The notes under the pieces are model-generated. The model did no database searches. It was not told the origin of the DNA and worked only from the letters and a program-made list of their open reading frames with translations. 64,000 nucleotides of DNA from the NCBI RefSeq assembly GCF_024298825.1, contig NZ_CP101153.1:434001-498000 (forward strand). Direction: 5' to 3'. The position numbers were made by a program, and so were the translations under genes. The stretch is from Haloglomus salinum. GTDB taxonomy: Archaea > Halobacteriota > Halobacteria > Halobacteriales > Haloarculaceae. The first letter of the stretch is position 1, and each line of letters starts with the position of its first letter. Positions 1 through 64,000 of this stretch are shown piece by piece.

Positions 1-798
1 CCCGCACCGACGCCCGACGACGTCCCCGCCCTCGGCCTCGGCACCTGGAAGCTCACCGGCGACACCGCCACGGAGGTCGTCGCCGACGCCCTGGAGACGG
101 GCTACCGCCACATCGACACCGCACAGCTCTACGACAACGAACTCGAGGTCGGGCGTGGCATCCGCCGGGTCGACCCCGACGAGGACGTGTTCCTCGCGAC
201 GAAGGTCGCCCCCGAGAACTGCGCGTACGAGGACTGCGTCTCCTCGGTGCGGGCCTCGAAGGACCGCCTCGGCCGGACGCCGGACCTCGTCTACGTCCAC
301 TGGCCCCGCGCCGCGTACGACGCCGAGGACACGACGCGTGCGCTGGACGACCTCGTCGACGAGGGCACCGCCCGCGCCGTCGGCGTCTCGAACTTCACGG
401 TCGACCTGCTCGACGAGTTCCTCACTCACGCCGACCACCGGCCGGTCGCCCATCAGTTCGAGTGCCACCCCCTGCTCCCACAGGACGACCTCGTCGAGGC
501 GTGCCACGAGCGTGACGTGCTTCCCGTGGCGTACTCGCCGGTCGCGCGCGGCAAGGCGCTGGAGCACCCGGACGTGCAGGCGGTGGCCGACGAGGTCGAC
601 GCCACGCCCGGCCAGGTCTGTCTCGCGTGGCTCCGCGCGCGCAACGTCGCCGCCATCCCGAAGACCACCGGCGGCCACCTCGCGGAGAACTTCGACTCGC
701 AGTCGGTGACGCTCACGGACGACCAGGTCGCGCGCATCTCGGCCATCGAGGACCGGCACCGCTGCGTGAACCCGCCGAGTGCGCCGTGGGACCGGTGA
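1..798 (+). CDS. Aldo/keto reductase (5' end outside the window)
   Basis: The frame is open from the first base and ends at 798. The visible part starts near the family's N-terminal strand (LGLGTWKLTG) and includes the HIDTAQLYDNE segment with the catalytic Asp and Tyr, the lysine-containing FLATKV segment, the catalytic-His region YVHWP, and the GVSNFTVDLLDEF and HQFECHPLLPQ segments typical of aldo/keto reductases. Enzymes of this family reduce carbonyls with NAD(P)H in a TIM barrel in the cytoplasm. Only the first few residues should be missing, because the family is about 260-280 residues and 265 are present here. The substrate cannot be told from sequence. Confidence 0.9.
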   Translation, partial: PAPTPDDVPALGLGTWKLTGDTATEVVADALETGYRHIDTAQLYDNELEVGRGIRRVDPDEDVFLATKVAPENCAYEDCVSSVRASKDRLGRTPDLVYVHWPRAAYDAEDTTRALDDLVDEGTARAVGVSNFTVDLLDEFLTHADHRPVAHQFECHPLLPQDDLVEACHERDVLPVAYSPVARGKALEHPDVQAVADEVDATPGQVCLAWLRARNVAAIPKTTGGHLAENFDSQSVTLTDDQVARISAIEDRHRCVNPPSAPWDR

Positions 799-808
799 CC
801 CGTCGCCG

Positions 809-2065
809 CTAGACCACGCCGGTACCCTCGGACCGCTGGATGGGGTCGCCGTTCGCGTCGGTGAGTAGCGTCACCGTGTTCGCACCGCCGACATCGTCGA
901 CGTACTTCAGCTTCTCGCTGTCGTTGCTCACGAAGACGACCTCCGGCGTGCCGTCTCCGTCCACGTCGGCGACCGTCGCGGGCGCCTTCCGAGCCACGCC
1001 GCCTGTGAGCGTGGTCGTCGCCTCGCCGCCGGCAGCCGTCCCGGCCCCGACCAGCTTCACCTGGTTGCTCCCATCCACCCCGACAGCGCGGTGGATGCCG
1101 TCACCGTCGAAGTCTGCCAGCGCGCCCGCGCCGATGCCGTTGTTCGACCCCAGCTGCCCGTCGGCGAGCGCGGTCACGGTCCCGTCGGGGTCGAGCGCCT
1201 GGAGCCGCTGGCTGCCGTCGGCGAACACGAGTTCGTCGGCCGCGTCGCCGTCGACGTCGGCGATACCGACGACCGCCTGGGTGCCGTCGCCCGGCGCGGC
1301 GACCGCGGTCGGCGTTCCGCCCTCCGCGACGCGATAGAGGGTATCGTGGTTCTCGTTCACGAAGAGGACCGACGGGTCGCTCCCGTCCCAGCGGCCGGTC
1401 GCGAGCCGGGTCTTCGCCCCCTCGATGGTCCCTGGGATGTCACCGCTCGTCGCCAGCGTCGTGGTCGTCCCGTCGGGGTCGGTCACCCGGACCTGGTCCG
1501 CGCCGTTGACGTAGGGAACGTCCGTCCCGCCGTCGTCGAGGAGGTTGGTCGTCGCCGGGCCGAGCGCGTCGACACTCCCGGGAACGGACAGCGTCTCCAG
1601 CGTGCCGCTTCCCGTGTCTATCGAGGTCAGCGAGCCGCCGTCACCCGCGTAGAGGACGCCACCGCAGGCGGTCGCACTCCCCCCGGGCGGCTCCAGACGG
1701 GAGAGGACGTACGTCGACCCGTCGTCGGGGGCGTTCCAGACGACGGTCACCTCGTCGGCGGTCGGCCGCACGGCGACGGTGTCGCCGGCGCCGAACCGCT
1801 GGTCCTGCAGTGGTGCAGCGTGCTCGGTCCCCTGGAGCCGAATCCGGTCCCCGTCGAGCGTGTCACCCTGCCGGTGGACGAGGTCGACGGGACAGTCGTC
1901 GCCCTGGAGCGCCAGTCGGCTCTCCGGCGACGCCGGCCCGGAATCCGCGAGCCCCAGCACCAGCCCCGAGATGACGACGCCCAGCGCGACGACGATGGCG
2001 AGCATGAGCGCGACGCCGACGGCCGGCGAGACGGCTCTCGGATCGGACGGTCGAAGACACCGCAC
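809..2065 (-). CDS. Type IV pilin-like N-terminus fused to FG-GAP/VCBS beta-propeller
   Basis: The 418-residue protein starts at a GTG and opens with a short basic leader, then RAVSPAVGVALML followed by a hydrophobic helix. This is the archaeal class III (prepilin) signal and pilin helix; cleavage by a PibD-type prepilin peptidase is expected from the family. After about residue 150 come repeated acidic loops of the form DVDGDG and DFDGDG (ADVDGDAADE, ADFDGDGIH, ADVDGDGTPE), the calcium-binding signature of FG-GAP/VCBS beta-propellers. The likely product is a surface protein anchored or assembled by the pilus system and displaying a propeller. It is much longer than a normal pilin (about 130-190 residues). 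Ligand unknown. Confidence 0.75.
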   Translation of the reverse strand: MRCLRPSDPRAVSPAVGVALMLAIVVALGVVISGLVLGLADSGPASPESRLALQGDDCPVDLVHRQGDTLDGDRIRLQGTEHAAPLQDQRFGAGDTVAVRPTADEVTVVWNAPDDGSTYVLSRLEPPGGSATACGGVLYAGDGGSLTSIDTGSGTLETLSVPGSVDALGPATTNLLDDGGTDVPYVNGADQVRVTDPDGTTTTLATSGDIPGTIEGAKTRLATGRWDGSDPSVLFVNENHDTLYRVAEGGTPTAVAAPGDGTQAVVGIADVDGDAADELVFADGSQRLQALDPDGTVTALADGQLGSNNGIGAGALADFDGDGIHRAVGVDGSNQVKLVGAGTAAGGEATTTLTGGVARKAPATVADVDGDGTPEVVFVSNDSEKLKYVDDVGGANTVTLLTDANGDPIQRSEGTGVV

Positions 2066-2371
2066 GGGTATATCTCACGGTAGGACTCCTGGACACAAAG
2101 GGTCGGGGACTACTTTCGTGGCTCGAAACGGGTCGGGGGCGCTGGGGCGCGGCCGGTCGGGCCGGAGTGGAACGGGCCGTCGCCAGAGAGGACGAGGAGC
2201 AGCGCGTCACGCAGACATCTTCACTAACCCAGACATAGAGCACAGAGTGGCAGAATTATCCCCCAATGTTCGTCTTTCGACCTTTGAATATACTTTCCAG
2301 CAAGAACTCACGTAGCAACTGCTGGTGCTACCGGAGAGGTGAAAGAACGGAGAACGTGGGTCGCGGCCGCT
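2066..2371. other. Intergenic region upstream of the pilin-propeller gene
   Basis: This ~300-bp gap lies between the GTG of the pilin-propeller gene and the stop codon of the malate synthase gene, which is also on the minus strand. The part near 2,225-2,330 is visibly AT-richer. On the minus strand it contains a TATA-like stretch (aagtatattc, about 2,285-2,297), which would imply a leader of about 200 nt for the pilin-propeller gene. I see no convincing gene here. Confidence 0.35.
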
Positions 2372-3694
2372 TCAGTTCCCGACGCTCATCGCCCGCTCGA
2401 CGACATCCTCGCTGTACAGTTCGGCGAGGTCGTCGTGCTGGTCCGGGCGGTTCTCGTAGACGTCCTGGAACAGCGCGACCGGCGTCATGAGCGCCTGGTA
2501 GGTCGCCTCGTCCCACATGCGGTCCTGGGCGATGTCGACCTCGACACCGTCGATGCGAACGGTGGCAGACTGGGTCATCGCGATGGCGCCCTTGCCGGCC
2601 TCCTTGGCCGCCTCGAACTCCTCCATGGAGTCGACGATGTCGTCCATCGAGGGGACGTAGTCGAGCAGGTCGAGCAGCTCGGCCACGAGGTCCTCCTCGG
2701 TCTCGAAGAACAGCTCGTCACCGCCGACCTCGAGCTCGTAGCCGCCGTCCTCTGCCTCGAGGTCGATGCGGTCGCCGGAGTAGACCTCGACGCCGTCCTG
2801 GCTCTCGAGTTCGACCTCGCGGCCGTCGGCGTCGATGATCCAGTAGCCGGCGGCCGGCGGGAGCGGGCTCTGATTGGCCTCGACGACCTGCCCGGGGGTC
2901 AGCGACCAGATGCCGAGCATGCCCATCGCGTTGTTGGCCGTGATGCGGTCGTGGTAGCCGTCCACGTCACGGATGTCGTCGTACGGGCCGTCGACGGAGA
3001 TGAGGCCGGCCGCACTCGCGGCGCGGGAGGTGTTGTGGCGCAGCTCCTTCCACTCGGGGAGGCCACCGGTCGGCGTGATGGCGCGCATGTCCTTCGTGTA
3101 GTCGACCTCGCCGTCGACGAGCAGGAACAGCCGCTGGAGGTTGTTCGAGGGCTTGCCCATCTCGTCACGGAGCTTCTCCATGGCGAGCTCGGCGGAGCCG
3201 GACTCGATGATGACGCTCATCGCGAGCGACCCCTCTTCGAGCCCGTGCTCGTTCTCGACGATGGTCATGAACTCGTCGGCCTTCTTCCAGTCGTCGATGT
3301 CGCCGACCTCCGGGATGACGAACCCGTCGATGTTCTCGACGGCGCCGTTCTCGGGGTCCGCGATGTGGAGCATGTGCTGGAAGCCCTTGTAGCGCGTCTC
3401 CGGGCTGTCGCGGTGCCAGACGACGCGCGGGTGAATCTCGCCGGGGAAGTCGGCGCCGTCCTCGGCGACGACCTCGGCGATGTTCTCGGCACCCTCGTCG
3501 CGCATGTTCGGGGCCGTCGCGTCCTCGTTGTCCGGCACCCAGACGTCGGGTGCCTGCATCCCGCGCAGGCCGATGGCGCTGCGCAGCTTCTTCGCGGAGT
3601 CGTCGACTCCCTTCTCGGCCGTCGGCGTCGTGAAGAACGTCCGCACGAACTTCCGGTCGTGGGTCCGCTTGTCGAGTGCAGCCATATCAGTCAC
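2372..3694 (-). CDS. aceB: Malate synthase, haloarchaeal (AceB) type
   Basis: The 440-residue protein matches the short malate synthase known from haloarchaea, which belongs to the HpcH/CitE-like TIM-barrel superfamily rather than to the ~530 or ~720 residue bacterial forms. It condenses glyoxylate and acetyl-CoA to malate in the glyoxylate bypass. Visible landmarks are the N-terminal RKFVRTFFTTPTAEKG segment, VPDNEDATAPNMRDEG (the acidic metal/substrate loop) and MSVIIESGSAELAM. Two ATGs lie close together at 3,694 and 3,685; the first is taken. No isocitrate lyase gene is next to it, so in this window the partner enzyme must be encoded elsewhere. Confidence 0.88.
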   Translation of the reverse strand: MTDMAALDKRTHDRKFVRTFFTTPTAEKGVDDSAKKLRSAIGLRGMQAPDVWVPDNEDATAPNMRDEGAENIAEVVAEDGADFPGEIHPRVVWHRDSPETRYKGFQHMLHIADPENGAVENIDGFVIPEVGDIDDWKKADEFMTIVENEHGLEEGSLAMSVIIESGSAELAMEKLRDEMGKPSNNLQRLFLLVDGEVDYTKDMRAITPTGGLPEWKELRHNTSRAASAAGLISVDGPYDDIRDVDGYHDRITANNAMGMLGIWSLTPGQVVEANQSPLPPAAGYWIIDADGREVELESQDGVEVYSGDRIDLEAEDGGYELEVGGDELFFETEEDLVAELLDLLDYVPSMDDIVDSMEEFEAAKEAGKGAIAMTQSATVRIDGVEVDIAQDRMWDEATYQALMTPVALFQDVYENRPDQHDDLAELYSEDVVERAMSVGN

Positions 3695-3824
3695 TCGGAG
3701 GGATACGCGTCCGGAAGGTGTAGGTTTCGATACGTGCGGGAACTGCGCCGTCCACCGTGCTGGACGTTCCCACTCCCGGAGCCGACCCGGCGAAAACGGC
3801 TTGCCGGCGGCGGCGGAAGGGGCG

Positions 3825-4130
3825 ATGATGCTCTCGGAGGGAGATACACTGCAGGACGCGAACGGCTATCGTGCGGAGGTCATCCACGCCAGCAAGGATA
3901 TCGTCCGGCTCCGGATGACGATATCCCTGCAGAACTTCGCCAGGGAGACCGGCGCCGACCCGGACCGGCTCCGGCGCGAACTCTCGCCGGGTGACACCGT
4001 CACGGACGACGAGACGGGCGCGATACTCGACCTGGTCGAGATGTCCGACTCGATGCTCCGCATGACCGGGGAGTTCCACCGCGAGCATCTGGAGCGCGAG
4101 CGGCAGCAGGGCTCGTTCGAGATATTCTGA
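3825..4130 (+). CDS. Small acidic hypothetical protein
   Basis: A 101-residue protein with two adjacent ATGs (3,825 and 3,828). It is divergent from malate synthase. It is hydrophilic and predicted to be soluble, with an early beta-rich stretch (GDTLQDANGYRAEVIHAS) and a C-terminal helix rich in Glu and Arg. No motif or known family was recognised. The real coding frame is supported by acidic composition and GC-rich third positions. Confidence 0.6.
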   Translation: MMLSEGDTLQDANGYRAEVIHASKDIVRLRMTISLQNFARETGADPDRLRRELSPGDTVTDDETGAILDLVEMSDSMLRMTGEFHREHLERERQQGSFEIF

Positions 4131-4151
4131 ACCCGGCTCCGGCCGACCGGG

Positions 4152-5114
4152 TCACTGTTCGACCTCCAGCAGCGGCGTGTAGCTCCCCGCGAACCCATCC
4201 GTCGCCGGGAGCGCCCCGACGACGGTCCACTCCTCGCCCGTCCGGCGCAGCACCGTCCCCTCGTGGGTCCCCACGACGGCGTCCCCGCCGACCGCGGTGA
4301 TGCCGGTGACCGTCTCGTCGGGGCGCGGGTGGGGGACGGGCTGGGCCCGGTCGCCGCCGCGCCAGACGAACAGTTCCGGGTCGGCGTCCGGCTCCAGCCA
4401 CGTCGACGTGTGCGCGAGGGCCCCGCCGGCGTACACCGCGTCACCGACCACACCGACCGACCGGAAGTAACGCTGGTCGTACCCTCCATCGAGCCGGGTC
4501 CACGACGCACCGGCGTCGTCCGTGTGGAACAGCCCGTAGCCCGTCGCGGCGACGAACTCGTCGGCACCGAGCACGGCGAGTTCGTGGACATCGTCGTGGG
4601 TCCCCTCGCGGCGCTCGGTCCACGCCTCGCCGCGGTCCTCACTCACGTGGACGCCGCCGACCTCGACGCCGGCGATTACGCGGTCGGGCGCGTCGGGGTG
4701 GACGTGGAGGTCCCGGACCTGCGCGAGGTCCTCGTGGCGCGGCAGCCGCCACTCCTCGCGCGATGGGAGGCCCTGGAACCCGTCGAGTTCGCGCCACGAC
4801 AGGTCACCGAGGTCGTCCTCGCCACCCGGATGAGCGATGTAGACGTGGGCGGGGCGCGTCCCGGCGTACAGCCGACCGTCGGGTGCTGCCCCGACAGCGT
4901 ACACCCGTTCCTGCGGGACGCCGAGGTCCGCCCACCGCTCGGCGTCGGTCGAGTGGTACAGGCCCGTCGCCGTGGCCGCGAACACCCCCTCGAACGCCTC
5001 GAACGTTCGGAGACGCATGACGGCTCCCGCATCGAGCACCGTCCGAACGGTCGCCTCGCCGCCGTCGAGGTCCTCGGCCCGGTGAACGCCGTCCTCGGTT
5101 CCAGCGAGTAACAT
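4152..5114 (-). CDS. BNR/YCF48-like beta-propeller protein
   Basis: A 320-residue protein built of repeated blades with the sortilin/BNR pattern: GLYHSTDAERWADLG, GVHVSEDRGEAWTERR, GLFHTDDAGASWTRLDGG. The S/T-x-D-x-G-x-x-W (Asp box) signature recurs. No signal peptide is visible, so a cytoplasmic location is likely. Such propellers are usually binding scaffolds or glycosidase-like folds; no catalytic set is apparent. It sits alone, convergent with the gene at 3,825. Confidence 0.7.
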   Translation of the reverse strand: MLLAGTEDGVHRAEDLDGGEATVRTVLDAGAVMRLRTFEAFEGVFAATATGLYHSTDAERWADLGVPQERVYAVGAAPDGRLYAGTRPAHVYIAHPGGEDDLGDLSWRELDGFQGLPSREEWRLPRHEDLAQVRDLHVHPDAPDRVIAGVEVGGVHVSEDRGEAWTERREGTHDDVHELAVLGADEFVAATGYGLFHTDDAGASWTRLDGGYDQRYFRSVGVVGDAVYAGGALAHTSTWLEPDADPELFVWRGGDRAQPVPHPRPDETVTGITAVGGDAVVGTHEGTVLRRTGEEWTVVGALPATDGFAGSYTPLLEVEQ

Positions 5115-5201
5115 ACCCGACCCGTGACCCGGACCCGGAGTAAGGCTTTCCTGAAACTCGTTTATGGACGGTACGTGACACGAAGGCCGTCTCCCGGGCG
5201 G

Positions 5202-5816
5202 CTACACGCCGTCGAGGAAGTTCCGGACGATGTCGTGGCCGACGCCCGTCAGGACGCTCTCGGGGTGGAACTGCACGCACTCGATGGGGTACGACTCGTG
5301 GCGGATACCCATCACGAGGTCCACGTCGTCGTGGTCGGTCGTCGCGGTCACGTCGAAGCAGTCGGGGACCTCGGTCGCGACGAGCGAGTGGTAGCGCCCG
5401 CCCTGGAACCCCTGGTCGAGCCCATCGAAGACGCCCTGCCCGTCGTGCTCGACGGGGAACGCCTTGCCGTGGATGGGCTCGGGCGCGCGCCCGACGGTCC
5501 CACCGTAGGCGTACACCGCCGCTTCGAGGCCGAGACAGACGCCGAGCGTCGGCACGTCCGTCGACAGCGTCCCGAGCACCTCGTTGGTGACGCCCACGTC
5601 GCGGGTGTTCCTGGGATGACCGGGTCCCGGCGACACAACGATGGCATCCGGGTCGATGTCGCGCAACTCCGCGAGCGACGCGGTGTTACGCCGCACCGTC
5701 GTCCGGGCGTGCTGGCTGACGTACTCGACGAGGTTGTAGGTGAACGAGTCGAAGTTGTCGACGAACAGCACGAGCGGCGCGTCGTCGGTGACATCCGCGG
5801 CGGCCTCGACGCTCAT
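5202..5816 (-). CDS. trpG: Anthranilate synthase, glutamine amidotransferase subunit
   Basis: A 204-residue class I glutamine amidotransferase that releases ammonia from glutamine for the TrpE subunit, the first step of tryptophan synthesis. Motifs are FVDNFDSFTYNLVEYV at the N-terminus, SPGPGHP, the nucleophile elbow GVCLGLEA with the catalytic Cys, and the His-Glu pair in VQFHPESVLTG. The position after LG is Leu where many homologues have His. The start overlaps the trpE stop by 4 bp (ATGA), so translation is probably coupled. It is last in the trpD-trpF-trpE-trpG order. Confidence 0.93.
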   Translation of the reverse strand: MSVEAAADVTDDAPLVLFVDNFDSFTYNLVEYVSQHARTTVRRNTASLAELRDIDPDAIVVSPGPGHPRNTRDVGVTNEVLGTLSTDVPTLGVCLGLEAAVYAYGGTVGRAPEPIHGKAFPVEHDGQGVFDGLDQGFQGGRYHSLVATEVPDCFDVTATTDHDDVDLVMGIRHESYPIECVQFHPESVLTGVGHDIVRNFLDGV

Positions 5817-7531
5817 CGGGACACCTCCGGTTCCGCGTCGGTCGCCGGTTCGTCCGGCGCGTCCCCGCCGGGGCCGTCGGCGGCCTCGGCTCTCTGCTCG
5901 ATCTCCTCCAGCGCCACGAGGACGCCGCGCATCTTGTTCTCCGTCTCCTCGTACTCGCTGGTCGGGTCGGAGTCCGCGACGATGCCCGCGCCCGCCTGCA
6001 CGGTGACGAGGTCCGTCCCCTCGGGGCCGGCGCCGGCCTCCACGGTGGCCGTCCGGATGACGATGGCCATGTCGGCGTCGCCGTCCCAGGAGACGTAGCC
6101 GACGCCACCGCCGTACGGGCCCCGAGGCGAGCGTTCGAGGTCGTCGATGATCTCCATCGCGCGCATCTTCGGCGCGCCCGAGAGCGTCCCCGCCGGGAAC
6201 GAGGCCCGTGCCGCGTCGAAGGCGTCGGCATCGTCCGCGAGTCGGCCGGTCACGGTGGACTCGATATGCTGGACGTGGCTGTACTTCAGGACGTTCATGA
6301 ACTCCTCGACGCGGACGCTGCCGGCCTCCGAGACACGTCGCACGTCGTTGCGCGCGAGGTCGACGAGCATCGTGTGCTCTGCGCGCTCCTTCCCGTCGGC
6401 CAGCATCTCGCCGGCGAGCCGCCGGTCCTCGACGGGCGAGGTGCCGCGGTCGCAGGTGCCGGCGATGGGGTTGGAGGTGACCGTCTCCCCGCGCACGGAG
6501 ACGAGGGTCTCCGGCGACGCCCCGACGATGGTCAGGTCGTCGTGGTCGAGCAGGTACATGTACGGCGATGGGTTCACCTCGCGCAGCGCCGCGTACAGCC
6601 CGAGCGGGTCGATGTCGCCGTACAGCTCCCGGGTCCGCGAGATGACACCCTGGTAGATGTCGCCGTCGAGGACGTGCTCCTTCGCGGTGGCGACGGCCTC
6701 CTCGTACGCGTCCTGCGGGCCCGCGCGCTCGCCCGCACGGACGAACCCGCCGGGGTCGGGGGCGGCCGCATCCGCCAGCAGGTCCGCCACCCGCTCGGCC
6801 TCCGCGGCCAGTTCGTCGTACACCGCGTCCGGGTCGTCCTCCGGGCGGACGACTGGAGTGAACGCGAGCGAGACCGTGTCACGCTCGTCGTCGAAGACGA
6901 GCGTCCGGGTGGTCAACAGGAACTCGGCGTCCGGGAACCGCGAGTCCGGCCGCTCCAGCCCCACCTCGTGGAGGTGGAGGTCGTAGACGGCGTCGTAGGA
7001 GAGGAAGCCGACGAGGCCCCCATCGAGTCGCTGGCGGTGGCCGTTGCCGAAGCCGCGCCGGGCCACGTCGGGCAGGGCCGCGCGGAGCGTATCCAGCGTG
7101 TCGCCCTCGCCCGGCGTCACGAGCCCCTCGTAGCGCTCGTCCAGCACCTCGACGTCGACGCGCTCTGTCCCCTCGGGGTGGACCGTCACGCGCGCCGCGG
7201 GGTCGTAGCCGACGAACGAGTAGCGCGCGTGTCGGTCCGCGCCCCCGCGGTCCGGCGTGAACGCGCCGTCGGGGTCGCTGGAGGCGACCTTCTCCGCGCT
7301 CTCCAGCAGGAAGGTGTGGTCGGCGCCGGGCGCGTCGCTGGTGCGCCCGCTCAACGCAGCGTACGCGGGTAGCGGGGTCACGTCCACGGGAAGGGTCGCC
7401 TCGGCGCGCACCACGACGCCCGTGTCGCTCCCGGCCTCCGTCCGGCGTCCGTGGGCGACGAAGTCCGCGAACGACTCCCGAGAGACGTCGAGCGTCGGTC
7501 CCCCCTCGGCACCGTCGGCTCCGTCGCTCAT
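5813..7531 (-). CDS. trpE: Anthranilate synthase, chorismate-binding subunit
   Basis: A 572-residue protein that converts chorismate and ammonia to anthranilate with TrpG. The N-terminal domain contains TFLLESAEK, the LLES element that forms the tryptophan feedback site in TrpE, and RYSFVGYDP. The C-terminal chorismate-binding domain contains NPSPYMYLLDHD, VGASPETLV, the NPIAGTC segment, HTMLVDLARNDV and PAGTLSGAPKMRAME. The presence of LLES suggests the enzyme is feedback-inhibited by tryptophan. It overlaps trpF by 4 bp at its start and trpG by 4 bp at its end. Confidence 0.94.
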   Translation of the reverse strand: MSDGADGAEGGPTLDVSRESFADFVAHGRRTEAGSDTGVVVRAEATLPVDVTPLPAYAALSGRTSDAPGADHTFLLESAEKVASSDPDGAFTPDRGGADRHARYSFVGYDPAARVTVHPEGTERVDVEVLDERYEGLVTPGEGDTLDTLRAALPDVARRGFGNGHRQRLDGGLVGFLSYDAVYDLHLHEVGLERPDSRFPDAEFLLTTRTLVFDDERDTVSLAFTPVVRPEDDPDAVYDELAAEAERVADLLADAAAPDPGGFVRAGERAGPQDAYEEAVATAKEHVLDGDIYQGVISRTRELYGDIDPLGLYAALREVNPSPYMYLLDHDDLTIVGASPETLVSVRGETVTSNPIAGTCDRGTSPVEDRRLAGEMLADGKERAEHTMLVDLARNDVRRVSEAGSVRVEEFMNVLKYSHVQHIESTVTGRLADDADAFDAARASFPAGTLSGAPKMRAMEIIDDLERSPRGPYGGGVGYVSWDGDADMAIVIRTATVEAGAGPEGTDLVTVQAGAGIVADSDPTSEYEETENKMRGVLVALEEIEQRAEAADGPGGDAPDEPATDAEPEVSR

Positions 7532-8208
7532 GTCGTGACCCCCTCCTCGTCGGGTGCCTGCGTCGCGTTCCTGACGAACGCGCGGACCGCGTCGGCGTCC
7601 TTGACGCCCCCCTCACGCTCGACACCCGAGGCCACGTCGACGGCGAATGGTCGCACCGTTCGCACCGCATCGGCCACGTTCTCGGGAGTGAGTCCGCCGG
7701 CCAGCACGACTGGAGTGTCCAGTTCCGCGACCAGGCCACGCGTCCGCTCCCAGTCGTGTGTCTCGCCGGTGCCGCCGCCGCCCGCCTCGTCGAGCGAGTC
7801 GACGACCAGCGCATCGGCCGCGCCGGCGTACCGTGGTGCGTCGACCGCGTCGACGGCCGCCAGCACGGGCACCGGTGCGCGGACGCGCAGGGCCGCGACC
7901 CGGTCCGGCGCGAGGCCGTGAACCTGCACGGCGTCCGGCTCCAGCCGCTCGACCAGCCGCACCGCGGCCTCCGCGTTCGCCGGCATCGTGACGAGCGTTC
8001 CCGTCACGAACGGCGGGACCGCATCGAGCAGGTCGCGTGCCTGCTCGACGGACACCTCCCGGGGCGTGTCGACGGTCACGTCCGTGATGACGCCGACGGC
8101 GTCCGTGCCCGCGTCGACCACGGTCCGGAGGTCGACCTCGCGCGTGACGCCACAGACCTTCGTACGGGGTCGGGCAGCCGCCGTGACCCCGGACGCGTCC
8201 CCGTCCAT
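7528..8208 (-). CDS. trpF: Phosphoribosylanthranilate isomerase
   Basis: A 226-residue TIM-barrel enzyme that performs the Amadori rearrangement of phosphoribosylanthranilate to CdRP. The N-terminal TKVCGVTREVDL holds the catalytic Cys; DAVQVHGL, VVLAGGLTPENV (phosphate loop) and FAVDVASGVER are the standard later strands. The ATG at 8,208 is chosen because it lies 1 bp after the trpD stop. It overlaps trpE by 4 bp, so the cluster is one transcription unit. Confidence 0.92.
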   Translation of the reverse strand: MDGDASGVTAAARPRTKVCGVTREVDLRTVVDAGTDAVGVITDVTVDTPREVSVEQARDLLDAVPPFVTGTLVTMPANAEAAVRLVERLEPDAVQVHGLAPDRVAALRVRAPVPVLAAVDAVDAPRYAGAADALVVDSLDEAGGGGTGETHDWERTRGLVAELDTPVVLAGGLTPENVADAVRTVRPFAVDVASGVEREGGVKDADAVRAFVRNATQAPDEEGVTT

Positions 8209-8209
8209 C

Positions 8210-9208
8210 TCAGGCACCGTCACAGAGGTCGTCAAGTTTCTGCGCAGCGTCACCGGATTCGATGGCGTGCAGCGCGCGCTCGGCCCCCGCCTCCAGCGAG
8301 TCGGCCTCGCCGGCGATGTAGATGGCGGCCCCCGCGTTCGCGAGGATGACATCGCGCTTGGGGCCGGTCTCCTCCCCCTCGGCGATGGCCCGGAGGTCCG
8401 CAGCGTTGTCCTCGGGTGTGCCACCCGAGATGTCAGCGACGGGCGCGCGTTCCAGCCCGAAGTCCTCCGGTGCGAGTTCCAGTTCGGTCACGTCGGCACC
8501 ACTCACCTCGGCTGCGATGGTCTCGCCGTGGAGGCAGATCTCGTCCAGACCGTCGCCATGGACCACGAGCGCGCGCTCGACATCCATCCGCGCCAGCGCC
8601 TCGGCCATCGGTACCACGAGGTCGGGGTCGTACGTTCCGACGACCTGCGCGTCGGCGCCCGCGGGGTTGGTCAGCGGGCCGAGGATGTTGAACAGCGTCC
8701 GCATCCCCAGCTCGCGGCGCGGCCCGATGACCGCCTTCATCGCCGGGTGGAACACGGGAGCCAGCATGAAGCCGATGCCGTCGCGTTGGATGGCCCGTTC
8801 CACGGCCTCCGGCTCGGCTTCGACGTTCACCCCCGCCACCTCCAGCACGTCCGCGCTCCCCGAGGACGAGGAGACGGAGTAGTTGCCGTGCTTCGCGACG
8901 GGGACGCCGGCGCCGCTGGCGACGATCGCGCTCGTCGTGGAGACGTTGATGGTATCGTAGTCGTCACCACCCGTCCCACAGGTGTCGACGAGCGGTTCGC
9001 GGTCGGGCGAGATGGTCCGCGCTGCCGCACGCATCCCCTCGGCGAACCCCGCGATCTCCGCTTCCGTCTCCCCCTTCGCCCGGAGCGCCGCGAGCAACGC
9101 CCCGATCTGTGCCTCGGTCGCCCCCTCGAAGACCAGCGTCGATACCTCGCGGGCCTCCGCCTGTGTCAGGTCCCCGCCATCCGTCACGCGCTCGATATAG
9201 TCCTGCAT
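8210..9208 (-). CDS. trpD: Anthranilate phosphoribosyltransferase
   Basis: A 332-residue protein that transfers phosphoribose from PRPP to anthranilate. It has the PRPP/anthranilate site DTCGTGGDDYDTINVST, VAKHGNYSVSSSSGSAD, and GPLTNPAGADAQVVGTYD. Length and order are as in other archaeal TrpD proteins. It is the first gene of the trpD-F-E-G cluster. Upstream (about 9,255-9,265, minus strand) a cttttac stretch could be the TATA element, but this is weak. Confidence 0.93.
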   Translation of the reverse strand: MQDYIERVTDGGDLTQAEAREVSTLVFEGATEAQIGALLAALRAKGETEAEIAGFAEGMRAAARTISPDREPLVDTCGTGGDDYDTINVSTTSAIVASGAGVPVAKHGNYSVSSSSGSADVLEVAGVNVEAEPEAVERAIQRDGIGFMLAPVFHPAMKAVIGPRRELGMRTLFNILGPLTNPAGADAQVVGTYDPDLVVPMAEALARMDVERALVVHGDGLDEICLHGETIAAEVSGADVTELELAPEDFGLERAPVADISGGTPEDNAADLRAIAEGEETGPKRDVILANAGAAIYIAGEADSLEAGAERALHAIESGDAAQKLDDLCDGA

Positions 9209-9363
9209 GTGGAATCACTGATGTACAGTTCTGTCTTATGATGGTCGAAGTAGTACGACAGTAAAAGCGTGTCGGCTCGGCGGGCATGGCTGTCGCTACG
9301 GGGCGTGAGAACGGAAGAGGAGAACCGAGGAGAAGAGAGAACGAGGCCGCTACGGCTGCTCGC

Positions 9364-10971
9364 TTACGGCGAGGGGACCGGCTCCGGCGGGCTCGGGATC
9401 ATGTCGAAGACCATCGAGCCGGGGCCGGCGTAGACGCCGGTGTTGTCGGCCGGGCTGCAGCGGTAGTCGTCACAGTTCAGGCCGACGATGACTCCGGCGC
9501 CCTCGCCCTTCGCGAGCACGTAGACGTCGTCGTCACCGGGGTACTGGCCGCTGTCGTAGGCCGTCACCAGGTTAGCCTGACGGCCCTGGCCGGATGCCTG
9601 GGCGTCTTCCTCTGCGACGACTCGCTGACCGTCGGTGGCGAATATGGCGTCGTGTTCGCCGCTGGGGAGCCCGTCGCCGAGCGTCGCCTCACGGTCGTCC
9701 ACGATGATGGCACTCCCCTGACCGACATTGGTCGCCGGCTGGCCGGTGTCGGCGGACGGACCCGGCTCCGGGTCCTCGCCGCCGCTACCGCCGCCGGCCG
9801 GGACGGCCGGAACGGCGTTGCCGCTGGGGACCCCACCGGCCCTGGGCTTGCACTCCGAGCCGTCACAGGTCACGCTCGCGCTTGCACCCTGGCCGAACGC
9901 GACGGCCTCGACCACGTAGGTACCCTGGTTGGGCGAGTTGCCGGGCATCCGGAGGTCGACCGCACCGCCGGTGTCGGTCCGCCCGTTCGTCGCGCTGGGT
10001 TCGAGGATGACCGCACTCGAGTTCTGCGAGGCCATGACGATGGCCATCGACTCGCCACCGGGGGCAGCGCCCTCATCGGTCGTGCCCTCGGCGAGCCAGT
10101 AGAGGGTCGCTCCGTCCTGCCCGGCGTCGGTCGCTGCCGGATTGAACGTCGCGCTCGGGTCGTCCGGCGGGCTCGTCGGGTCGACGGCCGGGTTGTACGG
10201 GTTGAAGACGTCACACTGGTCGATAGGGGCACTGACGAGCCCGAGCGGGTCCCCGACAGGTGTGTCGGGAGGACTCGTCGGAACCGCGTCCGGTGCCTGC
10301 TCCTGCACGGCGCCCGGGACCGGGTCCGTCGGGTCGACGGGGTTGGCCTCGCGAACGTCGTCGACACCGTACGGCGGGTTGCAGAAGTTCGGGAACGCCT
10401 CGAACGGGACGTTCTCACTGTAGTTCACGGGGAGGTCGGGTGCATCGATGGGAGCCTCCGGCGTGGAGATCTCGTCCATCTTGGTCGGCGGGGACGGGCT
10501 CTCGCCGCTGCCACCGTCACCGTCACCGTCGCCACCGTCACCGAGACTCGGTGCCTCGGGAGCATCGGGAGCGTCAGGTGCGTCACCCGTGCCGGGCGCC
10601 TCGGGGGCGTCGTCCAGACCGGGGGTCGAGCCACCGTCGGTGCCGCTGGGCTCACAGTCCGCCTCCTGCGCACTCGTCTCGAGACTGCAGTCGAGCGAAC
10701 CGTCGGTTCCGCTGCCGTCGCCGCCACTCACCGAGGCGTCGGCGTCGACACCGTCCTGGCTCGCGTCGGCCGAAACCGTCGTGCTACCGTTCGTGCTTCC
10801 GTCGTCACCGGCGCCGACGGTGACTCCGTCGTCGCCACCGACGGAGACGCCGTCGCCACCAACGTCGACGTCCCCATCGTCGTCCGCCAGGGCCGGGCCG
10901 ACAGCGACGCTGCCGACCATGGCCACGGCGAAGAGGATTGCCGCGATCTTCCGTGCAATGCTGGCTGCCAT
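9364..10971 (-). CDS. Large secreted low-complexity protein (paralogue of the 11,148 gene)
   Basis: 535 residues, taking the ATG at 10,971 (a TTG lies 12 bases upstream). A Sec signal peptide (hydrophobic AAILFAVAMVGSVAVGPALA) is followed by glycine/aspartate repeats of the type VGGDGVSVGGDDG, a Pro/Asp-rich linker (PEAPGTGDAPDAPDAPEAP) and a longer non-repetitive domain. Cysteines occur in spaced pairs such as CDGSECKP and CDDYRCSP, suggesting disulfides outside the cell. The gene at 11,148 has the same layout and the same promoter spacing. No known family was recognised; an exported matrix or surface protein is inferred. Confidence 0.7.
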   Translation of the reverse strand: MAASIARKIAAILFAVAMVGSVAVGPALADDDGDVDVGGDGVSVGGDDGVTVGAGDDGSTNGSTTVSADASQDGVDADASVSGGDGSGTDGSLDCSLETSAQEADCEPSGTDGGSTPGLDDAPEAPGTGDAPDAPDAPEAPSLGDGGDGDGDGGSGESPSPPTKMDEISTPEAPIDAPDLPVNYSENVPFEAFPNFCNPPYGVDDVREANPVDPTDPVPGAVQEQAPDAVPTSPPDTPVGDPLGLVSAPIDQCDVFNPYNPAVDPTSPPDDPSATFNPAATDAGQDGATLYWLAEGTTDEGAAPGGESMAIVMASQNSSAVILEPSATNGRTDTGGAVDLRMPGNSPNQGTYVVEAVAFGQGASASVTCDGSECKPRAGGVPSGNAVPAVPAGGGSGGEDPEPGPSADTGQPATNVGQGSAIIVDDREATLGDGLPSGEHDAIFATDGQRVVAEEDAQASGQGRQANLVTAYDSGQYPGDDDVYVLAKGEGAGVIVGLNCDDYRCSPADNTGVYAGPGSMVFDMIPSPPEPVPSP

Positions 10972-11029
10972 GTTGTACCCCAAGATGTAGTATCTCTCTT
11001 GATACTCCTTGCGGCCGCTATGTACGGGT

Positions 11030-11038
11030 GTTTATAAC
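11030..11038 (-). promoter_or_regulatory. TATA element of the 9,364 secreted-protein gene
   Basis: On the minus strand this reads gttataaac. It lies 59 bp before the ATG at 10,971. With the usual archaeal spacing of about 25-27 bp to the start site, the leader would be about 35 nt. The same element occurs at the same distance from the paralogous gene (13,051). Confidence 0.6.
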
Positions 11039-11147
11039 CTATCAGCTTGAATAAATGTTCAGTGCACAGGGCCATAGCTCTCTTCGACGGAGCAGCGCAG
11101 AGAACGAAGGAGCGTCGAGGAACGGACCGCTGAAGCGACCGCAGGCG

Positions 11148-12995
11148 TCAGGCCGGGAGGCCCGCGCCGCCGGCAATCGGGTTAGGAATCTCCGGCAGCG
11201 CGCCCAGGCTCGGCAGCCCGGAGTAGCTGGGCTGGCAGCCGCTGGCATCGCACTGCAGCTCGAGTTTGATGATCTGTTTCTGAACCACACTCGGGGCAAC
11301 CCCACCGGAGAACTCGCCCTGACCGGGGCCGTTCTCGAAGTCGGTAGCAAGGCCCAGGTAGTCCTCGCGGAGCGAGGTCTCGAGTTCGCCACTCGTGACG
11401 TTGCCTTCGCGCGTCCCGCGGGTGTTGATGAGGACGTACTGGTACTCGCTGTTGGAGACGTCCATCTCGTACACCGCGTCCTGCTTGTCCTCGTTCAGCA
11501 CGACGGCGTAGACGCCGTCGGCGGTCCCGAGGTTCCCACCGGGACCGACCTCGAAGAACCGCACGGCACTGAACCCGTTATCGGTGCTCATAGCGCCATC
11601 GCCAACGTCGAACGTCGGGTTCGCCTGCCCCGGCTCGTTCGCGGGGTTCGCGACGGGGTCGAGGACGGGCTGGGTCGCCTCACACGGCGCCGGCGCCGCG
11701 CCGAATGCGAGGCCGAGCACCGCGTCGTTCGTCAGCAGCGAGGTCGGCACACCGGGCAGGGTACCCTTCGGGAGGTCCGAGAGCCCCGGGAGCTGCTCCG
11801 TGGGCAGGTCGTCGGGCCCAACGGGCTTGTTGCACGGAGCCACGACACCACTCTGGTCGATGGTCCGCGGGAAGGGGTAGTTGTTCCGCAGCGTCTGCGT
11901 GAACTGGTTGTCGGGAATCTGGTCGTAGATGCCCGCCGTCCCGACCTGACACTCCTCACCGTTGCAGTTGATGCCCCCACCGAGTCGTTCGGGCATCTCG
12001 GGCCCGACCGGAAGCGACGGGCCAGGGGCATTAGCGGGATTCAGGCCGCCTGCCAGAGTCCCATTCTGGGTCCCGGGGTCGTTCTGTGCGTTGATGACGC
12101 CGACCTGCTTGCCCTGTGCAACCGCCGTTCCGGCCGCCTGCACGTTGTCGCGCGAGAGCGCAAGGAGGTACGTCCCACCGCTCTCGTTGACCGTGTAGAT
12201 GGCCCCGTCGGATTGTTCGAGACCCTTCTCACTGACGAGGTTCTCACTGTTGAGGTCCAGATACGTCCGGTCAGCACCGGAAACCTCGAGCCGCGAAACC
12301 ATGTCCATGGCGCCATCGTCCTTCTGCGCGGAGACCAGCATCCCGTCGACGCCGACCGGACTCGACTCCGCCGAACTGATGGTCACGTACCGGTTCATCA
12401 CGCCATTGCCCTCGAACGCGACATCGACCGGGAGCGGACCGGTGGGGACCTCGCCCACGCTACCGGAGCCGGAGCCCGGAGCGTCACCGAGGCCCGGGAG
12501 TCCGTCACCGCCGGGAAGCCCGTCGCCGGAGGGAAGCCCGTCGCCACCGGGCAGGCCATCACCGCCGACATCCTGCCCTGCAACGCTCACGCCGTCCGTC
12601 CCGATGGAGATCCCCTGGTCACCACCGACCTCGAGGTTCGAACCGTCGGTGCTGACCGGGCCTTCGTCCGTCCCCGGCAGTGACGGCGAAGAACCATCGT
12701 CGGCCGACCCGCCGCCGACGTCCTGGCCGGCGACGGTTACACCGTCGGTGCTCGCGTTGATTCCCTCGTCCCCACCGACACTCACGCCGTCGGGACCGAC
12801 GCCGACGCCGGAGTCCCCGCCGACACTGACGCCGCTTTCGCCGACTGTGACGCCAGAGTCACCGCCGATAGTCGTATCCCCGTCCACGAGGCCACCATCC
12901 TCTTGTGCTGCCACTGCTGGTCCCACCGCCATTGAACACACGACGGCCAGTGCCACCAAGGCCGTCGCGATGAGCCGTGCCGTTCGACTGAACAT
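11148..12995 (-). CDS. Large secreted low-complexity protein (paralogue of the 9,364 gene)
   Basis: 615 residues with a Sec signal peptide (LIATALVALAVVCSMAVGPA), then about 120 residues of near-repeats (GGDSGVTVG, ESGVSVGGDSG, PDGVSVGGDEG, TDGVTVAGQDVGG), a Gly/Leu/Pro stretch made of GLPGGDGLPSGDG units, and a ~400-residue domain. Paired cysteines occur as CNGEECQVG and CDASGCQPS, as in the neighbour. The two genes are tandem and in the same orientation, each with its own promoter. No family was recognised. Calcium binding by the Asp/Gly repeats is possible but not shown. Confidence 0.7.
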   Translation of the reverse strand: MFSRTARLIATALVALAVVCSMAVGPAVAAQEDGGLVDGDTTIGGDSGVTVGESGVSVGGDSGVGVGPDGVSVGGDEGINASTDGVTVAGQDVGGGSADDGSSPSLPGTDEGPVSTDGSNLEVGGDQGISIGTDGVSVAGQDVGGDGLPGGDGLPSGDGLPGGDGLPGLGDAPGSGSGSVGEVPTGPLPVDVAFEGNGVMNRYVTISSAESSPVGVDGMLVSAQKDDGAMDMVSRLEVSGADRTYLDLNSENLVSEKGLEQSDGAIYTVNESGGTYLLALSRDNVQAAGTAVAQGKQVGVINAQNDPGTQNGTLAGGLNPANAPGPSLPVGPEMPERLGGGINCNGEECQVGTAGIYDQIPDNQFTQTLRNNYPFPRTIDQSGVVAPCNKPVGPDDLPTEQLPGLSDLPKGTLPGVPTSLLTNDAVLGLAFGAAPAPCEATQPVLDPVANPANEPGQANPTFDVGDGAMSTDNGFSAVRFFEVGPGGNLGTADGVYAVVLNEDKQDAVYEMDVSNSEYQYVLINTRGTREGNVTSGELETSLREDYLGLATDFENGPGQGEFSGGVAPSVVQKQIIKLELQCDASGCQPSYSGLPSLGALPEIPNPIAGGAGLPA

Positions 12996-13050
12996 GTATT
13001 CTCTTGACTGTACGTTCCATGCATATGACTTGGCGCGTCAATCTCTGGTA

Positions 13051-13059
13051 GTTTATAAG
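13051..13059 (-). promoter_or_regulatory. TATA element of the 11,148 secreted-protein gene
   Basis: The minus strand reads cttataaac here, about 60 bp before the ATG at 12,995. Both paralogues also share a related leader (agtcaagagaatac against tatcaagagagatac) just before the start. This points to co-regulation. Confidence 0.6.
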
Positions 13060-13192
13060 GGGCGTTCGGAGTATATAACTCGGCCACGCAAACCAGGTGC
13101 GTGCGTGGTATCAACTAGCAACTGGCACCGGACTAGCTGTGGTCGTTTCGAAACCTTCAAACTACCAAACGCGGTACTGGTGAATGCAGGTC

Positions 13193-13267
13193 GGGTTGGT
13201 GGTCTAGGCTGGTTATGACACCTCCTTGACATGGAGGAGGCCGGCGGTTCAAATCCGCCCCAACCCA
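13193..13267 (+). tRNA. tRNA-Val (anticodon GAC)
   Basis: A complete cloverleaf can be folded: acceptor GGGTTGG with CCAACCC, anticodon stem CCTCC/GGAGG around loop TTGACAT (anticodon GAC, reads GUC), and T-arm GGCGG-TTCAAAT-CCGCC. The discriminator is A and CCA is not encoded. The 3' end serves as the attachment site of the element to its right and stays intact after integration. Confidence 0.96.
13255..13267 (+). repeat. attL: attL core: 3' end of tRNA-Val
   Basis: The 13-bp sequence ccgccccaaccca (3' half of the T stem plus 3' acceptor strand) is repeated exactly at 49,986-49,998. It marks the left boundary of the integrated element. Sequences outside the 13 bp do not match. Confidence 0.85.
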
Positions 13268-13280
13268 CTTCAGTAAAAAA

Positions 13281-13295
13281 GAGGTACATTACCTC
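13281..13295. other. Small hairpin just right of the tRNA
   Basis: gaggta-cat-tacctc forms a 6-bp stem with a 3-nt loop, 14 bp after the tRNA. It may act in transcript termination or in recombinase binding at attL. Function inferred only from position. Confidence 0.3.
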
Positions 13296-13324
13296 TAAAG
13301 CCGTTTTTACGGAGGTGCGTCTCG

Positions 13325-13456
13325 ATGAGTGAGCAGCAGCGCTCACTCGATATCGGGTCCCTCCCCGACCCGGAGTGCTGGTTCTGTGGTGAACGGTTCG
13401 ACCCCGACCAGCCGCCCCGCTGCTGCGCTCGCGAGGACGGGAGGTGTCGACCATGA
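13325..13456 (+). CDS. Mini zinc-binding protein, first gene of the left-arm operon
   Basis: A 43-residue peptide with a strong ribosome binding site (ggaggtg, 13,312-13,318) and a cysteine set ECWFCGERF...CCAREDGRC that can bind zinc. Its stop overlaps the start of the next gene by 4 bp (ATGA). It opens the plus-strand left arm of the element. Function unknown; mini zinc fingers in haloviruses are usually regulators or protein adaptors. Confidence 0.65.
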   Translation: MSEQQRSLDIGSLPDPECWFCGERFDPDQPPRCCAREDGRCRP

Positions 13457-13683
13457 GCGCCGAGCAGCAGCGGCGCTCTCAGAGCGACGACCCCGAGCCG
13501 GCCTGTAGCCGGACCAACAGCGACTGGCGGCCCGAGCCCGCCACCGGTGGCCTGCTCGCCTTCCACCCACCCTGCCAGCGGTGCTTCCCCGAGGACGGCC
13601 CCGACGAGGGCGAGACGGTCCTGCGGTCACGCGGCACTCATGGCAACCGCGTCCACCGGCCGGCCGACGGGGGTGAGGACTGA
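13453..13683 (+). CDS. Small hypothetical protein
   Basis: 76 residues, starting at the ATG that overlaps the previous stop. It is Pro/Arg/Asp-rich and contains three cysteines (ACSR, PCQRCF), which may bind a metal together with a His. It ends in DGGED, because the codons also spell the ribosome binding site of the next gene. No family recognised. Confidence 0.6.
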   Translation: MSAEQQRRSQSDDPEPACSRTNSDWRPEPATGGLLAFHPPCQRCFPEDGPDEGETVLRSRGTHGNRVHRPADGGED

Positions 13684-14126
13684 TGGCGACCACCGACACC
13701 GGGCCGGACGGCGCCGTCCTCGCGACGTACTTCCCCGACGACGCGGACTTCCGCGCCGAAACCGAGCCCCGGACGCTGCCGGCCAGCTGGCGCGCGGCGC
13801 GCTTCGACCAGGCCGACCGCGACGCGACCGAGCACGTCGGCTACGCCGTGCTGATGGTCCGCGGGCGGTTCCGCGGGCTGCAGGGCGACCGCGCCATGAT
13901 CCGCGTGCTGTATGTCGACCGCGCGGTCTCGCGCACGTGGTATCGGGACTACGTGGCCCACCACGATGGCGGGGGCTACCGGCCGCGCGCGGTCCAGTGG
14001 GCCTGTACCCGCACGTTCCCCGGTGCCTTCGGCGGGGCCGGTGACCCGGTCGCCGGCGCCGAGGCCGACGTGCTGGCGCGGCTTCTCGACGAGCAGTACG
14101 ACCTCGACGGGGGTGACCAGCGGTGA
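13683..14126 (+). CDS. Hypothetical protein, left-arm operon
   Basis: 147 residues. The first half is acidic; the middle contains a strand-rich AVLMVRGRFRGLQGDRAMIRVLYVDR and an aromatic WYRDYVAHHDGGGY segment. No known domain was recognised. It overlaps the next gene by 4 bp, and its DGGDQR tail encodes the next gene's ribosome binding site (gggggtga). Confidence 0.6.
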   Translation: MATTDTGPDGAVLATYFPDDADFRAETEPRTLPASWRAARFDQADRDATEHVGYAVLMVRGRFRGLQGDRAMIRVLYVDRAVSRTWYRDYVAHHDGGGYRPRAVQWACTRTFPGAFGGAGDPVAGAEADVLARLLDEQYDLDGGDQR

Positions 14127-14473
14127 GCGTCGAGCAGTACGTCCTCGACGAGGTCGAGCGGCGAACAGACCCCGTCGCCGAGGGGAAGACGAACGCCCAC
14201 GGCCCGCTCTGGACCAGTGCCGATGGGATCCGACAGGATGGTGACGGCGAGGGCAGCCCCTGGAGTCCCGACCACATTCGTGCGGCTGTCCAGCAGCTCG
14301 TCGATGAGGATCGTCTGTTCGGTTGGCACGGCCTGCTCGCCCCGGCTACCGAGGAGCATCTTCGCGCAATCGTCCAGCGAGAGGCTCAGCAGGACGTAAC
14401 GCGGACGCTGCTCGTCGCGAAGGCGAACCAACGCATCGCCGAGATTTCCGGAGAGGAGGAAGATGGCGACTGA
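14123..14473 (+). CDS. Hypothetical helical protein, left-arm operon
   Basis: 116 residues from a GTG that overlaps the previous stop. The sequence (SVEQYVLDEVERRTDP..., DHIRAAVQQLVDEDRLFGWHGLL..., EEHLRAIVQREAQQ) is alpha-helical and could form a winged-helix-like DNA-binding unit: the segment HIRAAVQQLVDEDRLF has the pattern of a recognition helix followed by a wing. The assignment is tentative. It overlaps the following gene by 11 bp. Confidence 0.6.
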   Translation: MSVEQYVLDEVERRTDPVAEGKTNAHGPLWTSADGIRQDGDGEGSPWSPDHIRAAVQQLVDEDRLFGWHGLLAPATEEHLRAIVQREAQQDVTRTLLVAKANQRIAEISGEEEDGD

Positions 14474-14819
14474 GGAGCCCGCCCTCGTCGGCGAGTGCAT
14501 CCCCTGCGGCGGGACCGCGGTCGCGACAGTCCGGAGCGTCGACGGCGACCGCGCTCACGCGCAGTTCGAGTGCCAGGACTGTGGCTCGGACGGCCGCGTC
14601 GAGTGGACGCCCGGCGAGACGGCGCCGGACGAGGACCCCGACGAGATCGACGGCGTCCGCGACCTGGAGTACGAGGCCGTCCGCTGGGTCGACTGCCCGC
14701 GCTGCTACGGGCATGGCTGGGTCGAGGACTCGCTCTGTGACCTCCAGGCAGCGATGCACGGCCGCAACGAGCCCTGTCCGGAGTGCCACACCGAGGGCAC
14801 CGTGCCTGAGGTGGTCTGA
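14463..14819 (+). CDS. Four-CxxC zinc protein (DnaJ-type zinc centre-like)
   Basis: 118 residues with four CxxC motifs: CIPCGG, CQDCGS, CPRCYGHGW and CPECHTEG. The last two, each followed by G/E-x-G, resemble the cysteine-rich repeats of DnaJ. Two zinc ions are expected. A J-domain protein is encoded at the other end of the same element (48,335), so a split chaperone pair is conceivable but unproven. It overlaps the next start by 1 bp (TGATG). Confidence 0.65.
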   Translation: MATEEPALVGECIPCGGTAVATVRSVDGDRAHAQFECQDCGSDGRVEWTPGETAPDEDPDEIDGVRDLEYEAVRWVDCPRCYGHGWVEDSLCDLQAAMHGRNEPCPECHTEGTVPEVV

Positions 14820-15334
14820 TGCCCAGTGAGTTCCAGAGCGCCAGCGCCGAGGCCGGCGTGCCCGCGTGGCGCCAGGCCATCGCCGCCGAGATCGGCGAGG
14901 ACCCCGGCCGCTGGCTCGACCGCGACCTCGTCGAGCGTGCGCCCGGCCACACCGACCGGACCATGCAGCGAGCGGTTCACGCGCGCATCCAGGGCATCCG
15001 GTCGCGAGAGGTCATCGACGCCTGGCAGACCGTCGAGGTGCGGCTTGAGCGGGGCCCACGCCAGCAGGTGATGGCCTGGCTCAACCAGCGCGACCAGCAG
15101 CTGAAGGCGCGCGAGGAGCCTTCCCAGCGGGCCGTTAGCCGTCCGACACCCACGGCCGAGCCCGAGGCCGACGACGGCCCGGAGCTGGTCCACGACGACT
15201 GCGGCAGTGTCGTCGAAGAGCGCGACGGCGAGGGCTACCGCTGTCCCGACTGCGACACCATCACGCGCTCGGTCGCCGAGCTGAGTGCCGTCTCGAACGC
15301 GACGCCGGTTGCGGCCGACGGAGGTGAGCCGTAG
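14819..15334 (+). CDS. Hypothetical protein with C-terminal zinc ribbon
   Basis: 171 residues. The N-terminal ~100 residues are helical and basic-acidic (VPAWRQAIAAEIGEDP, HARIQGIRSREVIDAW). The C-terminal part has CGSVVEERDGEGYRCPDC, a zinc-ribbon pattern. The tail DGGEP is encoded by the gacggaggtgagccg stretch that is also the ribosome binding site of the methyltransferase gene, which starts directly after the stop. Possible nucleic-acid binding. Confidence 0.65.
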   Translation: MPSEFQSASAEAGVPAWRQAIAAEIGEDPGRWLDRDLVERAPGHTDRTMQRAVHARIQGIRSREVIDAWQTVEVRLERGPRQQVMAWLNQRDQQLKAREEPSQRAVSRPTPTAEPEADDGPELVHDDCGSVVEERDGEGYRCPDCDTITRSVAELSAVSNATPVAADGGEP

Positions 15335-16612
15335 ATGTCGGATATCGACGCGTGGGCCCACGACATCCACTGCGGCGACGCCATCGAGACGCTGGAGCAG
15401 CTCCCAGCCTCGTCGGTTCACTGCTGCATGACGAGCCCGCCGTACTTCGGCCTTCGCGACTACGGCGTCGACGGCCAGCTCGGGTTGGAGGAGTCCCTGG
15501 ACGAGTATATCGAGAACCTCGTCGACGTGGGGGCGGCCATCCGGCGTGTCCTCCGCGACGATGGGTCGTGGTGGCTCAACCTCGGCGACTCGTTTGGCGA
15601 TGGGAAGCAGAAGATGCTCGTCCCGCATCGGGTCGCCAGCGCCCTGCAGGACGCCGGTTGGGTCGTTCGGAACGACGTGACGTGGGTGAAGCCGAACCCG
15701 ATGCCCTCTGCGGTCAAGGACCGGCTGAACACGACGACCGAACAGGTCTTCCACCTCACACCGTCGCCGGACTACTGGTACGACCTTGATGCGATTCGGG
15801 AGCCACACAAGGCCGAGTCTCTCGAACGTGCGGCACGAGGATACACTGGCACGAAGACGACCCGCGTCGAGCACATGCCGGGGCGCGAGACCGAGTCTCG
15901 CGTCCACAACTTCGACCGCGGCGTCCATCCGAACGGCAAGAACCCAGGTGACGTGTTCGAGGTCACCGTCCAGCCGTTCTCCGAGGCGCACTTCGCAGTT
16001 TACCCGCCCGAGCTCTGCGAGACGCCACTGAAGGCGACGGCGCCGCCGGAGGTTTGTGTCGACTGCGGAACACCCTACGAGCGCGAGGTCGAGACGACAC
16101 CGCTCTGGGACCGTGATATCCAGGCGCTCGACCGACCACAGCAGCGTAAGGCCCTGGAACGGTTCCAGGCCTCGGACCTGACGGTCGCACACCTGCAGGC
16201 CGCTCGGTCGGTCGGCTTCGGCGACGGTGCCCACGGCGACGCCGCGCAGGGGAGTCGCGACCGTGTCGACGATCGAACCCGGAAGCTGGCCGACGAGGCG
16301 AAGCAGGTCCTCGGTGGCTACTTCCGTGAGTTCGTCCACCGGCCCGAGCGGGACGCGACCGGCTGGGGGCAGACCTGCGACTGCGACACCGACGCGACCG
16401 AGGCTGGCATCGTCCTAGACCCGTTCGCGGGCGCCGGGACTACCTGCCTCGTCGCGAAACGACTGGGCCGGCGGTTCATCGGAATCGACCTGAACCCAGA
16501 GTACGTGGCGCTGGCCCAGCAGCGCGTCGGGCTCGACGTCGACGAGCCCGAGCGACTGCTGGAGGAAGGTGAGACCCACCTGCAGGCGTTCACCGACGGG
16601 GGTGAGCCGTAG
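15335..16612 (+). CDS. DNA methyltransferase (N4-cytosine/N6-adenine type, beta-like order)
   Basis: 425 residues. The catalytic motif TSPPYFGLRDYG (motif IV, residues ~33-44) comes before the AdoMet-binding motif DPFAGAGTTCLVAKRLG near the C-terminus, followed by FIGIDLNPEYVALAQQRV. This order is typical of beta-class enzymes, and SPPY is common in N4-cytosine enzymes. Between them lies a CVDCGTPYERE...CDCDTDA insert that looks like a zinc knuckle. No restriction gene is nearby, so it is a solitary modifying enzyme, probably protecting the element or marking its DNA. It sits in the left-arm operon. Confidence 0.88.
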   Translation: MSDIDAWAHDIHCGDAIETLEQLPASSVHCCMTSPPYFGLRDYGVDGQLGLEESLDEYIENLVDVGAAIRRVLRDDGSWWLNLGDSFGDGKQKMLVPHRVASALQDAGWVVRNDVTWVKPNPMPSAVKDRLNTTTEQVFHLTPSPDYWYDLDAIREPHKAESLERAARGYTGTKTTRVEHMPGRETESRVHNFDRGVHPNGKNPGDVFEVTVQPFSEAHFAVYPPELCETPLKATAPPEVCVDCGTPYEREVETTPLWDRDIQALDRPQQRKALERFQASDLTVAHLQAARSVGFGDGAHGDAAQGSRDRVDDRTRKLADEAKQVLGGYFREFVHRPERDATGWGQTCDCDTDATEAGIVLDPFAGAGTTCLVAKRLGRRFIGIDLNPEYVALAQQRVGLDVDEPERLLEEGETHLQAFTDGGEP

Positions 16613-16741
16613 ATGCCCCGCTCCATCGCCCGCGAGCATCTGTTGGGCGCCACCATCTCGGCCTACGGGCGCGGGGCCGCCCGCATCGTCCCCTGGACGC
16701 GCCCGGAACACTTCCCGCGATTCGCGGGTGGTCGGCTGTGA
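16613..16741 (+). CDS. Short basic hypothetical protein
   Basis: A 42-residue basic peptide (PRSIAREHLLGATISAYGRG...) that begins directly after the methyltransferase stop and overlaps the next GTG by 4 bp. The preceding gene ends in DGGEP, which encodes gggggtgag as its ribosome binding site. The tight packing supports translation. Function unknown. Confidence 0.5.
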   Translation: MPRSIAREHLLGATISAYGRGAARIVPWTRPEHFPRFAGGRL

Positions 16742-18477
16742 GCTCCGATTCCGTCTCGGGCTCGGTCCGGCCCACCGGCGCCCGGCACCAGACCGACCGC
16801 GTCGAGGGGATCGAGACGGTCCCGACGAAGGGGCCGACGCCAGCCCGCCACGGTGGCGGTGGCAAGCTCGTCCTGTGTGACCAGCACCGTGACGCCGACG
16901 CGGTCCCGTTCGAGGTCGGCGAGTATCGCACGCTCCCGGACGGCTCGCTCTACCAGTGGTGTCGCGCCGCGTGGGTCGCTCACGACGACGCGCTCGTCGA
17001 GGACCACAAGGGCCGCCAGTACGCGGTCCTCTCGCGGTCGTTCACTCGCCCGGACGACGACTCCGAGTACGCGGTCACGCTGAAATCGAGTCGCTGGAAG
17101 GCTGGCACCGGCGAGGGTGAGGATTACAGCGCGTGGTGGAAGTACGACCTCACCGTCCAGCCGCTCGACGAGGACGGCGCGGTCGACTTCGAGCGGACGC
17201 CCGACCAGAGCCTCACGCTGAAGATCGAGCCCCAGTACGACGACCTCGTCTACCCCGACGGGAACGATCTCGACCTCCCGCACGGCGAGGGGTCGGTCGT
17301 CCGCGTCAGCTCCACCTGGGTCGACGAGCCCGAGGAGATGCTGGAGCGTGCGGCGCGACTCCTCGGTCACGCGCTCGGCTACCAGCTCGACCACGACGAT
17401 GTCGTCCAGGACTCGCTCGGCTTCTCGAAGGCCGAGGTGCACGTCCGGTTCGACGAGGACCGTGAGGGCGATGCCGTGCATACGCTGCAGCAGTCCTCGG
17501 ACCTGCTGACGGCGCATCACGGCGACCACGAGTGGCTGAAGAAGGTCGAGGACGGCTGTGTCCTGAAGGGGAAGATCCCCGCGACCGACTGCTGGGAGCA
17601 ACTCGGCTTCCCCGACCTCGATGCCGATATCCTCCTGAAGGTCTACTATCCTGACCACAAGGAGGCGCTCGACTACCCGATGGACCAGCCGAAGATGGAG
17701 GTTGCGCTCGCCGGCAAGGAGCGCGTCCAGCAGGAGGACGGCTCGACCTACCGGCGGATGTTCAGCTGGGACCGCTGGGACGAGGTCATCGCCATCCTGG
17801 AGGAGATCCTCCTCTCGCACCTGGAGTGGGCCGGCATCGAGCGCGGCGACCTCGTCGCGGATGACTACTTCGACGGGCCCGAGGCCGACGTGCTGGCGTT
17901 CGATATGCCGGCGGGCCGGCGTCACTGGCTCCAGAAGCACTACCAGAGCCTCGTGCCCGCGCTCTACCGCGAGGCCACGCACACGCACACCGACCTCGTG
18001 TACGACATCCTCGATGTCGTCCGGCGCAAGGAGTCGGTCACCTACCACGGTTTGGCCGAGGAGACCGGCGCCGCCTACCGGACCGTTCGCGAGCACGTCC
18101 GGAAGCTCGCCGAGGAGATCGGGGGTGACGACCCCGGCATCCTGGAGCGGCATCGCGGCGCCGTCACGGTCATCACCTTCAGCTCCCGCTACTTCGAGGA
18201 GCAGGCCGACGACGCGCTCGACCAGATCAAGCCCGACGACCAGCCCGAAGACCGCAAGGAGCGTGCCGAGGAGCGTCGCGAGCGCCGCGAGAGCGACGAC
18301 CAGGCGGACGAGAACGAGGACACGGCCTCGTCGAACGTCTGGGAGTACTTCGCCGATCTCGACCTGACCGCCGACCAGCTGGCCAGCGCGCTCGACCAGG
18401 AGTACCTCTCCGACCAGCACGTCCGCGTCCGCGTCGACGACTCGTCGCTGTTCCCGACCTACGGCCCGCCCGGGTAG
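16738..18477 (+). CDS. 579-residue HTH protein, last gene of the left arm
   Basis: GTG start overlapping the previous stop. A cysteine/histidine segment near residue 47 (LCDQHRDAD) is followed by a long alpha/beta region without recognised motifs. A helix-turn-helix stands at about residues 433-457 (VTYHGLAEETGAAYRTVREHV), then a highly charged linker (about 500-535) and a C-terminal segment. Size, position at the end of the operon and the HTH suggest a DNA-binding role such as replication or packaging. No catalytic motif was identified. It is highly acidic like its neighbours. Confidence 0.7.
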   Translation: MSSDSVSGSVRPTGARHQTDRVEGIETVPTKGPTPARHGGGGKLVLCDQHRDADAVPFEVGEYRTLPDGSLYQWCRAAWVAHDDALVEDHKGRQYAVLSRSFTRPDDDSEYAVTLKSSRWKAGTGEGEDYSAWWKYDLTVQPLDEDGAVDFERTPDQSLTLKIEPQYDDLVYPDGNDLDLPHGEGSVVRVSSTWVDEPEEMLERAARLLGHALGYQLDHDDVVQDSLGFSKAEVHVRFDEDREGDAVHTLQQSSDLLTAHHGDHEWLKKVEDGCVLKGKIPATDCWEQLGFPDLDADILLKVYYPDHKEALDYPMDQPKMEVALAGKERVQQEDGSTYRRMFSWDRWDEVIAILEEILLSHLEWAGIERGDLVADDYFDGPEADVLAFDMPAGRRHWLQKHYQSLVPALYREATHTHTDLVYDILDVVRRKESVTYHGLAEETGAAYRTVREHVRKLAEEIGGDDPGILERHRGAVTVITFSSRYFEEQADDALDQIKPDDQPEDRKERAEERRERRESDDQADENEDTASSNVWEYFADLDLTADQLASALDQEYLSDQHVRVRVDDSSLFPTYGPPG

Positions 18478-19004
18478 CGCCGCTCACGCCGGCGCTCGCC
18501 CGCTTCCCCAGCCGCAGCACTCGATACCAATCCTTTCTTTCGCGCTCGCTTGCCGCGAGCCCAGCGTCTCGACGCACTCCCATCCGGCGCCGTGCGTAGT
18601 TTCACTTTCACCGGGGAGTTGATAGCTTATTTCCGCGCCAGTTTCGCCACAACTGGCCGCCAGTCGCCGGCGCGACCGCCGGCCTCGGCCGCTCTCGGCG
18701 CCGCTCCGAGGGGTGTCAGCGGCCTGCGGGGCTGCCGGGGGGCCTCAGAGGGGTGCCACTAAGGTGGTGAGGGATAGCGGGCTGGCCCATAGCGGGCCAG
18801 CCCTCCCGCACCGCACCGCCCCGAGCGTCTGCACGCGGGAGGACGGTTGACGACGCCATGTACGGGCAGTACTACCGGGCGGTACAGCGGCCGGTCGGCG
18901 TGCCGGTCCGCCTTAGTCACACCGCCCAGCAGTGCCGTCGACGGGCAGGAATTGACTATCGACCCGCCGCAGAGTTTTTGCGGCCTCCGCGGGGTCTCGC
19001 TGGC
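18478..19004. other. Intergenic region after the left arm, with a strong hairpin
   Basis: No gene is supported here. The region contains an AT-richer stretch (ttgatagcttattt, ~18,617) and a perfect hairpin at 18,779-18,803 (stem gggctggccc/gggccagccc, 5-nt loop). The hairpin could end transcription from the left arm or be part of an origin or regulatory site. Confidence 0.5.
18779..18803. terminator. 10-bp stem hairpin
   Basis: The arms gggctggccc and gggccagccc pair perfectly around atagc. There is no T-tract behind it on either strand, so termination is only one possibility. Confidence 0.35.
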
Positions 19005-19241
19005 ATGACTGTGACAGCGCCGGAGTTCGATCCGGAACTCAACGGCTACGCCGCAATCGAGCGTGACGGGACAGTCCATGCAGTTTCGGGAGAGTACGAC
19101 TCCGAGGGCGAGCAGAATTTCGAGGCGCACTGTGGTGCGTTCACTATCGGGAGCCAGGAAGGTGGCCCCAGGTCAGAGTATCTCGGGGAGGGCTACGACT
19201 GGTGTGGGCGATGCTGGCCGGACTGGGTCATCGAGGAGTAA
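19005..19241 (+). CDS. Small protein with C-terminal cysteine motif
   Basis: 78 residues, acidic, starting at the ATG after a purine-poor leader. Contains HCGAFTIG and DWCGRCWPDW; the three Cys plus a His could bind zinc. A TATA-like run is not obvious. Monocistronic and convergent with the minus-strand genes at 19,276. Function unknown. Confidence 0.5.
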   Translation: MTVTAPEFDPELNGYAAIERDGTVHAVSGEYDSEGEQNFEAHCGAFTIGSQEGGPRSEYLGEGYDWCGRCWPDWVIEE

Positions 19242-19275
19242 GAGTAACACAGCCACACCAGATCGGTGTAGACCC

Positions 19276-19410
19276 TCACGGCCCGAGCACCACCGCGTGG
19301 CCACAGCGGTTGCACTCGACGACCGGCACGCCGTCGCGCTCGTGGATCGACAGCAGCGCGTGCTCCTCGCCCAGCTCCGCGACCGTCGCGAGGATGGCGT
19401 CGACGGTCAT
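19276..19410 (-). CDS. Mini zinc-finger protein
   Basis: A 44-residue peptide (MTVDAILATVAELG... VVECNRCGHAVVLGP). The pair CNRCGH with a preceding His could bind zinc in a dimer. Its ATG overlaps the stop of the upstream gene (19,407-19,625) by 4 bp, so it is co-translated with the surface-protein operon. Confidence 0.55.
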   Translation of the reverse strand: MTVDAILATVAELGEEHALLSIHERDGVPVVECNRCGHAVVLGP

Positions 19411-19625
19411 CCGTCGCCCGAGAGCCCCTCGTCCTCACGGTGGAGCAGCGCGACCCGTTCGGGGTCGGGCACCAGCCAGTGGGCGGCAGCCACGCCAGCG
19501 ACCGACACGCCGAGCCCGGCGGCCGACAGCCAGCCGTCGACCTGCCCGGCGATGAGCCCGCCTGCGAAGCACGACCACGCTAGCACGATCAGCGCGTACT
19601 GGGTGTTGGGGTGGGGCGTCTTCAT
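19407..19625 (-). CDS. Small two-helix membrane protein
   Basis: 72 residues with two hydrophobic segments (YALIVLAWSCFAGGLIAG and AAGLGVSVAGVAAAHWLV) and an acidic tail. It overlaps the 840-residue surface protein gene by 4 bp. It may be a small partner of that protein in the membrane. No family recognised. Confidence 0.6.
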   Translation of the reverse strand: MKTPHPNTQYALIVLAWSCFAGGLIAGQVDGWLSAAGLGVSVAGVAAAHWLVPDPERVALLHREDEGLSGDG

Positions 19626-22144
19626 TTCCCACCCCGCCACGGCAACAGGCTACCTGCGCCGCCGCTCGATGAGCCGCCCGCACCGGGGTCGCTGGGGCCC
19701 GACGAGCTGCCGAATCGACGATACGCGAGGTAGCCCAGGCCGCCGATGAGTGCCACCCCGACCGCGGTCTGACTCGTCGAGGGGCTGCCACCGCCACCAC
19801 CGGCGCCACCGCCGCCGATGGGCGCGCCCAGGAGCGCGTCGCTCCCGAGTTCGTCGGTGTAGTTGAACGTCTCACCGCCGCTCGTGTAGTTGCCCTCAAG
19901 CGTCGTGTCGCCGGGGGCATCCGAGGCGTTGCCCGTCAGGCCATCGCTCACGCACCAGGTCGTGTAGCCGACGGCGGTGTCGAACTGGCGCTCGCCGGCA
20001 TACGACTGGTTGCCGCTCGTGAGGTTGTACTCCAGGCTGGTCGTCTCGAAGGACGGGTCCCAGTACTCGACGAGGACACCCTCCGAGCCGTCGGCCTGGA
20101 TACACTCGCCGGCGAGTTGGGGCCCGAAGCCGTCGCCGTAGTCCGGGGCCGTGAAGTTCGTGTCCGGCGTGTCCGGGTAGTCGTAGTGGTACCCGTCACC
20201 GTCCCGGTCGAACGGGTCCGGCGGTGGGGCGAGGGGGCCGCCGCCGTTGACCGGGCCGACCTCGGTCGCGGTCGCCGTGCCGCTGGTCGGCGTGCCGATG
20301 GGCGTGGCGGTCGCGGTCGGCGACTCCGTCGTCGGCGTGACCGAGATCAGGAACGGGTCCGCGCGGGACTGGTTGGCTCGCCAGCCCAGTGACTCCCAGC
20401 GTGTCGAGAGGCCGCCGCTGGTCGCCTCAACGGCGACGCGGTACGGTTCCCCGTCGGTGAGGCGGACATCGGCTTGCCCGTACGCGTTGATGTCTCGTGT
20501 TGCGACCTCGGTCCAGGTGCCCGGCCCGGCCTTGAACGTCGTGCCGCCCGGGAGTGGGAGTTCCAGCGCCCGGTCGAATCGGTAGATCGTCAGCTCCGAG
20601 AGTGACGGCGGGTAGGTGTACTGGGCCTGCTCGCCGAGCTGGAACTCGCGCTCGAAGGTGTCCTGTTTGAAGAGTGTGAAGTCAACCGTTCGCGGGGAAC
20701 CGGCGACGGTGATGGATTTTGACTTGTTTTGGTAGCCGTCGGCGGTTGCGCGGACGGTATAATCGCCGTCGCTGACGCCGGAGAAGCTATAACTACCGTC
20801 GCTGGCCGTCGTCGTGGACTGGACGACACTTCCGGACTGTCGGAGCTCGATGGTAGCATCATCAACCCCCGAACCATCGGAGCTGACGGACCCCGAGACA
20901 GAGGACCCGGATTTAGATCCAACACTGTCTATCAAAACATCCGAGCCGGCATCCGACGCTAGATTTACCGCGCCTAATTGACTGACGTTCTCCTCGTCAA
21001 AACCCAGCTCTTTGCTCGTCTTTGAGTAGGTTTCATTTTCAACAGTTACAGTATAAGTTTCAGAATTGAAATCGGGAGTTATTACGAAAGTATACCAGCT
21101 ACCTTCAGAAATATTTATATTAGTGTATGCAAATCCACTTTTTTGATTCGCGGCTATTCTCACTTTTCCATTGTCTGCCATTGCCCAAATATTTGGCCCT
21201 AAGTCACGGTAGTGCGTACTGCCATTTTTATAAAATTGGATTCTTAATTCGTTTTCATTGTCGGCGGTGTCGAATGAGTTGAACTTTGCCGCAACAGAAT
21301 ATGAATCAGCAGTCTCTTCAGTAGTATTTGCAGAAATATAAACAAGGCCGCCGCTGCTTGGCGGACTAGTCAATGCGTAAGTCCCCTGATAGCTATCAGA
21401 GGATGTAACGCTATAGTAGCCAGTATCGCGCGACCACCTCGTTGTGTTAAATGTGCCACTCTCAAATCCATCCAGACTCGCTGAGAGGTCCGCGCCCGCA
21501 GCAGCCATGCCGGATGCTGAGATTGGGCCGAGCGGGAGGGCGAAGGCGCCCACGAACATCGACGTGACGACCAGCACGGCGACCGCCACGCTCCGCGCCT
21601 CCACAGTAGACAGCCGACTGGTAACGCGTCCGCCTGCCGACACGAGCGCATCGCCGCGAGCCCGCGCCGGCCCGACCCAGCGTGCTCGTGTGGAGAACAG
21701 CACGCCCGTGGCCAGCAGCGCGAGCAGGCCGACGAGCCCGCCCGTGACCACGTAGATCGACGCGGCCGCGTAGACGACGCCCGCGACCTGCGAGCGCTCG
21801 ACCGGCTCAATGCCGGCGCCGGGGCCGCCGCTCCACTGGTCCGGGTGCGGTTCCGCGGTGCCCTGGGTTATCCAGCCGTCACTCGTGCGCTCGACCAGCT
21901 CGTGGCGCAGCCAGCCAGCCTCCGAGTGGAAGACGGCCACGTCGCCCGCCTCCAGGTGGCCGGCCGGCCCGTAGACGACGACCTGCGGGACCGACTCGCC
22001 CATGCTGTCGCCTACCGTGGAAGTAATCCCGACCGGCAGCGCCGTCGACGGGCTTGCGAGGACGACCGCGGTCCCGATAACCGCGAGCAACAGCGTCACG
22101 CTCGCGAAGAGTGCGACTGCCGGTCGTTCACGGAGCCAGTTCAT
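19622..22144 (-). CDS. Sec11-type signal-peptidase domain fused to a lectin-like surface protein
   Basis: 840 residues. Residues 1-~130 match archaeal type I signal peptidase: a first membrane helix, GDSM with candidate Ser47, LEAGDVAVFH, RHELVERTSDG with candidate His81, TQGTAEPHPDQ with Asp102, and VAGVVY. Two further membrane helices follow (~135-155, ~185-205). Residues ~220-405 look like a concanavalin/LamG-type beta-sandwich, and ~410-490 match the carboxypeptidase regulatory-like fold (GSVSSDGSGVDDATIEL, DGDYTVRATADGY). A Pro/Thr/Gly region and a C-terminal membrane helix (~795-812) end the protein. Most probably an outward-facing surface protein of the element. The lectin-like part is encoded by AT-rich DNA unlike its surroundings. 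Confidence 0.8.
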   Translation of the reverse strand: MNWLRERPAVALFASVTLLLAVIGTAVVLASPSTALPVGITSTVGDSMGESVPQVVVYGPAGHLEAGDVAVFHSEAGWLRHELVERTSDGWITQGTAEPHPDQWSGGPGAGIEPVERSQVAGVVYAAASIYVVTGGLVGLLALLATGVLFSTRARWVGPARARGDALVSAGGRVTSRLSTVEARSVAVAVLVVTSMFVGAFALPLGPISASGMAAAGADLSASLDGFESGTFNTTRWSRDTGYYSVTSSDSYQGTYALTSPPSSGGLVYISANTTEETADSYSVAAKFNSFDTADNENELRIQFYKNGSTHYRDLGPNIWAMADNGKVRIAANQKSGFAYTNINISEGSWYTFVITPDFNSETYTVTVENETYSKTSKELGFDEENVSQLGAVNLASDAGSDVLIDSVGSKSGSSVSGSVSSDGSGVDDATIELRQSGSVVQSTTTASDGSYSFSGVSDGDYTVRATADGYQNKSKSITVAGSPRTVDFTLFKQDTFEREFQLGEQAQYTYPPSLSELTIYRFDRALELPLPGGTTFKAGPGTWTEVATRDINAYGQADVRLTDGEPYRVAVEATSGGLSTRWESLGWRANQSRADPFLISVTPTTESPTATATPIGTPTSGTATATEVGPVNGGGPLAPPPDPFDRDGDGYHYDYPDTPDTNFTAPDYGDGFGPQLAGECIQADGSEGVLVEYWDPSFETTSLEYNLTSGNQSYAGERQFDTAVGYTTWCVSDGLTGNASDAPGDTTLEGNYTSGGETFNYTDELGSDALLGAPIGGGGAGGGGGSPSTSQTAVGVALIGGLGYLAYRRFGSSSGPSDPGAGGSSSGGAGSLLPWRGGK

Positions 22145-22159
22145 GCCGCATCACCCCCA

Positions 22160-22393
22160 ATGGCTATCCGCGCGCCAGCCCACCCTGTCGGCATGGTCGA
22201 GACCCGATTCGACGCAGTGGTCTGGGGCTGTTGGCTCGGGGCTGCACTCTGCCTGGCCGCCGCGGCGACCGCGTCCACGCCCCGGCTGCCGACCATCGCG
22301 CTGGCCATCGGCCTCCAGGTGGTCGGGCTGGTCGCACTGGTCGGGCAGGCGTCGGCCGTCCTGGCCGACGCGTTCGGCGCCACGGCTGGGTGA
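22160..22393 (+). CDS. Small membrane protein
   Basis: 77 residues (an internal ATG at 22,193 would give 66) with two hydrophobic helices (VVWGCWLGAALCLAAAATA and ALAIGLQVVGLVALVGQAS). Divergent from the 840-residue gene with only 15 bp between starts, and followed by the HicB-like gene in the same direction. Function unknown. Confidence 0.5.
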   Translation: MAIRAPAHPVGMVETRFDAVVWGCWLGAALCLAAAATASTPRLPTIALAIGLQVVGLVALVGQASAVLADAFGATAG

Positions 22394-22438
22394 GCGCGCG
22401 CCCGAAGGGTTTTGCTGGCCGCTGGCCTACGCCCGCGC

Positions 22439-22684
22439 ATGACTGCCGGTCCCGAGATCCACCTCATCGAAGAGGGCGACTGGTGGGTGTCTCGCGATAT
22501 CGAGACAGGTGTCGCCTCGCAAGGTGAGACGCGAGCGGAAGCGCTCGACATGCTCGACGAGGCCGTCGCGCTCCACCGCGGTGAGGTCGGTCGGCCGGTC
22601 ACCGACGATGACCTCCGCGAGTGGGGCATCGACCCCGACGCGTTGGAACCTGGCTCGAAGGAGTTGCCCGAGTTCATGCGGTAG
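22439..22684 (+). CDS. HicB-like antitoxin-type protein without visible HicA
   Basis: 81 residues with the HicB core: EGDWWVSRDIETGVASQGETRAEALDMLDEAVALH, a partially degraded RNase H-like fold used by HicB antitoxins, and an acidic tail. HicB normally pairs with the small mRNA-cleaving toxin HicA encoded next to it. No HicA-like gene is present within several hundred bp on either side, so it may act as a stand-alone regulator, or the toxin may be elsewhere. Confidence 0.75.
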   Translation: MTAGPEIHLIEEGDWWVSRDIETGVASQGETRAEALDMLDEAVALHRGEVGRPVTDDDLREWGIDPDALEPGSKELPEFMR

Positions 22685-22772
22685 TCGGGTCGCGAGCGAC
22701 CGTCGTCGCCGGTGTCTGTCGCCGTGCCCGCACTGTTCGTCCGCCCAGCATCACAGCCAGCGATGCTGTCGT

Positions 22773-23030
22773 TCACGCCGGCTCACCTCCCTCAAGCGCC
22801 GCCATCGCTCTGCGGCCGGTGCCGAACATGACGACCAGCGCCAGCAGTGCCACCGGCACGGCGACCAGCGGTAGCTCGCCGACCGCGAGCACGCTCCCGG
22901 CGACGACGAGGCCCGAAATACTGGCCAGCCACGCCCAGAAGCCCGCCTCGCGAGGCCTTGGCTCCCGACGCGTCTGCTCCTCGGTTGGTCGCACCGTGCT
23001 GTGTTCGTCCGCGTTCTGTGTTGCACTCAT
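22773..23030 (-). CDS. Small two-helix membrane protein, end of the membrane operon
   Basis: 85 residues. A charged N-terminus (about 35 residues) is followed by two hydrophobic helices (FWAWLASISGLVVAGSVLAV and LPLVAVPVALLALVVMFG) and a short tail EGGEPA. The tail encodes a ribosome binding site (gggaggtgag) directed at a GTG at 22,776, but the frame after that GTG does not look like a gene. A downstream gene may have been lost here. Confidence 0.6.
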   Translation of the reverse strand: MSATQNADEHSTVRPTEEQTRREPRPREAGFWAWLASISGLVVAGSVLAVGELPLVAVPVALLALVVMFGTGRRAMAALEGGEPA

Positions 23031-23089
23031 GAGTCTGAACCCGCGAGTCCGCCCAGTTCCCGCCCGATACCCCGCGTCGTCGCCATCAT
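23027..23089 (-). CDS. Possible 20-residue bridging peptide
   Basis: The frame starts at an ATG that overlaps the stop of the upstream membrane gene (ATGATG at 23,086-23,091) and its stop overlaps the start of the next one (ATGA at 23,027-23,030). It would encode MMATTRGIGRELGGLAGSDS. It may merely hand ribosomes from one gene to the next. Confidence 0.3.
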   Translation of the reverse strand: MMATTRGIGRELGGLAGSDS

Positions 23090-23541
23090 GCCAGCACCCC
23101 GCTGACGGCACTCACCAGCCAGTGCACGATGCCCGCGCCCAGGCCCATCGCGCGCTCGACGCGCAGCGTTGGAATCACGCGTGTGAGGAGCCCGAGCACC
23201 AGCGCGCCCGCGATAACGAGGAGATACCGAACCGACTGGCCGGCCGCCTCGCCCGCCTTCAGTGCCTTCCGGCCGTAGAGCGCGAACGCGATCAGGGCCA
23301 GTAGCGTCCCCGAGATGCCGATGCCGGCGGCCCCCAGGAGACTCGACACGAGGTCGCCACCGACCAGTGGCACCAGCGCGATTCCGGGGGCAAACCCGAA
23401 CAGCGAGTGCTGACTGGCTCCTCCCCCACCGCCCCGCTTGTCCCGGAGTACGCGCGCGCGTTCTGTGCGCGCGGCGCCGCAGCGCGGGCCGCCGCCGGGA
23501 GTCGCGAATCGAGCGGAAATCGAGCCGAGTTCGGCGCTCAA
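23086..23541 (-). CDS. Multi-spanning membrane protein
   Basis: 151 residues from a TTG codon, chosen because it overlaps the ATPase stop and follows a perfect ggaggtg 8 bp upstream. An N-terminal basic part (~45 residues) precedes three or four hydrophobic segments (GIALVPLVGGDLVSSLLG, ISGTLLALIAFALYG, YLLVIAGALVLGLLT, IVHWLVSAVSGVLA). Its position directly after the ATPase suggests a membrane partner of it. Confidence 0.65.
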   Translation of the reverse strand: MSAELGSISARFATPGGGPRCGAARTERARVLRDKRGGGGGASQHSLFGFAPGIALVPLVGGDLVSSLLGAAGIGISGTLLALIAFALYGRKALKAGEAAGQSVRYLLVIAGALVLGLLTRVIPTLRVERAMGLGAGIVHWLVSAVSGVLA

Positions 23542-24929
23542 ATCGACGCACCTCCGTCGGTCGCGACCGGCTGCTCGTCGCCATCCGATTCCCGGGGAAT
23601 CGGGTCGCGAGTGTTGATCTGGAGCGAGTACGACGGCATCAAGTCGGCCGCGTTCGGCCAGTCGACCTCCTCGAAGTTCTCCGGCGAGAACAGCGTGCCT
23701 TCGCCGGGGTCCTTGCCCTTGTTCACGTTGCTCTCGAAGGGTGTCGAGCCGAACCCGAGCGGTGCCGCGCCATCCGTCGTCGGGACCGCACGGCCCGCGG
23801 TGTGGAGCCGGTAGTGGATCTTCCGGCGCCAGCGCGCCGACACCGCGACCTCGCCGTGGCCGGCGCCGACTAAGGTCACGTTGCGCTTCCGGAGGTCGGC
23901 AGTGAGGTCACCGCCCAGCTGGTGGACCTTCTGGTAACTGCCGAAGGTGTCTTTCTTCGCGTCGTCGGGGGCGATGTCCTTGATCTCGTCCCAGATGAGC
24001 GCCAGCGGCGTCGACCGGTCACGGCCGTCGACGGCCGCCAGCAGGAGCGCGACCCACCAGTGTGGCGTCGGGTCGCCCGGCGCGAACAGGTCGTCGCGCT
24101 GGGCCGGTGGCTCGACGGTCCGGGATGGAATCGACTCGAAGAGCCGCTGGCAGTGTGAGAACGTTGGGTCCGGGTAGACGACGTTGATGCCGCCCGCGCG
24201 ACACTTCCGCAGCGCGTCGACGGGCCCCTGGTAGTGGACGACCTCACGGGCGAAGTTCCCGAGTTCCGGGTCCCGGCCCACAGGGTCGACCGGCCGCTCG
24301 GGCCGGAGCGTCGCGTCGATCTCGGCACGGGCCGGGAGGATCAGCCGGACCCACGGCGCCAGCGGGAGCCACTCCGAGCGCGATGGGGCGCCCCGCCAGA
24401 CGACGGCCTCGCCCATCCGGTGGCCGTTCGCTTCGAGGAATCGCTGGGCACAGGTCCGGAGCAGCGTGCTCTTGCCCTTCCCGGGCGGGCCCAGCACCAG
24501 TCCGAAGATGCCGCCCTCGGTCTGGTCGGCCGGCGGGTTGGTCCAGTAGTGCTCGTAGAGGTCCGCGACCGGGCCCCAGCCTGCACCGTCCGAGCGCCAC
24601 ACCGTCGGGTCGTAGTGCGGGATGCCGTGGAGCCGCCGGATGCTGGCGGCGTCGGTGTGGGCGTTGCCGTTCTCCGGCGTCAGCTCCGCACTCCGCAGGT
24701 CGGCGCCGATGGCGACCGGCCGCCCGGCGTCGTCGTGGACGACCTCGCCGACGGCCAGCTCCCAGGCGTGGTGATCGCGAGCATACGCGTCGGCCATCTC
24801 ACGCCCCGTATCCACGAGGTCGCCTCGGAGCCCGTAGTCCGGCGTCCGCGGGTCCTCGTGCGGCCGCAGGTCGATGTCGTCGTCGGGCGTGTTCGGTACG
24901 TCGTCGTCCGGGTGGGTGTCGTCGGTCAT
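23538..24929 (-). CDS. P-loop ATPase of the membrane operon (HerA/FtsK-like size class)
   Basis: 463 residues with an acidic N-terminus. Walker A is GPPGKGKST at residues 147-155 and Walker B is PLALIWDEIKD at about 308-318. There is a later GAGHGEVAVSARWRRK segment where DNA-pumping ATPases carry sensor/arginine residues. It is the only ATPase in the operon of membrane proteins, so it probably powers DNA packaging, translocation or particle assembly. It could belong to the HerA/FtsK superfamily, but no diagnostic motif beyond the P-loop pair is clear. It ends in DGGASI, whose codons form the next ribosome binding site. Confidence 0.75.
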   Translation of the reverse strand: MTDDTHPDDDVPNTPDDDIDLRPHEDPRTPDYGLRGDLVDTGREMADAYARDHHAWELAVGEVVHDDAGRPVAIGADLRSAELTPENGNAHTDAASIRRLHGIPHYDPTVWRSDGAGWGPVADLYEHYWTNPPADQTEGGIFGLVLGPPGKGKSTLLRTCAQRFLEANGHRMGEAVVWRGAPSRSEWLPLAPWVRLILPARAEIDATLRPERPVDPVGRDPELGNFAREVVHYQGPVDALRKCRAGGINVVYPDPTFSHCQRLFESIPSRTVEPPAQRDDLFAPGDPTPHWWVALLLAAVDGRDRSTPLALIWDEIKDIAPDDAKKDTFGSYQKVHQLGGDLTADLRKRNVTLVGAGHGEVAVSARWRRKIHYRLHTAGRAVPTTDGAAPLGFGSTPFESNVNKGKDPGEGTLFSPENFEEVDWPNAADLMPSYSLQINTRDPIPRESDGDEQPVATDGGASI

Positions 24930-24931
24930 GG

Positions 24932-25783
24932 TCACATGGTCTTGCTGCGGCTCTCGGTCTCGCGGTCGCTCGACTCCGCAGCGTGGTCGTAGCGAGCCCG
25001 CGTCCCCGCGCGGAAGCGGCCGCACAGCTTCGCCGCGACCGTCTCGCGAGCGCGTCGATGCACCGGTGGGTCCGGGTGGGCCCCGTCGCCGCCAGCCAGG
25101 AGCACCCGCCGCATCGCCGGGTCGTTGACCGCGTCGGCGACCCAGTTGCTCGGGAGGGTGCCGTGACAGGCCAGCTCCAGCACGTCGCCCCAGCGGAGAA
25201 TCGCCGAGAGGTCCTGGAAGCCAGCCAGCAGGCCCACCAGCGCCTGCTGCTGGTGGCGCTCGATAGCCGAGAGCGAGGGCCGCATCGCGACGTGGCGCTC
25301 GCGCTCGGGTTTGGTCGGGGCGTCCTCGCCGGACCGGCTCGGGGCGTGTTCCTGGGCGTCGTCACGGAGCGCGCGGATGGCCTTCGAGTGAGCCGGCGCC
25401 AGCGTCGAGGCCGCCAGCCGGGCCCGGATGACACGGGGGGCCACGCCGTCGACGGCGTCCGGCCGGTCGAGCAGCGCGCCGACCAGCGGCGTCGACTCCT
25501 CGCGTGCGGCGGCGACCATATCGGCGTGGATGGCCTCGTACAGCGCCTTCGGGAGTCGGCCCAGCGTCGCGCCGGTGACCGAGACCAGCCACGCGAGCAC
25601 GTCAGCGCGCGAGTTGAACCCGTCCAGCAGCGCCTCGCGGTGCTCCCGGTGGTCACGGGAGAGCCGTTCGAGCGCGGGCTGGCGGCGCTCCTGCAGGTCG
25701 CTCGCGAATGCCTGGGCGCCGACCGGGTCCGCCATCGGGTCCGGAGCGTCACTCGGTAGCCAGCGGCGGACGCCACGGCTCAC
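24932..25783 (-). CDS. Helical hypothetical protein preceding the ATPase
   Basis: 283 residues from a GTG that overlaps the stop of the 682-residue gene by 4 bp. It is soluble, rich in Ala, Arg and Asp, and almost all alpha-helical (SRDHREHREALLDGFNSRADVLAWLV; ERHQQQALVGLLAGFQDL). No known domain. It ends 2 bp before the ATPase ATG, and is probably an accessory to the ATPase or a cytoplasmic adaptor of the membrane complex. Confidence 0.65.
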   Translation of the reverse strand: MSRGVRRWLPSDAPDPMADPVGAQAFASDLQERRQPALERLSRDHREHREALLDGFNSRADVLAWLVSVTGATLGRLPKALYEAIHADMVAAAREESTPLVGALLDRPDAVDGVAPRVIRARLAASTLAPAHSKAIRALRDDAQEHAPSRSGEDAPTKPERERHVAMRPSLSAIERHQQQALVGLLAGFQDLSAILRWGDVLELACHGTLPSNWVADAVNDPAMRRVLLAGGDGAHPDPPVHRRARETVAAKLCGRFRAGTRARYDHAAESSDRETESRSKTM

Positions 25784-27828
25784 GGTTCCTCACCTCCCGC
25801 GTCGCCGCCGTCTCTCGGCCCGGTGGCGAGGATGCTCGCGGCCTCCGAGCGGCTGATACTGCCGTTCTGGAGCAGCCGCGCGACCCGGTTCTCGTCGGGG
25901 TGGTCGGTGTCGCCGCCGGGCGTCGTCGTCCCGCCGGCCACGTCGAGGCCGTCGCCCCCACCGTCGGCCGCCGGCGTCTTCCCGGCGCCACGGTCGGCGC
26001 GGTCGCGGCCGGCATCGTCACCGAGAATCGTCGAGAGGAACGAGCCCGCACGCTCGCTCGCCTTCTCGGCGGCCCGGCGCTCGGTCTGGGCCTCGGATTC
26101 CAGCCGCTTCTGCTCGGATTCCTCGGCCGATTTGGCCGCGTCGATTTCGCGGGCCAGCCCCAGCGCCGTCGCGAACGCGCGGCGCATATGGACGGTCGCG
26201 AACGGGATGACGGCACTCCCGTCGGACGCGCCGATGAACGCCAGGCCCCAGCCCAGCAGCGCGACCAGCACGGCCAGCGGCACCGCGCCCATGCCGGTCG
26301 GGGCCAGGACGGCGTAGGTCGCCCCGCCGACCAGAATCGGCAGCGCGATGCGGACGAAGTTCCCGAGGAACGTGTCCCGGGACTTGAGCGTGAACGACGG
26401 CGCCGAGTAGCTCGACAGGAGCGACCGGCTCGTATCGGCTTCGGGGTCGACCAGGAGCAGCTCGTCGTGGTGGCCGGACATCCGGATGCGCGAGTCGGCG
26501 TCCGCCCAGTTCTCGACGGTCGCCGTGCCGCCCAGGGCTCGCGCGAGGAATCGCAGCCAGCCCGGGAGCACGACCGCCATGTCCCCATCGTCATCGCCGT
26601 CGCCCTCCTCGGCGCCGGGCATCGGCGCGAGCAGGTAGACCCGCGAGGTCGCCGACAGCCAGTCGTGCCCGCGGTCACCGCTCGGAGCTGGGGCCTTCGA
26701 CACGTCGGGTTTGAGCGCGAGCGCACGTCGGATGCGCCGCTCGCCGACCAGCTCGATGCCGACGATGAGGAACGCCAGGAACGTCGCGACGGCGAGCACC
26801 ACCGGCGCCGCCGCGACCAGTGCCTGCCCGACCGTCAGCCACAGGCTCAGTGCGAGCCCGGTGTAGAGCAGCGCTATCGCCGCCGCAGTCTTGATCCAGC
26901 CGTAGCCCGGAGGTGCGCGGGCCCGGTAGAGGGCCGCGCTGGCAGTTCCGACGCCGGTGAGCGCGCCAGCCACGACGGGCAGCACCAGCGTCAGCATCCC
27001 CCACTCCAGCAGGTCCGAGTTGCTCGGGTCGTCCGGGACCGGAGCGTCTTGACTCAGTGCCGAGGAGCGATGCTGGAAGTGCCAGCGCGCGATGGTCTCG
27101 CCGTCGTCGGTCCGGAGCAGCAGCGCCACCTGTCGGGCGTGGTCGTTCGTCGGCGGCAGCGCCACCGAGACGTTCGACCAGCCACGCGAGAACGCGACGG
27201 ACTGCTGCCGGGTGGAGACGTTCCGGACCGTCGTCGAGCCGTTCGCGTCCGTGCTCGTGCGGTAGGCCACGACGACGGCGGTGAAGCTGTCGGCGTCGAG
27301 CAGGTCCGGGTCCTGCGAGAGAATCGTCCGGAGCCGGACCGTGTCACGTCGGACGGTCGTCGACGGCGAGATGAACCGCCACGCGCTCCGGGCGCCTTCC
27401 TTCGCGGCCGGGTTCGAGGCCGGCGTGTACGTCGCCCAGAGGCTCATCCCGGGCGGGTCGGCGATGCGGTAGCCCGCCGGCGAGCCCGAGACGCGCTGGC
27501 CGGGTTTCTGCAGCTCCGAGAGCGTCCACGTCGTGTCGTCCGCGTTGGCGACCTCGACCGGGCCAGCGCTGGCCGGGGTCGGTGTCGCCGTTGCCGTCGC
27601 CGTCCGGGTAGGGGTCTGTGTCGGTGCCGGCGTCGGCGTCGCGGTCGCAGTCGACTGGGGCGTCACGGCCAGCGGCGGCGTCGCGGTGGGCGATGTGGTC
27701 GGTGTCGTCGTGGCGTTGTTCGCGGCGGCCGCCGGGGCGACACCGACCGCGAGCGCCGGCGCGAGCAGGCTGGCCATCGCGACCAGCGACAGCACGACGG
27801 CGCAGACCCGGCGACCGCCGTCGCTCAC
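25780..27828 (-). CDS. 682-residue signal-peptide and multi-spanning membrane protein
   Basis: A Sec signal peptide (VVLSLVAMASLLAPALAVG) is followed by a Thr/Pro-rich stalk (TATPTPAPTQTPTRTATATA), an extracellular beta domain (about 95-275) and a block of at least five membrane helices (about 283-360 and 515-570). The C-terminal ~110 residues are charged, with a coiled-coil stretch (AKSAEESEQKRLESEAQTERRAAEK written here in part) that should lie inside the cell. This architecture links an outside domain with a cytoplasmic coiled coil and fits a central membrane component of the putative particle or transfer machine. Confidence 0.7.
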   Translation of the reverse strand: MSDGGRRVCAVVLSLVAMASLLAPALAVGVAPAAAANNATTTPTTSPTATPPLAVTPQSTATATPTPAPTQTPTRTATATATPTPASAGPVEVANADDTTWTLSELQKPGQRVSGSPAGYRIADPPGMSLWATYTPASNPAAKEGARSAWRFISPSTTVRRDTVRLRTILSQDPDLLDADSFTAVVVAYRTSTDANGSTTVRNVSTRQQSVAFSRGWSNVSVALPPTNDHARQVALLLRTDDGETIARWHFQHRSSALSQDAPVPDDPSNSDLLEWGMLTLVLPVVAGALTGVGTASAALYRARAPPGYGWIKTAAAIALLYTGLALSLWLTVGQALVAAAPVVLAVATFLAFLIVGIELVGERRIRRALALKPDVSKAPAPSGDRGHDWLSATSRVYLLAPMPGAEEGDGDDDGDMAVVLPGWLRFLARALGGTATVENWADADSRIRMSGHHDELLLVDPEADTSRSLLSSYSAPSFTLKSRDTFLGNFVRIALPILVGGATYAVLAPTGMGAVPLAVLVALLGWGLAFIGASDGSAVIPFATVHMRRAFATALGLAREIDAAKSAEESEQKRLESEAQTERRAAEKASERAGSFLSTILGDDAGRDRADRGAGKTPAADGGGDGLDVAGGTTTPGGDTDHPDENRVARLLQNGSISRSEAASILATGPRDGGDAGGEEP

Positions 27829-28721
27829 TCGTCATCACCTCCGTCGGCATCCTGCGGCGTCTCGTCACTCCAACCAGGCCCGACGGCCGCGGCGAACGCG
27901 ACCGGCGTCTCGCCCCCGTCGGCGACTGTCTCGGCGCTGCTGGATGGGCCGGTCGCGTCGGCTTCGTCGGCGATGGTGGTCGCCTCCGGGGCCGGCTCGA
28001 TGTGCTCGGTCAGCTCCGAGCCGACGCCCCGGACCCGCGCCGGGATGTCCCACTCGCCGACCGCCGTCGGTATCACGTCGCGGTCGCCGTCGGCCCACGC
28101 ACGGTCGGCCTGCTTGCAGGCGCCACAGCGCCAGCGCTGCTCGGCCTCGGTCGCGTCCGCGGCATCCGGGCGGACCGAGGCCCCGAGGCCACAGACGAGC
28201 CGTGAGGCCGCCCGTGCGCCGGGCACGGCGACGAGAGCCGTCAGGACGAAGCCACCGATGGCCCCGCCGACGGATGGCTCAGCGGCACCCAGGCCCACGA
28301 GGGTCCGGACCGACATCCCGAGCAGGAGCACCGCGAGCGTGAGGAGGCCCCCAGCCGCGAACGCGTCACCTCGAATCGTCGAGGAGTAGCGCAGTGCGCC
28401 GAGCCAGCCGAACCGGCCCTCGCGAACGCGCTCGACACGGTGGGCCTCCGGGCCCGAGACTCGCGACGGGATGCCGTGTGGCGCCGGCCAGCCGCCCGTC
28501 GGGCCTATCGCCTCGTCCGGATGGCCGCCGTGGCCGGGGCGCTCGGTCGCCGCCGGGCGCTCACCGAGGCCGATGTCGGCCAGCCGGTCACGCAGCCAGA
28601 TTGCGAGCCGGTGGCGGTAGTCCGCCCACGACCCGGGCGTCCGGCCGGCCTCGCGGTAGGCCTCCTCGTAGTGGTCGGCGTCCGCCGGGCGCTCGGGCGC
28701 ACCGGGCATCGGGTCAGTCAC
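27825..28721 (-). CDS. Membrane protein with CxxC motif
   Basis: About 298 residues from the GTG at 28,721 (an ATG at 28,709 gives 294). The N-terminal ~110 residues are soluble and include EAYREAGRTPGSWADYRHRL. Two to three hydrophobic helices follow (LLTLAVLLLGMSVRTLVGLG, AIGGFVLTALVAVPGA), then CGACKQADRAW, which may bind a metal, and an acidic tail ending in DADGGDDE. The codons of that tail contain the gacggaggtgatg ribosome binding site for the 682-residue gene. Confidence 0.65.
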   Translation of the reverse strand: MTDPMPGAPERPADADHYEEAYREAGRTPGSWADYRHRLAIWLRDRLADIGLGERPAATERPGHGGHPDEAIGPTGGWPAPHGIPSRVSGPEAHRVERVREGRFGWLGALRYSSTIRGDAFAAGGLLTLAVLLLGMSVRTLVGLGAAEPSVGGAIGGFVLTALVAVPGARAASRLVCGLGASVRPDAADATEAEQRWRCGACKQADRAWADGDRDVIPTAVGEWDIPARVRGVGSELTEHIEPAPEATTIADEADATGPSSSAETVADGGETPVAFAAAVGPGWSDETPQDADGGDDE

Positions 28722-29448
28722 GGCGCTCTTGCACCTCCTGGGCCGCGTGGACCGCGACCAGCCCGCCGAGGATGACGACGACCGCCACCGGCACACGACC
28801 GAGCGCCAGCTTCGACGCGCCGGCGGCGACCAGCGCCAGCAGCGCGACGGCGTAGATGCCCGACACCAGGAACGACACCGAGCCCAGCGTCCCCGACGAC
28901 TGGGCCCGGAGCGACGGGTCGTCGTCACTCCCACGCAGTCGTGAGACCGTGTAGACCGCGATGAGCACCAGGGCCGCGATGGCGACCATCGCCGCGGCCG
29001 CCTGCATCGGCAGCCCGTTCAGCAGCGCGACCGGCAGGAAGCCGACCGCGCTCGTCCCGGTCTCGTCGCTCGTCCGCGTCGCGAGATACACCACGACGAC
29101 GACCAGGATGGCACCGGCGACCAGCTGCACCGCACTGATACCGATGAACCCGCGGAGACCCAGCGCCCCCAGCGCCGCCGTCAGCAGGTTGCTGCCGGCG
29201 AGCGGGTGGTTGCCGAGCCAGCCGAACAGGCCGCCGGCCACGTCGGCGAAGAAGACGAGCGACGCGAACGCGCCGCCCAGCACCGCCGCCACCAGGCCAC
29301 GGGCCCAGGTCTGGGTGCGGTCGACGGCCTCGTCGGCATCGACATCGTCCTTCCCGATGGCGGCCGTGAACCGCAGGCCGATTCCGAGGACGGCCACGCC
29401 GACCAGGACCGCGAAGCCGACCAGCAGGATCATGCCGAGGCTCGCCAT
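28714..29448 (-). CDS. Polytopic membrane protein (about six helices)
   Basis: About 244 residues, starting at the ATG at 29,448 or the GTG one codon earlier. Hydrophobic helices are seen at LGMILLVGFAVLVGVAVLGI, GLVAAVLGGAFASLVFFADV, LVAGAILVVVVVYLA, AAAAMVAIAALVLIAVYTV, SFLVSGIYAVALLALVAAG and VPVAVVVILGGLVAV. Cytoplasmic loops are charged (IGKDDVDADEAVDRTQTW; LRGSDDDPSLRA). It resembles the polytopic proteins common in archaeal secretion and particle modules but no family is recognised. Confidence 0.65.
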   Translation of the reverse strand: MASLGMILLVGFAVLVGVAVLGIGLRFTAAIGKDDVDADEAVDRTQTWARGLVAAVLGGAFASLVFFADVAGGLFGWLGNHPLAGSNLLTAALGALGLRGFIGISAVQLVAGAILVVVVVYLATRTSDETGTSAVGFLPVALLNGLPMQAAAAMVAIAALVLIAVYTVSRLRGSDDDPSLRAQSSGTLGSVSFLVSGIYAVALLALVAAGASKLALGRVPVAVVVILGGLVAVHAAQEVQERRD

Positions 29449-29576
29449 CACCGACCACCCCCCGGATGCGGGGCTGGGCCCCAGGTCGGGCCTTGTGGAG
29501 CCTGCGGCGGCCGTCGATCACGCCGACGGATGGCTCCGTCAGCTGCCGATACATGTGTCTCGTTGGTGTGGATCAT
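29448..29576 (-). CDS. Small hydrophilic peptide
   Basis: 42 residues beginning MIHTNETHVSAADG, basic and Pro/Gly-rich. Its stop overlaps the GTG/ATG of the polytopic protein gene (tgatgg), and it is preceded by an ~85-bp non-coding stretch. It may be a leader for translation of the next gene. Confidence 0.4.
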   Translation of the reverse strand: MIHTNETHVSAADGAIRRRDRRPPQAPQGPTWGPAPHPGGGR

Positions 29577-29662
29577 GTCTCTCTCCGTTGTCGTGTCCGC
29601 GTCGGTGCCGAGCCGGGCGCTCCGGCTGGGGATGATGCGACAGGTCGTTGCGAGGTGGCCGG

Positions 29663-29956
29663 TCAGTCGCCGTCGACGAGCCGGTCGGCCCGGCGCCGCA
29701 GCCGGACGATAAGGGCGATGGCGAACAGCGGCACCGCGATGACGATGCCCGCCGTCACCAGCCAGGGCGGAAACACCGGCACCACCCTGTTGAACCGCGC
29801 CCCGGCGCCGACGACCGACATCAACGTCGGGCCGAGCAGCAGCGCCGCCTGGATGAGCGGGTCCAGAAACCCACTCGCCAGCGCGGCGATGCTCGACAGC
29901 ACCCCGACCGTCGCCGACACCGGCCCGGCCGCCTCGCGTGCGTTCTTCTTGTCCAT
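29663..29956 (-). CDS. Small membrane protein
   Basis: 97 residues with two or three hydrophobic helices (LIQAALLLGPTLMSVVGAG, PWLVTAGIVIAVPLFAIALI) and a C-terminal basic cluster (VRLRRRADRLVDGD). The charge pattern places the C-terminus inside. It belongs to the run of small membrane proteins in this operon; function unknown. Confidence 0.6.
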   Translation of the reverse strand: MDKKNAREAAGPVSATVGVLSSIAALASGFLDPLIQAALLLGPTLMSVVGAGARFNRVVPVFPPWLVTAGIVIAVPLFAIALIVRLRRRADRLVDGD

Positions 29957-29983
29957 ATCGAGTCGCCCGCGTCTCCGTGCCGC

Positions 29984-30535
29984 TCATCGGAGCAGCCCTC
30001 CCGCTCCCGGTAGGACGCGGTCTACCAGGAGCGACAGTCCGACCACGACGCCGCCCGCTGCGGCCGCGGTTACCCCCGCAGCGACGACCGGAGCGAACGG
30101 CCCCAATGGCGTGAACGCGCCCGCGAGGCCCGCGTAGAACCCGCCGATGACGCCCAACGTGCCCGAGACGACCGGGCGGGCGCCCTCGACGCCGGCAACG
30201 GCGAGCTTGAACAGCTCGTTGCCCAGCAGGATGAACGGCGCCGCGAACGCGCCGGCGAGCCACAGCCCGCCGCCGATGATGACGTTCACGAACCACCGCC
30301 GGATGATGGCCAGGATGGCCGGAATCACGCCGCCTTGCTGAGCGACGAAGTTCCCGAACGCCAGCAGCGGGCCCGCGACCGCGGCGAGCTTGCTCAGCCG
30401 CTTGGCCGTCGTCGTGCTGAACTGTTTGACCGTCTCGCGTGTCGCCTCGTTGGTCTCCTCGCCGGCGGGGACGCCGGCGCCCAGGGCCGCGCGGAACAGG
30501 TCCAGCGTCGAGATGCTGTCGTCGTCGTCAGGCAC
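29984..30535 (-). CDS. Membrane protein of the membrane operon
   Basis: 183 residues from a GTG overlapping the upstream stop by 8 bp; the upstream tail encodes its gaggtgac ribosome binding site. An acidic start (PDDDDSISTLDLFRA) and an amphipathic region precede four hydrophobic helices (VIIGGGLWLAGAFAAPFILL, GTLGVIGGFYAGLAGAF, VVAAGVTAAAAGGVVVGLSL). It shares the general design of the 30,528 and 30,996 products. Confidence 0.65.
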   Translation of the reverse strand: MPDDDDSISTLDLFRAALGAGVPAGEETNEATRETVKQFSTTTAKRLSKLAAVAGPLLAFGNFVAQQGGVIPAILAIIRRWFVNVIIGGGLWLAGAFAAPFILLGNELFKLAVAGVEGARPVVSGTLGVIGGFYAGLAGAFTPLGPFAPVVAAGVTAAAAGGVVVGLSLLVDRVLPGAGGLLR

Positions 30536-30920
30536 GGGCCGTCACCTCGCCGAAGACCCGCAGCGCCACGTACGCCGAGAGCAGCATCACCGCGACGCCG
30601 ATGACGATGGCGACCGGTCCGAAGCTCCGGATGGACGGCACCGCAGCCTGACCGGCGCCGGCGAGTACGGTCGCGCCGCCGCCCAGCAGCGCCGCGACGA
30701 TGCCACGGACGGCCGCGCCGGCGAAGCCGATGAGCAACTCGACGCCGTCGACGAACCGAGCGATGAGCATCGCTATCGAGCCGACGAAGACCCGGACGAT
30801 GCCGCCGAAGACGAACAGGCCGAGGTCGGACCAGCGGATGCCGGACTCGCCGACGTAGCCGCTCGTCGGGAGCGTCACGCCCCCGCCGCCACCGCCGCCC
30901 GGCGCCGGCGCATCAGCCAT
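30528..30920 (-). CDS. Membrane protein of the membrane operon
   Basis: 130 residues: a Gly/Pro-rich start (APGGGGGGGVTLPTSGYVG), then hydrophobic helices (SDLGLFVFGGIVRVFVGSIA, IGFAGAAVRGIVAALLGG, VAIVIGVAVMLLSAYVALRV). The central hydrophobic block of 60-70 residues resembles that of the 30,996 and 29,984 proteins, suggesting three divergent copies of one membrane-protein family. Confidence 0.65.
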   Translation of the reverse strand: MADAPAPGGGGGGGVTLPTSGYVGESGIRWSDLGLFVFGGIVRVFVGSIAMLIARFVDGVELLIGFAGAAVRGIVAALLGGGATVLAGAGQAAVPSIRSFGPVAIVIGVAVMLLSAYVALRVFGEVTARA

Positions 30921-30993
30921 CGCGGGTCACCTCTCTCGACGGCGCCGTGGCTGTCCGCACCGCCGCGAACCGAGCGCGGCGGGGGCCAGCCAT
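30913..30993 (-). CDS. Possible 26-residue peptide between membrane genes
   Basis: The frame from the ATG at 30,993 begins 3 bp after the stop of the 157-residue gene and overlaps the next start. The segment contains gagaggtgac, the ribosome binding site of the gene at 30,920. Translation of the peptide itself is uncertain. Confidence 0.25.
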   Translation of the reverse strand: MAGPRRARFAAVRTATAPSREVTRDG

Positions 30994-30995
30994 CG

Positions 30996-31469
30996 TCAGT
31001 CCTCCCCTTCCTCCTCGGTTCCAAGAGGGCCGAAATCGATCCCGGTCCCGAGGAAGAAGCTGTCCGTCGTCTCGCGCTGCTCGCGGAACTTCGCGACCAG
31101 GAACGCCGCGAGGAGCACCATCGCCACACCGACCGGGAGCCCGACCAGGGCGAGCTGCGACCCGGGGCCGACCGCCGAGGCCGTCCCGAGTGCGCCCGCG
31201 AAGATGGGGCGAATCAGGCTGTTGAAGAACCCGACGAGGAGGTTCTGTGTGCCGACCGCCGCGCCGCCGATGACGGCGACGAAGAAGTCGACCACACCGC
31301 CCATGATGCGGACGAGGCCGCGGGCGCCACCGAAGATGATGACGCCGATGCTGGTCGTCAGGATGGCCACGAGGGACTCCGCAGCCCGGGCCCGCGCGAA
31401 GAGGCGCGTGATACGTGACTCCTCGGTCGACGAGATGCTGACCGACAGCGGGTCGTCCGAGGCGGACAT
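30996..31469 (-). CDS. Membrane protein of the membrane operon
   Basis: 157 residues. A soluble N-terminus (STEESRITRLFARARAA) is followed by hydrophobic segments (SLVAILTTSIGVIIFGGA, IMGGVVDFFVAVIGGAA, LVGFFNSLIRPIFAGALG, LVGLPVGVAMVLLAAFLVA) and an acidic tail (GPLGTEEEGED). It starts 3 bp after the stop of the spike-like gene. Likely a structural membrane protein that accompanies the spike-like product. Confidence 0.65.
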   Translation of the reverse strand: MSASDDPLSVSISSTEESRITRLFARARAAESLVAILTTSIGVIIFGGARGLVRIMGGVVDFFVAVIGGAAVGTQNLLVGFFNSLIRPIFAGALGTASAVGPGSQLALVGLPVGVAMVLLAAFLVAKFREQRETTDSFFLGTGIDFGPLGTEEEGED

Positions 31470-31472
31470 CGG

Positions 31473-33041
31473 TCAGTTCCCCCCGCCCATCCAGCTGAAC
31501 AGCTTGAAGCTCCCGAGCCCGAGCAGCCCGGCCAGCCCGCCCAGGATGCCGAACCCGAACAGGCCGTTCCCGCCACCCTGGCGCGGCGGCCCGCCGGCAA
31601 TCGCGCCCTGGGGCGCCATGACCTCATCGGCCTCGCTGTCGGTGTAGAGGATCTCCGCACCGATGGCCGCGTCGTGGTCACTCGAGGCCGAGAGCCCGGT
31701 CGCGAGTTCGACGCGGTCGCCGATGGCGCCGCTGAACTGACTCGTCGCGTCGGTCGTCGACGCCTCGGAGTAGTTGCCGGCGTAGCCGGTGGCGTAGTCG
31801 ACGCTGACGTACTGGGAGCTGGGCTGGCGCTGCTCGGCGACCAGCGTCAGGGTCCCGTGAGTCACGTCGACCGGTGCCGGGATGTCCCACACCGCGAGGG
31901 GTTCGCCCTCCAGCCGGTCGCTGTAGCTGGCGTAGTTCTTCGCGTCCGTGAAGTTCACCTCGCTGCCGTCGGCCATCGCGAGCGGGTAGTTGACCGTCGC
32001 GTCACCCGCGCCGACGACGAGGTCGTGGACGTGGGCGTCACCGAAGTGGTCGGCGAGGCCGTCCAGGGACCGCATCCGGACGGCGCCGCCGTCGATGTTG
32101 GTCCGGGTCTCGGTCTCGTAGCGGTCGTCCGAGTCGTCCTGGTAGGCGACCGTGCCGAAGGTCTTCGTCTCCTTCGAGGAGATGTCCATCCCGGTGATGG
32201 CGAGGTCGGCGTCGGCGTCCGTGACGTTCAGCCGCACGTCCTCGATGTCGGTCATCGTCCCGTCGCCGGAGCCCTGGACGCCGTTGGCCGAGACGAGCGT
32301 GTCCACGCGGACGCTCGCGTAGAAGGCGCCCGTCTCGTTCGCGAACGTCTCCGCGTTGGTGTCGGCCGCGCCCTCGGAGATGTTCGCGTAGGCGTAGTCA
32401 CCGTCGGCGTCGACGACCTCGAAGCGGACCTCGGCGCTGCTGTCGAGCGTGTTGACCTTGCCGGCCGTCGTCAGCACGCGCTTCCGGGCGTTGTCGAGGC
32501 TGACGTTGTCCGAGTAGGTGAACGACACCACGTCGCCGCCGGTCATGCTGCCGTCGGTGGCGAGCTGGGTCGGCGCCGCGCGGAAGTTCGGGGCCGCGCT
32601 CCACTCGGTCGCGCTGCCCTTCGCCGAGGCACCGCCGCCGATGGTCCAGTCGCCCTCCTCAGCGACGAACGACTGGTCCTCGACGTTGGCCTCGTCGTCG
32701 GTGACCGGGCCGTAGAGGTCCGGGTCGTCGATGTACGCCGGCGACACCTGGATGGGCGCGTCGGCGTCGGAGGCGTTCACCTCAGCTGGCAGGTCGGTGT
32801 TGCTCCCGTCGTCGGCTTCGTACGCGAGCGGATCGTCACCGTGCTCGCCCATCCGATGCTCCGCGATGGTCACGTCGGTCTCCTCGACCCACGCCGAGGG
32901 ACTCTCGTCGCTGTCCGGGTTGATCGGTGGCGCGCCGTTCCCGCGGTCGTCGTGGTCGGCGGCGACCGGCGCCGCGACCATCGAGGTCGCCAGCAGGATG
33001 GCGATGAGCGCGACGAAGCCCTGCTTGGCCAGCGCTCTCAT
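31473..33041 (-). CDS. Spike-like secreted protein with C-terminal membrane anchor
   Basis: 522 residues. A clear Sec signal peptide (GFVALIAILLATSMVAAPVAA) is followed by ~460 acidic, beta-rich residues with many N-glycosylation sequons (NVS, NIS, NET, NVT, NYS), a glycine-rich hinge and a final hydrophobic helix (GFGILGGLAGLLGLGSFKLF) with a short tail. This is the layout of haloarchaeal S-layer-like or pleolipovirus spike proteins, but sequence similarity to either is not evident to me. It is the first large gene of the membrane operon and the best candidate for the main exposed protein of a particle or vesicle. Confidence 0.75.
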   Translation of the reverse strand: MRALAKQGFVALIAILLATSMVAAPVAADHDDRGNGAPPINPDSDESPSAWVEETDVTIAEHRMGEHGDDPLAYEADDGSNTDLPAEVNASDADAPIQVSPAYIDDPDLYGPVTDDEANVEDQSFVAEEGDWTIGGGASAKGSATEWSAAPNFRAAPTQLATDGSMTGGDVVSFTYSDNVSLDNARKRVLTTAGKVNTLDSSAEVRFEVVDADGDYAYANISEGAADTNAETFANETGAFYASVRVDTLVSANGVQGSGDGTMTDIEDVRLNVTDADADLAITGMDISSKETKTFGTVAYQDDSDDRYETETRTNIDGGAVRMRSLDGLADHFGDAHVHDLVVGAGDATVNYPLAMADGSEVNFTDAKNYASYSDRLEGEPLAVWDIPAPVDVTHGTLTLVAEQRQPSSQYVSVDYATGYAGNYSEASTTDATSQFSGAIGDRVELATGLSASSDHDAAIGAEILYTDSEADEVMAPQGAIAGGPPRQGGGNGLFGFGILGGLAGLLGLGSFKLFSWMGGGN

Positions 33042-33220
33042 CGGCGCCCCTCCAGGTCGAAGATCTCGAACAGCTCCTCGTCGACCGTCGCGAGGTCGCC
33101 GACCGGGAGCGTCGAGGCGATGTCAGCGCGCGTCGCCGCGCTGTCGATACCACTGGGTCGTGCCTCCTGCGAAAAGGAGGTCGAGAGGGGCTCGCGCCCG
33201 CCCTCTGGTGTTGCGCTCAT
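33038..33220 (-). CDS. Small acidic protein heading the membrane operon
   Basis: 60 residues, Ser/Glu-rich, no membrane segment. Its stop overlaps the ATG of the spike-like gene by 4 bp. It is the first gene behind the promoter region with the 11-bp repeats. Possible regulator or scaffold; no family recognised. Confidence 0.6.
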   Translation of the reverse strand: MSATPEGGREPLSTSFSQEARPSGIDSAATRADIASTLPVGDLATVDEELFEIFDLEGRR

Positions 33221-33275
33221 GGGTTGCGCTCCGCCCCCAGGGGCGACCTGAGGACTTCCACCAGCCCAGTGCCGG

Positions 33276-33290
33276 ATAAAATGTCAACCG
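33276..33290 (-). promoter_or_regulatory. Probable TATA region of the membrane operon
   Basis: On the minus strand the stretch reads gacattttatcc, about 60 bp before the ATG at 33,220. It lies immediately downstream of the 11-bp repeat array, so a protein bound there would control this promoter. Confidence 0.4.
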
Positions 33291-33298
33291 CCGGATTA

Positions 33299-33353
33299 TA
33301 CTGCGCATATACTGCGCGTATCACTCGCGGATACTGTGCAGATACTGTGCATC
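33299..33353. repeat. Five tandem 11-bp repeats (operator-like array)
   Basis: Units start at 33,299, 33,310, 33,321, 33,332 and 33,343: tactgcgcata, tactgcgcgta, tcactcgcgga, tactgtgcaga, tactgtgcatc. The consensus is TACTGYGCRKA with the third unit degenerate. The 11-bp period is one helical turn, so the sites lie on one face of the DNA. The array sits between the membrane operon (minus) and the AbrB-like gene (plus). Confidence 0.75.
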
Positions 33354-33415
33354 AGCGGTCGGCAGCGGTCGGTCTGGGCGGAGGATTTGTTACGATTCCC
33401 CCCCCTGGGTATCGT

Positions 33416-33760
33416 ATGTCAGCGCAGAACTGTTCTATCCGGTCTCTGATGTGTCTCGGCACACGGCGGCACGGGGTGACGCTGGCGCCGCGGTGGGTGG
33501 CCGAGGCCGGACTGGAGGTTGGCGAGGCAATCGGTATCGACCGTGGAACCGGGAAGTACACCGAGCGCGGCGCGACGCTCTATCTCGGCGACTACGACCC
33601 GGACGTGGTGGACTACGAGCGGACGCTCGGCGAGTGTGGAGACTCGGTCGCGGTGACGCTGCCGCCCGGCATCCGCGAGTGGCTCGATGCCGAGCTGAAG
33701 GAGTCGCTCTATCTCATGCGGACGGCCGACGGCGAGGACATCCTCGTCGAGGCGCCGTAG
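33416..33760 (+). CDS. Tandem AbrB/MazE-like regulator
   Basis: 114 residues with two similar halves. The second (about 77-114, GDSVAVTLPPGIREWLDAELKESLYLMRT) has the swapped-hairpin AbrB pattern of strand, PP/P-x-x-R-E loop, and strand. The first (about 15-55, RRHGVTLAPRWVAEAGLEVGEAIGIDRG) is a more divergent copy. Such proteins bind DNA as dimers or as pseudo-dimers. It is divergent from the membrane operon with the 11-bp array between them, so it is the natural candidate for the array's ligand. Confidence 0.65.
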   Translation: MSAQNCSIRSLMCLGTRRHGVTLAPRWVAEAGLEVGEAIGIDRGTGKYTERGATLYLGDYDPDVVDYERTLGECGDSVAVTLPPGIREWLDAELKESLYLMRTADGEDILVEAP

Positions 33761-34013
33761 ATCGATCTCTCAGCAGGAGTCTGCTCATCTGCTCCGGCGT
33801 TGGCATAAGCGCCGTGCTGAATATAGAGGATGAGTCCATCAAACGCCCAGGTTGAATTCACGGATTCTCGTAGAGGAACAGCCGTTACAATGCGCTCGAT
33901 TTCGTTTCTCGACAGGTCGTGGTCGACGGCGGTGTGAGCCGGCTAAAAGGTTCCGCCGGACGACGGTTTCTGGCCCCGAAGGCCTTTATTCAGGCACTCC
34001 GCAAAGTGCGGGC
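33761..34013. other. Gap between the AbrB-like and lipoprotein genes
   Basis: About 250 bp without a convincing gene. Just before the lipoprotein start (about 33,980-34,005) there is ggcctttatt, a TATA-like stretch about 30 bp from the ATG, which would give a nearly leaderless transcript. Confidence 0.35.
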
Positions 34014-34457
34014 ATGCAACGGCGGACGTTCCTCCGAAGCGTCGTAGCAGCCACCGGAGTCGCCACCGCCGGCTGCAGTCTTGATTCCCGTCCGGATGGG
34101 ACGGCCACGCCTGACCCCGAACAGCGGACGCTCGACAGGGTCCGACTGAGTCACAGTTCCAGCGACGCCAAGCGGGTCTCGCTCCTTATCACGAGAGACG
34201 GGAGTACGGTGTACTGGCAGACGCTTGAACTCCCCTCCGCCGACGGACAGAGAACGAGGCAGAGTCTCACCGTTGAGCCGCCGGAGTACGAGCGGGCCCG
34301 TGGAGTCCACCACGTCTACGTGCGGAGCCTGACCGATGGGGTCCGGAACGACATCGCCATTGCCGAGTTATCCACCGAGGAGTGCTACCTCCTCAATGCG
34401 CGGGTAACGACCGACAGTATCGGGTTCAGTCAAAGCCTCAACATGGAACGCTGCTGA
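34014..34457 (+). CDS. Tat-exported lipoprotein
   Basis: 147 residues. The N-terminus QRRTFLRSVVAATGVATAGCS combines a twin-arginine motif with a lipobox (TAGC), the usual arrangement of haloarchaeal lipoproteins. The mature part (~125 residues) is beta-rich and acidic with no known domain. It stands alone with its own TATA-like element between the AbrB gene and the insertion sequence, and may be a cargo gene of the element. Confidence 0.7.
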   Translation: MQRRTFLRSVVAATGVATAGCSLDSRPDGTATPDPEQRTLDRVRLSHSSSDAKRVSLLITRDGSTVYWQTLELPSADGQRTRQSLTVEPPEYERARGVHHVYVRSLTDGVRNDIAIAELSTEECYLLNARVTTDSIGFSQSLNMERC

Positions 34458-34565
34458 CTGATTGTCACCACATGACACGGTCTTGGCTGCCTCGCCCCCG
34501 GCTCAGACTTCGTTTTGGACGGGGCCGTTTGTAACACTCAGAGATTCGGTTTCTCGTGACCGACT

Positions 34566-34574
34566 CGCGCCCTG
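34566..34574. repeat. Left 9-bp target duplication of the insertion sequence
   Basis: cgcgccctg occurs here and again at 35,509-35,517, directly outside the inverted repeats of the insertion sequence. It indicates a transposition event that was not followed by rearrangement. Confidence 0.7.
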
Positions 34575-35508
34575 GGGCTTGTTTAGACGCTTGAAATCGC
34601 ACGGTTCAGGTGGTGAGAGACTGCTCGATGTTTCTGACAGCGGCCTTTAGGACGATCTCTCGAAACTGACCGAACCACGTTCTGGCTTTAACAGTCGCGC
34701 CGAATCGCTTGCGAAGCGCGAAAAATATCGATTCGGCGATAGACCTCTGATGGTACGTTTCATCATCTATCCGAGCATTGTGAGCGGCATCAAGCGAGTA
34801 GAATTCACGGTGCTTGATTACTGGTCTGATGCCTTCTTTCCGCAGTTTATGACGAAGTTTGTCCCAGTCGAAGCCTTTGTCAGCGACCACAGTTCCCAAG
34901 CGATCAAGATTTCTCGTGAGGACTTGCCACGCGATCTGTGTGTCGTGTGGAAGGTTCATCGAGCAGTGTACGTCGAGGATTGCCCTCGTCGAGCAATCCA
35001 CGAGAAGCGTCGTTTTCACCGACTCAAACGTACCTTTGACACGTTTCGCGTAGTTATGGCTAGACGAGCGATGGGCGAGACTGGTAGAATCAATCGCCTG
35101 AATCTCTCCAGTATCAAATAGATTCACCGACAGCCGCAACAGCACTCGCCAGACCCGCATCTTCAGCTCCTGCTTCCGGGCACAAACCGTGGTAAAGTCG
35201 GGTAGCTCCTCGACCGTCAGTCCGAGTTTCTCCACGATATCAGGCATTTCACGGAGGATATCGAGGAATCGTCGGTATGGAAGGTCGAGATACTCGCGGA
35301 GGCCATGAAGAGCGACGATCACCCAATCAGCGTAGCCACCTTCACCTTTCCTGACAGGCTTGTTTTCGTCACTCCCGACAGCTTTTTGAGACAAAGCCAC
35401 ACATCGGTCGGTGAAGCGAGCGAGTTTCGAGGGCACATCGAACTCTGCTCGCTTCACTTCCACGAAATCCTGCCGTTCAGGCAATATTCCTAGCGTCTAA
35501 ACACGGCC
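34575..35508 (-). mobile_element. IS5-type insertion sequence (934 bp)
   Basis: Terminal inverted repeats of 17 bp match at 15 positions (left gggcttgtttagacgct; the right end reads ggccgtgtttagacgct on the other strand). Both ends are flanked by the 9-bp duplication cgcgccctg. It holds one transposase gene with lower GC than its surroundings. It appears intact and recent. Confidence 0.85.
34606..35484 (-). CDS. IS5-family DDE transposase
   Basis: 292 residues. The DDE triad can be placed at AIDSTSLAHRSSSH (D), VVADKGFDWDKL (D) and RSIAESIFFALRKRFG (E, the Y/R-x-x-E region). It cuts and joins the element's ends. The gene is complete, fills the insertion sequence and shows lower GC content than the host element. 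No frame break seen, so it is probably active. Confidence 0.9.
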   Translation of the reverse strand: MPERQDFVEVKRAEFDVPSKLARFTDRCVALSQKAVGSDENKPVRKGEGGYADWVIVALHGLREYLDLPYRRFLDILREMPDIVEKLGLTVEELPDFTTVCARKQELKMRVWRVLLRLSVNLFDTGEIQAIDSTSLAHRSSSHNYAKRVKGTFESVKTTLLVDCSTRAILDVHCSMNLPHDTQIAWQVLTRNLDRLGTVVADKGFDWDKLRHKLRKEGIRPVIKHREFYSLDAAHNARIDDETYHQRSIAESIFFALRKRFGATVKARTWFGQFREIVLKAAVRNIEQSLTT

Positions 35509-35517
35509 CGCGCCCTG
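35509..35517. repeat. Right 9-bp target duplication
   Basis: Second copy of cgcgccctg, pairing with 34,566-34,574. Confidence 0.7.
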
Positions 35518-35542
35518 TATTCAGCACGATTAGGTCGACCTG

Positions 35543-36151
35543 TCACGAGTACGTCGTTTGGTTCCCCATCACCTCGCCAATCCGCGCCTCGGTCGCTTCC
35601 TTCAGATACGGCTCGATAGCCGAGTAGTCGCTCCAGCCGCCGACCGACATCATCGTCCGCACGTCCCGGCCGCGCTCGACGAGGTGATAGGTCGCGAACG
35701 ACCGGCGGAGATCGTGACTGCTCACCGAGCGCCAGCGCTCCTCGCCCAGCTGGTCGGCGATGGCGTCGGTCGCGTTGTCGACCCAGCGCCGCACCGTCGG
35801 CGTCGAGCGTGGGACCCAGGGCTCGTCGCGGCCGAGGTCTCGCTCTCGCGTGTACTTGTTCAGGTCCTCGGCGACGCGGTCGGGCATCCAGGCGTCTCGT
35901 AGCTTCCGGGCGCCGCCCTCGGTGTTCTTGCCCCGAACCTCGAAGAGCCAGCACTCGCCCTCCTCGCTCCAGCGGAGATGCTTGTCGGCCGGGTAGGGTA
36001 CCTCGTGGGCCCGCAGGCCGCACCGCCCCATCAACTGGATGGCGACCTCGCGCATCCAGTCGTCGCGACCGGCCTCGCGTTCGAGCCGGGCGAGTTCGTC
36101 CTGGTCGAGCCAGCACTTCGTGACAGAGCCGGAGTCATCCACGCGAACCAT
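35543..36151 (-). CDS. Short tyrosine recombinase (catalytic domain only)
   Basis: 202 residues from the ATG at 36,151 (upstream frame codes poorly). The catalytic set is visible: Arg in RCGLRAHEV, Lys in VRGKNTEGG, His-x-x-Arg in SSHDLRRSFATY, the Trp of VGGWSDYSAI (at the usual His/Trp position) and Tyr in IEPYLKEAT. It lacks most of the N-terminal core-binding domain of full-length integrases. It lies in the middle of the element, away from either att site, so it may resolve multimers, invert a segment, or be the integrase of a nested older element. Confidence 0.85.
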   Translation of the reverse strand: MVRVDDSGSVTKCWLDQDELARLEREAGRDDWMREVAIQLMGRCGLRAHEVPYPADKHLRWSEEGECWLFEVRGKNTEGGARKLRDAWMPDRVAEDLNKYTRERDLGRDEPWVPRSTPTVRRWVDNATDAIADQLGEERWRSVSSHDLRRSFATYHLVERGRDVRTMMSVGGWSDYSAIEPYLKEATEARIGEVMGNQTTYS

Positions 36152-36350
36152 GAGCGTCTTATCCAGAGTAGACGGGCACAAACCCTGCGGTGGGCGCGGT
36201 GATCGACGTAGGTTCACCCCGGATTCCGCGGATTCTTGAGCGGGAAGTGCAAGAACTCGCTTACGCTGATGCGGAAGACAGGGGACCGACATCTGTCCTG
36301 CGTAGTGGAAGGATTAACAACTGTGTGTCATGGGTGAGTAGGTATCCAAC
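36152..36350. other. Gap between the short recombinase and the 160-residue gene
   Basis: About 200 bp with no gene seen. The plus-strand stretch before 36,351 is AT-richer (gaaggattaacaactgtg) and probably holds the promoter of the following gene. Confidence 0.3.
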
Positions 36351-36833
36351 ATGCCGGAGAGCCTCCAACACGGTGACCCAGCAAGCCGTGAAATGGACGG
36401 GACGAAGCCGGTGACCGATTACGACTCGGAAACCGTGATGCTACGAGCGGAACGCCGTGATGAGGTTTATGTGCGTGAGTGGGTGAATCGATTCGATAAA
36501 TCAGCATACACTCCTAACCAATACACCGTACTGGAGCGCTCGAACCGATTCTACGGCCCGGAACTGCTCCTTCACAGTGAATCCGACGGGACCGATTTCA
36601 ATTATCTACTAACTGCACCGGGGCCCGACACGTACCTCTATCTCTGGGCAGCAGAGACAGATGACAAAAACCACCGTGAGGCCTGGTTCAAGACTGCAGA
36701 GGTCAAAGTCGCTTTTGCCGACACGCAGCCGACCTACGACCTTTGTCCAGAGTGTGGTGACCCAGTTCAGACCATCGAACACGAACAGATGGCAGCACTG
36801 GGTCGCTGCCCGGGGCCCGATCCCGACCTGTGA
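36351..36833 (+). CDS. Hypothetical protein with C-terminal zinc ribbon
   Basis: 160 residues (a later start at 36,393 is possible). The body is alpha/beta with many aromatic residues (NRFDKSAYTPNQYTVLERSN). The C-terminus has LCPECGDPVQTIEHEQ followed by a further Cys, a partial zinc ribbon. Codon and GC usage are clearly lower in GC than the neighbouring left arm. It is convergent with the 402-residue gene, only 2 bp apart. No family recognised. Confidence 0.55.
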   Translation: MPESLQHGDPASREMDGTKPVTDYDSETVMLRAERRDEVYVREWVNRFDKSAYTPNQYTVLERSNRFYGPELLLHSESDGTDFNYLLTAPGPDTYLYLWAAETDDKNHREAWFKTAEVKVAFADTQPTYDLCPECGDPVQTIEHEQMAALGRCPGPDPDL

Positions 36834-36835
36834 GG

Positions 36836-38044
36836 CTATTCCTCGGCCACGTTCGGCCCTTGTCCGTGGTCGAATCTTCCGCGCACCTGTTCGAAGGCGT
36901 CGAACATCTCCGGAGTGACTCCTGGCCGAGAACGGAGGTAGGCCATGATATCACTGCCTGCGTCAAGTTCGTCGCGGAGGTCATGGAGCGCGAGTGATAA
37001 CTGCTCTGCGTTGAACAGCTTCCGGCGGCGGCCCCGGATTCCGCTACTCACACCCTGTAGCTCATCCGCATCGAGACCCGATTCCGCCGGCCAGACCGAG
37101 TGGACCTCGTCGATGGGGACTTCCGCAAAGGCGATTGCCTCCCTATCGAACAGGCGGACGAAGTCCTCGTCCATCTGTGGAGCTTCTTCGCCCCCTTCCA
37201 TCTCACTGGGATCAACCTGGAGGCCGATGTGGTTCTCACCAATAATGTCGAATCCAACACCCGATGGGGCGAAGTTCATCGCGGGGCGGAAGCCGAGCGC
37301 CCCCTTTGGGCCGGTGGCATCAATGTTGATGCCGTAGAGTACAACATCCTCCTGCAGTCGGCGGGCACCGATATGCTCAGCTATCCGCCCCAGCATCGAT
37401 ACCTGTCGAGCTGCAGTGACCTTCCGGCCATTGAAATTGAGGCAGAATGCCTCTACTCCGAAGTCGTGATACTGTCGAAGTAGCTTCCCTGTCCGACTCC
37501 AGCCCGTCGGCGGCAGCGTCCCCATTACGGGTTTCTCAGAAAACCTCTCCTCACACTCCATGAGGATGCGCTCAATGCTAGCCAGGTATTCTTGGAACGG
37601 CGCGTCGAGGTCTTGTTCCGCCTCATCCTTCAGCATCTGTTTGACGAGGCGAGGCTGAAGTGGCAGCGTAAGCACGTCACTGAACGTGTCGATTACGCTC
37701 ATCAGCTGTTCTGCCTCCAGTGCTTCGATAGCCCTCGTTTCCTTGAACGCGAGGTGAACGAAGACCAAATCGTTCTCGCCGGCCTTCTTCACCTTGCTCG
37801 CGAGGGTATTGATCCATGATGGGTTGTCTCGCTTCCGCATATCACGGAGCTTCCCCGCGTCTACAGTCTGGTAGACCTCGGCGATTCCCTGTGCACTGTC
37901 TGCGAATTCGTCATCGCCAGTAGCCTTCGTGACCGGTAGAGCTTTGGCTGGTGTCTGGACAGTCTTTCCGTTGGTCTTGAGCTCTCGGCGAGGGAACAGA
38001 CCCTCCTCCGAAATCGTGAGTGTTGTCGTGTTGAAAGTAGTCAT
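36836..38044 (-). CDS. 402-residue hypothetical protein of low-GC cassette
   Basis: The protein has an alternating alpha/beta pattern (DLVFVHLAFKETRAIEAL, VLTLPLQPRLVKQML, EKPVMGTLPPTGWSRTGKLL, VEAFCLNFNGRKVT, VVLYGINIDATGPKG), which could be a TIM barrel as in tRNA-guanine transglycosylase-like enzymes, but no catalytic motif was confirmed. It forms a pair with the 82-residue gene just upstream (stop and start adjoin). The GC content is lower than in flanking regions, pointing to separate acquisition. Function unknown. Confidence 0.6.
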   Translation of the reverse strand: MTTFNTTTLTISEEGLFPRRELKTNGKTVQTPAKALPVTKATGDDEFADSAQGIAEVYQTVDAGKLRDMRKRDNPSWINTLASKVKKAGENDLVFVHLAFKETRAIEALEAEQLMSVIDTFSDVLTLPLQPRLVKQMLKDEAEQDLDAPFQEYLASIERILMECEERFSEKPVMGTLPPTGWSRTGKLLRQYHDFGVEAFCLNFNGRKVTAARQVSMLGRIAEHIGARRLQEDVVLYGINIDATGPKGALGFRPAMNFAPSGVGFDIIGENHIGLQVDPSEMEGGEEAPQMDEDFVRLFDREAIAFAEVPIDEVHSVWPAESGLDADELQGVSSGIRGRRRKLFNAEQLSLALHDLRDELDAGSDIMAYLRSRPGVTPEMFDAFEQVRGRFDHGQGPNVAEE

Positions 38045-38293
38045 CTATGTTACGGCCGCAGCCCTCAGCGTCTCTCGCACCGGATGCGCATGGTTTCGCA
38101 TCTGGGCTGTCTGGGCGAGGATTTCAGTTTCGCCCTGCGGCCCACCGCTAAGTGCCGACGGTGTGAGGACACCGATGCGGCGGAAATCAGGAGTGTCAAT
38201 CCATGCGGTGAACAGTGGGCTGACTATCCCGGGTGGCTGGGACCACCGGGACTCCGATACATCTTCCATATGGGATGTCATGTCACCGAGCAT
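38045..38293 (-). CDS. Small hypothetical protein, partner of the 402-residue gene
   Basis: 82 residues with no membrane segment or zinc motif. Its stop codon directly abuts the ATG of the 402-residue gene, so the two form an operon. It shares that gene's lower GC content. Possible antitoxin or immunity-type partner, but this is only inferred from the two-gene layout. Confidence 0.45.
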   Translation of the reverse strand: MLGDMTSHMEDVSESRWSQPPGIVSPLFTAWIDTPDFRRIGVLTPSALSGGPQGETEILAQTAQMRNHAHPVRETLRAAAVT

Positions 38294-38586
38294 CTAGTTT
38301 GACTGGGTCGGGTGGTAAAAACGGTGCCAAGGCGCAGTGGAAGTGAAAATATCCGCCCTAAAATCGCGATACAGCAGCAGTATTTCAAGTGGAACCGAAG
38401 GGGTTTGCTAAGGCACTCCATTCGGCCGGCCTAGTTATTATGGGGTTGCTAATCCAAATCTTATATCCAAGAACCCCGACATTTACTCGGTGATCTACCT
38501 CTCAGAACCCGGCGGCGACCTGCCGCCCAACGAGCGTCGTCGAGAGGTGCTCGCGCCGGAGCCTGCCGCGCAGTTGAAGCACTCGC
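38294..38586. other. AT-richer intergenic region
   Basis: About 290 bp with runs such as gtggtaaaaacgg and ctaatccaaatcttatatcc, the latter a plausible TATA region for plus-strand transcription. A 36-residue plus-strand frame from GTG 38,490 to 38,600 (VIYLSEPGGDLPPNERR...) could be translated but overlaps the zinc-finger gene on the other strand; I do not call it. Confidence 0.35.
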
Positions 38587-38715
38587 CTACGCTTCAGTGA
38601 CGCCGAGCACGGCCTGACACTCAGGACACGAGTACATCGACTTCGTCGCCGACCCGGTTTCGTCCAGCTCCGATACCATCAGTATCATCTCACCGCAGTG
38701 TGGGCATTCGGCCAT
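38587..38715 (-). CDS. Mini zinc-ribbon protein
   Basis: 42 residues with CPHCGEMIL and SCPECQAVLG separated by about 25 residues: a complete four-cysteine zinc ribbon. It has a hydrophilic hinge between the two knuckles. Together with the similar 38,767 gene it lies divergent from the Orc1/Cdc6 gene. Likely a nucleic-acid or protein adaptor. Confidence 0.65.
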   Translation of the reverse strand: MAECPHCGEMILMVSELDETGSATKSMYSCPECQAVLGVTEA

Positions 38716-38766
38716 ACGGTGGCTGGTAGCTGGGGGCGACCGGAAGAACCTGGCGCCGGCGCCGGC

Positions 38767-38922
38767 TCACGCCCCGGCGGCGTAGACGCCACCGCCGAGG
38801 ACGGCATCGCAACTCGGACAGCAGACCAGTGCCGTCCCGTCGGAATAGCTGTTCTCCGAGCTGTATTGGAACCAGTCTTCGACCGTCGACTCGCTGTAGC
38901 CGCATTCGGGGCAGTTCGGCAT
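38767..38922 (-). CDS. Mini zinc-ribbon protein, paralogue of the 38,587 product
   Basis: 51 residues with NCPECGYSES and VCCPSCDAVLGGG. The spacing and the CDAVLG/CQAVLG ending match the neighbouring 42-residue protein, so the two are paralogues. The gene is divergent from orc1/cdc6, with the ctccggaca repeats in between. Confidence 0.65.
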   Translation of the reverse strand: MPNCPECGYSESTVEDWFQYSSENSYSDGTALVCCPSCDAVLGGGVYAAGA

Positions 38923-39049
38923 ATCCTCGACCCCGGGCGGCGGGGTGAAAACCGGTTGGGTGACAGCAACTCGGTCGGCCCACCACTCCGGACACTTCGG
39001 ACACCGACGGGTGACAGTTAACACCGGGGGACGCATCGGCCACGGGCAG

Positions 39050-40057
39050 ATGATCGACGAGCCAGCCGTCTTCGACATCGAGGGGTTCGTCCCGAGCGAC
39101 GTGGTGCATCGGGACGGCCCGCTCGATGCCCTCTCGTCCTCGCTCGATGCCCTCCTCCACCACGGCACCGGCCGGCAGACGCACATCTTCGGGCCCTCCG
39201 GCGCGGGCAAGACCTGCATCGCCCGCTACGTGCTCGACCAGCTCGGAGATGAGCGCCCCCACATCCACGGGACCTACATCAACTGCTGGAACCACTACGC
39301 CACGAGCGCGTTGCTCTACCAGCTGGCCGCCGGCGTGGATGCGGTGGCTGACGTTCGCCCGGGAGCCGCGGCCCACGACGAGCTGCTCCAGCGGGTGCGT
39401 GAGGCCGACGACTTCGGCTACGTCGTCGTCCTCGACGAGGTCGACCAGATCGAGAGCCCGGATGTCCTCTACCAGCTGTATCGGATGCCCCACGTCCACT
39501 GCATCTACATCGCCAACGACGAGCAGGCGTTCTTCAGCCGGTTGGATGGCCGGATGGCCAGCCGACTGCGGACCGGCGAGATCGTCACGCTGGATCGCTA
39601 CACGCGCGAGGAGTTGCTCGCCATCCTCGACCGGCGGGCCGAGGCCGGGCTGGCGTTCGGCGCGACGACGGAGGCGTCGCTGGGCCGGATCGCCGAGCTG
39701 GCGGCCGGCGATGCCCGACTCGCCGTCGAGACGCTGTATCAGGCCGCCCGGAAGGGGCAGGCCCGTGGCCACGCCTCGATCACGGAGGCCGACATCCACG
39801 ACGCCGAGCCCGTCGCGCGGTCGGAGTTGCGACAGAAGACCCTCTCACAGCTGACGCGGCATCAGCGCATCCTGTTCGAGGCGCTCGAGGCGGCTGGTGA
39901 GCCACTCCAGATGGGGGCACTGGAGTCGGCGTATCGGGCCCGGGTGTCGAGTCCGCGGTCGACGAAGACGCTCCGGCGGTATCTCTCGAAGCTGGCGCAG
40001 TACAATCTGGTCGCCATCGAGGGTGAAACCAGCGGGCGGACGTACGAGGCGCAGTAG
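39050..40057 (+). CDS. orc: Orc1/Cdc6-type replication initiator
   Basis: 335 residues from the ATG at 39,050. The N-terminus EPAVFDIEGFVPSDVVHRDG is the family's lead-in. Walker A is GPSGAGKT (48-55), Walker B is YVVVLDEVDQI, and the C-terminal winged helix is LTRHQRILFEALEAAGEP...SPRSTKTLRRYLSKLAQYNLV. These proteins bind origin repeats and load the MCM helicase. Its presence implies that the element can replicate on its own when excised. It is shorter than chromosomal Orc1 proteins (~400+), as usual for plasmid copies. Confidence 0.92.
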   Translation: MIDEPAVFDIEGFVPSDVVHRDGPLDALSSSLDALLHHGTGRQTHIFGPSGAGKTCIARYVLDQLGDERPHIHGTYINCWNHYATSALLYQLAAGVDAVADVRPGAAAHDELLQRVREADDFGYVVVLDEVDQIESPDVLYQLYRMPHVHCIYIANDEQAFFSRLDGRMASRLRTGEIVTLDRYTREELLAILDRRAEAGLAFGATTEASLGRIAELAAGDARLAVETLYQAARKGQARGHASITEADIHDAEPVARSELRQKTLSQLTRHQRILFEALEAAGEPLQMGALESAYRARVSSPRSTKTLRRYLSKLAQYNLVAIEGETSGRTYEAQ

Positions 40058-40099
40058 GGGTCCCCGGCGTTGATGTACCCCGGGCAGGTAGGCGGCGCC

Positions 40100-40957
40100 A
40101 TGACTGCTGGCGCCCTCCGGCGGGTTGCGGACCCGACAGACACCGAAGCGGTTCGCGAGGCGTTCATCGCGACCTACGGGACCGCGAGCGAGACCGCCGA
40201 CGCGGCGACGCTGGTCGCCCAGTACGAGCGCGTCGTCGAGTACTGCGCGGAGCACCCGAACCAGGGCTCGGGCGCCGTCGCGACCGCGCTCGGCCTCCCA
40301 CGGAGCCGCATCCGGGCCTGGGTCGATAGCGATGGGCGCCCCGACGCGGTGCGCGGGGTCGAGACGCTGACCGAGCGCGGCTGGCTCCACCTTGCGTGGG
40401 ACGGCCCGACGCTCCGGGCGCTGGCCGGGCTCATCGTGTGGGTGGTCGTCGGCGGGTCGCTCCCGCGCCAGGGCTGGATGCCCGCGTTCTCGGTCGCCGA
40501 CGGGACCGAGCCCGACATCGAGCGGCTGGGCGACGTGCTCGGCCTGGAGTGGCGACAGCGCCACGACGACGACGGCCGCAGCGGCGTCGAGTGGGTGCCG
40601 GCACGGGATGGGTCGGTCCTGGGGCGGCTGCTCGCGGTGCTCGGGGCGCCGACCGGCGCCGGCGAGGGGCCCTCGCTCCCGCCGTGGCTGCTCCTGGAGG
40701 CGCCCCGAGCAGTGCGGTTGGATGCTGCCCGGGTGGCGGTGCGCCAGCGCGGGACGCCGCTCGACATCCCGACGATGCCGCTCCAGCTGGCCATGCACCG
40801 CGACGGCCCGCGCGAGGCTATCGTCCAGTTGCTGCGGTCGGTCGCGCCGCCGGATGGGGAGGTCCGGGTCGACGACGGTGGCAACATCCGACTCGACAGT
40901 CGGGCGGCGGAGTTGCTGGCCGCAGCGCCGCTGCTGGACGGGTATCTCCCGCGGTGA
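40100..40957 (+). CDS. HTH protein resembling an inactive LAGLIDADG enzyme
   Basis: 285 residues 42 bp downstream of orc1/cdc6. An N-terminal helix-turn-helix (GSGAVATALGLPRSRIRAWV, residues ~62-81) is followed by LRALAGLIVWVVVGGSLPRQGWMPAFSV, which has the shape of a LAGLIDADG helix and following strands, but with hydrophobic residues where the catalytic acid belongs. A second, weaker half may lie further on (REAIVQLLRSVAPPDGEVRV). I infer a DNA-binding protein derived from a homing endonuclease. Position suggests a role in replication or copy control. Confidence 0.55.
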   Translation: MTAGALRRVADPTDTEAVREAFIATYGTASETADAATLVAQYERVVEYCAEHPNQGSGAVATALGLPRSRIRAWVDSDGRPDAVRGVETLTERGWLHLAWDGPTLRALAGLIVWVVVGGSLPRQGWMPAFSVADGTEPDIERLGDVLGLEWRQRHDDDGRSGVEWVPARDGSVLGRLLAVLGAPTGAGEGPSLPPWLLLEAPRAVRLDAARVAVRQRGTPLDIPTMPLQLAMHRDGPREAIVQLLRSVAPPDGEVRVDDGGNIRLDSRAAELLAAAPLLDGYLPR

Positions 40958-41726
40958 CGCTGGCCGGCGCAACCGCTATCTATCGGGCGGTGAGGAGTCC
41001 GGGAGTCCCGCACGGGGCGGCCGATAATAGCGGGGGCTCCCCGCGGCTGGGGCGCTGGCCCGGCTCCACGCGCCCGATGGGAGCCCGTTGCCCGGGGCTC
41101 TCCATCAATCGCGTTCTCTGCAGTCGTCTCAGAGCCAGCAAACGGTGAGGATGGTTTATGCCGTCCGGGGGTGTCTGACCAGTCACCCACGGTGTCGCAG
41201 TGAGCCCGATGCGGCCGTGGGGAGGATCGGCGGCGGGGTTCCCGCCCGGGTCCCGACCCGCCGCCACCGCACCGCGGCCGGCTATATCCGGCCCGCGCGT
41301 CAAACCACCAGATAGCCTCAGCCTTTATACTCGCATCTCGAAGTGGCCAGTACGTTTATCAGGGCGTGGTAGCCCGGCGCAGTGCGATAGCGGCTAAACC
41401 GGCCGTTAATCGGCGGTTACGCGGCGCTCGCTGTGGTCTTCTGGATACCACACCGCCCGGAGACCGTGAGAGTGGCCGCGAGGGGCGCTGTATCTATCGG
41501 ATACTAATATCCCCGGGTGAATCCGGCTTCGAACTGGAATCAGCGAGAACGGCTCTACCGCCCGATAACGCGTCGTTAAAACACTGGTGCGAGAGCTAAA
41601 CCGCCCGTATCTTTATATGCATCCGTTGGATGGCTCAGGGTACGCGACCCGGGCGACGAGGTCACGCGGCGGACGGGCTCAGTTCCCGCCGCCTCGGCCA
41701 CGGGACCCGGGCGCGACACAACGACA
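40958..41726. other. 770-bp intergenic region between the orc1 operon and the pilins
   Basis: No convincing gene. It contains GC-rich inverted repeats (for example ggcggcggg/cccgccgcc at about 41,229-41,262) and three copies of a taaaccg-ccg motif: ctaaaccggccgttaa at 41,394, ctaccgcccgataac near 41,554 and ctaaaccgcccg at 41,596. TATA-like runs occur at cctttatac (~41,319) and ctttatatg (41,611). It is a candidate replication-origin or control region because it follows the initiator gene. Confidence 0.5.
41611..41619 (+). promoter_or_regulatory. TATA element of the pilin operon
   Basis: ctttatatg, preceded by a ctaaaccgcccg motif at the usual BRE/operator position. The first pilin ATG is ~108 bp downstream, implying a leader of about 85 nt. 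Confidence 0.5.
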
Positions 41727-42227
41727 ATGCACTTCACAAACCTACTCGGCGACGACGATGCGGTTTCGCCGGTCATCGGCGTGATTCTCATGGTTGCGAT
41801 AACCGTGATTCTCGCGGCCGTGATCGGCACGTTCGTGCTCGGGCTCGGTGACCAGGTGTCGGACAGTTCCCCGCAGGCGAGCTTCAACTTCGACTTCCAG
41901 AATGGGACTGCAGCCACCATCACTCATGACGGTGGTGACGCGATTTCTAACGACCAGCTTGATGTGATTATTGCTGGTGAAACCGTTTACGACGGTGGTA
42001 GTGGATTCAGCGACGTGAATTCTTGCGAAGGTGGCGCTACGGAACAGTGGTCCACTTCCGGCAAGAGTTCTGGATGGTCGAGTGAGGTCACTGCGGGCAG
42101 CGTGCTTACACTGAGTTACAAGGGAGGTACCGGCGACGATTGTGGTGGAGATGACATCCGCGTCGTGTGGTCGTCCTCCAGCGGTGGCGACACGGCCACG
42201 CTCGCGCAGGCAGAGTGGTCGAGCTAA
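41727..42227 (+). CDS. Archaeal type IV pilin (first of pair)
   Basis: 166 residues. The leader [19 protein letters not shown] shows a class III signal with cleavage before AVSP, then a hydrophobic assembly helix and [12 protein letters not shown]. The mature part is short and beta-rich with two Cys that could pair, and ends near [16 protein letters not shown]. Pilins are processed by PibD and assembled on the cell surface for adhesion. Its first ~50 codons and last ~15 residues nearly match those of the next gene; the middle does not. Confidence 0.88.
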
Positions 42228-42265
42228 CGACGTACCGTCTTCCAAATCACATTCAATCCGACACA

Positions 42266-42841
42266 ATGGAATTCAAACAACTATTCACGGACAACGACGC
42301 GGTTTCGCCAGTCATCGGCGTCATATTGATGGTGGCAATCACAGTGATTCTTGCCGCCGTCATCGGGACGTTCGTGCTCGGCCTGGGCGATCAGGTTTCG
42401 GACAGCTCGCCGACGGCGAGCTTCACGTTCAACCAAGGGAGTGCCGACTACGACGATGGTGGTAGCGACACGGCGACGCTCAAAGGTGTCGAAATCACCC
42501 ACGACGGTGGTGACGCAATTGCACAAGACGACATCACAATCTTGGTGAACGGGAATCCGGGCGTTGATGTCATCAGCAATTCTGGTGCTGATGACGATAG
42601 TTCGGTTCCGTGGAGTGGTACAAGCGACGTGACAGCTGGTGACCGCACGGAAGTGGATGCAGTCTATACCGGGACCAGCGATATTGGGTCCGTGACCGGT
42701 GCTGGCACAATTACATATGACGGCTCCGGGAACATCGATGGTGACTTCAAGCAGCTTCAATCCGACGACACCGTCCGCGTCGTCTGGTCTTCGTCCAGCG
42801 GTGGCGACACGGCCACGCTCGGCAAGTTCACGGTCGCGTAA
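42266..42841 (+). CDS. Archaeal type IV pilin (second of pair)
   Basis: 191 residues with the same leader/helix ([18 protein letters not shown]) and C-terminal [17 protein letters not shown] as the preceding pilin, 38 bp downstream. The central ~100 residues are unrelated in detail (GSADYDDGGSDTATLKGVEI) and longer. This arises from duplication followed by diversification of the exposed part. No assembly ATPase (PilB) or platform gene is present in the element, so host assembly proteins would be needed. Confidence 0.88.
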   Translation: MEFKQLFTDNDAVSPVIGVILMVAITVILAAVIGTFVLGLGDQVSDSSPTASFTFNQGSADYDDGGSDTATLKGVEITHDGGDAIAQDDITILVNGNPGVDVISNSGADDDSSVPWSGTSDVTAGDRTEVDAVYTGTSDIGSVTGAGTITYDGSGNIDGDFKQLQSDDTVRVVWSSSSGGDTATLGKFTVA

Positions 42842-42954
42842 GCGACGTTACCGAACACTTCCTCACTTCTTTCAACGACCGACGAGCGACAGCCACACTC
42901 CACCCGGAACCCTGACCCTTCCGTATGTACCCAGTCCTTCCATCGGCCTCGGGT

Positions 42955-43086
42955 ATGATACCGAACGCCCGAGTCCTCCAAGCCGACTGGGTCCCCCGGG
43001 AGATCGTCCACCGCAACCCCGAGCAGAACCGGCTTCGGGACGTGCTCGCCCCGGTCGTCGACGGCGGGCGCTCTGGATGCGTCTGA
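42955..43086 (+). CDS. Stand-alone Orc1/Cdc6 N-terminal fragment
   Basis: A 43-residue frame (IPNARVLQADWVPREIVHRN, NRLRDVLAPVVDGGRS) that matches the N-terminal lead-in of haloarchaeal Orc1/Cdc6 proteins but stops before the Walker A motif. The following DNA does not continue the protein. Either a decayed second initiator gene or a purposely short peptide. It has a normal ATG and reading frame. Confidence 0.55.
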   Translation: MIPNARVLQADWVPREIVHRNPEQNRLRDVLAPVVDGGRSGCV

Positions 43087-43108
43087 TTACCGGACCAGCA
43101 GCGCCGCC

Positions 43109-43267
43109 CTAGTCGCTGAAGTGGCCCGCGGCCTTGAAGTGTCGCACAATCGCGTCACCGACGGACTCCTCGTCGGCGATGTCGATGGTGTCGCCACACT
43201 CCGCGCAGTTGGTTTCGTCCGCGTCCGGGTCGACGAACTTGCTCACCTTCCGTCTTCTTCCAGCCAT
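43109..43267 (-). CDS. Mini C2H2-type zinc-finger protein
   Basis: 52 residues with a basic start (AGRRRKVSKFVD) and CAECGDTIDIADEES...VRHFKAAGH, that is two Cys and two His with ~20 residues between pairs. This is the C2H2 arrangement frequent in haloarchaeal viruses and plasmids. Likely a DNA-binding regulator; it overlaps nothing and lies tail-to-tail with the Cdc6 fragment. Confidence 0.6.
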   Translation of the reverse strand: MAGRRRKVSKFVDPDADETNCAECGDTIDIADEESVGDAIVRHFKAAGHFSD

Positions 43268-43391
43268 GCTGGATGAAAAATTCCGAGTCGCAATTGTGAA
43301 CGTTACGATTGTCAGCAGTCGTGCTCTCGGAGGTCGAGGACGCCACCGACCAGGACTATCGCGTGGTCGGGGCCCGCCCCGGAGCTGGGAC

Positions 43392-43577
43392 TCAGTATTC
43401 GTGCCGGTCCTGAATCGTGCCGTCGGACCGCCGGATGATCACCACGTCACCACTTCCAGCCTCGGACTTGGCCGAGGAGACTGCTGGGGCCTTCTTCCGG
43501 TGGTTCGAGACGACGCTGCCGTTTCCTTTCTCGACTCGCCATTGATTCCCGCTGGGGAGCACTTTGTATTCCGTCAT
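43392..43577 (-). CDS. DUF2188-like small protein
   Basis: 61 residues (TEYKVLPSGNQWRVEKGNGS, VIIRRSDGTIQDRHEY). The pattern of two beta-hairpins, a middle helix with Ala/Lys, and the closing IxRxDGxIQ-x-x-x-Y matches DUF2188. The family is common in phages and mobile elements and has no known biochemical role. Monocistronic. Confidence 0.7.
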   Translation of the reverse strand: MTEYKVLPSGNQWRVEKGNGSVVSNHRKKAPAVSSAKSEAGSGDVVIIRRSDGTIQDRHEY

Positions 43578-43797
43578 GGTTGGTCGCCACGCAGCCCGCG
43601 AGGCCCCGGGCGGAAGGACTGTGGGTCCGCACCACGACAGCCCACCCGCCGGCACTGGTCATCCCCCCGCCGGCTTCTGTGGGTGTCCCGCTAGCCTCGG
43701 CCAATTCTCTTTATCGTTACGACGAAAATAGATGTCTCGCCGCCGAGTCCGCCCGGGTTCGGACTCTCACGCCGTGGTGACTCGTCGGGAGTAGGTG
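43578..43797. other. Short gap downstream of the 67-residue gene
   Basis: About 220 bp. It contains an AT-richer stretch (ctctttatcgttacgacgaaaatag, described in part, around 43,707-43,730) that could hold a promoter. No gene seen. Confidence 0.25.
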
Positions 43798-44001
43798 TTA
43801 CCAGCAGTCGTGCTCGCGAAGCCGCTCGCGAGTCCCGAGGACGCCACACCGAGGGCACTGCTCGATGGGCGCGCCGAGGTCGGGCGCCAGCTCGCCCAGC
43901 GCCGCGCGGAGTTCCTTCCGGGCTTCCGGGTGCCGGGTGAGGCGGCTCGCTTTCCGGACGCGAGCGCGGACGAACGCATGGTCGGGCTCGGGGTCGCTCA
44001 T
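43798..44001 (-). CDS. Small zinc-finger protein of the three-gene unit
   Basis: 67 residues with a helical basic body (FVRARVRKASRLTRHPEARKE) and a C-terminal CPRCGVLGTRERLREHDC, a CxxC...H...C finger. Last of three genes (44,389 to 43,798) that overlap by 4 bp each. Function unknown; likely nucleic-acid binding. Confidence 0.6.
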   Translation of the reverse strand: MSDPEPDHAFVRARVRKASRLTRHPEARKELRAALGELAPDLGAPIEQCPRCGVLGTRERLREHDCW

Positions 44002-44126
44002 GCGAACACCTCGCCGGGCTCCTCGCAGTCGGCGGCGTGGGCGGCGCCGCGGCACAGCGCCCGGACGCTGTCGAACTCGGCACCACAGCCGAGACAGCGG
44101 GCCAGCGGGTCCTCGGTCGCGCTCAT
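43998..44126 (-). CDS. Mini cysteine-rich protein
   Basis: 42 residues with CLGCGAEFDSVRALC and HAADC. Four Cys and a His allow one zinc site. It overlaps both neighbours by 4 bp (ATGA), which strongly supports translation. Confidence 0.6.
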   Translation of the reverse strand: MSATEDPLARCLGCGAEFDSVRALCRGAAHAADCEEPGEVFA

Positions 44127-44389
44127 GCCGCGACCGCCTCCAGCCAGCCCCGGCCCGGGCTCGCGTCGGGGTGGTCCTGCCAGCCGACGCCGTCGTCGAC
44201 GTAGGCGACCCAGTGGCGAACCGGGCGGCCGTCGAGTCGCTCAATGTGCTGGAGGCCGTCGCCGTCGGTCACGAGAATCGTCTCGTCGGTCGTGCGGTAC
44301 GTGTGCCAGCGGCCGTTGCGGTCGACGCCCAGCGCGAGGTACTTCGGGCGCACCCCAACGGTCTTGTCAGAGTGGATGGTAGTGCTCAT
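44123..44389 (-). CDS. Small hypothetical protein, first of the three-gene unit
   Basis: 88 residues, mostly beta (KYLALGVDRNGRWHTYRTTDETILVTDG, described in part; RPVRHWVAYVDDGVGW). No known domain. The promoter region upstream (44,390-44,522) carries one of the two ccagtac operator-like sites, so the unit is probably controlled by the winged-helix regulator at 44,523. Confidence 0.55.
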   Translation of the reverse strand: MSTTIHSDKTVGVRPKYLALGVDRNGRWHTYRTTDETILVTDGDGLQHIERLDGRPVRHWVAYVDDGVGWQDHPDASPGRGWLEAVAA

Positions 44390-44509
44390 TGTCCTTCCAG
44401 GGACACCGGCCCGAGTGCTCCAACACTCGGGCATCATTCATCCGCTGAAATCAGCCCCGAGAGGCCGGTGTGCCTACTATATGCTCATGAGCGGGAGCTA
44501 CTTAATTCT

Positions 44510-44527
44510 TATCCAGTACTGGTCAAA
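44510..44527. promoter_or_regulatory. Operator-like site 1
   Basis: tatccagtactggtcaaa matches operator-like site 2 (44,928) at 15 of 18 positions and has the palindromic core ccagtactgg. It lies about 120 bp upstream of the 44,389 unit and at the 3' end of the regulator gene. Confidence 0.55.
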
Positions 44528-44924
44528 GGTGGCTAGAATCAATTTCGTCTTGGTGCGCGTCACGGTAGTCCTCAATCTCTTTTGCACCATCAGCAGTAGC
44601 TAGCCAGTAGCCCGGGTCGTCGTCAGTCGAGACGAGTGTTCCACGAGCATACTCTTTGGCGTCCACCCGCTCGACCAGCCCGTCGTCTCGGAGTTCCTTC
44701 AGATAGTTCTTCAGCGAACTTTCGCTGAAGTCGGCTCCGTTGTAACGAAGATTCCTGTAGAGGACCTTCCTCGTCATCGCCATTCCAGTGTCTACAAGGA
44801 ACGCGAGAACGCGGCGCTTTCGGTCCTCTTTTGCCACATATTCGTCGTCTCCCCCATCGCAAATAGGCGTGGCGGATTTGTCAAATCTCTTATCTACTGG
44901 ATATTTACAACCACTTTCGAGCAT
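44523..44924 (-). CDS. Winged-helix transcription regulator
   Basis: 133 residues. After a ~30-residue lead, a winged helix covers about 33-100: RKRRVLAFLVDTGMAM (helix 1), TRKVLYRNLRYNG, SESSLKNYLKELRDDGLVER (recognition helix and wing), then DDDPGYWLATADGAKEIEDY. It resembles repressors of haloviruses and PadR/ArsR-like families. It is AT-richer than its neighbours. With its start only ~24 bp from a TATA-like element it would be transcribed leaderless. Two similar 18-bp sites flank the gene, suggesting autoregulation. Confidence 0.7.
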   Translation of the reverse strand: MLESGCKYPVDKRFDKSATPICDGGDDEYVAKEDRKRRVLAFLVDTGMAMTRKVLYRNLRYNGADFSESSLKNYLKELRDDGLVERVDAKEYARGTLVSTDDDPGYWLATADGAKEIEDYRDAHQDEIDSSHL

Positions 44925-44927
44925 ACT

Positions 44928-44945
44928 TACCCAGTACGGGGCAAA
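44928..44945. promoter_or_regulatory. Operator-like site 2, at a divergent promoter
   Basis: tacccagtacggggcaaa lies immediately upstream of the regulator start and directly next to actatacaaa (44,944-44,953), which is TATA-like on both strands. A protein bound here would cover both the regulator promoter and the rightward promoter towards 45,183. Confidence 0.55.
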
Positions 44946-45044
44946 CTATACAAACCCTGCCTCGTATAGCCCTGGTGACGGCGCGACGAGCGCCGCCCAC
45001 CCATGACGACCGACACCACGCGCCGGCGACGCGCCGGCTCCGAA

Positions 45045-45138
45045 CTCCGGACACACTCCGGACATCGCGGTATCGACCGCATAGCCACCCCGAGCGACCC
45101 ACCATCGCCGACCGCGCGGACTCCGGACACTCCGGACA
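45045..45138. repeat. Four copies of ctccggaca
   Basis: Exact copies at 45,045, 45,056, 45,121 and 45,130. The same 9-mer occurs at 38,986 with a near copy at 38,995, upstream of orc1/cdc6. It may be a binding site of an element-encoded protein. Confidence 0.55.
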
Positions 45139-45182
45139 CGCCCGGGAGCGACTTACCCACCCACCGCACGCACCGTCCGGGT

Positions 45183-45440
45183 ATGGCATCTCGCCACCAG
45201 CCCGACCCGTTCCTCGATCTCGCGGCCGACGCGGTCGCGGCCCGCGAGCAGTTCGAACAGGCCCAGCACGACCTCGACCAGCTCCGGCCCCAGCTGCGCA
45301 CGGCCCTGGCGGCCGCCCAGGACCGGGCCGACCTCGCCGAAGGGCCGGCCCGGCGCATCGGCGCCTGCATCCAGCAGGGCAACTTCGAGCGCGCCCGGCG
45401 GCTGTACCGCGAGCACTGCGAGATGGAGGCCCACGCATGA
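45183..45440 (+). CDS. Small helical protein
   Basis: 85 residues from the ATG at 45,183. The frame is open back to an ATG at 45,003, but that extension consists of the ctccggaca repeats and codes Thr/Pro/Arg-rich sequence, so the later start is preferred. The protein is one long amphipathic helix pair (AREQFEQAQHDLDQLRPQLR) and may form a coiled coil. It overlaps the next gene by 4 bp. Confidence 0.55.
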   Translation: MASRHQPDPFLDLAADAVAAREQFEQAQHDLDQLRPQLRTALAAAQDRADLAEGPARRIGACIQQGNFERARRLYREHCEMEAHA

Positions 45441-46363
45441 GTACCGACGACGGCGCTCCGTTCGCCACGCGTGCCGAGACCATCGAGGGCATCGCATCGG
45501 CCCTGGAGTCCCGCCGGGACGACGCCGCGGCCACGAAAGCCGACACCATCGAGGACGAGGACGCCACGCCCAGTGAACAGTGGTACGAGGCCGGGCGCGA
45601 GGACGCGTTCGGCACCGCGGCCGAGCTGGTCCGGGCCTGGGACAACGGCTCGCCGGTCGCACCAGCGGCTCGTGACTGCACCGACGACCAGCACCCACCG
45701 GGCGCCATCGAGGTGCTCGGGATGGACTGGACCGACGACACGCTCGCCATCGAGTACGAGTGCCTGGCCTGCGAGACCGCACTCGTCGCTCGCGTCGGGC
45801 TCGGCGGCCGGACGCTGGCGGTCAGCGAGCCCGACACCGAGTACTGGTGGCGTCGTGACCGCGGCGAGCGGCCGGTTCCGAGCACGGCCGCGGTCGAGGG
45901 GTCCGGCACGGATGCCGAAACCATCGAGGAGAACGTCCGTGCAACCGTGACGTGGGGGACCAGTGGTCCGCCGGACCGAGACACCGTCGTCGAGACGGTG
46001 GCCGAGGACCTCGGCGAATCGGACCGGGCCGTCGACCAGTGCGTCCGGGCGATGGTCCGGCGTGGCGAACTGGTCGCTCGGGATGGTGAGCTTCGGCGTG
46101 TCGAGACCGACGGCGGCACCGAGGTCGAGGCCGAGGCGTTCACGCTCCGGGACGCGGTCGAAGCGATTCCGGACGGCGACCCGGAGAGTATCACGCTCCT
46201 CGACGATGGTCACGGCCACTTCGTCATCAACAGCGAGCCCGACGACCAGGATGTCGACCGAATCGACGAGCTACTGGGTCGAGCTGGCTACGAGCGCGAC
46301 GGGCACCTGCCGGTCCCGGAGATGACCCAGCAGAACGTTGCGCCGACGGAGTCCGACCGATGA
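45437..46363 (+). CDS. 308-residue hypothetical protein with HTH-like segment
   Basis: Acidic protein. A helical N-terminal domain (~70 residues), a beta-rich middle with YECLACETAL (possible metal site), and at ~170-215 a winged-helix-like DRDTVVETVAEDLGESDRAV...RAMVRRGELVARDGEL. The last ~80 residues form an alpha/beta unit. No family recognised. Likely an element-encoded DNA-binding or regulatory protein in the rightward operon. Confidence 0.6.
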   Translation: MSTDDGAPFATRAETIEGIASALESRRDDAAATKADTIEDEDATPSEQWYEAGREDAFGTAAELVRAWDNGSPVAPAARDCTDDQHPPGAIEVLGMDWTDDTLAIEYECLACETALVARVGLGGRTLAVSEPDTEYWWRRDRGERPVPSTAAVEGSGTDAETIEENVRATVTWGTSGPPDRDTVVETVAEDLGESDRAVDQCVRAMVRRGELVARDGELRRVETDGGTEVEAEAFTLRDAVEAIPDGDPESITLLDDGHGHFVINSEPDDQDVDRIDELLGRAGYERDGHLPVPEMTQQNVAPTESDR

Positions 46364-46371
46364 GCCTCGAC

Positions 46372-46641
46372 TCAGTGCAGTCGAACGGTCCGGCCCACGA
46401 CCAGCACGATGCCGTAGACGAACCCACCGATGACAATCAGCGTAGCCAGGGCGTACATCGCGGTCGCGACAACAGGTGGCAAGAATGCCTCCACCGCCGC
46501 GGCGGTCACGATGCCCAAAAAGCCCCCGAGCATCACTTCGATACCCAGGCGCAGCAGGCGGAAGAACAGCGATGGGTCTCGTGGCGCAACGTAGTCCACC
46601 AGCGACGCCGCCCCGGGGCCGGTCGGACGTGGGGTGTTCAC
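46372..46641 (-). CDS. Small membrane protein
   Basis: 89 residues from the GTG at 46,641 with three hydrophobic helices (GIEVMLGGFLGIVTAAAVEA, AMYALATLIVIGGFVYGIVL) and a basic C-terminus. It is the second of two minus-strand membrane genes, separated from the first by an 18-bp palindrome. Function unknown. Confidence 0.55.
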   Translation of the reverse strand: MNTPRPTGPGAASLVDYVAPRDPSLFFRLLRLGIEVMLGGFLGIVTAAAVEAFLPPVVATAMYALATLIVIGGFVYGIVLVVGRTVRLH

Positions 46642-46653
46642 GAGATGCCTCCG

Positions 46654-46671
46654 TGCCCCAACGTTGGGGCA
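46654..46671. promoter_or_regulatory. Perfect 18-bp palindrome
   Basis: tgccccaacgttggggca is fully self-complementary and lies 13 bp before the GTG of the 89-residue gene. It can be an operator for a dimeric regulator or an RNA hairpin that shields the start codon. Confidence 0.5.
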
Positions 46672-46693
46672 ACTGGCATGATAGACCTTCCGC

Positions 46694-47134
46694 TCACTCG
46701 CGATTACCCTGGGCGTACGCTTCGTAGTAGGACTGCTCACTCGTGGTGTAGCTCGCTGGGAGCCCGACCCGCTCGACGGCCGGTTGTGGCTCGCGGTCGT
46801 AGAACTGGTCTGAAATCGAGGTGGCGACGATGACGATGCCACCCAGTCCGGCCAATAGCGCAACCAGCGCGGCGCCGATGGTGAGTGAGACGCCGGCCAG
46901 CACGAGTGTAAGCACGCTGAGACCCGCCGCTCCAGTCAACATGAGGAGCGTCACCGCAACCGCAGTGACGAACTCCTCTCTGACCTCGACATCCGAGCTG
47001 GCCGCCGCCTGGAGGACGACCTGCAGGAAGATGCCCGCGAGTGGGAGCAAGAGGGCGACGATCTGGAGCACCTGGAAGGCCGCATCCGCGCCACTGACTG
47101 GTGGCCCGGTCGCGGCGGGTGCGTTCCCTGGCAT
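46694..47134 (-). CDS. Four-helix membrane protein
   Basis: 146 residues. Hydrophobic helices at VLQIVALLLPLAGIFLQVVL, FVTAVAVTLLMLTGAAGLSV, LTLVLAGVSLTIGAALVALL and GGIVIVATSISD, then a polar C-terminal tail of ~35 residues (DREPQPAVERVGLPASYTTS) probably in the cytoplasm. No family recognised. Divergent from the 47,330 genes. Confidence 0.6.
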   Translation of the reverse strand: MPGNAPAATGPPVSGADAAFQVLQIVALLLPLAGIFLQVVLQAAASSDVEVREEFVTAVAVTLLMLTGAAGLSVLTLVLAGVSLTIGAALVALLAGLGGIVIVATSISDQFYDREPQPAVERVGLPASYTTSEQSYYEAYAQGNRE

Positions 47135-47329
47135 TCATGCCGGCCCACTCAGGTGCCCGGGAAAAGCGTTCGTGACCACGACTCCCGAGTGTCAGTCGCC
47201 ACACCACCTTCCGCTCAGCCAGTCGCACCGCTACGCAACTATCCCGTCCGTGGTCCCCTCGGAGCGCGCCAGCCCCTACCAAAGCCCGGCGCGCTCCGGC
47301 TCGGACCACAGCCCCGTATCAACGAGACC
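47135..47329. other. Divergent promoter region
   Basis: About 195 bp between the membrane gene (minus) and the 47,330 operon (plus). No gene and no clear TATA box is seen; the sequence is GC-rich with scattered short AT runs. Confidence 0.3.
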
Positions 47330-47557
47330 ATGCCAAGCCTAGCGAACGCCTCAGAAGAACGTACCGACGACGAACCGAGCGACGACGAGTGGCGCCTGCG
47401 TTGGCACGTCGGGGACCTCGCGGTCCACACCGCGTGGACGAGCGACTTCGGCACCGTCGAGAACCTCTACGAGCAGTATCGCCGCTCGGAGACCCATCCG
47501 GGCACCGACTACACCATCGAGCGCCGGACCACCATCCGGCCGGGGGGCCAGCGATGA
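47330..47557 (+). CDS. Small hypothetical protein, start of the integrase operon
   Basis: 75 residues, acidic, with WRLRWHVGDLAVHTAWTSDF and a basic end (IERRTTIRPGGQR). It overlaps the next gene by 4 bp. First of five overlapping genes that end with the integrase. Function unknown. Confidence 0.55.
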   Translation: MPSLANASEERTDDEPSDDEWRLRWHVGDLAVHTAWTSDFGTVENLYEQYRRSETHPGTDYTIERRTTIRPGGQR

Positions 47558-47670
47558 GCGCCGCGACCCGTACCGGGCCCGGCGTGCGATTCTTCATCCT
47601 CTCGCATCTGACCGTCGCGCTGCTGGGCATCGTCCTGGGCGGGCTGCTCGTCGCCGGAGGTGGGCTGTGA
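47554..47670 (+). CDS. Single-span membrane peptide
   Basis: 38 residues with one hydrophobic helix (FFILSHLTVALLGIVLGGLL). Overlaps its neighbours at both ends, which supports translation. Possible small membrane effector. Confidence 0.55.
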   Translation: MSAATRTGPGVRFFILSHLTVALLGIVLGGLLVAGGGL

Positions 47671-48338
47671 TGGGGCACTCCCAGGATATCCTCGCCGCCC
47701 AGCGGGCGCTCGTCGAGGATGACGACCTCCGTGATGAGCTGGGGCTCGACGACGACGAGGCCGTCACCGCGTGCCCGACCTGCGAGAGTGCGAGTATCGA
47801 GTACCACGCGGGCACGGCCTTCGGCGGCGAGCCCGCGAGCGCCCCGTGGACGTGTCAGGACTGTGGCACCGACTTCGAGGCGCCCATCGAACGGTCGCCC
47901 GAGCGCGAGTCGGGCTCGTGTCGGCACGGACCCGCGAAGTCGCTGGTCGATGCCGAGCCCGACGATATCCGAACCGACGGTGGCGTTGACCTCGACGAGC
48001 ACGACCAGCTCGACAGCAGCGAGGGCTACCCGGGGACGAGCGCGGCCGACAGCGATTCGATCTCGTACCCGTTCCGCGGCGATACGACGGCCACAGCCAC
48101 CGTCGAGTCACCGTGGACGCACATGGAATTGGACGAGTCTGGTGCGCTGTACAGCATCGAGGAGTGCTGGAACGGGAAGGTCCAGTTCCTACTCAAATGC
48201 CGCCCTGATAACGGGTCGGTCGGCGTTCTCGCCGGGCTCGATCCGAGCGATGCGCGTCGGCTCGGGAAGGCGCTCCTGCGCGCTGCCGACCATGCGGAGG
48301 AGCAAGCTGTCGAGACCGACGGAGGTGAGCCGCGGTGA
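47670..48338 (+). CDS. Acidic protein with zinc ribbon
   Basis: 222 residues. An N-terminal helix (AAQRALVEDDDLRDELGLDD) is followed by CPTCESASIEYHAG...WTCQDCGTDFEA, a four-cysteine zinc ribbon at about 35-75, and a C-terminal alpha/beta domain (SPWTHMELDESGALYSIEE). The DGGEPR tail encodes the ggaggtgag ribosome binding site for the J-domain gene. No family recognised. Confidence 0.6.
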   Translation: MGHSQDILAAQRALVEDDDLRDELGLDDDEAVTACPTCESASIEYHAGTAFGGEPASAPWTCQDCGTDFEAPIERSPERESGSCRHGPAKSLVDAEPDDIRTDGGVDLDEHDQLDSSEGYPGTSAADSDSISYPFRGDTTATATVESPWTHMELDESGALYSIEECWNGKVQFLLKCRPDNGSVGVLAGLDPSDARRLGKALLRAADHAEEQAVETDGGEPR

Positions 48339-48922
48339 GCGGCCTGGACTGGCCCGCCGGATTCGAACGCACCCCGGCCGAGCAACGCAAGCCGTACCCG
48401 CACGGCTTCCGGGTCTCGCGGACCGAGGCGTTCGATTCCATCCTCGCCGAACTCGAGCAGATGGACGCGGTGAACCCGCGCGTCGAGACCGCGGCGCCAC
48501 ACACCCAGGCGAACCCGCACCGACCGTACGCCGACCGCGAGCCCGACGACCCGGGCGTCGTCGTCTACTGCGACCTCGATGGGGAGGGCCGGGCGTTCCC
48601 GTGTGACCGCTGGGACACCCTCCGGGACAACGCCCGCGCCATCGCGAAGTACCTCGCGGCCAAACGCGCCCTGGACCGCTACGGGGTCGGCACGGTCGGG
48701 AGCGAATTCGAGACGCAGGCGCTGCCGGGCGGCGAGGACGCGGTCGCGACGGGGCCGCCACCGCACGAGGTGCTCGGGGTCGCGACGGATGCGCCCGAGG
48801 AGGTCGTGCGCGGCGCCGCACGCGCTCGGAAGAAGCAGACCCACCCAGACAACGGCGGGAGCACCGAGGCGTTCCAGCGGGTCGTGGCAGCCGAGGAGGC
48901 GCTGCTGGAGGGTACGCAGTGA
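48335..48922 (+). CDS. J-domain protein
   Basis: 195 residues. The C-terminal ~55 residues match a J domain: PHEVLGVATDAPEEVVRGAARA followed by the HPD signature in KKQTHPDNGGSTEAFQRV. J domains stimulate Hsp70 (DnaK) ATPase. The N-terminal ~140 residues have no recognised fold. Mobile elements use J proteins to recruit host Hsp70 in replication or assembly. It overlaps the integrase start by 4 bp, so it is co-expressed with the integrase. Confidence 0.8.
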   Translation: MSGLDWPAGFERTPAEQRKPYPHGFRVSRTEAFDSILAELEQMDAVNPRVETAAPHTQANPHRPYADREPDDPGVVVYCDLDGEGRAFPCDRWDTLRDNARAIAKYLAAKRALDRYGVGTVGSEFETQALPGGEDAVATGPPPHEVLGVATDAPEEVVRGAARARKKQTHPDNGGSTEAFQRVVAAEEALLEGTQ

Positions 48923-49953
48923 GCCGTGCGCCCGACCTATCCCCGCGCGAGGCTGTCGAGCGCTGGCTCGACAAGCTGCGCGTCGACAAGGCCGAGGCGA
49001 CGGTCTCGGGGTACTGGTATCGGCTCAAGCTGTTCGTCGAGTGGTGCGACGAGGAGGGTATCGAGTCGGTGCGTGACCTCTCGGGCTGGGACCTCGATAG
49101 CTACGAGCAGGCCCGGCGCGCGGCCGGCGTCAGCCCGGTTACGCTCTCGAACGAACTCACCACCCTGCGGCAGTTCCTCGCGTACTGCGAGCGCATCGAG
49201 CTGGTCGAGGCGGGGGTGTCCGAGAAGATCGACCCACCCAGCATCAACGAGAGCGACGAGGTCAACTCCGAGCGGCTGGAGAGCGACCGGGCGCTGGCAC
49301 TCATCCGCGCCTTTCGCGACGGCGACGAGCGCGCGAGTGCCCATCACGTCGCCCTGGAGCTGCTGTGGTTCATCGGCGCGCGGATGGGCGCCATCCGTGC
49401 CCTCGATGTGGGGGATGTCGACACCGACGCCGGGACCGTCCGGTTCGTCCACCGGCCCGAGTCCGACACCACGCTCAAGAACGGGCAGAAGGGCGAGCGG
49501 CTCGTCGGCATCCCCGACGAGACGGCGACGACCGTCAAGCGGTACCTCGCGCTGCAGCGGACGGAACTCGTCGATGACCACAAGCGCCGGCCGCTCCTCA
49601 CGACGACCTTCGGCCGGGCCAGTACGAACACCATCCGCAAGTGGATCTACTACGCGACGGCCCCATGTCGGGTCGGGCCCTGTCCACACGACCGGCAGCG
49701 TCTCACCTGCGACTGGTTCGACCGGACCTCAGCCAACGCGTGTCCCTCGACGCTGTCGCCGCATCGGGTGCGGACCGGGAGCATCACCTGGCAGCTCAAT
49801 CGCGGGCTCGACGAGCACGCGGTCAGCCGTCGTGTCAACGCCAGTCCCGAGACCATCAGAAAGCACTACGACGTGGCTGATGCGGACGAAGCGTTCCACG
49901 AGCGTCGCTCGGAAACCGTTACTCGATTGGCTATGGAGGACCCAGATGAATAA
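48919..49953 (+). CDS. int: Tyrosine recombinase (integrase) of the element
   Basis: 344 residues from a GTG. The N-terminal core-binding SAM-like domain (SPREAVERWLDKLRVDKAEA, TLSNELTTLRQFLAYCERI) precedes the catalytic domain: Arg in IGARMGAIRALDVGD, Lys in TLKNGQKGERL, His-x-x-Arg in LSPHRVRTGSITW and the nucleophile Tyr in IRKHYDVAD. A CRVGPCPHDRQRLTC insert may bind zinc. It ends 32 bp before attR, as expected for the enzyme that inserted the element into tRNA-Val. Confidence 0.93.
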   Translation: MSRAPDLSPREAVERWLDKLRVDKAEATVSGYWYRLKLFVEWCDEEGIESVRDLSGWDLDSYEQARRAAGVSPVTLSNELTTLRQFLAYCERIELVEAGVSEKIDPPSINESDEVNSERLESDRALALIRAFRDGDERASAHHVALELLWFIGARMGAIRALDVGDVDTDAGTVRFVHRPESDTTLKNGQKGERLVGIPDETATTVKRYLALQRTELVDDHKRRPLLTTTFGRASTNTIRKWIYYATAPCRVGPCPHDRQRLTCDWFDRTSANACPSTLSPHRVRTGSITWQLNRGLDEHAVSRRVNASPETIRKHYDVADADEAFHERRSETVTRLAMEDPDE

Positions 49954-49985
49954 TCACAATCACATTTCGATAAGTTACGCGAGTG

Positions 49986-49998
49986 AACCGCCCCAACC
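49986..49998 (+). repeat. attR: attR core
   Basis: Second exact copy of ccgccccaaccca. The flanking DNA does not resemble a tRNA, so this is the displaced copy of the tRNA 3' end and the right boundary of the element. Confidence 0.85.
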
Positions 49999-50258
49999 CA
50001 TCCTTGTATAAGGAAACCACCTTCGAAGAGAGGTTTCCTTCTGCAACCCACGGCCGTCTCGGAGGTGGGGGCGATGACTGGCCACCTGGAACCGTCGGGG
50101 AACCCCCTTGCCGGGGGAGCTGAAGTCGGGAGACACGATTCCACAGCCCACGGGTAGAGGTACGCTGGTTCCAGCAGGAACGAGTCGAGAAGGTAGTGTC
50201 GTCGGTACGATACCGTTGGACTGCGCCGGTTGGTCGCTCGCGAGACGTTAACTATTCC
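49999..50258. other. Region right of attR: hairpin and possible IS605-type remnant
   Basis: A hairpin (aaggaaacc at 50,008-50,016 with ggtttcctt at 50,030-50,038) could end transcription from the integrase operon. From about 50,041 to 50,157 a plus-strand frame without a start ends in a stop and codes GNPLAGGAEVGRHDSTAHG; this has the general look of the C-terminal tail of haloarchaeal TnpB-type proteins, but the match is from memory and weak. Confidence 0.3.
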
Positions 50259-50486
50259 TCAATCGCCGTTCGGCAGAGTTCGTTTCAATCGGTGTATGAT
50301 ACCCCCATCCCGTGGATAGTTCACCGCGCGTCGGTACCCGCAGTTTGGACAGACCGATCCGGACTCCCCATCGCGAGGCTGATGGTGATGCTCACGATGG
50401 TCGTACTTCGTTCCACACGCGAGACACCAGACCGCGTCGACGGGGGTGTCACGAGGCGTCGTCTCTCCGTCTTCGCCGGTCGTCAC
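50259..50486 (-). CDS. Small zinc-ribbon protein
   Basis: 75 residues from a GTG. Two knuckles, VWCLACGTKYDHREHHH and VCPNCGYRRA, form a zinc ribbon with a His-rich loop between. It is the first complete gene outside the element. It is divergent from the CBS-domain gene. Role unknown. Confidence 0.6.
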   Translation of the reverse strand: MTTGEDGETTPRDTPVDAVWCLACGTKYDHREHHHQPRDGESGSVCPNCGYRRAVNYPRDGGIIHRLKRTLPNGD

Positions 50487-50726
50487 GTTCCTTCCTCGCG
50501 GATTGTATCCTTGTATAATCGGCGCATCTCCAGAACGCGTGCGTTGTCCCGGGGGCGGGGCAGCCTGGATGCGGCCCAGGGGCTTCCAACTGGGTCGTTC
50601 GGTGATTCCAGCGGTCCGAGTACCGGTACAGGGTGGAGCAGATGTGCCCTGGACCACGGGGATTCACTCGCTACGGCTAGAACCAATCTTAAGAGAGCGG
50701 GCGGTCAACCGTTTCGGGAGAAGACG
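50487..50726. other. Promoter region of the CBS-domain gene
   Basis: About 240 bp between divergent genes. Just before 50,700 the stretch accaatcttaagagagc may contain the TATA element (cttaaga) some 35 bp from the ATG at 50,727. No gene seen. Confidence 0.35.
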
Positions 50727-51869
50727 ATGGACATCGCAGATATCGCGACCCGCGAGTACGTGCAGGTGGATAGTGACGAACGGTTGGCCAAGGTGCGGTC
50801 GCTGTTCGACCGTGAGAACCCCAAGAGCGTCATCGTCACGGAGGACGACGAGTACGCGGGTGTCATCACGGAACGCCAGTTGCTCCAGTCCCACGTCGAG
50901 GACGACGCGAAGGCAGGGAAGATGACACAGACCGCGCCCAAGGTCGACCGGACGGCGAACGTCCGGGACGTGGCTCGGGTGCTGGTCGAGGGGGGAGTGA
51001 AGCTGGCCCCCGTATTCGAGGCCGACCGGCTCTGGGGCGTCGTCACGGAGGACGCCCTCCTCGAAGCCGTCCTCGACAACCTCGACGTGCTGACGGTCGA
51101 GCAGATCGCCACGCGTGAGGTCAGCACGCTCCCCGAGGACGCGAGCGTCGGGCAGGCCATCAATCGCCTCCGGGAGAACGGTATCTCGCGGCTCCCCGTG
51201 GTCAACGAGAACGGTCGGCTGACGGGGATGCTGACGACCCACGACATCGCGGAGTTCGTGGTCCAGCGCAAGGACCGTACGACCCGCGGCGACCGCGCGG
51301 GCGACATCGACCGCGTCCTCGACCTCCCCGTGGCGGACCTGATGAGCAGCCCGGTGGCGACCGTGACCGAGGGCGAGTCCGTCCGCGAGGCCGTCGAGCG
51401 GATGCTGGAGAACGACTACGCCGGCCTCGTGGTCACCCCGGACGACGACGACGACCTCATCGCCGGCATCCTCACCAAGACGGACGTGCTGCGCGCGCTC
51501 TCCTACACCGAGGAGGAGCACATGGACGTCCAGATCACGAACGTGAAGCTGCTGGAGACCCTCTCGCGTGAGGAGATCGTCCGCTCCATCGAGGAGACCA
51601 CGGACAAGTTCGCGAAGATGCAGGTCCAGCACGCCCACGTCCGCTTCCACGAGCACGACGAGAAGCTCCGGGGCACGCCGCTGGTGCAGTGTCAGATCCG
51701 CCTCCGGACGAACGTCGGGCAGATGGCCGGCTCCGGCGAGGGCTACGGCGCCGAATCCGCCTTCCACGTCGCGCTCGACACCCTCGAACGGAACGTCCTC
51801 GAGCGGAAGGGGATGCGCGCCGACGAGGAGTACGAGGGCCAGCTCCTGCGGAAGCTGGGCGAGCTGTAG
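50727..51869 (+). CDS. Four-CBS-domain protein with ribosome-hibernation-like C-terminus
   Basis: 380 residues. Two CBS pairs cover about 1-125 (IATREYVQVDSDERLAKV, KMTQTAPKVDRTANVRDV) and 125-270 (IATREVSTLPEDASVGQ, LMSSPVATVTEGESVREAV), each with the GVITERQLL or GILTKTDVL ending. CBS pairs sense adenine nucleotides. The C-terminal ~100 residues (HMDVQITNVKLLETLSREEI, KMQVQHAHVRFHEHDEK) resemble the HPF/RaiA fold that stalls ribosomes. A combined sensor of energy state and ribosome-hibernation factor is a reasonable inference. The ATG follows a gggag ribosome binding site. Confidence 0.85.
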   Translation: MDIADIATREYVQVDSDERLAKVRSLFDRENPKSVIVTEDDEYAGVITERQLLQSHVEDDAKAGKMTQTAPKVDRTANVRDVARVLVEGGVKLAPVFEADRLWGVVTEDALLEAVLDNLDVLTVEQIATREVSTLPEDASVGQAINRLRENGISRLPVVNENGRLTGMLTTHDIAEFVVQRKDRTTRGDRAGDIDRVLDLPVADLMSSPVATVTEGESVREAVERMLENDYAGLVVTPDDDDDLIAGILTKTDVLRALSYTEEEHMDVQITNVKLLETLSREEIVRSIEETTDKFAKMQVQHAHVRFHEHDEKLRGTPLVQCQIRLRTNVGQMAGSGEGYGAESAFHVALDTLERNVLERKGMRADEEYEGQLLRKLGEL

Positions 51870-51915
51870 AAGGTCCACTCCGGTTCCCTCGCCCGCCACT
51901 CACCAGTACCGTGTT

Positions 51916-52174
51916 TGCGATTGCCGACCGTCCGGGACCGATATCGTGGCTGCGATTGCCGACCATCCGGGACCGATATCGTGGCTGCGATTGCCGACCA
52001 TCCGGGACCGATATCGTGGCTGCGATTGCCGACCATCCGGGACCGATATCGTGGCTGCGATTGCCGACCATCCGGGACCGATATCGTGGCTGCGATTGCC
52101 GACCATCCGGGACCGATATCGTGGCTGCGATTGCCGACCATCCGGGACCGATATCGTGGCTGCGATTGCCGACC
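51916..52174. repeat. Seven-fold 35-bp tandem repeat
   Basis: Seven full contiguous units start at 51,916, 51,951, 51,986, 52,021, 52,056, 52,091 and 52,126, with a 14-bp partial unit at 52,161. Units 2-7 are identical; unit 1 differs at one base (ccg against cca). Each unit contains the palindrome cgatatcg. There are no spacers, so it is not a CRISPR array. It lies between the CBS gene stop and a structured gap before radB. Because 35 is not a multiple of 3, three units make one 35-codon period in every frame. Confidence 0.95.
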
Positions 52175-52624
52175 TGTTGTGACCACCGCCGGCGCGCTGC
52201 GCGCGCCGACGGACAAGCCCGCCCCGGTTGACGAGGCTCGCGGCGTCCCTGCCCTTCCCCAGGTCACGCGGGTTCGCTTTCGCTCACCACGCGTTCCCGG
52301 CCCGTAGACTGTGTCGGGTCGCGTACCCAGTCAGTCGCACAGGGCGCGCGCTGGCGGCTGTGCCCGCAGGGCCAGCCGCCTCTAAGCGCGCGAGGGCCGA
52401 AGCGCGCAGCGCTAGCGAGCACTGCAGGCGGCTGGGGAGGTGAGAGGCCCACGGACCCGACTGGCCCACTCGAGGTGTCGCCAGCGCCCGCGGGCGCTGG
52501 CGTGGGTCCCATCAGGTCGGCATCATCCTCGCTCCTGCCGCCATTCACACACTAAAATCAGAATAGACTTCGAATCCACTACACAGCCCAATATATTGCA
52601 GAATAAGCCAGAAACCAGCCCATT
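52175..52624. other. Structured GC-rich intergenic region
   Basis: About 450 bp with no credible gene. It is full of inverted repeats: gcgcgctgcgcgcgc near 52,193, ccagccgcc (about 52,372) pairing with ggcggctgg (about 52,427), and the perfect 24-bp palindrome at 52,479-52,502. The last ~75 bp are AT-rich (aatatattgcagaataagcc). I do not see the conserved cores of RNase P RNA or 7S RNA on either strand. A non-coding RNA is possible. Confidence 0.45.
52479..52502. other. Perfect 24-bp palindrome
   Basis: The arms cgccagcgcccg and cgggcgctggcg are exact reverse complements with no loop. It can form a cruciform or RNA hairpin, or be a binding site. Confidence 0.6.
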
Positions 52625-53353
52625 TCAGAACTCGGCGGGTGTCCCTTCCTCGACCCCCTCCAGCCCGTCCTCGGTGATTCGGAACCGCGCCGTCTCACCC
52701 GCGGCCTTCGAGCGGTGCTTCTCCAGCGTCGCCCGGCGGTTCCCCGCCCGGAACCGCTCGACCCGCAGCACGACCCCCGACCAGTGGGTCAGCGTGTGCC
52801 CACCCAGCGGCCGCGGGCGCTCGGACTCGCTCTCCGGGTCCGCGTACACCTGGTTCGTGATGACCACCGCGAGGTCGTGCTTGCGAGCGAGCGAGAGGAG
52901 GTGGGTCACCTGCCGTGCGACATCGCGGAGCGCGGCGCCGCCGTCCTCGTCGTCGCGCGCGAGCCGGTAGAACCCCGTCGCCGAATCGAGGACGACGAGG
53001 TCGACGCGGTCGGCGAACTCGGCGGCGTCCCGCACCGCTTCGGCCTGCTCGTCGAAGTCGTACGCCTCCGTGATGATGATGCGCGAGGCCAGGTCCTCGA
53101 CGGTTGCGTCGGGGTCATCCATCCCCTCGACGCGTGCACGTGCGAGTTGCTCGAGGCGGTCGACCGAGAGCCCCTCCGTGTCGATGTAGAGGGCGGTCCC
53201 GCCACGGGCGGCGACGCCGACGGCCGCCGACAGCGCGAGGTTCGTCTTCCCGGCGGCCGGCGGGCCGTAGACCTGGGTCACGGCGCCGCGCTCCAGCCCG
53301 CCGTCCAGCAGCTCGTCGACCGTCGAACACCCCGTCGGGATGGACTCGCTCAC
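52625..53353 (-). CDS. radB: RadB recombinase paralogue
   Basis: 242 residues from the GTG at 53,353, which directly precedes SESIPTGCSTVDELLDGGLE, the usual RadB start. Walker A is GPPAAGKT and Walker B is VDLVVLDSATGF; the L2-like HTLTHWSGVVLRVERF follows. RadB is the shorter RecA-family protein of Euryarchaeota that assists RadA in homologous recombination. It lacks the N-terminal HhH domain of RadA, as expected. Confidence 0.92.
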   Translation of the reverse strand: MSESIPTGCSTVDELLDGGLERGAVTQVYGPPAAGKTNLALSAAVGVAARGGTALYIDTEGLSVDRLEQLARARVEGMDDPDATVEDLASRIIITEAYDFDEQAEAVRDAAEFADRVDLVVLDSATGFYRLARDDEDGGAALRDVARQVTHLLSLARKHDLAVVITNQVYADPESESERPRPLGGHTLTHWSGVVLRVERFRAGNRRATLEKHRSKAAGETARFRITEDGLEGVEEGTPAEF

Positions 53354-53435
53354 ACGCGTCGTTGGTCGCAATCCGACAAAAACGTCCGGAGTCACGGCCC
53401 GGCGCGCGCGGTCGAGCGGCCGGCGGCCCACCCGG

Positions 53436-54890
53436 TCACCGCTCCCGGACGAGGAACTCCTGGCCCTCCGCCATCCGCAGCGTCATCTGCGGCGAGAGCG
53501 GCGGACCGCCGTCCTCGTTCTCCCCGAGGAAGTAGAGCTCGTAGTTCCGACCGATGGTGGCGAGTGCCAGCTTCGCCTCCAGCAGGGCGAACTGGCGGCC
53601 GATGCAGATGCGCGGGCCGCCGCCGAACGGCGCGTAGGCGAAGTCGTGGAGGTTCTGCCGGAACTCGTCGGTCCACCGGTCCGGGTCGAACGTGTCCGGG
53701 CGGTCGAAGAACCGCGGGTCGCGCTGGATGCGGTAGAGGACGATGTTGATGCGTTCGCCCTCCGGGACGCGGTAGCCGTCGAACGCCACGTCCTCGGCCG
53801 CCTCGCGCGGGAGGCCGTAGACGGGCGGGAACAGCCGGAGCGTCTCGGTGACGACCTTGTCCGTGAACTCCAGCCGACCCTCCGCGACATCCTCGGCGGT
53901 CGGCAGCCCATCGAGCGCATCCACTTCGGCCTGGAACCGCTCGCGGACCTCGGGATGCTCCGCGAGCGCCCAGAGTGCGAACGTGAGCGACGTGGTCGTC
54001 GTGTCGTGGCCGGCGAAGATGATGGTCACCATCTGGTCGCGCAGGCGCTCGTCGGTGAGCATCCCCGAGTCCGTCACGCCGGCCTCGCGCAGGCCGACGA
54101 GGAGGCGCATCAGGTCGTCGGCCTCCGACGGATTCGCGGGCGGGTCCTCGGCGGCCTCGGCGAGCAGGCGGTCGGCTTCCTCCTGGAGTGTCTGCTTGCC
54201 CTGCTTGAATCGTCTGCGCGCGGGCGTGGGGACCCACTCGGGGAGCGGGTAGGACGTGGGGACGAACCAGTCGTGCAGCGCCTCGGCGGCCCGGCGGACC
54301 GTCTCGTCGCCATCGAGGCGGAGTTCGCGCCCGAGGATGGCGGCGAACAGCACGTCCAGCGTGAGGTCGGTCATCTCGGCCTGGAGAGTGAGGCGCTGGC
54401 CGTCGTTCCACCGGCCGACGCGGCGCTGGACCTGCTCGACCATCGTGTCCGCGTAGCCGCGAACGCTCTCGCGAACGAACAGCGGTTGCAGGGTCTGTCG
54501 TTGCTGGGTCCACTCCTCGCCCTCGACGGTGAGGAGGCCGTCACCGAACGCGATGCCGAAGTCGTCGGACTTGCGGAACCGGTCGCGCTCCGTGAGGAGG
54601 ACGCGTTTCGAGTGGTCCGGATGGCAGAGCTGGTACCAGTCACCCACGCCAGCCAGGTGGGCGCGGAAGATATCCTGCTCGCGCCCGCCCCGGTTCAGCA
54701 GCTCCACCGGGCTCCGCATGTAGTGCAGCGAGTGGAACGCCGGATGCCCGAGGGTCTCGGGGTACGGCGGGAGTGGCAGGTCGGTGGGCCGGGAGCCGTC
54801 CGAATCGTCGTCACGCACCGCGGTCACGTCGGAGTCGGTCCCGTCGACGGTATCGATACGGCCGCCGGTCGGGCCAGCGCCGGAACTCAT
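53436..54890 (-). CDS. Cytochrome P450
   Basis: 484 residues. Diagnostic features are the I-helix [20 protein letters not shown], the ExxR motif in [13 protein letters not shown], the PERF-like [10 protein letters not shown] and the heme-binding loop [15 protein letters not shown] with the axial Cys. It oxidises an organic substrate using heme and an external electron donor. There is no membrane anchor, so it is soluble like bacterial P450s. The family CYP174 is known from haloarchaea, but assignment needs comparison. No redox partner gene is adjacent. Confidence 0.92.
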
Positions 54891-55023
54891 GTGCTATCAC
54901 GTAACACGACAACAATTGCCTGTTATCCCGTCGATACGAGGGAAGCTTATCAGAAGTGGTCCGGAGCGGCTCGACCGCCGTCGGGAAGTCAGGGAGTCGG
55001 GGAGTTGGGGCGTCGGGGACCCG

Positions 55024-55464
55024 TCAGACCGAGAGCACGGGCTGGTCGGCGTGCGCGATGACGTACTGCGCGGCCTTCTCGATAGCCGCCTGGGGGTCGC
55101 CCGTGACCGGCTCGCGCGGCAGGACGACGAAGTCCGCCCCCAGCTGGTCGGCCACCTCCGTGATGACGCTACCGGGATGTTGGGTCAGGCGCTGGGTCGA
55201 GTAGCCGTACGCCGACGAGTGAGTCGACTCGAGGTCGGTCTCGTCGAGTCGGTCGAGGATGGGGTCGACGGCGGCGACCGTCGTCTCGGCCGCCAGCTCG
55301 CCGTCGATGGTTCCCTCCTGTACGCGGCGAGACATCTCCTCTCCCAGCACGAACAGAACGTGGACTGCCGCGTCGTAACGGTCGGCGACCGCGACGGCGT
55401 ACTCGAACGCCTCGGCGGCGTTGTCGCTTCCGTCGACCGGTGCCAGCACCAGGTCCGCCTCCAT
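55024..55464 (-). CDS. Universal stress protein (UspA family)
   Basis: 146 residues from the ATG at 55,464. The alpha/beta fold starts [26 protein letters not shown] and has [17 protein letters not shown] near the end. The ATP-binding G-x2-G-x9-G-S/T motif of MJ0577-like members is not present, so it may belong to the non-ATP-binding group. Divergent from rpl10e. Confidence 0.85.
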
Positions 55465-55578
55465 ATCCGGGTCGAGACGGGCAGGGTACAAGAAGCCACC
55501 CGACCGCTCTCGGCAGTGGCGGGTCGCCAACACGGCTTCGAAGCGTTCTTAACGCTCCTGGGTCTCCGTATCAGTAAT

Positions 55579-56112
55579 ATGAGCGACAAACCGGCCTCGA
55601 TGTACCGGGACATCGACAAGCCGTCGTACACGCGACGGGAGTACATCACGGGCATCCCCGGCTCGAAGATCGCACAGCACAAGATGGGGCAGATCAAGAA
55701 GGACCCCGACGAGTACGAGGTCCAGGTCTCGCTCGTCACGGAGGAGTCCTGCCAGCTCCGCCACGGGTCGCTGGAGGCTTCGCGCCTGTCGGCCAACCGC
55801 CGGATGCTGAAGGTGCTCGGCGAGGAGGGCGACTACAAGATGATCCTCCGGAAGTTCCCCCATCAGGTCATCCGGGAGAACAAGCAGGCGACCGGCGCCG
55901 GCGCCGACCGTGTCTCCGACGGGATGCGCCAGTCGTTCGGCAAGATCGTCGGCACGGCCGCCCGCGTCCAGAAGGGCGACCAGCTGTTCACGGCGTGGGT
56001 CCATCCCGAGGACGCCGACACCGTGAAGGACGCCTTCCGCCGCGCCTACAACAAGATCTCCCCGCCCTGCCGCATCGTCGTCGAGCGTGGCGAGGAGACG
56101 CTCATCTCCTGA
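55579..56112 (+). CDS. rpl10e: Ribosomal protein L10e (uL16)
   Basis: 177 residues, full length. [21 protein letters not shown], the conserved KPASMYR start, [22 protein letters not shown] and [12 protein letters not shown] are typical for L10e, the archaeal counterpart of bacterial L16 in the large subunit near the peptidyl-transferase centre. The ATG at 55,579 is 30 bp after a TATA-poor but short leader (cttaacgctcc), consistent with strong expression. Confidence 0.95.
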
Positions 56113-56276
56113 TACGGCGAGCGACGCCGCGAATCACTCCCCTCCGCTCTCCCGGATAGCTCCGTCCCTGCCCGCCGAGAGTTGTTTCCTTCCGCGAGAC
56201 CGGCAAGAGAACTCGAGAGTCCGCCAGCGAGCCGCGGCTCCTCGTGGGCGTGGGAGTCCGAGAACGGGCTGCCCGA

Positions 56277-56519
56277 CTACCGACCGACGACGATGTGGTC
56301 CCGAACGGCCTGGACGTTACCGATGGGGACGAGGAAGTGCCCGTGGTCGTTGCGCTGGAAGGCGGTCTCGCGGGGGCCCGTCTCGCCGGGGTCGACGATG
56401 AGGTTCTGCAACGTCCCGGTCTTGAGGTCCATCGTGACGTTGTACAGCATGCCCAGTTCGGCTCCGTCGGCGCCCATGACCGTCTTGCCCGAGAGGTTCT
56501 CGGCCAGTATCTCCGACAT
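56277..56519 (-). CDS. PRC-barrel domain protein
   Basis: 80 residues (SEILAENLSGKTVMGADGAELG, NLIVDPGE, FLVPIGNVQAVRDHIVVGR). The pattern of six strands with a GxxVxxxDGxELG opening and VPxxxVxxxxDxIVV ending is a PRC barrel, found in RNA-binding and photosynthetic reaction-centre proteins. Stand-alone copies are common in haloarchaea. Divergent from the halocyanin gene. Role unknown. Confidence 0.88.
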   Translation of the reverse strand: MSEILAENLSGKTVMGADGAELGMLYNVTMDLKTGTLQNLIVDPGETGPRETAFQRNDHGHFLVPIGNVQAVRDHIVVGR

Positions 56520-56669
56520 ATCCCGTGCGTGCCCGTGCCATCACTTCAACGTTCCTGCGGCGTCAGACGGCCGTCGGCCGCGTGTCGCGCGCGGTCCGGA
56601 ACCGATGGCGGGGGATTTCGGGTCGGAATCTGGTCAACGCTTTTGCGTCCACCCATCCGCTAGCGGGAC

Positions 56670-57221
56670 ATGGAACGACGACGATTCCTCCGCGCGGCCG
56701 CGGCCGCAGGGATACCGGTCACACTCGCGGGCTGTACGAACGACGGCGGCGACGGCGGCGGCGATGGCGGGTCGACCCCGACGGCGACATACGAGCCCAC
56801 GGCCACGCCGACCGAGGCGATGGGGACGACGAGCGACCAGATGACGCCCACCGCGACGGACACGGCCACACCGACGGACAAACCGACCGCGACCGAGAGC
56901 CCGACCCCGACGGGGACGCCGACCCCCGTCCCCGACATGGAGGTGACCGTGGCGCCGAGCGGTAACCTCCGGTTCGACCCGGCCTCGTTCACCATCTCCG
57001 CGGGCGACACCGTGCTCTGGACGTGGGACGGGAGCGGCCACAACGTCAAGCCCGACGGCATCCCCTCGGACGCGGACTGGACGGGCACCCCCGGGGACAA
57101 TCTGACCACGTACGGGAGCGACTACAGCTACGTCTACACCTTCGACATCCCGGGGTCGTACGACTACAAATGCATCCCACACCAGAGCAGTGGCATGACG
57201 GCGTCGTTCACCGTCGAGTGA
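56670..57221 (+). CDS. Halocyanin-like blue copper lipoprotein
   Basis: 183 residues. The N-terminus ERRRFLRAAAAAGIPVTLAGC combines a twin-arginine signal and lipobox. A Thr/Pro-rich linker (~45 residues) leads to a cupredoxin domain with the copper ligands His in GSGHNVKPDG and Cys, His, Met in YKCIPHQSSGM. It carries electrons on the outside of the membrane. The linker has been shortened or stretched compared with other halocyanins but all ligands are kept. Confidence 0.93.
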   Translation: MERRRFLRAAAAAGIPVTLAGCTNDGGDGGGDGGSTPTATYEPTATPTEAMGTTSDQMTPTATDTATPTDKPTATESPTPTGTPTPVPDMEVTVAPSGNLRFDPASFTISAGDTVLWTWDGSGHNVKPDGIPSDADWTGTPGDNLTTYGSDYSYVYTFDIPGSYDYKCIPHQSSGMTASFTVE

Positions 57222-57329
57222 CGCTCCCGGCGCGTCCCGTACGGCCGGGCCACGGCGAGACGGGTTGGACAGGTTCAAACCCCCTCGGACCGCACCACAC
57301 GTCAACGAACCTTCTCGGGTGATCTCCAT

Positions 57330-59150
57330 ATGTCAAACGCTGACGCCGACGCCGACGCCGAGGACGAGACAGCCCCCGGCGAACTCCGCACGCCCATCGT
57401 GGCCGTTCTCGGCCACGTCGACCACGGGAAGACGACGCTGCTGGACAAGATCCGCGGCTCCGCGGTGACCGAGGGCGAGGCCGGGGCCATCACCCAGCAC
57501 ATCGGCGCGACCGCCGTCCCGCTGGATGTCATCTCGGAGCTGTCGGGCAAGCTGGTCGACCCCGACGACTTCGACCTGCCGGGCCTGCTGTTCATCGACA
57601 CGCCCGGCCACCACTCGTTCTCCACGCTCCGCTCGCGCGGGGGGGCGCTCGCCGACATCGCCATCCTCGTCGTCGACGTGAACGACGGCTTCCAGCCACA
57701 GACGCTGGAGGCCATCGACATCCTCAAGCGGACCCAGACGCCCTTCATCGTCGCCGCGAACAAGGTCGACACCGTCCCCGGCTGGAACCCACAGCCGGAC
57801 ACGCCCATCCAGCAGTCCATCGAGGCCCAGTCCGACCGTGCCGAGTCCGACCTCAACGAGCGCCTCTACGAGATTATCGGCCAGATGTCCGACAACGAGT
57901 TCTCCTCGGACATGTACTGGCGGGTGCAGGACTTCCGCTCGAACATCGGCGTCGTCCCCTGCTCGGCGATGACCGGCGAGGGCGTCCCGGACCTGCTGGC
58001 GGTGATGATGGGCCTCTCCCAGCGCTACATGAAAGAGGAGATGTCCATCGACACCGCCGGTCCCGGCGCCGGGACGGTGCTGGAGGTCAAGGACGAGCAG
58101 GGCTTCGGCACCACCATCGACGTGGTCCTCTACGACGGGACCGTCCGCGAGGACGACATCATCGTCGTCGGCGGGCAGAACGACCCCATCGTGACGGAGG
58201 TGCGCGCGCTGCTCCAGCCCCGACCCCTGGCGGAGATTCGAACCGAGAGCCGGTTCGAGAACGTCGACGAGGTCGTCGCCGCGGCGGGTATCAAGATCGC
58301 CGCACCCGACCTCGACCGCGCGATGGCGGGCGCGCCCGTCCGGGTCGTCCGCGACCAGGACCGCGAGACGGTCATCGAGGAGGTGAAGCAGGAACTCGCG
58401 CAGTTCGAGGTCCACACCGCCGAGGAGGGCGTGGTCGTCAAGGCCGACACCCTCGGCTCGCTGGAGGCCATCGCCGACGCACTCGAGGAGGCCGAGGTCC
58501 CCATCGTCCGCGCCGAGGTCGGGGACGTGGCGCCCCGTGACATCGCGGTGGCCGACACCGCCGGCGAGTCCAAACACGAGTGCATCCTCGCGTTCAACGT
58601 CGACGTGCTCCCGGACGCCGAGCGCCGCGCGAAGGAGACCGGCGTCACCCTCTTCGAGGACGACGTCATCTACCAGCTCGTCGAGGAGTACGAGGAGCAC
58701 GTCGCCGAAATCGAGCGTGCCCAGCAGGAGAACGTCCTCGACAAGATATCCCGCCCGGCCCGCTTCCAGGTCCTGCAGGACCACACCTTCCGCCAGTCCA
58801 ACCCCGCCGTCGTGGGCGTCGAGGTGCTCTCGGGGACGCTGAAGCGCAACTCGAAGATCGCCAAGTGGGAGGGCAACGAGCAGACCCGTGTCGGCGACCT
58901 CAAATCCATCCAGGACGAGGGCGAGGACATCGACGAACTGCGCGCGGGCGAGCGCGCGGCCGTCTCAATCGACGGGCCCACTGTCGGCCGGCAGATAGAG
59001 GAGGGCGACGAGCTGTGGGTGGACCTGCCCGAGAAACACGCGAAGATTCTCGAACAGGAGCTCTCCGACGAGATTCCGGCCGACGAACTCGAGGCGCTCG
59101 GGATGTACCTCGACAAGCACCGCAAGCGCGACCCCTTCTGGGGCAAGTAG
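57330..59150 (+). CDS. infB: Translation initiation factor IF-2 (aIF5B)
   Basis: 606 residues, the usual size of archaeal aIF5B. GTPase motifs are [16 protein letters not shown] (G1), [10 protein letters not shown] (G3), VAANKVD (G4) and [14 protein letters not shown] (G5). Domains II-IV follow ([49 protein letters not shown]). It promotes subunit joining in translation initiation. The first 25 residues are an acidic extension. No intein is present. Confidence 0.96.
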
Positions 59151-59170
59151 GCCGCCCTCACCAGTCGCTC

Positions 59171-59425
59171 TCACTTCGCCCCGTCACCGTCCGACGCCAG
59201 CCGCGACAGTAGCGCGTCGAACAGGAACTCTTCCCAGCGGCGTTCCCGCAGGTCGACCTGGCCCTCGGCGGCGCAGATGCCGAGGTGGTGGACCACGTCG
59301 TGGTACTCCTGCAGTAACTCCGCCGCCGGTACCGAGTCGAGCCGCTCCCGGTCGTAGGCGCTCTCGTCGTCCGTACCACACGTGCGGAGCCTGGCCTCAT
59401 AGACGCTGGTCCCGGTCCTGTGCGG
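59171..59425 (-). pseudogene. Startless open frame next to the 59,439 gene
   Basis: About 84 codons (SVYEARLRTCGTDDESAYDR, LLQEYHDVVHHLGICAAEGQ, RRWEEFLFDALLSRLASDG) with convincing haloarchaeal composition and a stop at 59,171, but no usable start codon before the middle of the frame. It follows the 97-residue gene on the same strand in another frame. It may be a decayed gene, the rest of a frameshifted longer protein, or start at an internal GTG (VVHHLG). Confidence 0.4.
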
Positions 59426-59438
59426 ACACTCGGTGCGC

Positions 59439-59732
59439 TCAGAACACGGGCTCGTAGTCGTCGCAGACCTCGTCGAGGAACACCTCGTGCTGGGTCGCGA
59501 CCCGCTTCGAGGCCGTTCCGGGGTCGTTGTTGTCGCGGATGGCCGCCACGCGCTCGGCGTGCGACCGGACCGCCGCCGCGGGGACCGGATAGGTGTTGAT
59601 GACGTGGTCGAGGACCACGAGGTAGTCACGGTGGACTGCGTCCGATTCCTGCCCCTCGTCGGCCTCGACCAGTTCCACGACCACCCGTTCGAGGTCCTCG
59701 ATGTCGGTCTCGAACGCTGCCGAGTACTCCAC
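59439..59732 (-). CDS. Small acidic hypothetical protein
   Basis: 97 residues from a GTG (EYSAAFETDIEDLERVVVEL). All-helical, strongly acidic, with HRDYLVVLDHVINTYPVP and a C-terminal FLDEVCDDYEPVF. No recognised domain. It sits directly before the startless frame, and the two may once have formed one protein. Confidence 0.55.
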   Translation of the reverse strand: MEYSAAFETDIEDLERVVVELVEADEGQESDAVHRDYLVVLDHVINTYPVPAAAVRSHAERVAAIRDNNDPGTASKRVATQHEVFLDEVCDDYEPVF

Positions 59733-59809
59733 GCCGGCCCGTCGGCTGGGGGCGACAAAACCGTTCACGTCCGGGCGCGCCCCGGCCACGCTCCGCGTGC
59801 AGGAAGCAC

Positions 59810-59995
59810 TCAGGTGGCTTGCCACTCCCCGACAGACAACCCCACGACCGGGATGAGGCTGACGAGTCCGAGGACGACCAGCACGATTCCGAGCGCAGTG
59901 AGCGCGGGGCCGCCGAACAGGATGAGCCCGGTTCCCGTGACAGCGGCCACGAACGCCTCGATTCGGAGACCGATGTCGACTGTACGTGACGCCAT
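59810..59995 (-). CDS. Small membrane protein (DUF2892/YgaP-like)
   Basis: 61 residues from the ATG at 59,995. Two hydrophobic helices (RIEAFVAAVTGTGLILFGG and ALTALGIVLVVLGLVSLIPV) with the short polar turn and terminal residues common to DUF2892. The function of this family is not established. Alone in its transcription unit. Confidence 0.55.
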   Translation of the reverse strand: MASRTVDIGLRIEAFVAAVTGTGLILFGGPALTALGIVLVVLGLVSLIPVVGLSVGEWQAT

Positions 59996-60178
59996 ACCAC
60001 GAGATTGTCCATCATCCGGCAAAATATTCTGGTTCGATTGCTGTTCCTCGACAGGCGGGCGATGAATCGCCACGGAATCTGCTGTTCGTCACGCTCGGAC
60101 CGGCGATATCCGGTCGGAGTTGCCGAGCCCGAAGAGAACGCGGTGTCGCCGCTGGCTATCCGTTCCGTCCGTGGCGCC

Positions 60179-60964
60179 TCACGGCTCGGGAGCAGGGTAG
60201 CTCCCGATGCCGGTCTCGGTCTCGCCCTCGAACCTGGCCCAGCCGTCCTGCGCGCCGGTCGCGCTGAATCTGACGCGGTCGACGTAGCTGTTCCCGGTCC
60301 AGCCGCCGGCGAACCACTCGTTCGAGCCCTCGACGGAGACGACGCCGGTGACCCGGACATCGCTCCCGGCCTCGTACGAGAGGTAGACGGGTGCGTCGTA
60401 CGCGAAGCAGGTCGCCGATTCCATGCTGGTGGGGCCACACGCTGTGAGTTCACGGCTCACCGCGTCGTCGGCGTACAACGTCGGCGAGGCACCGAGCGGC
60501 GCCTGTGTCTCGATGGGATACTCGACCTGCTGGTCGGCACGCAGGCCGACCGAGCGACGGTCGACCTGCTGGTGGTCGGGGTCCGAGGGGTCGTACTCGC
60601 TCTCGGAGATGCGCTCGCGCCGCCCCATTTCACCCTCCACGACGAACCGGTAGTAGCGCGGCTCGACGGTCACCTCGTCGGCGGTCAACTCGAGCATCGG
60701 GCCGCGGTCGGTCTCGACGACCGTCGCGTCGAACACCCCCTCGACGGTCCCGTTGCCGGTGAGCGTGGTCACGTTGTACGTCGCCGCCCCGTCCTGCTGG
60801 GGGACCGGAAGCCGGATAGTGACGTCCGAGACGTTGCCGCCGAGGTCCACACCGAGCGAGTAGTAGTGGTGGCTGGTGTAGCTGTCCGGATTCGGTGCGA
60901 GGAACGAACAGCCGGTCGTGAGCACGAGGCAGGCGACGAGGAGGGTGATGGTTCGGTCTCTCAT
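60179..60964 (-). CDS. Lipoprotein of unknown function
   Basis: 261 residues. MRDRTITLLVACLVLTTGC is a signal sequence with a lipobox (TTGC). The mature part is beta-rich (YYSLGVDLGGNVSDVTIRLP, ATYNVTTLTGNGTVEGVFD) with several glycosylation sequons, GPTSMESATCFAYDAPVYLSY and WFAGGWTGNSYVDRVRFS. No known domain recognised. Probably membrane-attached on the outside. Confidence 0.7.
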   Translation of the reverse strand: MRDRTITLLVACLVLTTGCSFLAPNPDSYTSHHYYSLGVDLGGNVSDVTIRLPVPQQDGAATYNVTTLTGNGTVEGVFDATVVETDRGPMLELTADEVTVEPRYYRFVVEGEMGRRERISESEYDPSDPDHQQVDRRSVGLRADQQVEYPIETQAPLGASPTLYADDAVSRELTACGPTSMESATCFAYDAPVYLSYEAGSDVRVTGVVSVEGSNEWFAGGWTGNSYVDRVRFSATGAQDGWARFEGETETGIGSYPAPEP

Positions 60965-61113
60965 GAGCAGGACGGTGTGCGGTACCCGAGACGTGGCCCG
61001 ATGAAACCCTTTCGGGCGCCCGCGTAGGTAGCCCCGTTCTGTATCGGGTGGGGAGCTGACCACGTCGGTCCGAGGCAATAATATTTAATTAGCTCGCGAA
61101 GCACGTCCCTGCT

Positions 61114-61407
61114 GTGACCCAGTCGACCGACGCGCCGAGCGACCGCGCTCGCTCAGAGCCGGAGTCCGACCCGGTCGCCGCACACGTCCACGCCGAGGCC
61201 CATCCACAGGGGAGCGAGGCTGAGGCGGCCGCAGCGCGGGATGTGGGCGGCTACGACGCAGTGCTGGCGGCCGTGCCGGCGCCGCTGGCGCTGGGCGCAG
61301 TCGTCGCGCTGGTCTCATCGCTGTCGGTCACGCTGGCGCTGGGTGCGGCGAGCCTGGTGTCGGCAGGAATCGTCGGCTGGGCGCTGTTCTTCGCGTCGCC
61401 GGTCTGA
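61114..61407 (+). CDS. Small two-helix membrane protein
   Basis: 97 residues from a GTG. A polar Glu/Ala-rich N-terminus (about 48 residues) precedes two helices (PAPLALGAVVALVSSLSVTL, AASLVSAGIVGWALFFASP). A TATA-like aatatttaatt at 61,079-61,089 lies ~30 bp upstream, fitting a leaderless transcript. Function unknown. Confidence 0.65.
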   Translation: MTQSTDAPSDRARSEPESDPVAAHVHAEAHPQGSEAEAAAARDVGGYDAVLAAVPAPLALGAVVALVSSLSVTLALGAASLVSAGIVGWALFFASPV

Positions 61408-61424
61408 GCCGGCGCGCGGTTCCG

Positions 61425-61745
61425 TCACGACGCGTGGTCCGGGACGCCCTCCGGCGAGCGGAGCATCTGGAGCGCGGCGCCGGCGGCGAGTTCCGAGGCG
61501 AGTTCTCCGGTCAGTTCGTCCGGGTCGAGGTGGACGGTCACGACCTGACCGATGGGTGGACGGACCGCGACCGTGGCGCTGAGTCCGTCCGCGCCATCGG
61601 TCACCTCGCCGCCGACGACGAAATCATCCGTGAGCAGCGACCGCGTCGAGGCTGTCACCGACGCGAGGTCACGCCGGAGGGAGCGCCGCTGGGCGCTCGT
61701 CGTCTCCTCCTCCTCGGGCCCGGCGTACGGCGTGTTTCCGTGCAT
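61425..61745 (-). CDS. DUF5811-like small protein
   Basis: 106 residues. HGNTPYAGPEEEETTSAQRR followed by LRRDLASVTASTRSLLTDDFVVGGEV (in part) and HLDPDELTGELASELAAGAAL. The start (M-x-G-N-T-P-Y-A-G) and the alpha/beta body look like the haloarchaeal DUF5811 family, recalled from memory. Function unknown. Confidence 0.6.
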   Translation of the reverse strand: MHGNTPYAGPEEEETTSAQRRSLRRDLASVTASTRSLLTDDFVVGGEVTDGADGLSATVAVRPPIGQVVTVHLDPDELTGELASELAAGAALQMLRSPEGVPDHAS

Positions 61746-61828
61746 TGATTGAACGGCCCGGAGGTTGGCGTGCCCCCGGCATAAACCCGTCGGCGCCGCC
61801 CGGGGAATGGGCATCCGTCCACGGTCCG

Positions 61829-62344
61829 CTACCGAGACACGATGGGTGTCGAATCGCCGTACACCGCCAGCGCGAGCGCCACCGTGTACCGCTCGTCGGG
61901 GACCGTCCCGCCGGCCACCACGTCCGGGTCGTCGGGGTCGGCCCGGACCGTCTCGATGCCACGGGTGACGGGCTCCCAGTCCCGGAGCGTGACGCCGTCG
62001 TCGAGGCCGGTCGCGACGACCTCGCGCGCGGTCTCGGCGTCCGGCCCCGAGGCCTCGTAGAACAGTCCCCGTCCGTCGGCCGCCCGGGTCCACCCCAGCG
62101 CCGCACTGGCCGTGTCGTCCGCGCCGGGGCCGACGGTCGCCCGCGCCTCGACGACGGTCAGCCGGTTCCCGACGGCCCCGAGGTCCGGCGCGGTCCCGAC
62201 GACCTCCACCGTGGCCTCCGCGGGCACCACCGACGAGACCGTCACGAGGTTGTAGTCGTGGACGTTGGCGGCGGCGAGCGCGGCGTCGTAGGCCGACAGC
62301 GCCGTGCGCCCGGCGCCGGTTCCCGTCACGATGCGGATCTCCAT
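61829..62344 (-). CDS. pdaD: Pyruvoyl-dependent arginine decarboxylase
   Basis: 171 residues. The self-cleavage site is in NLVTVSSVVPAEATV, where cleavage between the two Ser creates the pyruvoyl group on the new alpha chain. The N-terminal IRIVTGTGAGRTALSAYDAAL and later AALGWTRAADGRGLFYEAS match the archaeal PvlArgDC family. It converts arginine to agmatine for polyamine or agmatidine synthesis (agmatine is needed for tRNA-Ile lysidine-like modification in archaea). Confidence 0.92.
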   Translation of the reverse strand: MEIRIVTGTGAGRTALSAYDAALAAANVHDYNLVTVSSVVPAEATVEVVGTAPDLGAVGNRLTVVEARATVGPGADDTASAALGWTRAADGRGLFYEASGPDAETAREVVATGLDDGVTLRDWEPVTRGIETVRADPDDPDVVAGGTVPDERYTVALALAVYGDSTPIVSR

Positions 62345-62483
62345 GTGTCGTACTCGGTATGCGCGGAAAAGCGGCTTTCGATGGACCATCTCCCGCGAGG
62401 GGGACGCTCGACCGGCGGTTACGAGGCTCCGTACCTGCGGTATCGAAGCACCCGTCCCGGAATCTTCGGGCTCGCTCGACCCG

Positions 62484-64000
62484 TCATGGGGCGCCATCAC
62501 TGGGTTCCTCGTGACGGACCAACTCCACGACGAACACGCTCCCTTCCGGTTCGTTGTCCGTGACCCGGACCTCTCCCCCGTAGCGGTCCACGAGCGTCTG
62601 GACGAGATACAGCCCCAGGCCAGTTCCCTCGCTCTCCAGGCCTTTCTCGCCCTTCTCGAAGATCTTCGCCTTCTGGTCGTCAGGAATCCCTGGGCCGTTG
62701 TCCGCGATACGGACCAGAAGCCGCCGGTCCTCGGCGGTCGCCGAAAGAGTGACCTCGGGGACCTCCTCGTCGTTGTGGACGATTGCGTTGTTCAACAGGT
62801 TGCGGAACACCGACTCCAGCATGTCATCAGCGAGCACCCTCGCGTTCGGGACCTGTCCGTCGACCGAGACGATGGCGCGCTCGTGGCTGGTTCGCACCTC
62901 CTCGACCTGTTTCTCGATAACCGGCCCGACGCGCAACGGCGCACGGTCGGCCTCCGAGCGGAGCAGGACCTTGGTGACCTCACCGGCGGTTCGGGTGATG
63001 TCGACGGCCTCGCGACCCGCGTCCAGAATCTGTCGGAGGTATGCCTCGCCGTCCTCCTGAACGTGGTCTTCCAGTATCCCCGTGTACGCGAGCACGAGCT
63101 GGAGGGCGTTACGCACGTCGTGGCGGACGACCTGGTTGAGCACCTCCAGGTTGTCACGCTGGCGCTCGAGCGTTCGTTCGTACTGTTTCCGGTCGTCGAT
63201 GTCGAGGTGGATTCCGACGGCCCGAACCGGCTCGCCGTCCGCGTCACGCTCGGCGACCTTCCCGACATCGCGAATCCAGTTCCAGGTGCCGTCGGCGGTT
63301 CGCATCCGGTGTTCCGCGTCGTAGAGTTCGGTTCTGCCCGCGAGATGGTTCTCCAGAGCATCCTCGACTCGGTCCAGGTCGTCCGGATGGACGCGCCGTT
63401 CCCATTCCTCGAGATGGGAACCGATCTCCTCGGGTGCGTATCCGAGCATCCGGGCCCACTGGTCGTTGAATTCGACCTCGTCGGTGGTCAGATCCCAGTC
63501 CCAGACGCCCAGTTTCGCGCCTTCGACGGCGAGTTCGAACCGTTCCACGAGGCGCTGGAACTCCTTCTCTCGTCGTTTCTGGTCGGTGATATCGGTCGAA
63601 ACCCCACAGATGGCCACGACCTCGTCGTCCTCGTCGTCGTAGACGGGGGATTTCCGCGTCAGCCGAACGGTGTTCCCCGCAGCTGTCGGAACCGTCTCCT
63701 CTATCTCGAGCATCTCGCCGTCCTCGACGACTCGCCGGTCGTCGGCTCTGGCCTTCTCAGCCGTCTCCGGCGGGACGAGTTCCTCATCGGTCAACCCGAC
63801 GATGTCCTGGTTGCCGACGTTGAACAGGTCACGGCACGCCCGGTTCATCATCAGATACTGGCCGTCGGTATCCTTCAGGAAGACGGCCGCGGACATGGTC
63901 TCCATGACCGCCTCGAACCGGCGATGGATACGCCGTAGCTCCCGTTCCTGCTCCCGTTGCTCCGTGATGTCCCGTGCGACCCCGACGATCTGCGTTACCT
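62484..64000 (-). CDS. PAS-domain histidine kinase (5' part outside the window)
   Basis: At least 505 residues; the frame stays open to the right edge, where it codes the end of another PAS domain (VGVARDITEQREQERELRR). Two PAS domains follow (FLKDTDGQYLMMNRACRDLF; LGVWDWDLTTDEVEFNDQWA with a PAC segment), then the H box VLNQVVRHDVRNALQ, N box VFRNLLNNAIVHND, G1 ADNGPGIPDDQK and G2 EGTGLGLYLV. No membrane helix is visible in this part. It senses a signal through PAS domains and phosphorylates an unknown response regulator. Confidence 0.92.
   Translation of the reverse strand, partial: VTQIVGVARDITEQREQERELRRIHRRFEAVMETMSAAVFLKDTDGQYLMMNRACRDLFNVGNQDIVGLTDEELVPPETAEKARADDRRVVEDGEMLEIEETVPTAAGNTVRLTRKSPVYDDEDDEVVAICGVSTDITDQKRREKEFQRLVERFELAVEGAKLGVWDWDLTTDEVEFNDQWARMLGYAPEEIGSHLEEWERRVHPDDLDRVEDALENHLAGRTELYDAEHRMRTADGTWNWIRDVGKVAERDADGEPVRAVGIHLDIDDRKQYERTLERQRDNLEVLNQVVRHDVRNALQLVLAYTGILEDHVQEDGEAYLRQILDAGREAVDITRTAGEVTKVLLRSEADRAPLRVGPVIEKQVEEVRTSHERAIVSVDGQVPNARVLADDMLESVFRNLLNNAIVHNDEEVPEVTLSATAEDRRLLVRIADNGPGIPDDQKAKIFEKGEKGLESEGTGLGLYLVQTLVDRYGGEVRVTDNEPEGSVFVVELVRHEEPSDGAP

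Follow-up and report, generated by a model that had tools for sequence, protein, structure and literature searches.

A conserved spike, membrane-protein and ATPase operon on haloarchaeal integrative elements as a candidate particle, vesicle or DNA-transfer module

The Pleolipoviridae (HRPV-1, HRPV-3, His2) and the related Thalassapleoviridae are among the closest known systems to the locus described below. The virions of pleolipoviruses are enveloped and enter the cell by means of a fusogenic spike (PMC10919331). Plasmids of the pR1SE type likewise encode membrane and surface proteins together with an ATPase, which is VirB4/HerA-like (PMC10818511). The pT26-2 plasmid family, with hosts in the Thermococcales and Methanococcales, comprises integrative archaeal elements of 17–38 kb in which the genes for membrane proteins and an ATPase form a syntenic block. 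For this membrane/ATPase core a role in DNA or protein transfer has been proposed (PMC6972569).

An operon with components of the same classes is located in the window, i.e. the whole 64,000-nt stretch of Haloglomus salinum DNA that was analysed. It occupies 33220–22773 of the minus strand and consists of 13 genes, most of which overlap or almost abut, with stop/start overlaps of 4–8 nt at g01/g02, g04/g05, g08/g09 and g11/g12. High third-position GC and a strong codon-position GC bias are found throughout. The genes are, in order of transcription:

33038..33220, minus: g01, acidic protein of 60 aa (net charge −7), first gene of the operon
31473..33041, minus: g02, spike of 522 aa with signal peptide (9–27), acidic ectodomain and C-terminal anchor (494–512), net charge −64
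30996..31469, minus: g03, membrane protein of 157 aa with 3 TM
30528..30920, minus: g04, membrane protein of 130 aa with 3 TM, paralogue of g03 by profile
29984..30535, minus: g05, membrane protein of 183 aa in the position of a third paralogue
29663..29956, minus: g06, membrane protein of 97 aa with 2 TM
28714..29448, minus: g07, membrane protein of 244/245 aa with 6 TM
27825..28709, minus: g08, protein of 294 aa with 2 TM, start codon uncertain
25780..27828, minus: g09, membrane protein of 682 aa
24932..25735, minus: g10, soluble adaptor-like protein of 267 aa (283 aa if the GTG start at 25783 is used)
23538..24929, minus: g11, P-loop ATPase of 463 aa (Walker A GPPGKGKST, DEIKD), phrog_22963 family
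23086..23373, minus: g12, small membrane protein of 95 aa (151 aa if the TTG start at 23541 is used)
22773..23030, minus: g13, protein of 85 aa with 2 TM

A first, sequence-only reading had counted about fourteen overlapping genes on one strand; the strand and the exact span of 22773–33220 are correct, but there are 13 genes. Its small acidic protein, its anchored signal-peptide spike, the further membrane proteins (97 aa, 245 aa, 294 aa and two more small ones), the 682-residue protein with an outside domain and an inside coiled coil (here a charged helical tail), the helical adaptor (here a soluble protein) and the P-loop ATPase were all recovered. Its three similar membrane proteins of 130–183 residues are reduced to the pair g03 and g04, whereas a similarity of g05 to these two is not detectable in Haloglomus salinum. 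In several relatives (L041, L043), the third position is occupied by a recognisable paralogue of the small membrane proteins. The predicted topology of g09 starts with a signal peptide and an ectodomain of about 250 aa, followed by a TM segment, a cytoplasmic part, a TM pair and a charged helical tail; altogether five further TM segments are predicted beyond the signal peptide. The closest named relative is Haloglomus halophilum (G393), whose ATPase (L002) is 96% identical. Compared with the same genes of this organism, g02 to g12 show dN/dS values of 0.10–0.33 and are thus maintained proteins under purifying selection. Together with a gene order kept in more than 20 other genomes, these values indicate that the operon is more than a chance assembly.

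The operon sits inside an integrated element of 36.7 kb (13255–50000). The other features of this element are:

13193..13268, plus: tRNA-Val(GAC), integration target, with the left att core CCGCCCCAACCCA at 13255–13267 in its 3' end
15335..16612, plus: N6/N4 DNA methyltransferase
16738..18477, plus: DUF7845 protein with a winged helix, conserved partner on the opposite strand
19622..22144, minus: surface protein of 840 aa with a carboxypeptidase-regulatory-like beta domain, located where the relatives have their giant surface protein
35543..36292, minus: second, smaller tyrosine recombinase
39050..40057, plus: Orc1/Cdc6-type replication initiator
41727..42841, plus: two type IV pilin-like genes
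48919..49953, plus: tyrosine integrase, at the right end
49988..50000, plus: right att core of 13 nt, identical to the left one, 35 nt past the integrase stop codon

Since a further 13-nt match to tRNA-Val occurs at 16466 within the window, the att repeat taken alone is weak evidence. The mobility of the element is decisively carried by the comparison with two congeners and not by this repeat by itself. In H. halophilum, the same arrangement of tRNA and integrase spans 35.9 kb. The other congener, G392, contains a tandem pair of elements (L086–L090, G392:C1 3229000–3316000), each of 42,382 bp and 99.99% identical to one another, with three att cores, at both ends and between the copies. Such an array results either from integration of a circle, as a recent double integration, or from assembly of integrated and circular copies; in both cases a circle is implied, so that a circular form exists or existed recently. 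Hence an integrase, an att repeat at a tRNA gene and sequence evidence for a circular form, the features by which an integrative mobile element is recognised, are all present.

Of 392 genomes sampled across the host's order, 62 contain relatives of the ATPase, and a sparser sample of the whole phylum yielded them in 15 haloarchaeal genomes and three other archaea. The order spike, two to three small membrane proteins of the g03 type, g09, g10 and ATPase is kept in 23 loci. Relatives of g02 and of the g03 family are present in all 23 and g09 in 22 (it is absent from L039), whereas g01 is known, among the loci compared, from the two congeners only. The relatives of g07 are shorter (104–157 aa) and present at some loci as two adjoining genes. 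Downstream of the ATPase, a giant surface protein of about 700–1430 aa and g12 usually follow. The same order recurs in three loci of greater divergence (L117, L118, L120), L119 and L121 being covered in part; apart from plasmids that carry a solitary ATPase, almost all loci compared keep it. Nine further genomes were inspected over 60 kb each for the layout of the element, and in six of them (G324, G378, G066, G296, G146, G348) the module has a tRNA gene on one side and an integrase on the other; in G324, G296 and G146 the 3' core of the tRNA is repeated 66–170 nt past the integrase. The module-bearing elements use different tRNA sites, often carry Orc1/Cdc6 and measure about 23–42 kb where both ends are known. 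Furthermore, the module also exists outside a recognisable chromosome: on contig G368:C24 (24.4 kb), which carries a whole element and has the same 13 nt at both of its ends, on G218:C7 (31 kb) and, in two copies, on a circular 163-kb plasmid of Halosegnis marinus. For contig G373:C3, a permuted gene order suggests circularity; no ORF clearly spans the putative circle junction.

What is new here is that the operon is part of a family of elements which are integrated at tRNA genes and have defined att sites, an integrase and often Orc1/Cdc6. An earlier description of this family was not found in the collections searched and the open-access literature, although subscription journals may hold one. 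With ATPase and spike alignments as queries, module relatives were absent from the 2.9 million contigs of IMG/VR, and they were not found in phage records either. When 146 genomes of the host's family were searched for CRISPR-like short matches to the module, low-complexity coding repeats dominated the output.

With the pleolipoviruses the module shares an anchored acidic spike with a signal peptide, a small multi-TM protein and further membrane proteins, and in both a P-loop ATPase closes the single gene block; the elements share with them the integrase, integration at tRNA genes and, in some cases, Orc1/Cdc6. Unlike in pleolipoviruses, the spike comes first and the membrane proteins behind it, membrane proteins are more numerous, the g10 adaptor and the giant surface protein are added, and element sizes reach 42 kb, compared with the 7–17 kb quoted for pleolipoviruses (PMC10919331). 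Profiles were built from 10–12 pleolipoviruses. As a positive control, they detect a true provirus beside the element of G348 with 85–342 bits. This genuine pleolipovirus-like block (VP3, spike, P6, P7, ATPase) occupies positions 14406–19570 of L113. The VP3 profile finds it with 93 bits and no module protein; likewise, the spike ectodomain shows no sequence match to the profiles of VP4-like spikes, and the P7 profile matches nothing in the module. A relation of g09 to ORF6/P6 (hhalign up to 65%) was considered and rejected, as the top ranking is lost once the signal peptide is removed. For the ATPase alone a faint likeness remains, namely to VP8 (hhalign 48–57% over part of the domain); the post-Walker-A part of this profile yielded 10 of the best 20 ORFs, all of them weak. 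In several members of the family a motif of the type GH-x3-D-[IV]-H-x2-[IV]-R-[RH] is shared with pleolipovirus ATPases. A degenerate or divergent pleolipovirus provirus would account for the common component classes, the faint ATPase relation and this motif, but profiles that recognise the genuine provirus beside the G348 element find nothing significant in the spike or for VP3 and P7 in the module, and the P6 match of g09 depends on a signal peptide, so this origin is highly improbable. The earlier judgement that the set is not obviously homologous to pleolipoviruses therefore stands, with the ATPase as the one faintly related component.

The same judgement on pR1SE is borne out on two stand-ins, pHTUR05, which is of the pR1SE type by gene layout, and pHALXA03 of Halopiger xanaduensis (named in PMC10818511). 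No module profile matched an ORF of either, and the set of at least five of the six core genes (ORF6, 8, 17, 21, 23, 24) that marks pR1SE/apHPV membership was not found, as judged on these two plasmids. Both kinds of system are haloarchaeal elements that encode an ATPase and numerous membrane and surface proteins; moreover, pHTUR05 encodes a protein with signal peptide, ectodomain and TM segment shortly before its ATPase. In contrast to pR1SE/apHPV, the module contains no recognised subtilase, no two-cluster layout and no homologous core protein, and its ATPase belongs to another family than the VirB4/HerA-like one. A plasmid-vesicle system strictly of the pR1SE type, which would turn host membrane into plasmid-carrying vesicles without a virion-like stoichiometry, agrees with the joining of membrane and surface proteins to an ATPase on such plasmids (PMC10818511) and with the occurrence of the module on free contigs or plasmids. 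With no homology of the module profiles to pHTUR05 or pHALXA03 proteins, no recognised subtilase and a cluster that does not open with an ORF6-like giant protein, it is decidedly unlikely; mechanistically it is a neighbour and not the opposite of the explanation preferred below.

None of the module proteins was recognised as belonging to a conjugation, secretion or capsid family. In Pfam and NCBIfam, g11 matches no VirB4, VirD4/TraG or HerA family, and the combination of VirB4, coupling protein and relaxase that marks a type IV secretion system was not found when the module and the larger proteins of the element were scanned with both collections, small ORFs being covered in part. A strong match to a host secretion system or to a conjugation apparatus had been set beforehand as the refuting test of the sequence-only reading; the search gave none. 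The pT26-2 family was represented by pMEFER01, whose conserved-block proteins, ATPase included, match no module profile; the seven core genes of the family, including the t26-14p ATPase, were not found in the module, as judged on this plasmid. A rival reading is contact-dependent DNA transfer by a conjugation-like or DNA import/export pore, in which the TM proteins would form a channel, the ATPase would pump DNA, and the spike and the giant surface protein would grip a partner cell. Such a machine would suit an integrative element with a large set of TM proteins and an ATPase, the adhesin-like look of the giant surface proteins and the transfer role proposed for the similar pT26-2 core (PMC6972569). 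It is nevertheless unlikely, given that VirB4, VirD4/TraG and HerA matches as well as a relaxase are missing among the scanned proteins, that the spike resembles a pleolipovirus spike in size and anchoring, and that the spike head recombines in the manner of a host-range cassette.

The one confident family of g11, phrog_22963, also occurs in other archaea. In the archaeal genomes G485, G520 and G560 (L114, L115, L116; GC 41–50%) a homologous ATPase is present (hhalign 99.7%), adjoining small TM proteins and recombinase-like genes in two of the three, where it may mark a related kind of element. The spike, g03, g09 and g10 families were undetected at these ATPase loci. Nine of the ten plasmid matches of the ATPase lie on Haloarcula plasmids, and the four small plasmids pNG100–pNG400 of H. 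marismortui (L033, L034) carry one copy each. Since pNG100 and pNG400 have the ATPase and the rest of the module was not found there with the profile set, the family must have a wider use. Weak scores connect g11 to STAND-like NTPases and to the defence protein Mad8 (22.6 bits, PADLOC). A defence reading of the Mad8 match was rejected, as the PADLOC scan of the module proteins yielded nothing beyond it. More broadly, a cell-surface machine for adhesion, defence, signalling or secretion, of benefit to host or element and not concerned with DNA transfer, could draw on these scores, on the selection that keeps genes in integrated elements and on the pilin genes of the element; it remains improbable, as the module goes with mobile elements that occupy different tRNA sites and PADLOC offers the weak Mad8 match alone.

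Particles are favoured by the comparison of the spikes in the window and in G392. Over the first 475 residues or so their identity amounts to 70–92% per block of 40 residues, then it falls to 35% in the anchor; g03, g09, g10 and the ATPase are only 28–36% identical. From this fall it can be concluded that the spike head has a line of inheritance separate from that of the anchor and the membrane partners, and the head follows the host genus. Separate inheritance agrees with a head that recognises the host and is mounted on a shared membrane machine; in pleolipoviruses the structure of the spike tracks the host family (PMC10599561). The recombination boundary in the spike is the strongest functional hint for particles. 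Structure models, for which the alignments comprised the window and L002 only, reached a pLDDT of 31.5 for the spike and 27.5 for the ATPase, values too low for a fold to be read from them.

Taken together, the operon serves, with somewhat better than even probability, the morphogenesis and dissemination of haloarchaeal integrative elements that form an undescribed family and resemble enveloped capsid-less viruses or plasmid vesicles. The att layout, the conserved module, its architecture, the inheritance of the spike head and the lack of a recognised conjugation, secretion or capsid family support this reading. The likeness to pleolipoviruses and plasmid vesicles is one of anatomy, and by the tests made the module is a member of neither. 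Particle formation and function are deduced from the genes, and a machine for particles, vesicles or DNA transfer is still the class of explanation that suits the operon best. Against an interpretation as a dissemination module count the occurrence of the ATPase family without the module on Haloarcula plasmids, its weak STAND and Mad8 scores, the missing homology of module proteins to a known virion or vesicle protein (the faint likeness of the ATPase apart), the lack of a relative in IMG/VR or phage records, and element sizes above those of pleolipoviruses.

Such a dissemination module could work as follows. The element would integrate into tRNA genes by its tyrosine integrase and excise as a circle, as the sequence comparisons support, and the module proteins would insert into the cell membrane, where the small multi-TM proteins and the large g09 would form a patch. 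The acidic spike, often together with the giant surface protein, would be displayed outside as a host-recognition head. Because g10 has no predicted TM segment and its gene lies between those of g09 and the ATPase in the loci examined, it may link membrane and ATPase; the latter would dock through g10 and the cytoplasmic parts of g09 and either load or translocate circular DNA or drive budding. The patch would then depart as a particle carrying the element to a new cell. Somewhat short of an even chance is given to the more specific proposal that these elements are pleomorphic viruses or virus-like plasmids of a new haloarchaeal family, common in the genomes of haloarchaea but missing from the searched virus collections, with their own spike and membrane proteins and an exchangeable spike head that determines the host range; such a family may have arisen independently of the Pleolipoviridae.

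If this is true, an entire family of mobile elements with an envelope and no capsid has escaped notice, possibly as a result of virus-mining tools seeking known hallmark genes; no relative turned up in IMG/VR, in contrast to the frequency of the ATPase in the host's order. Beside pleolipoviruses and pR1SE, it would then provide a third haloarchaeal case for the question of how membrane-vesicle viruses and plasmids are related, as well as a natural experiment on the exchange of spike heads. The hosts Haloglomus and Halosegnis are culturable.

Some minor observations concern the element itself. The 4.1 kb at 14814–18916 with the methyltransferase and the DUF7845 protein are 99.7% identical to H. 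halophilum, compared with about 86–91% in the surrounding element, which marks a recent exchange of this stretch. An insertion of about 1.8 kb with a transposase (33764–35551, transposase at 34606–35484) lies upstream of the operon; it is not present in H. halophilum and breaks no module gene. Type IV pilin-like genes are multiplied on this and related elements (L086, L088, L092), with several copies in G392. Immediately outside the element, a tandem repeat array with a period of 35 nt extends from 51867 to 52209 of the window.
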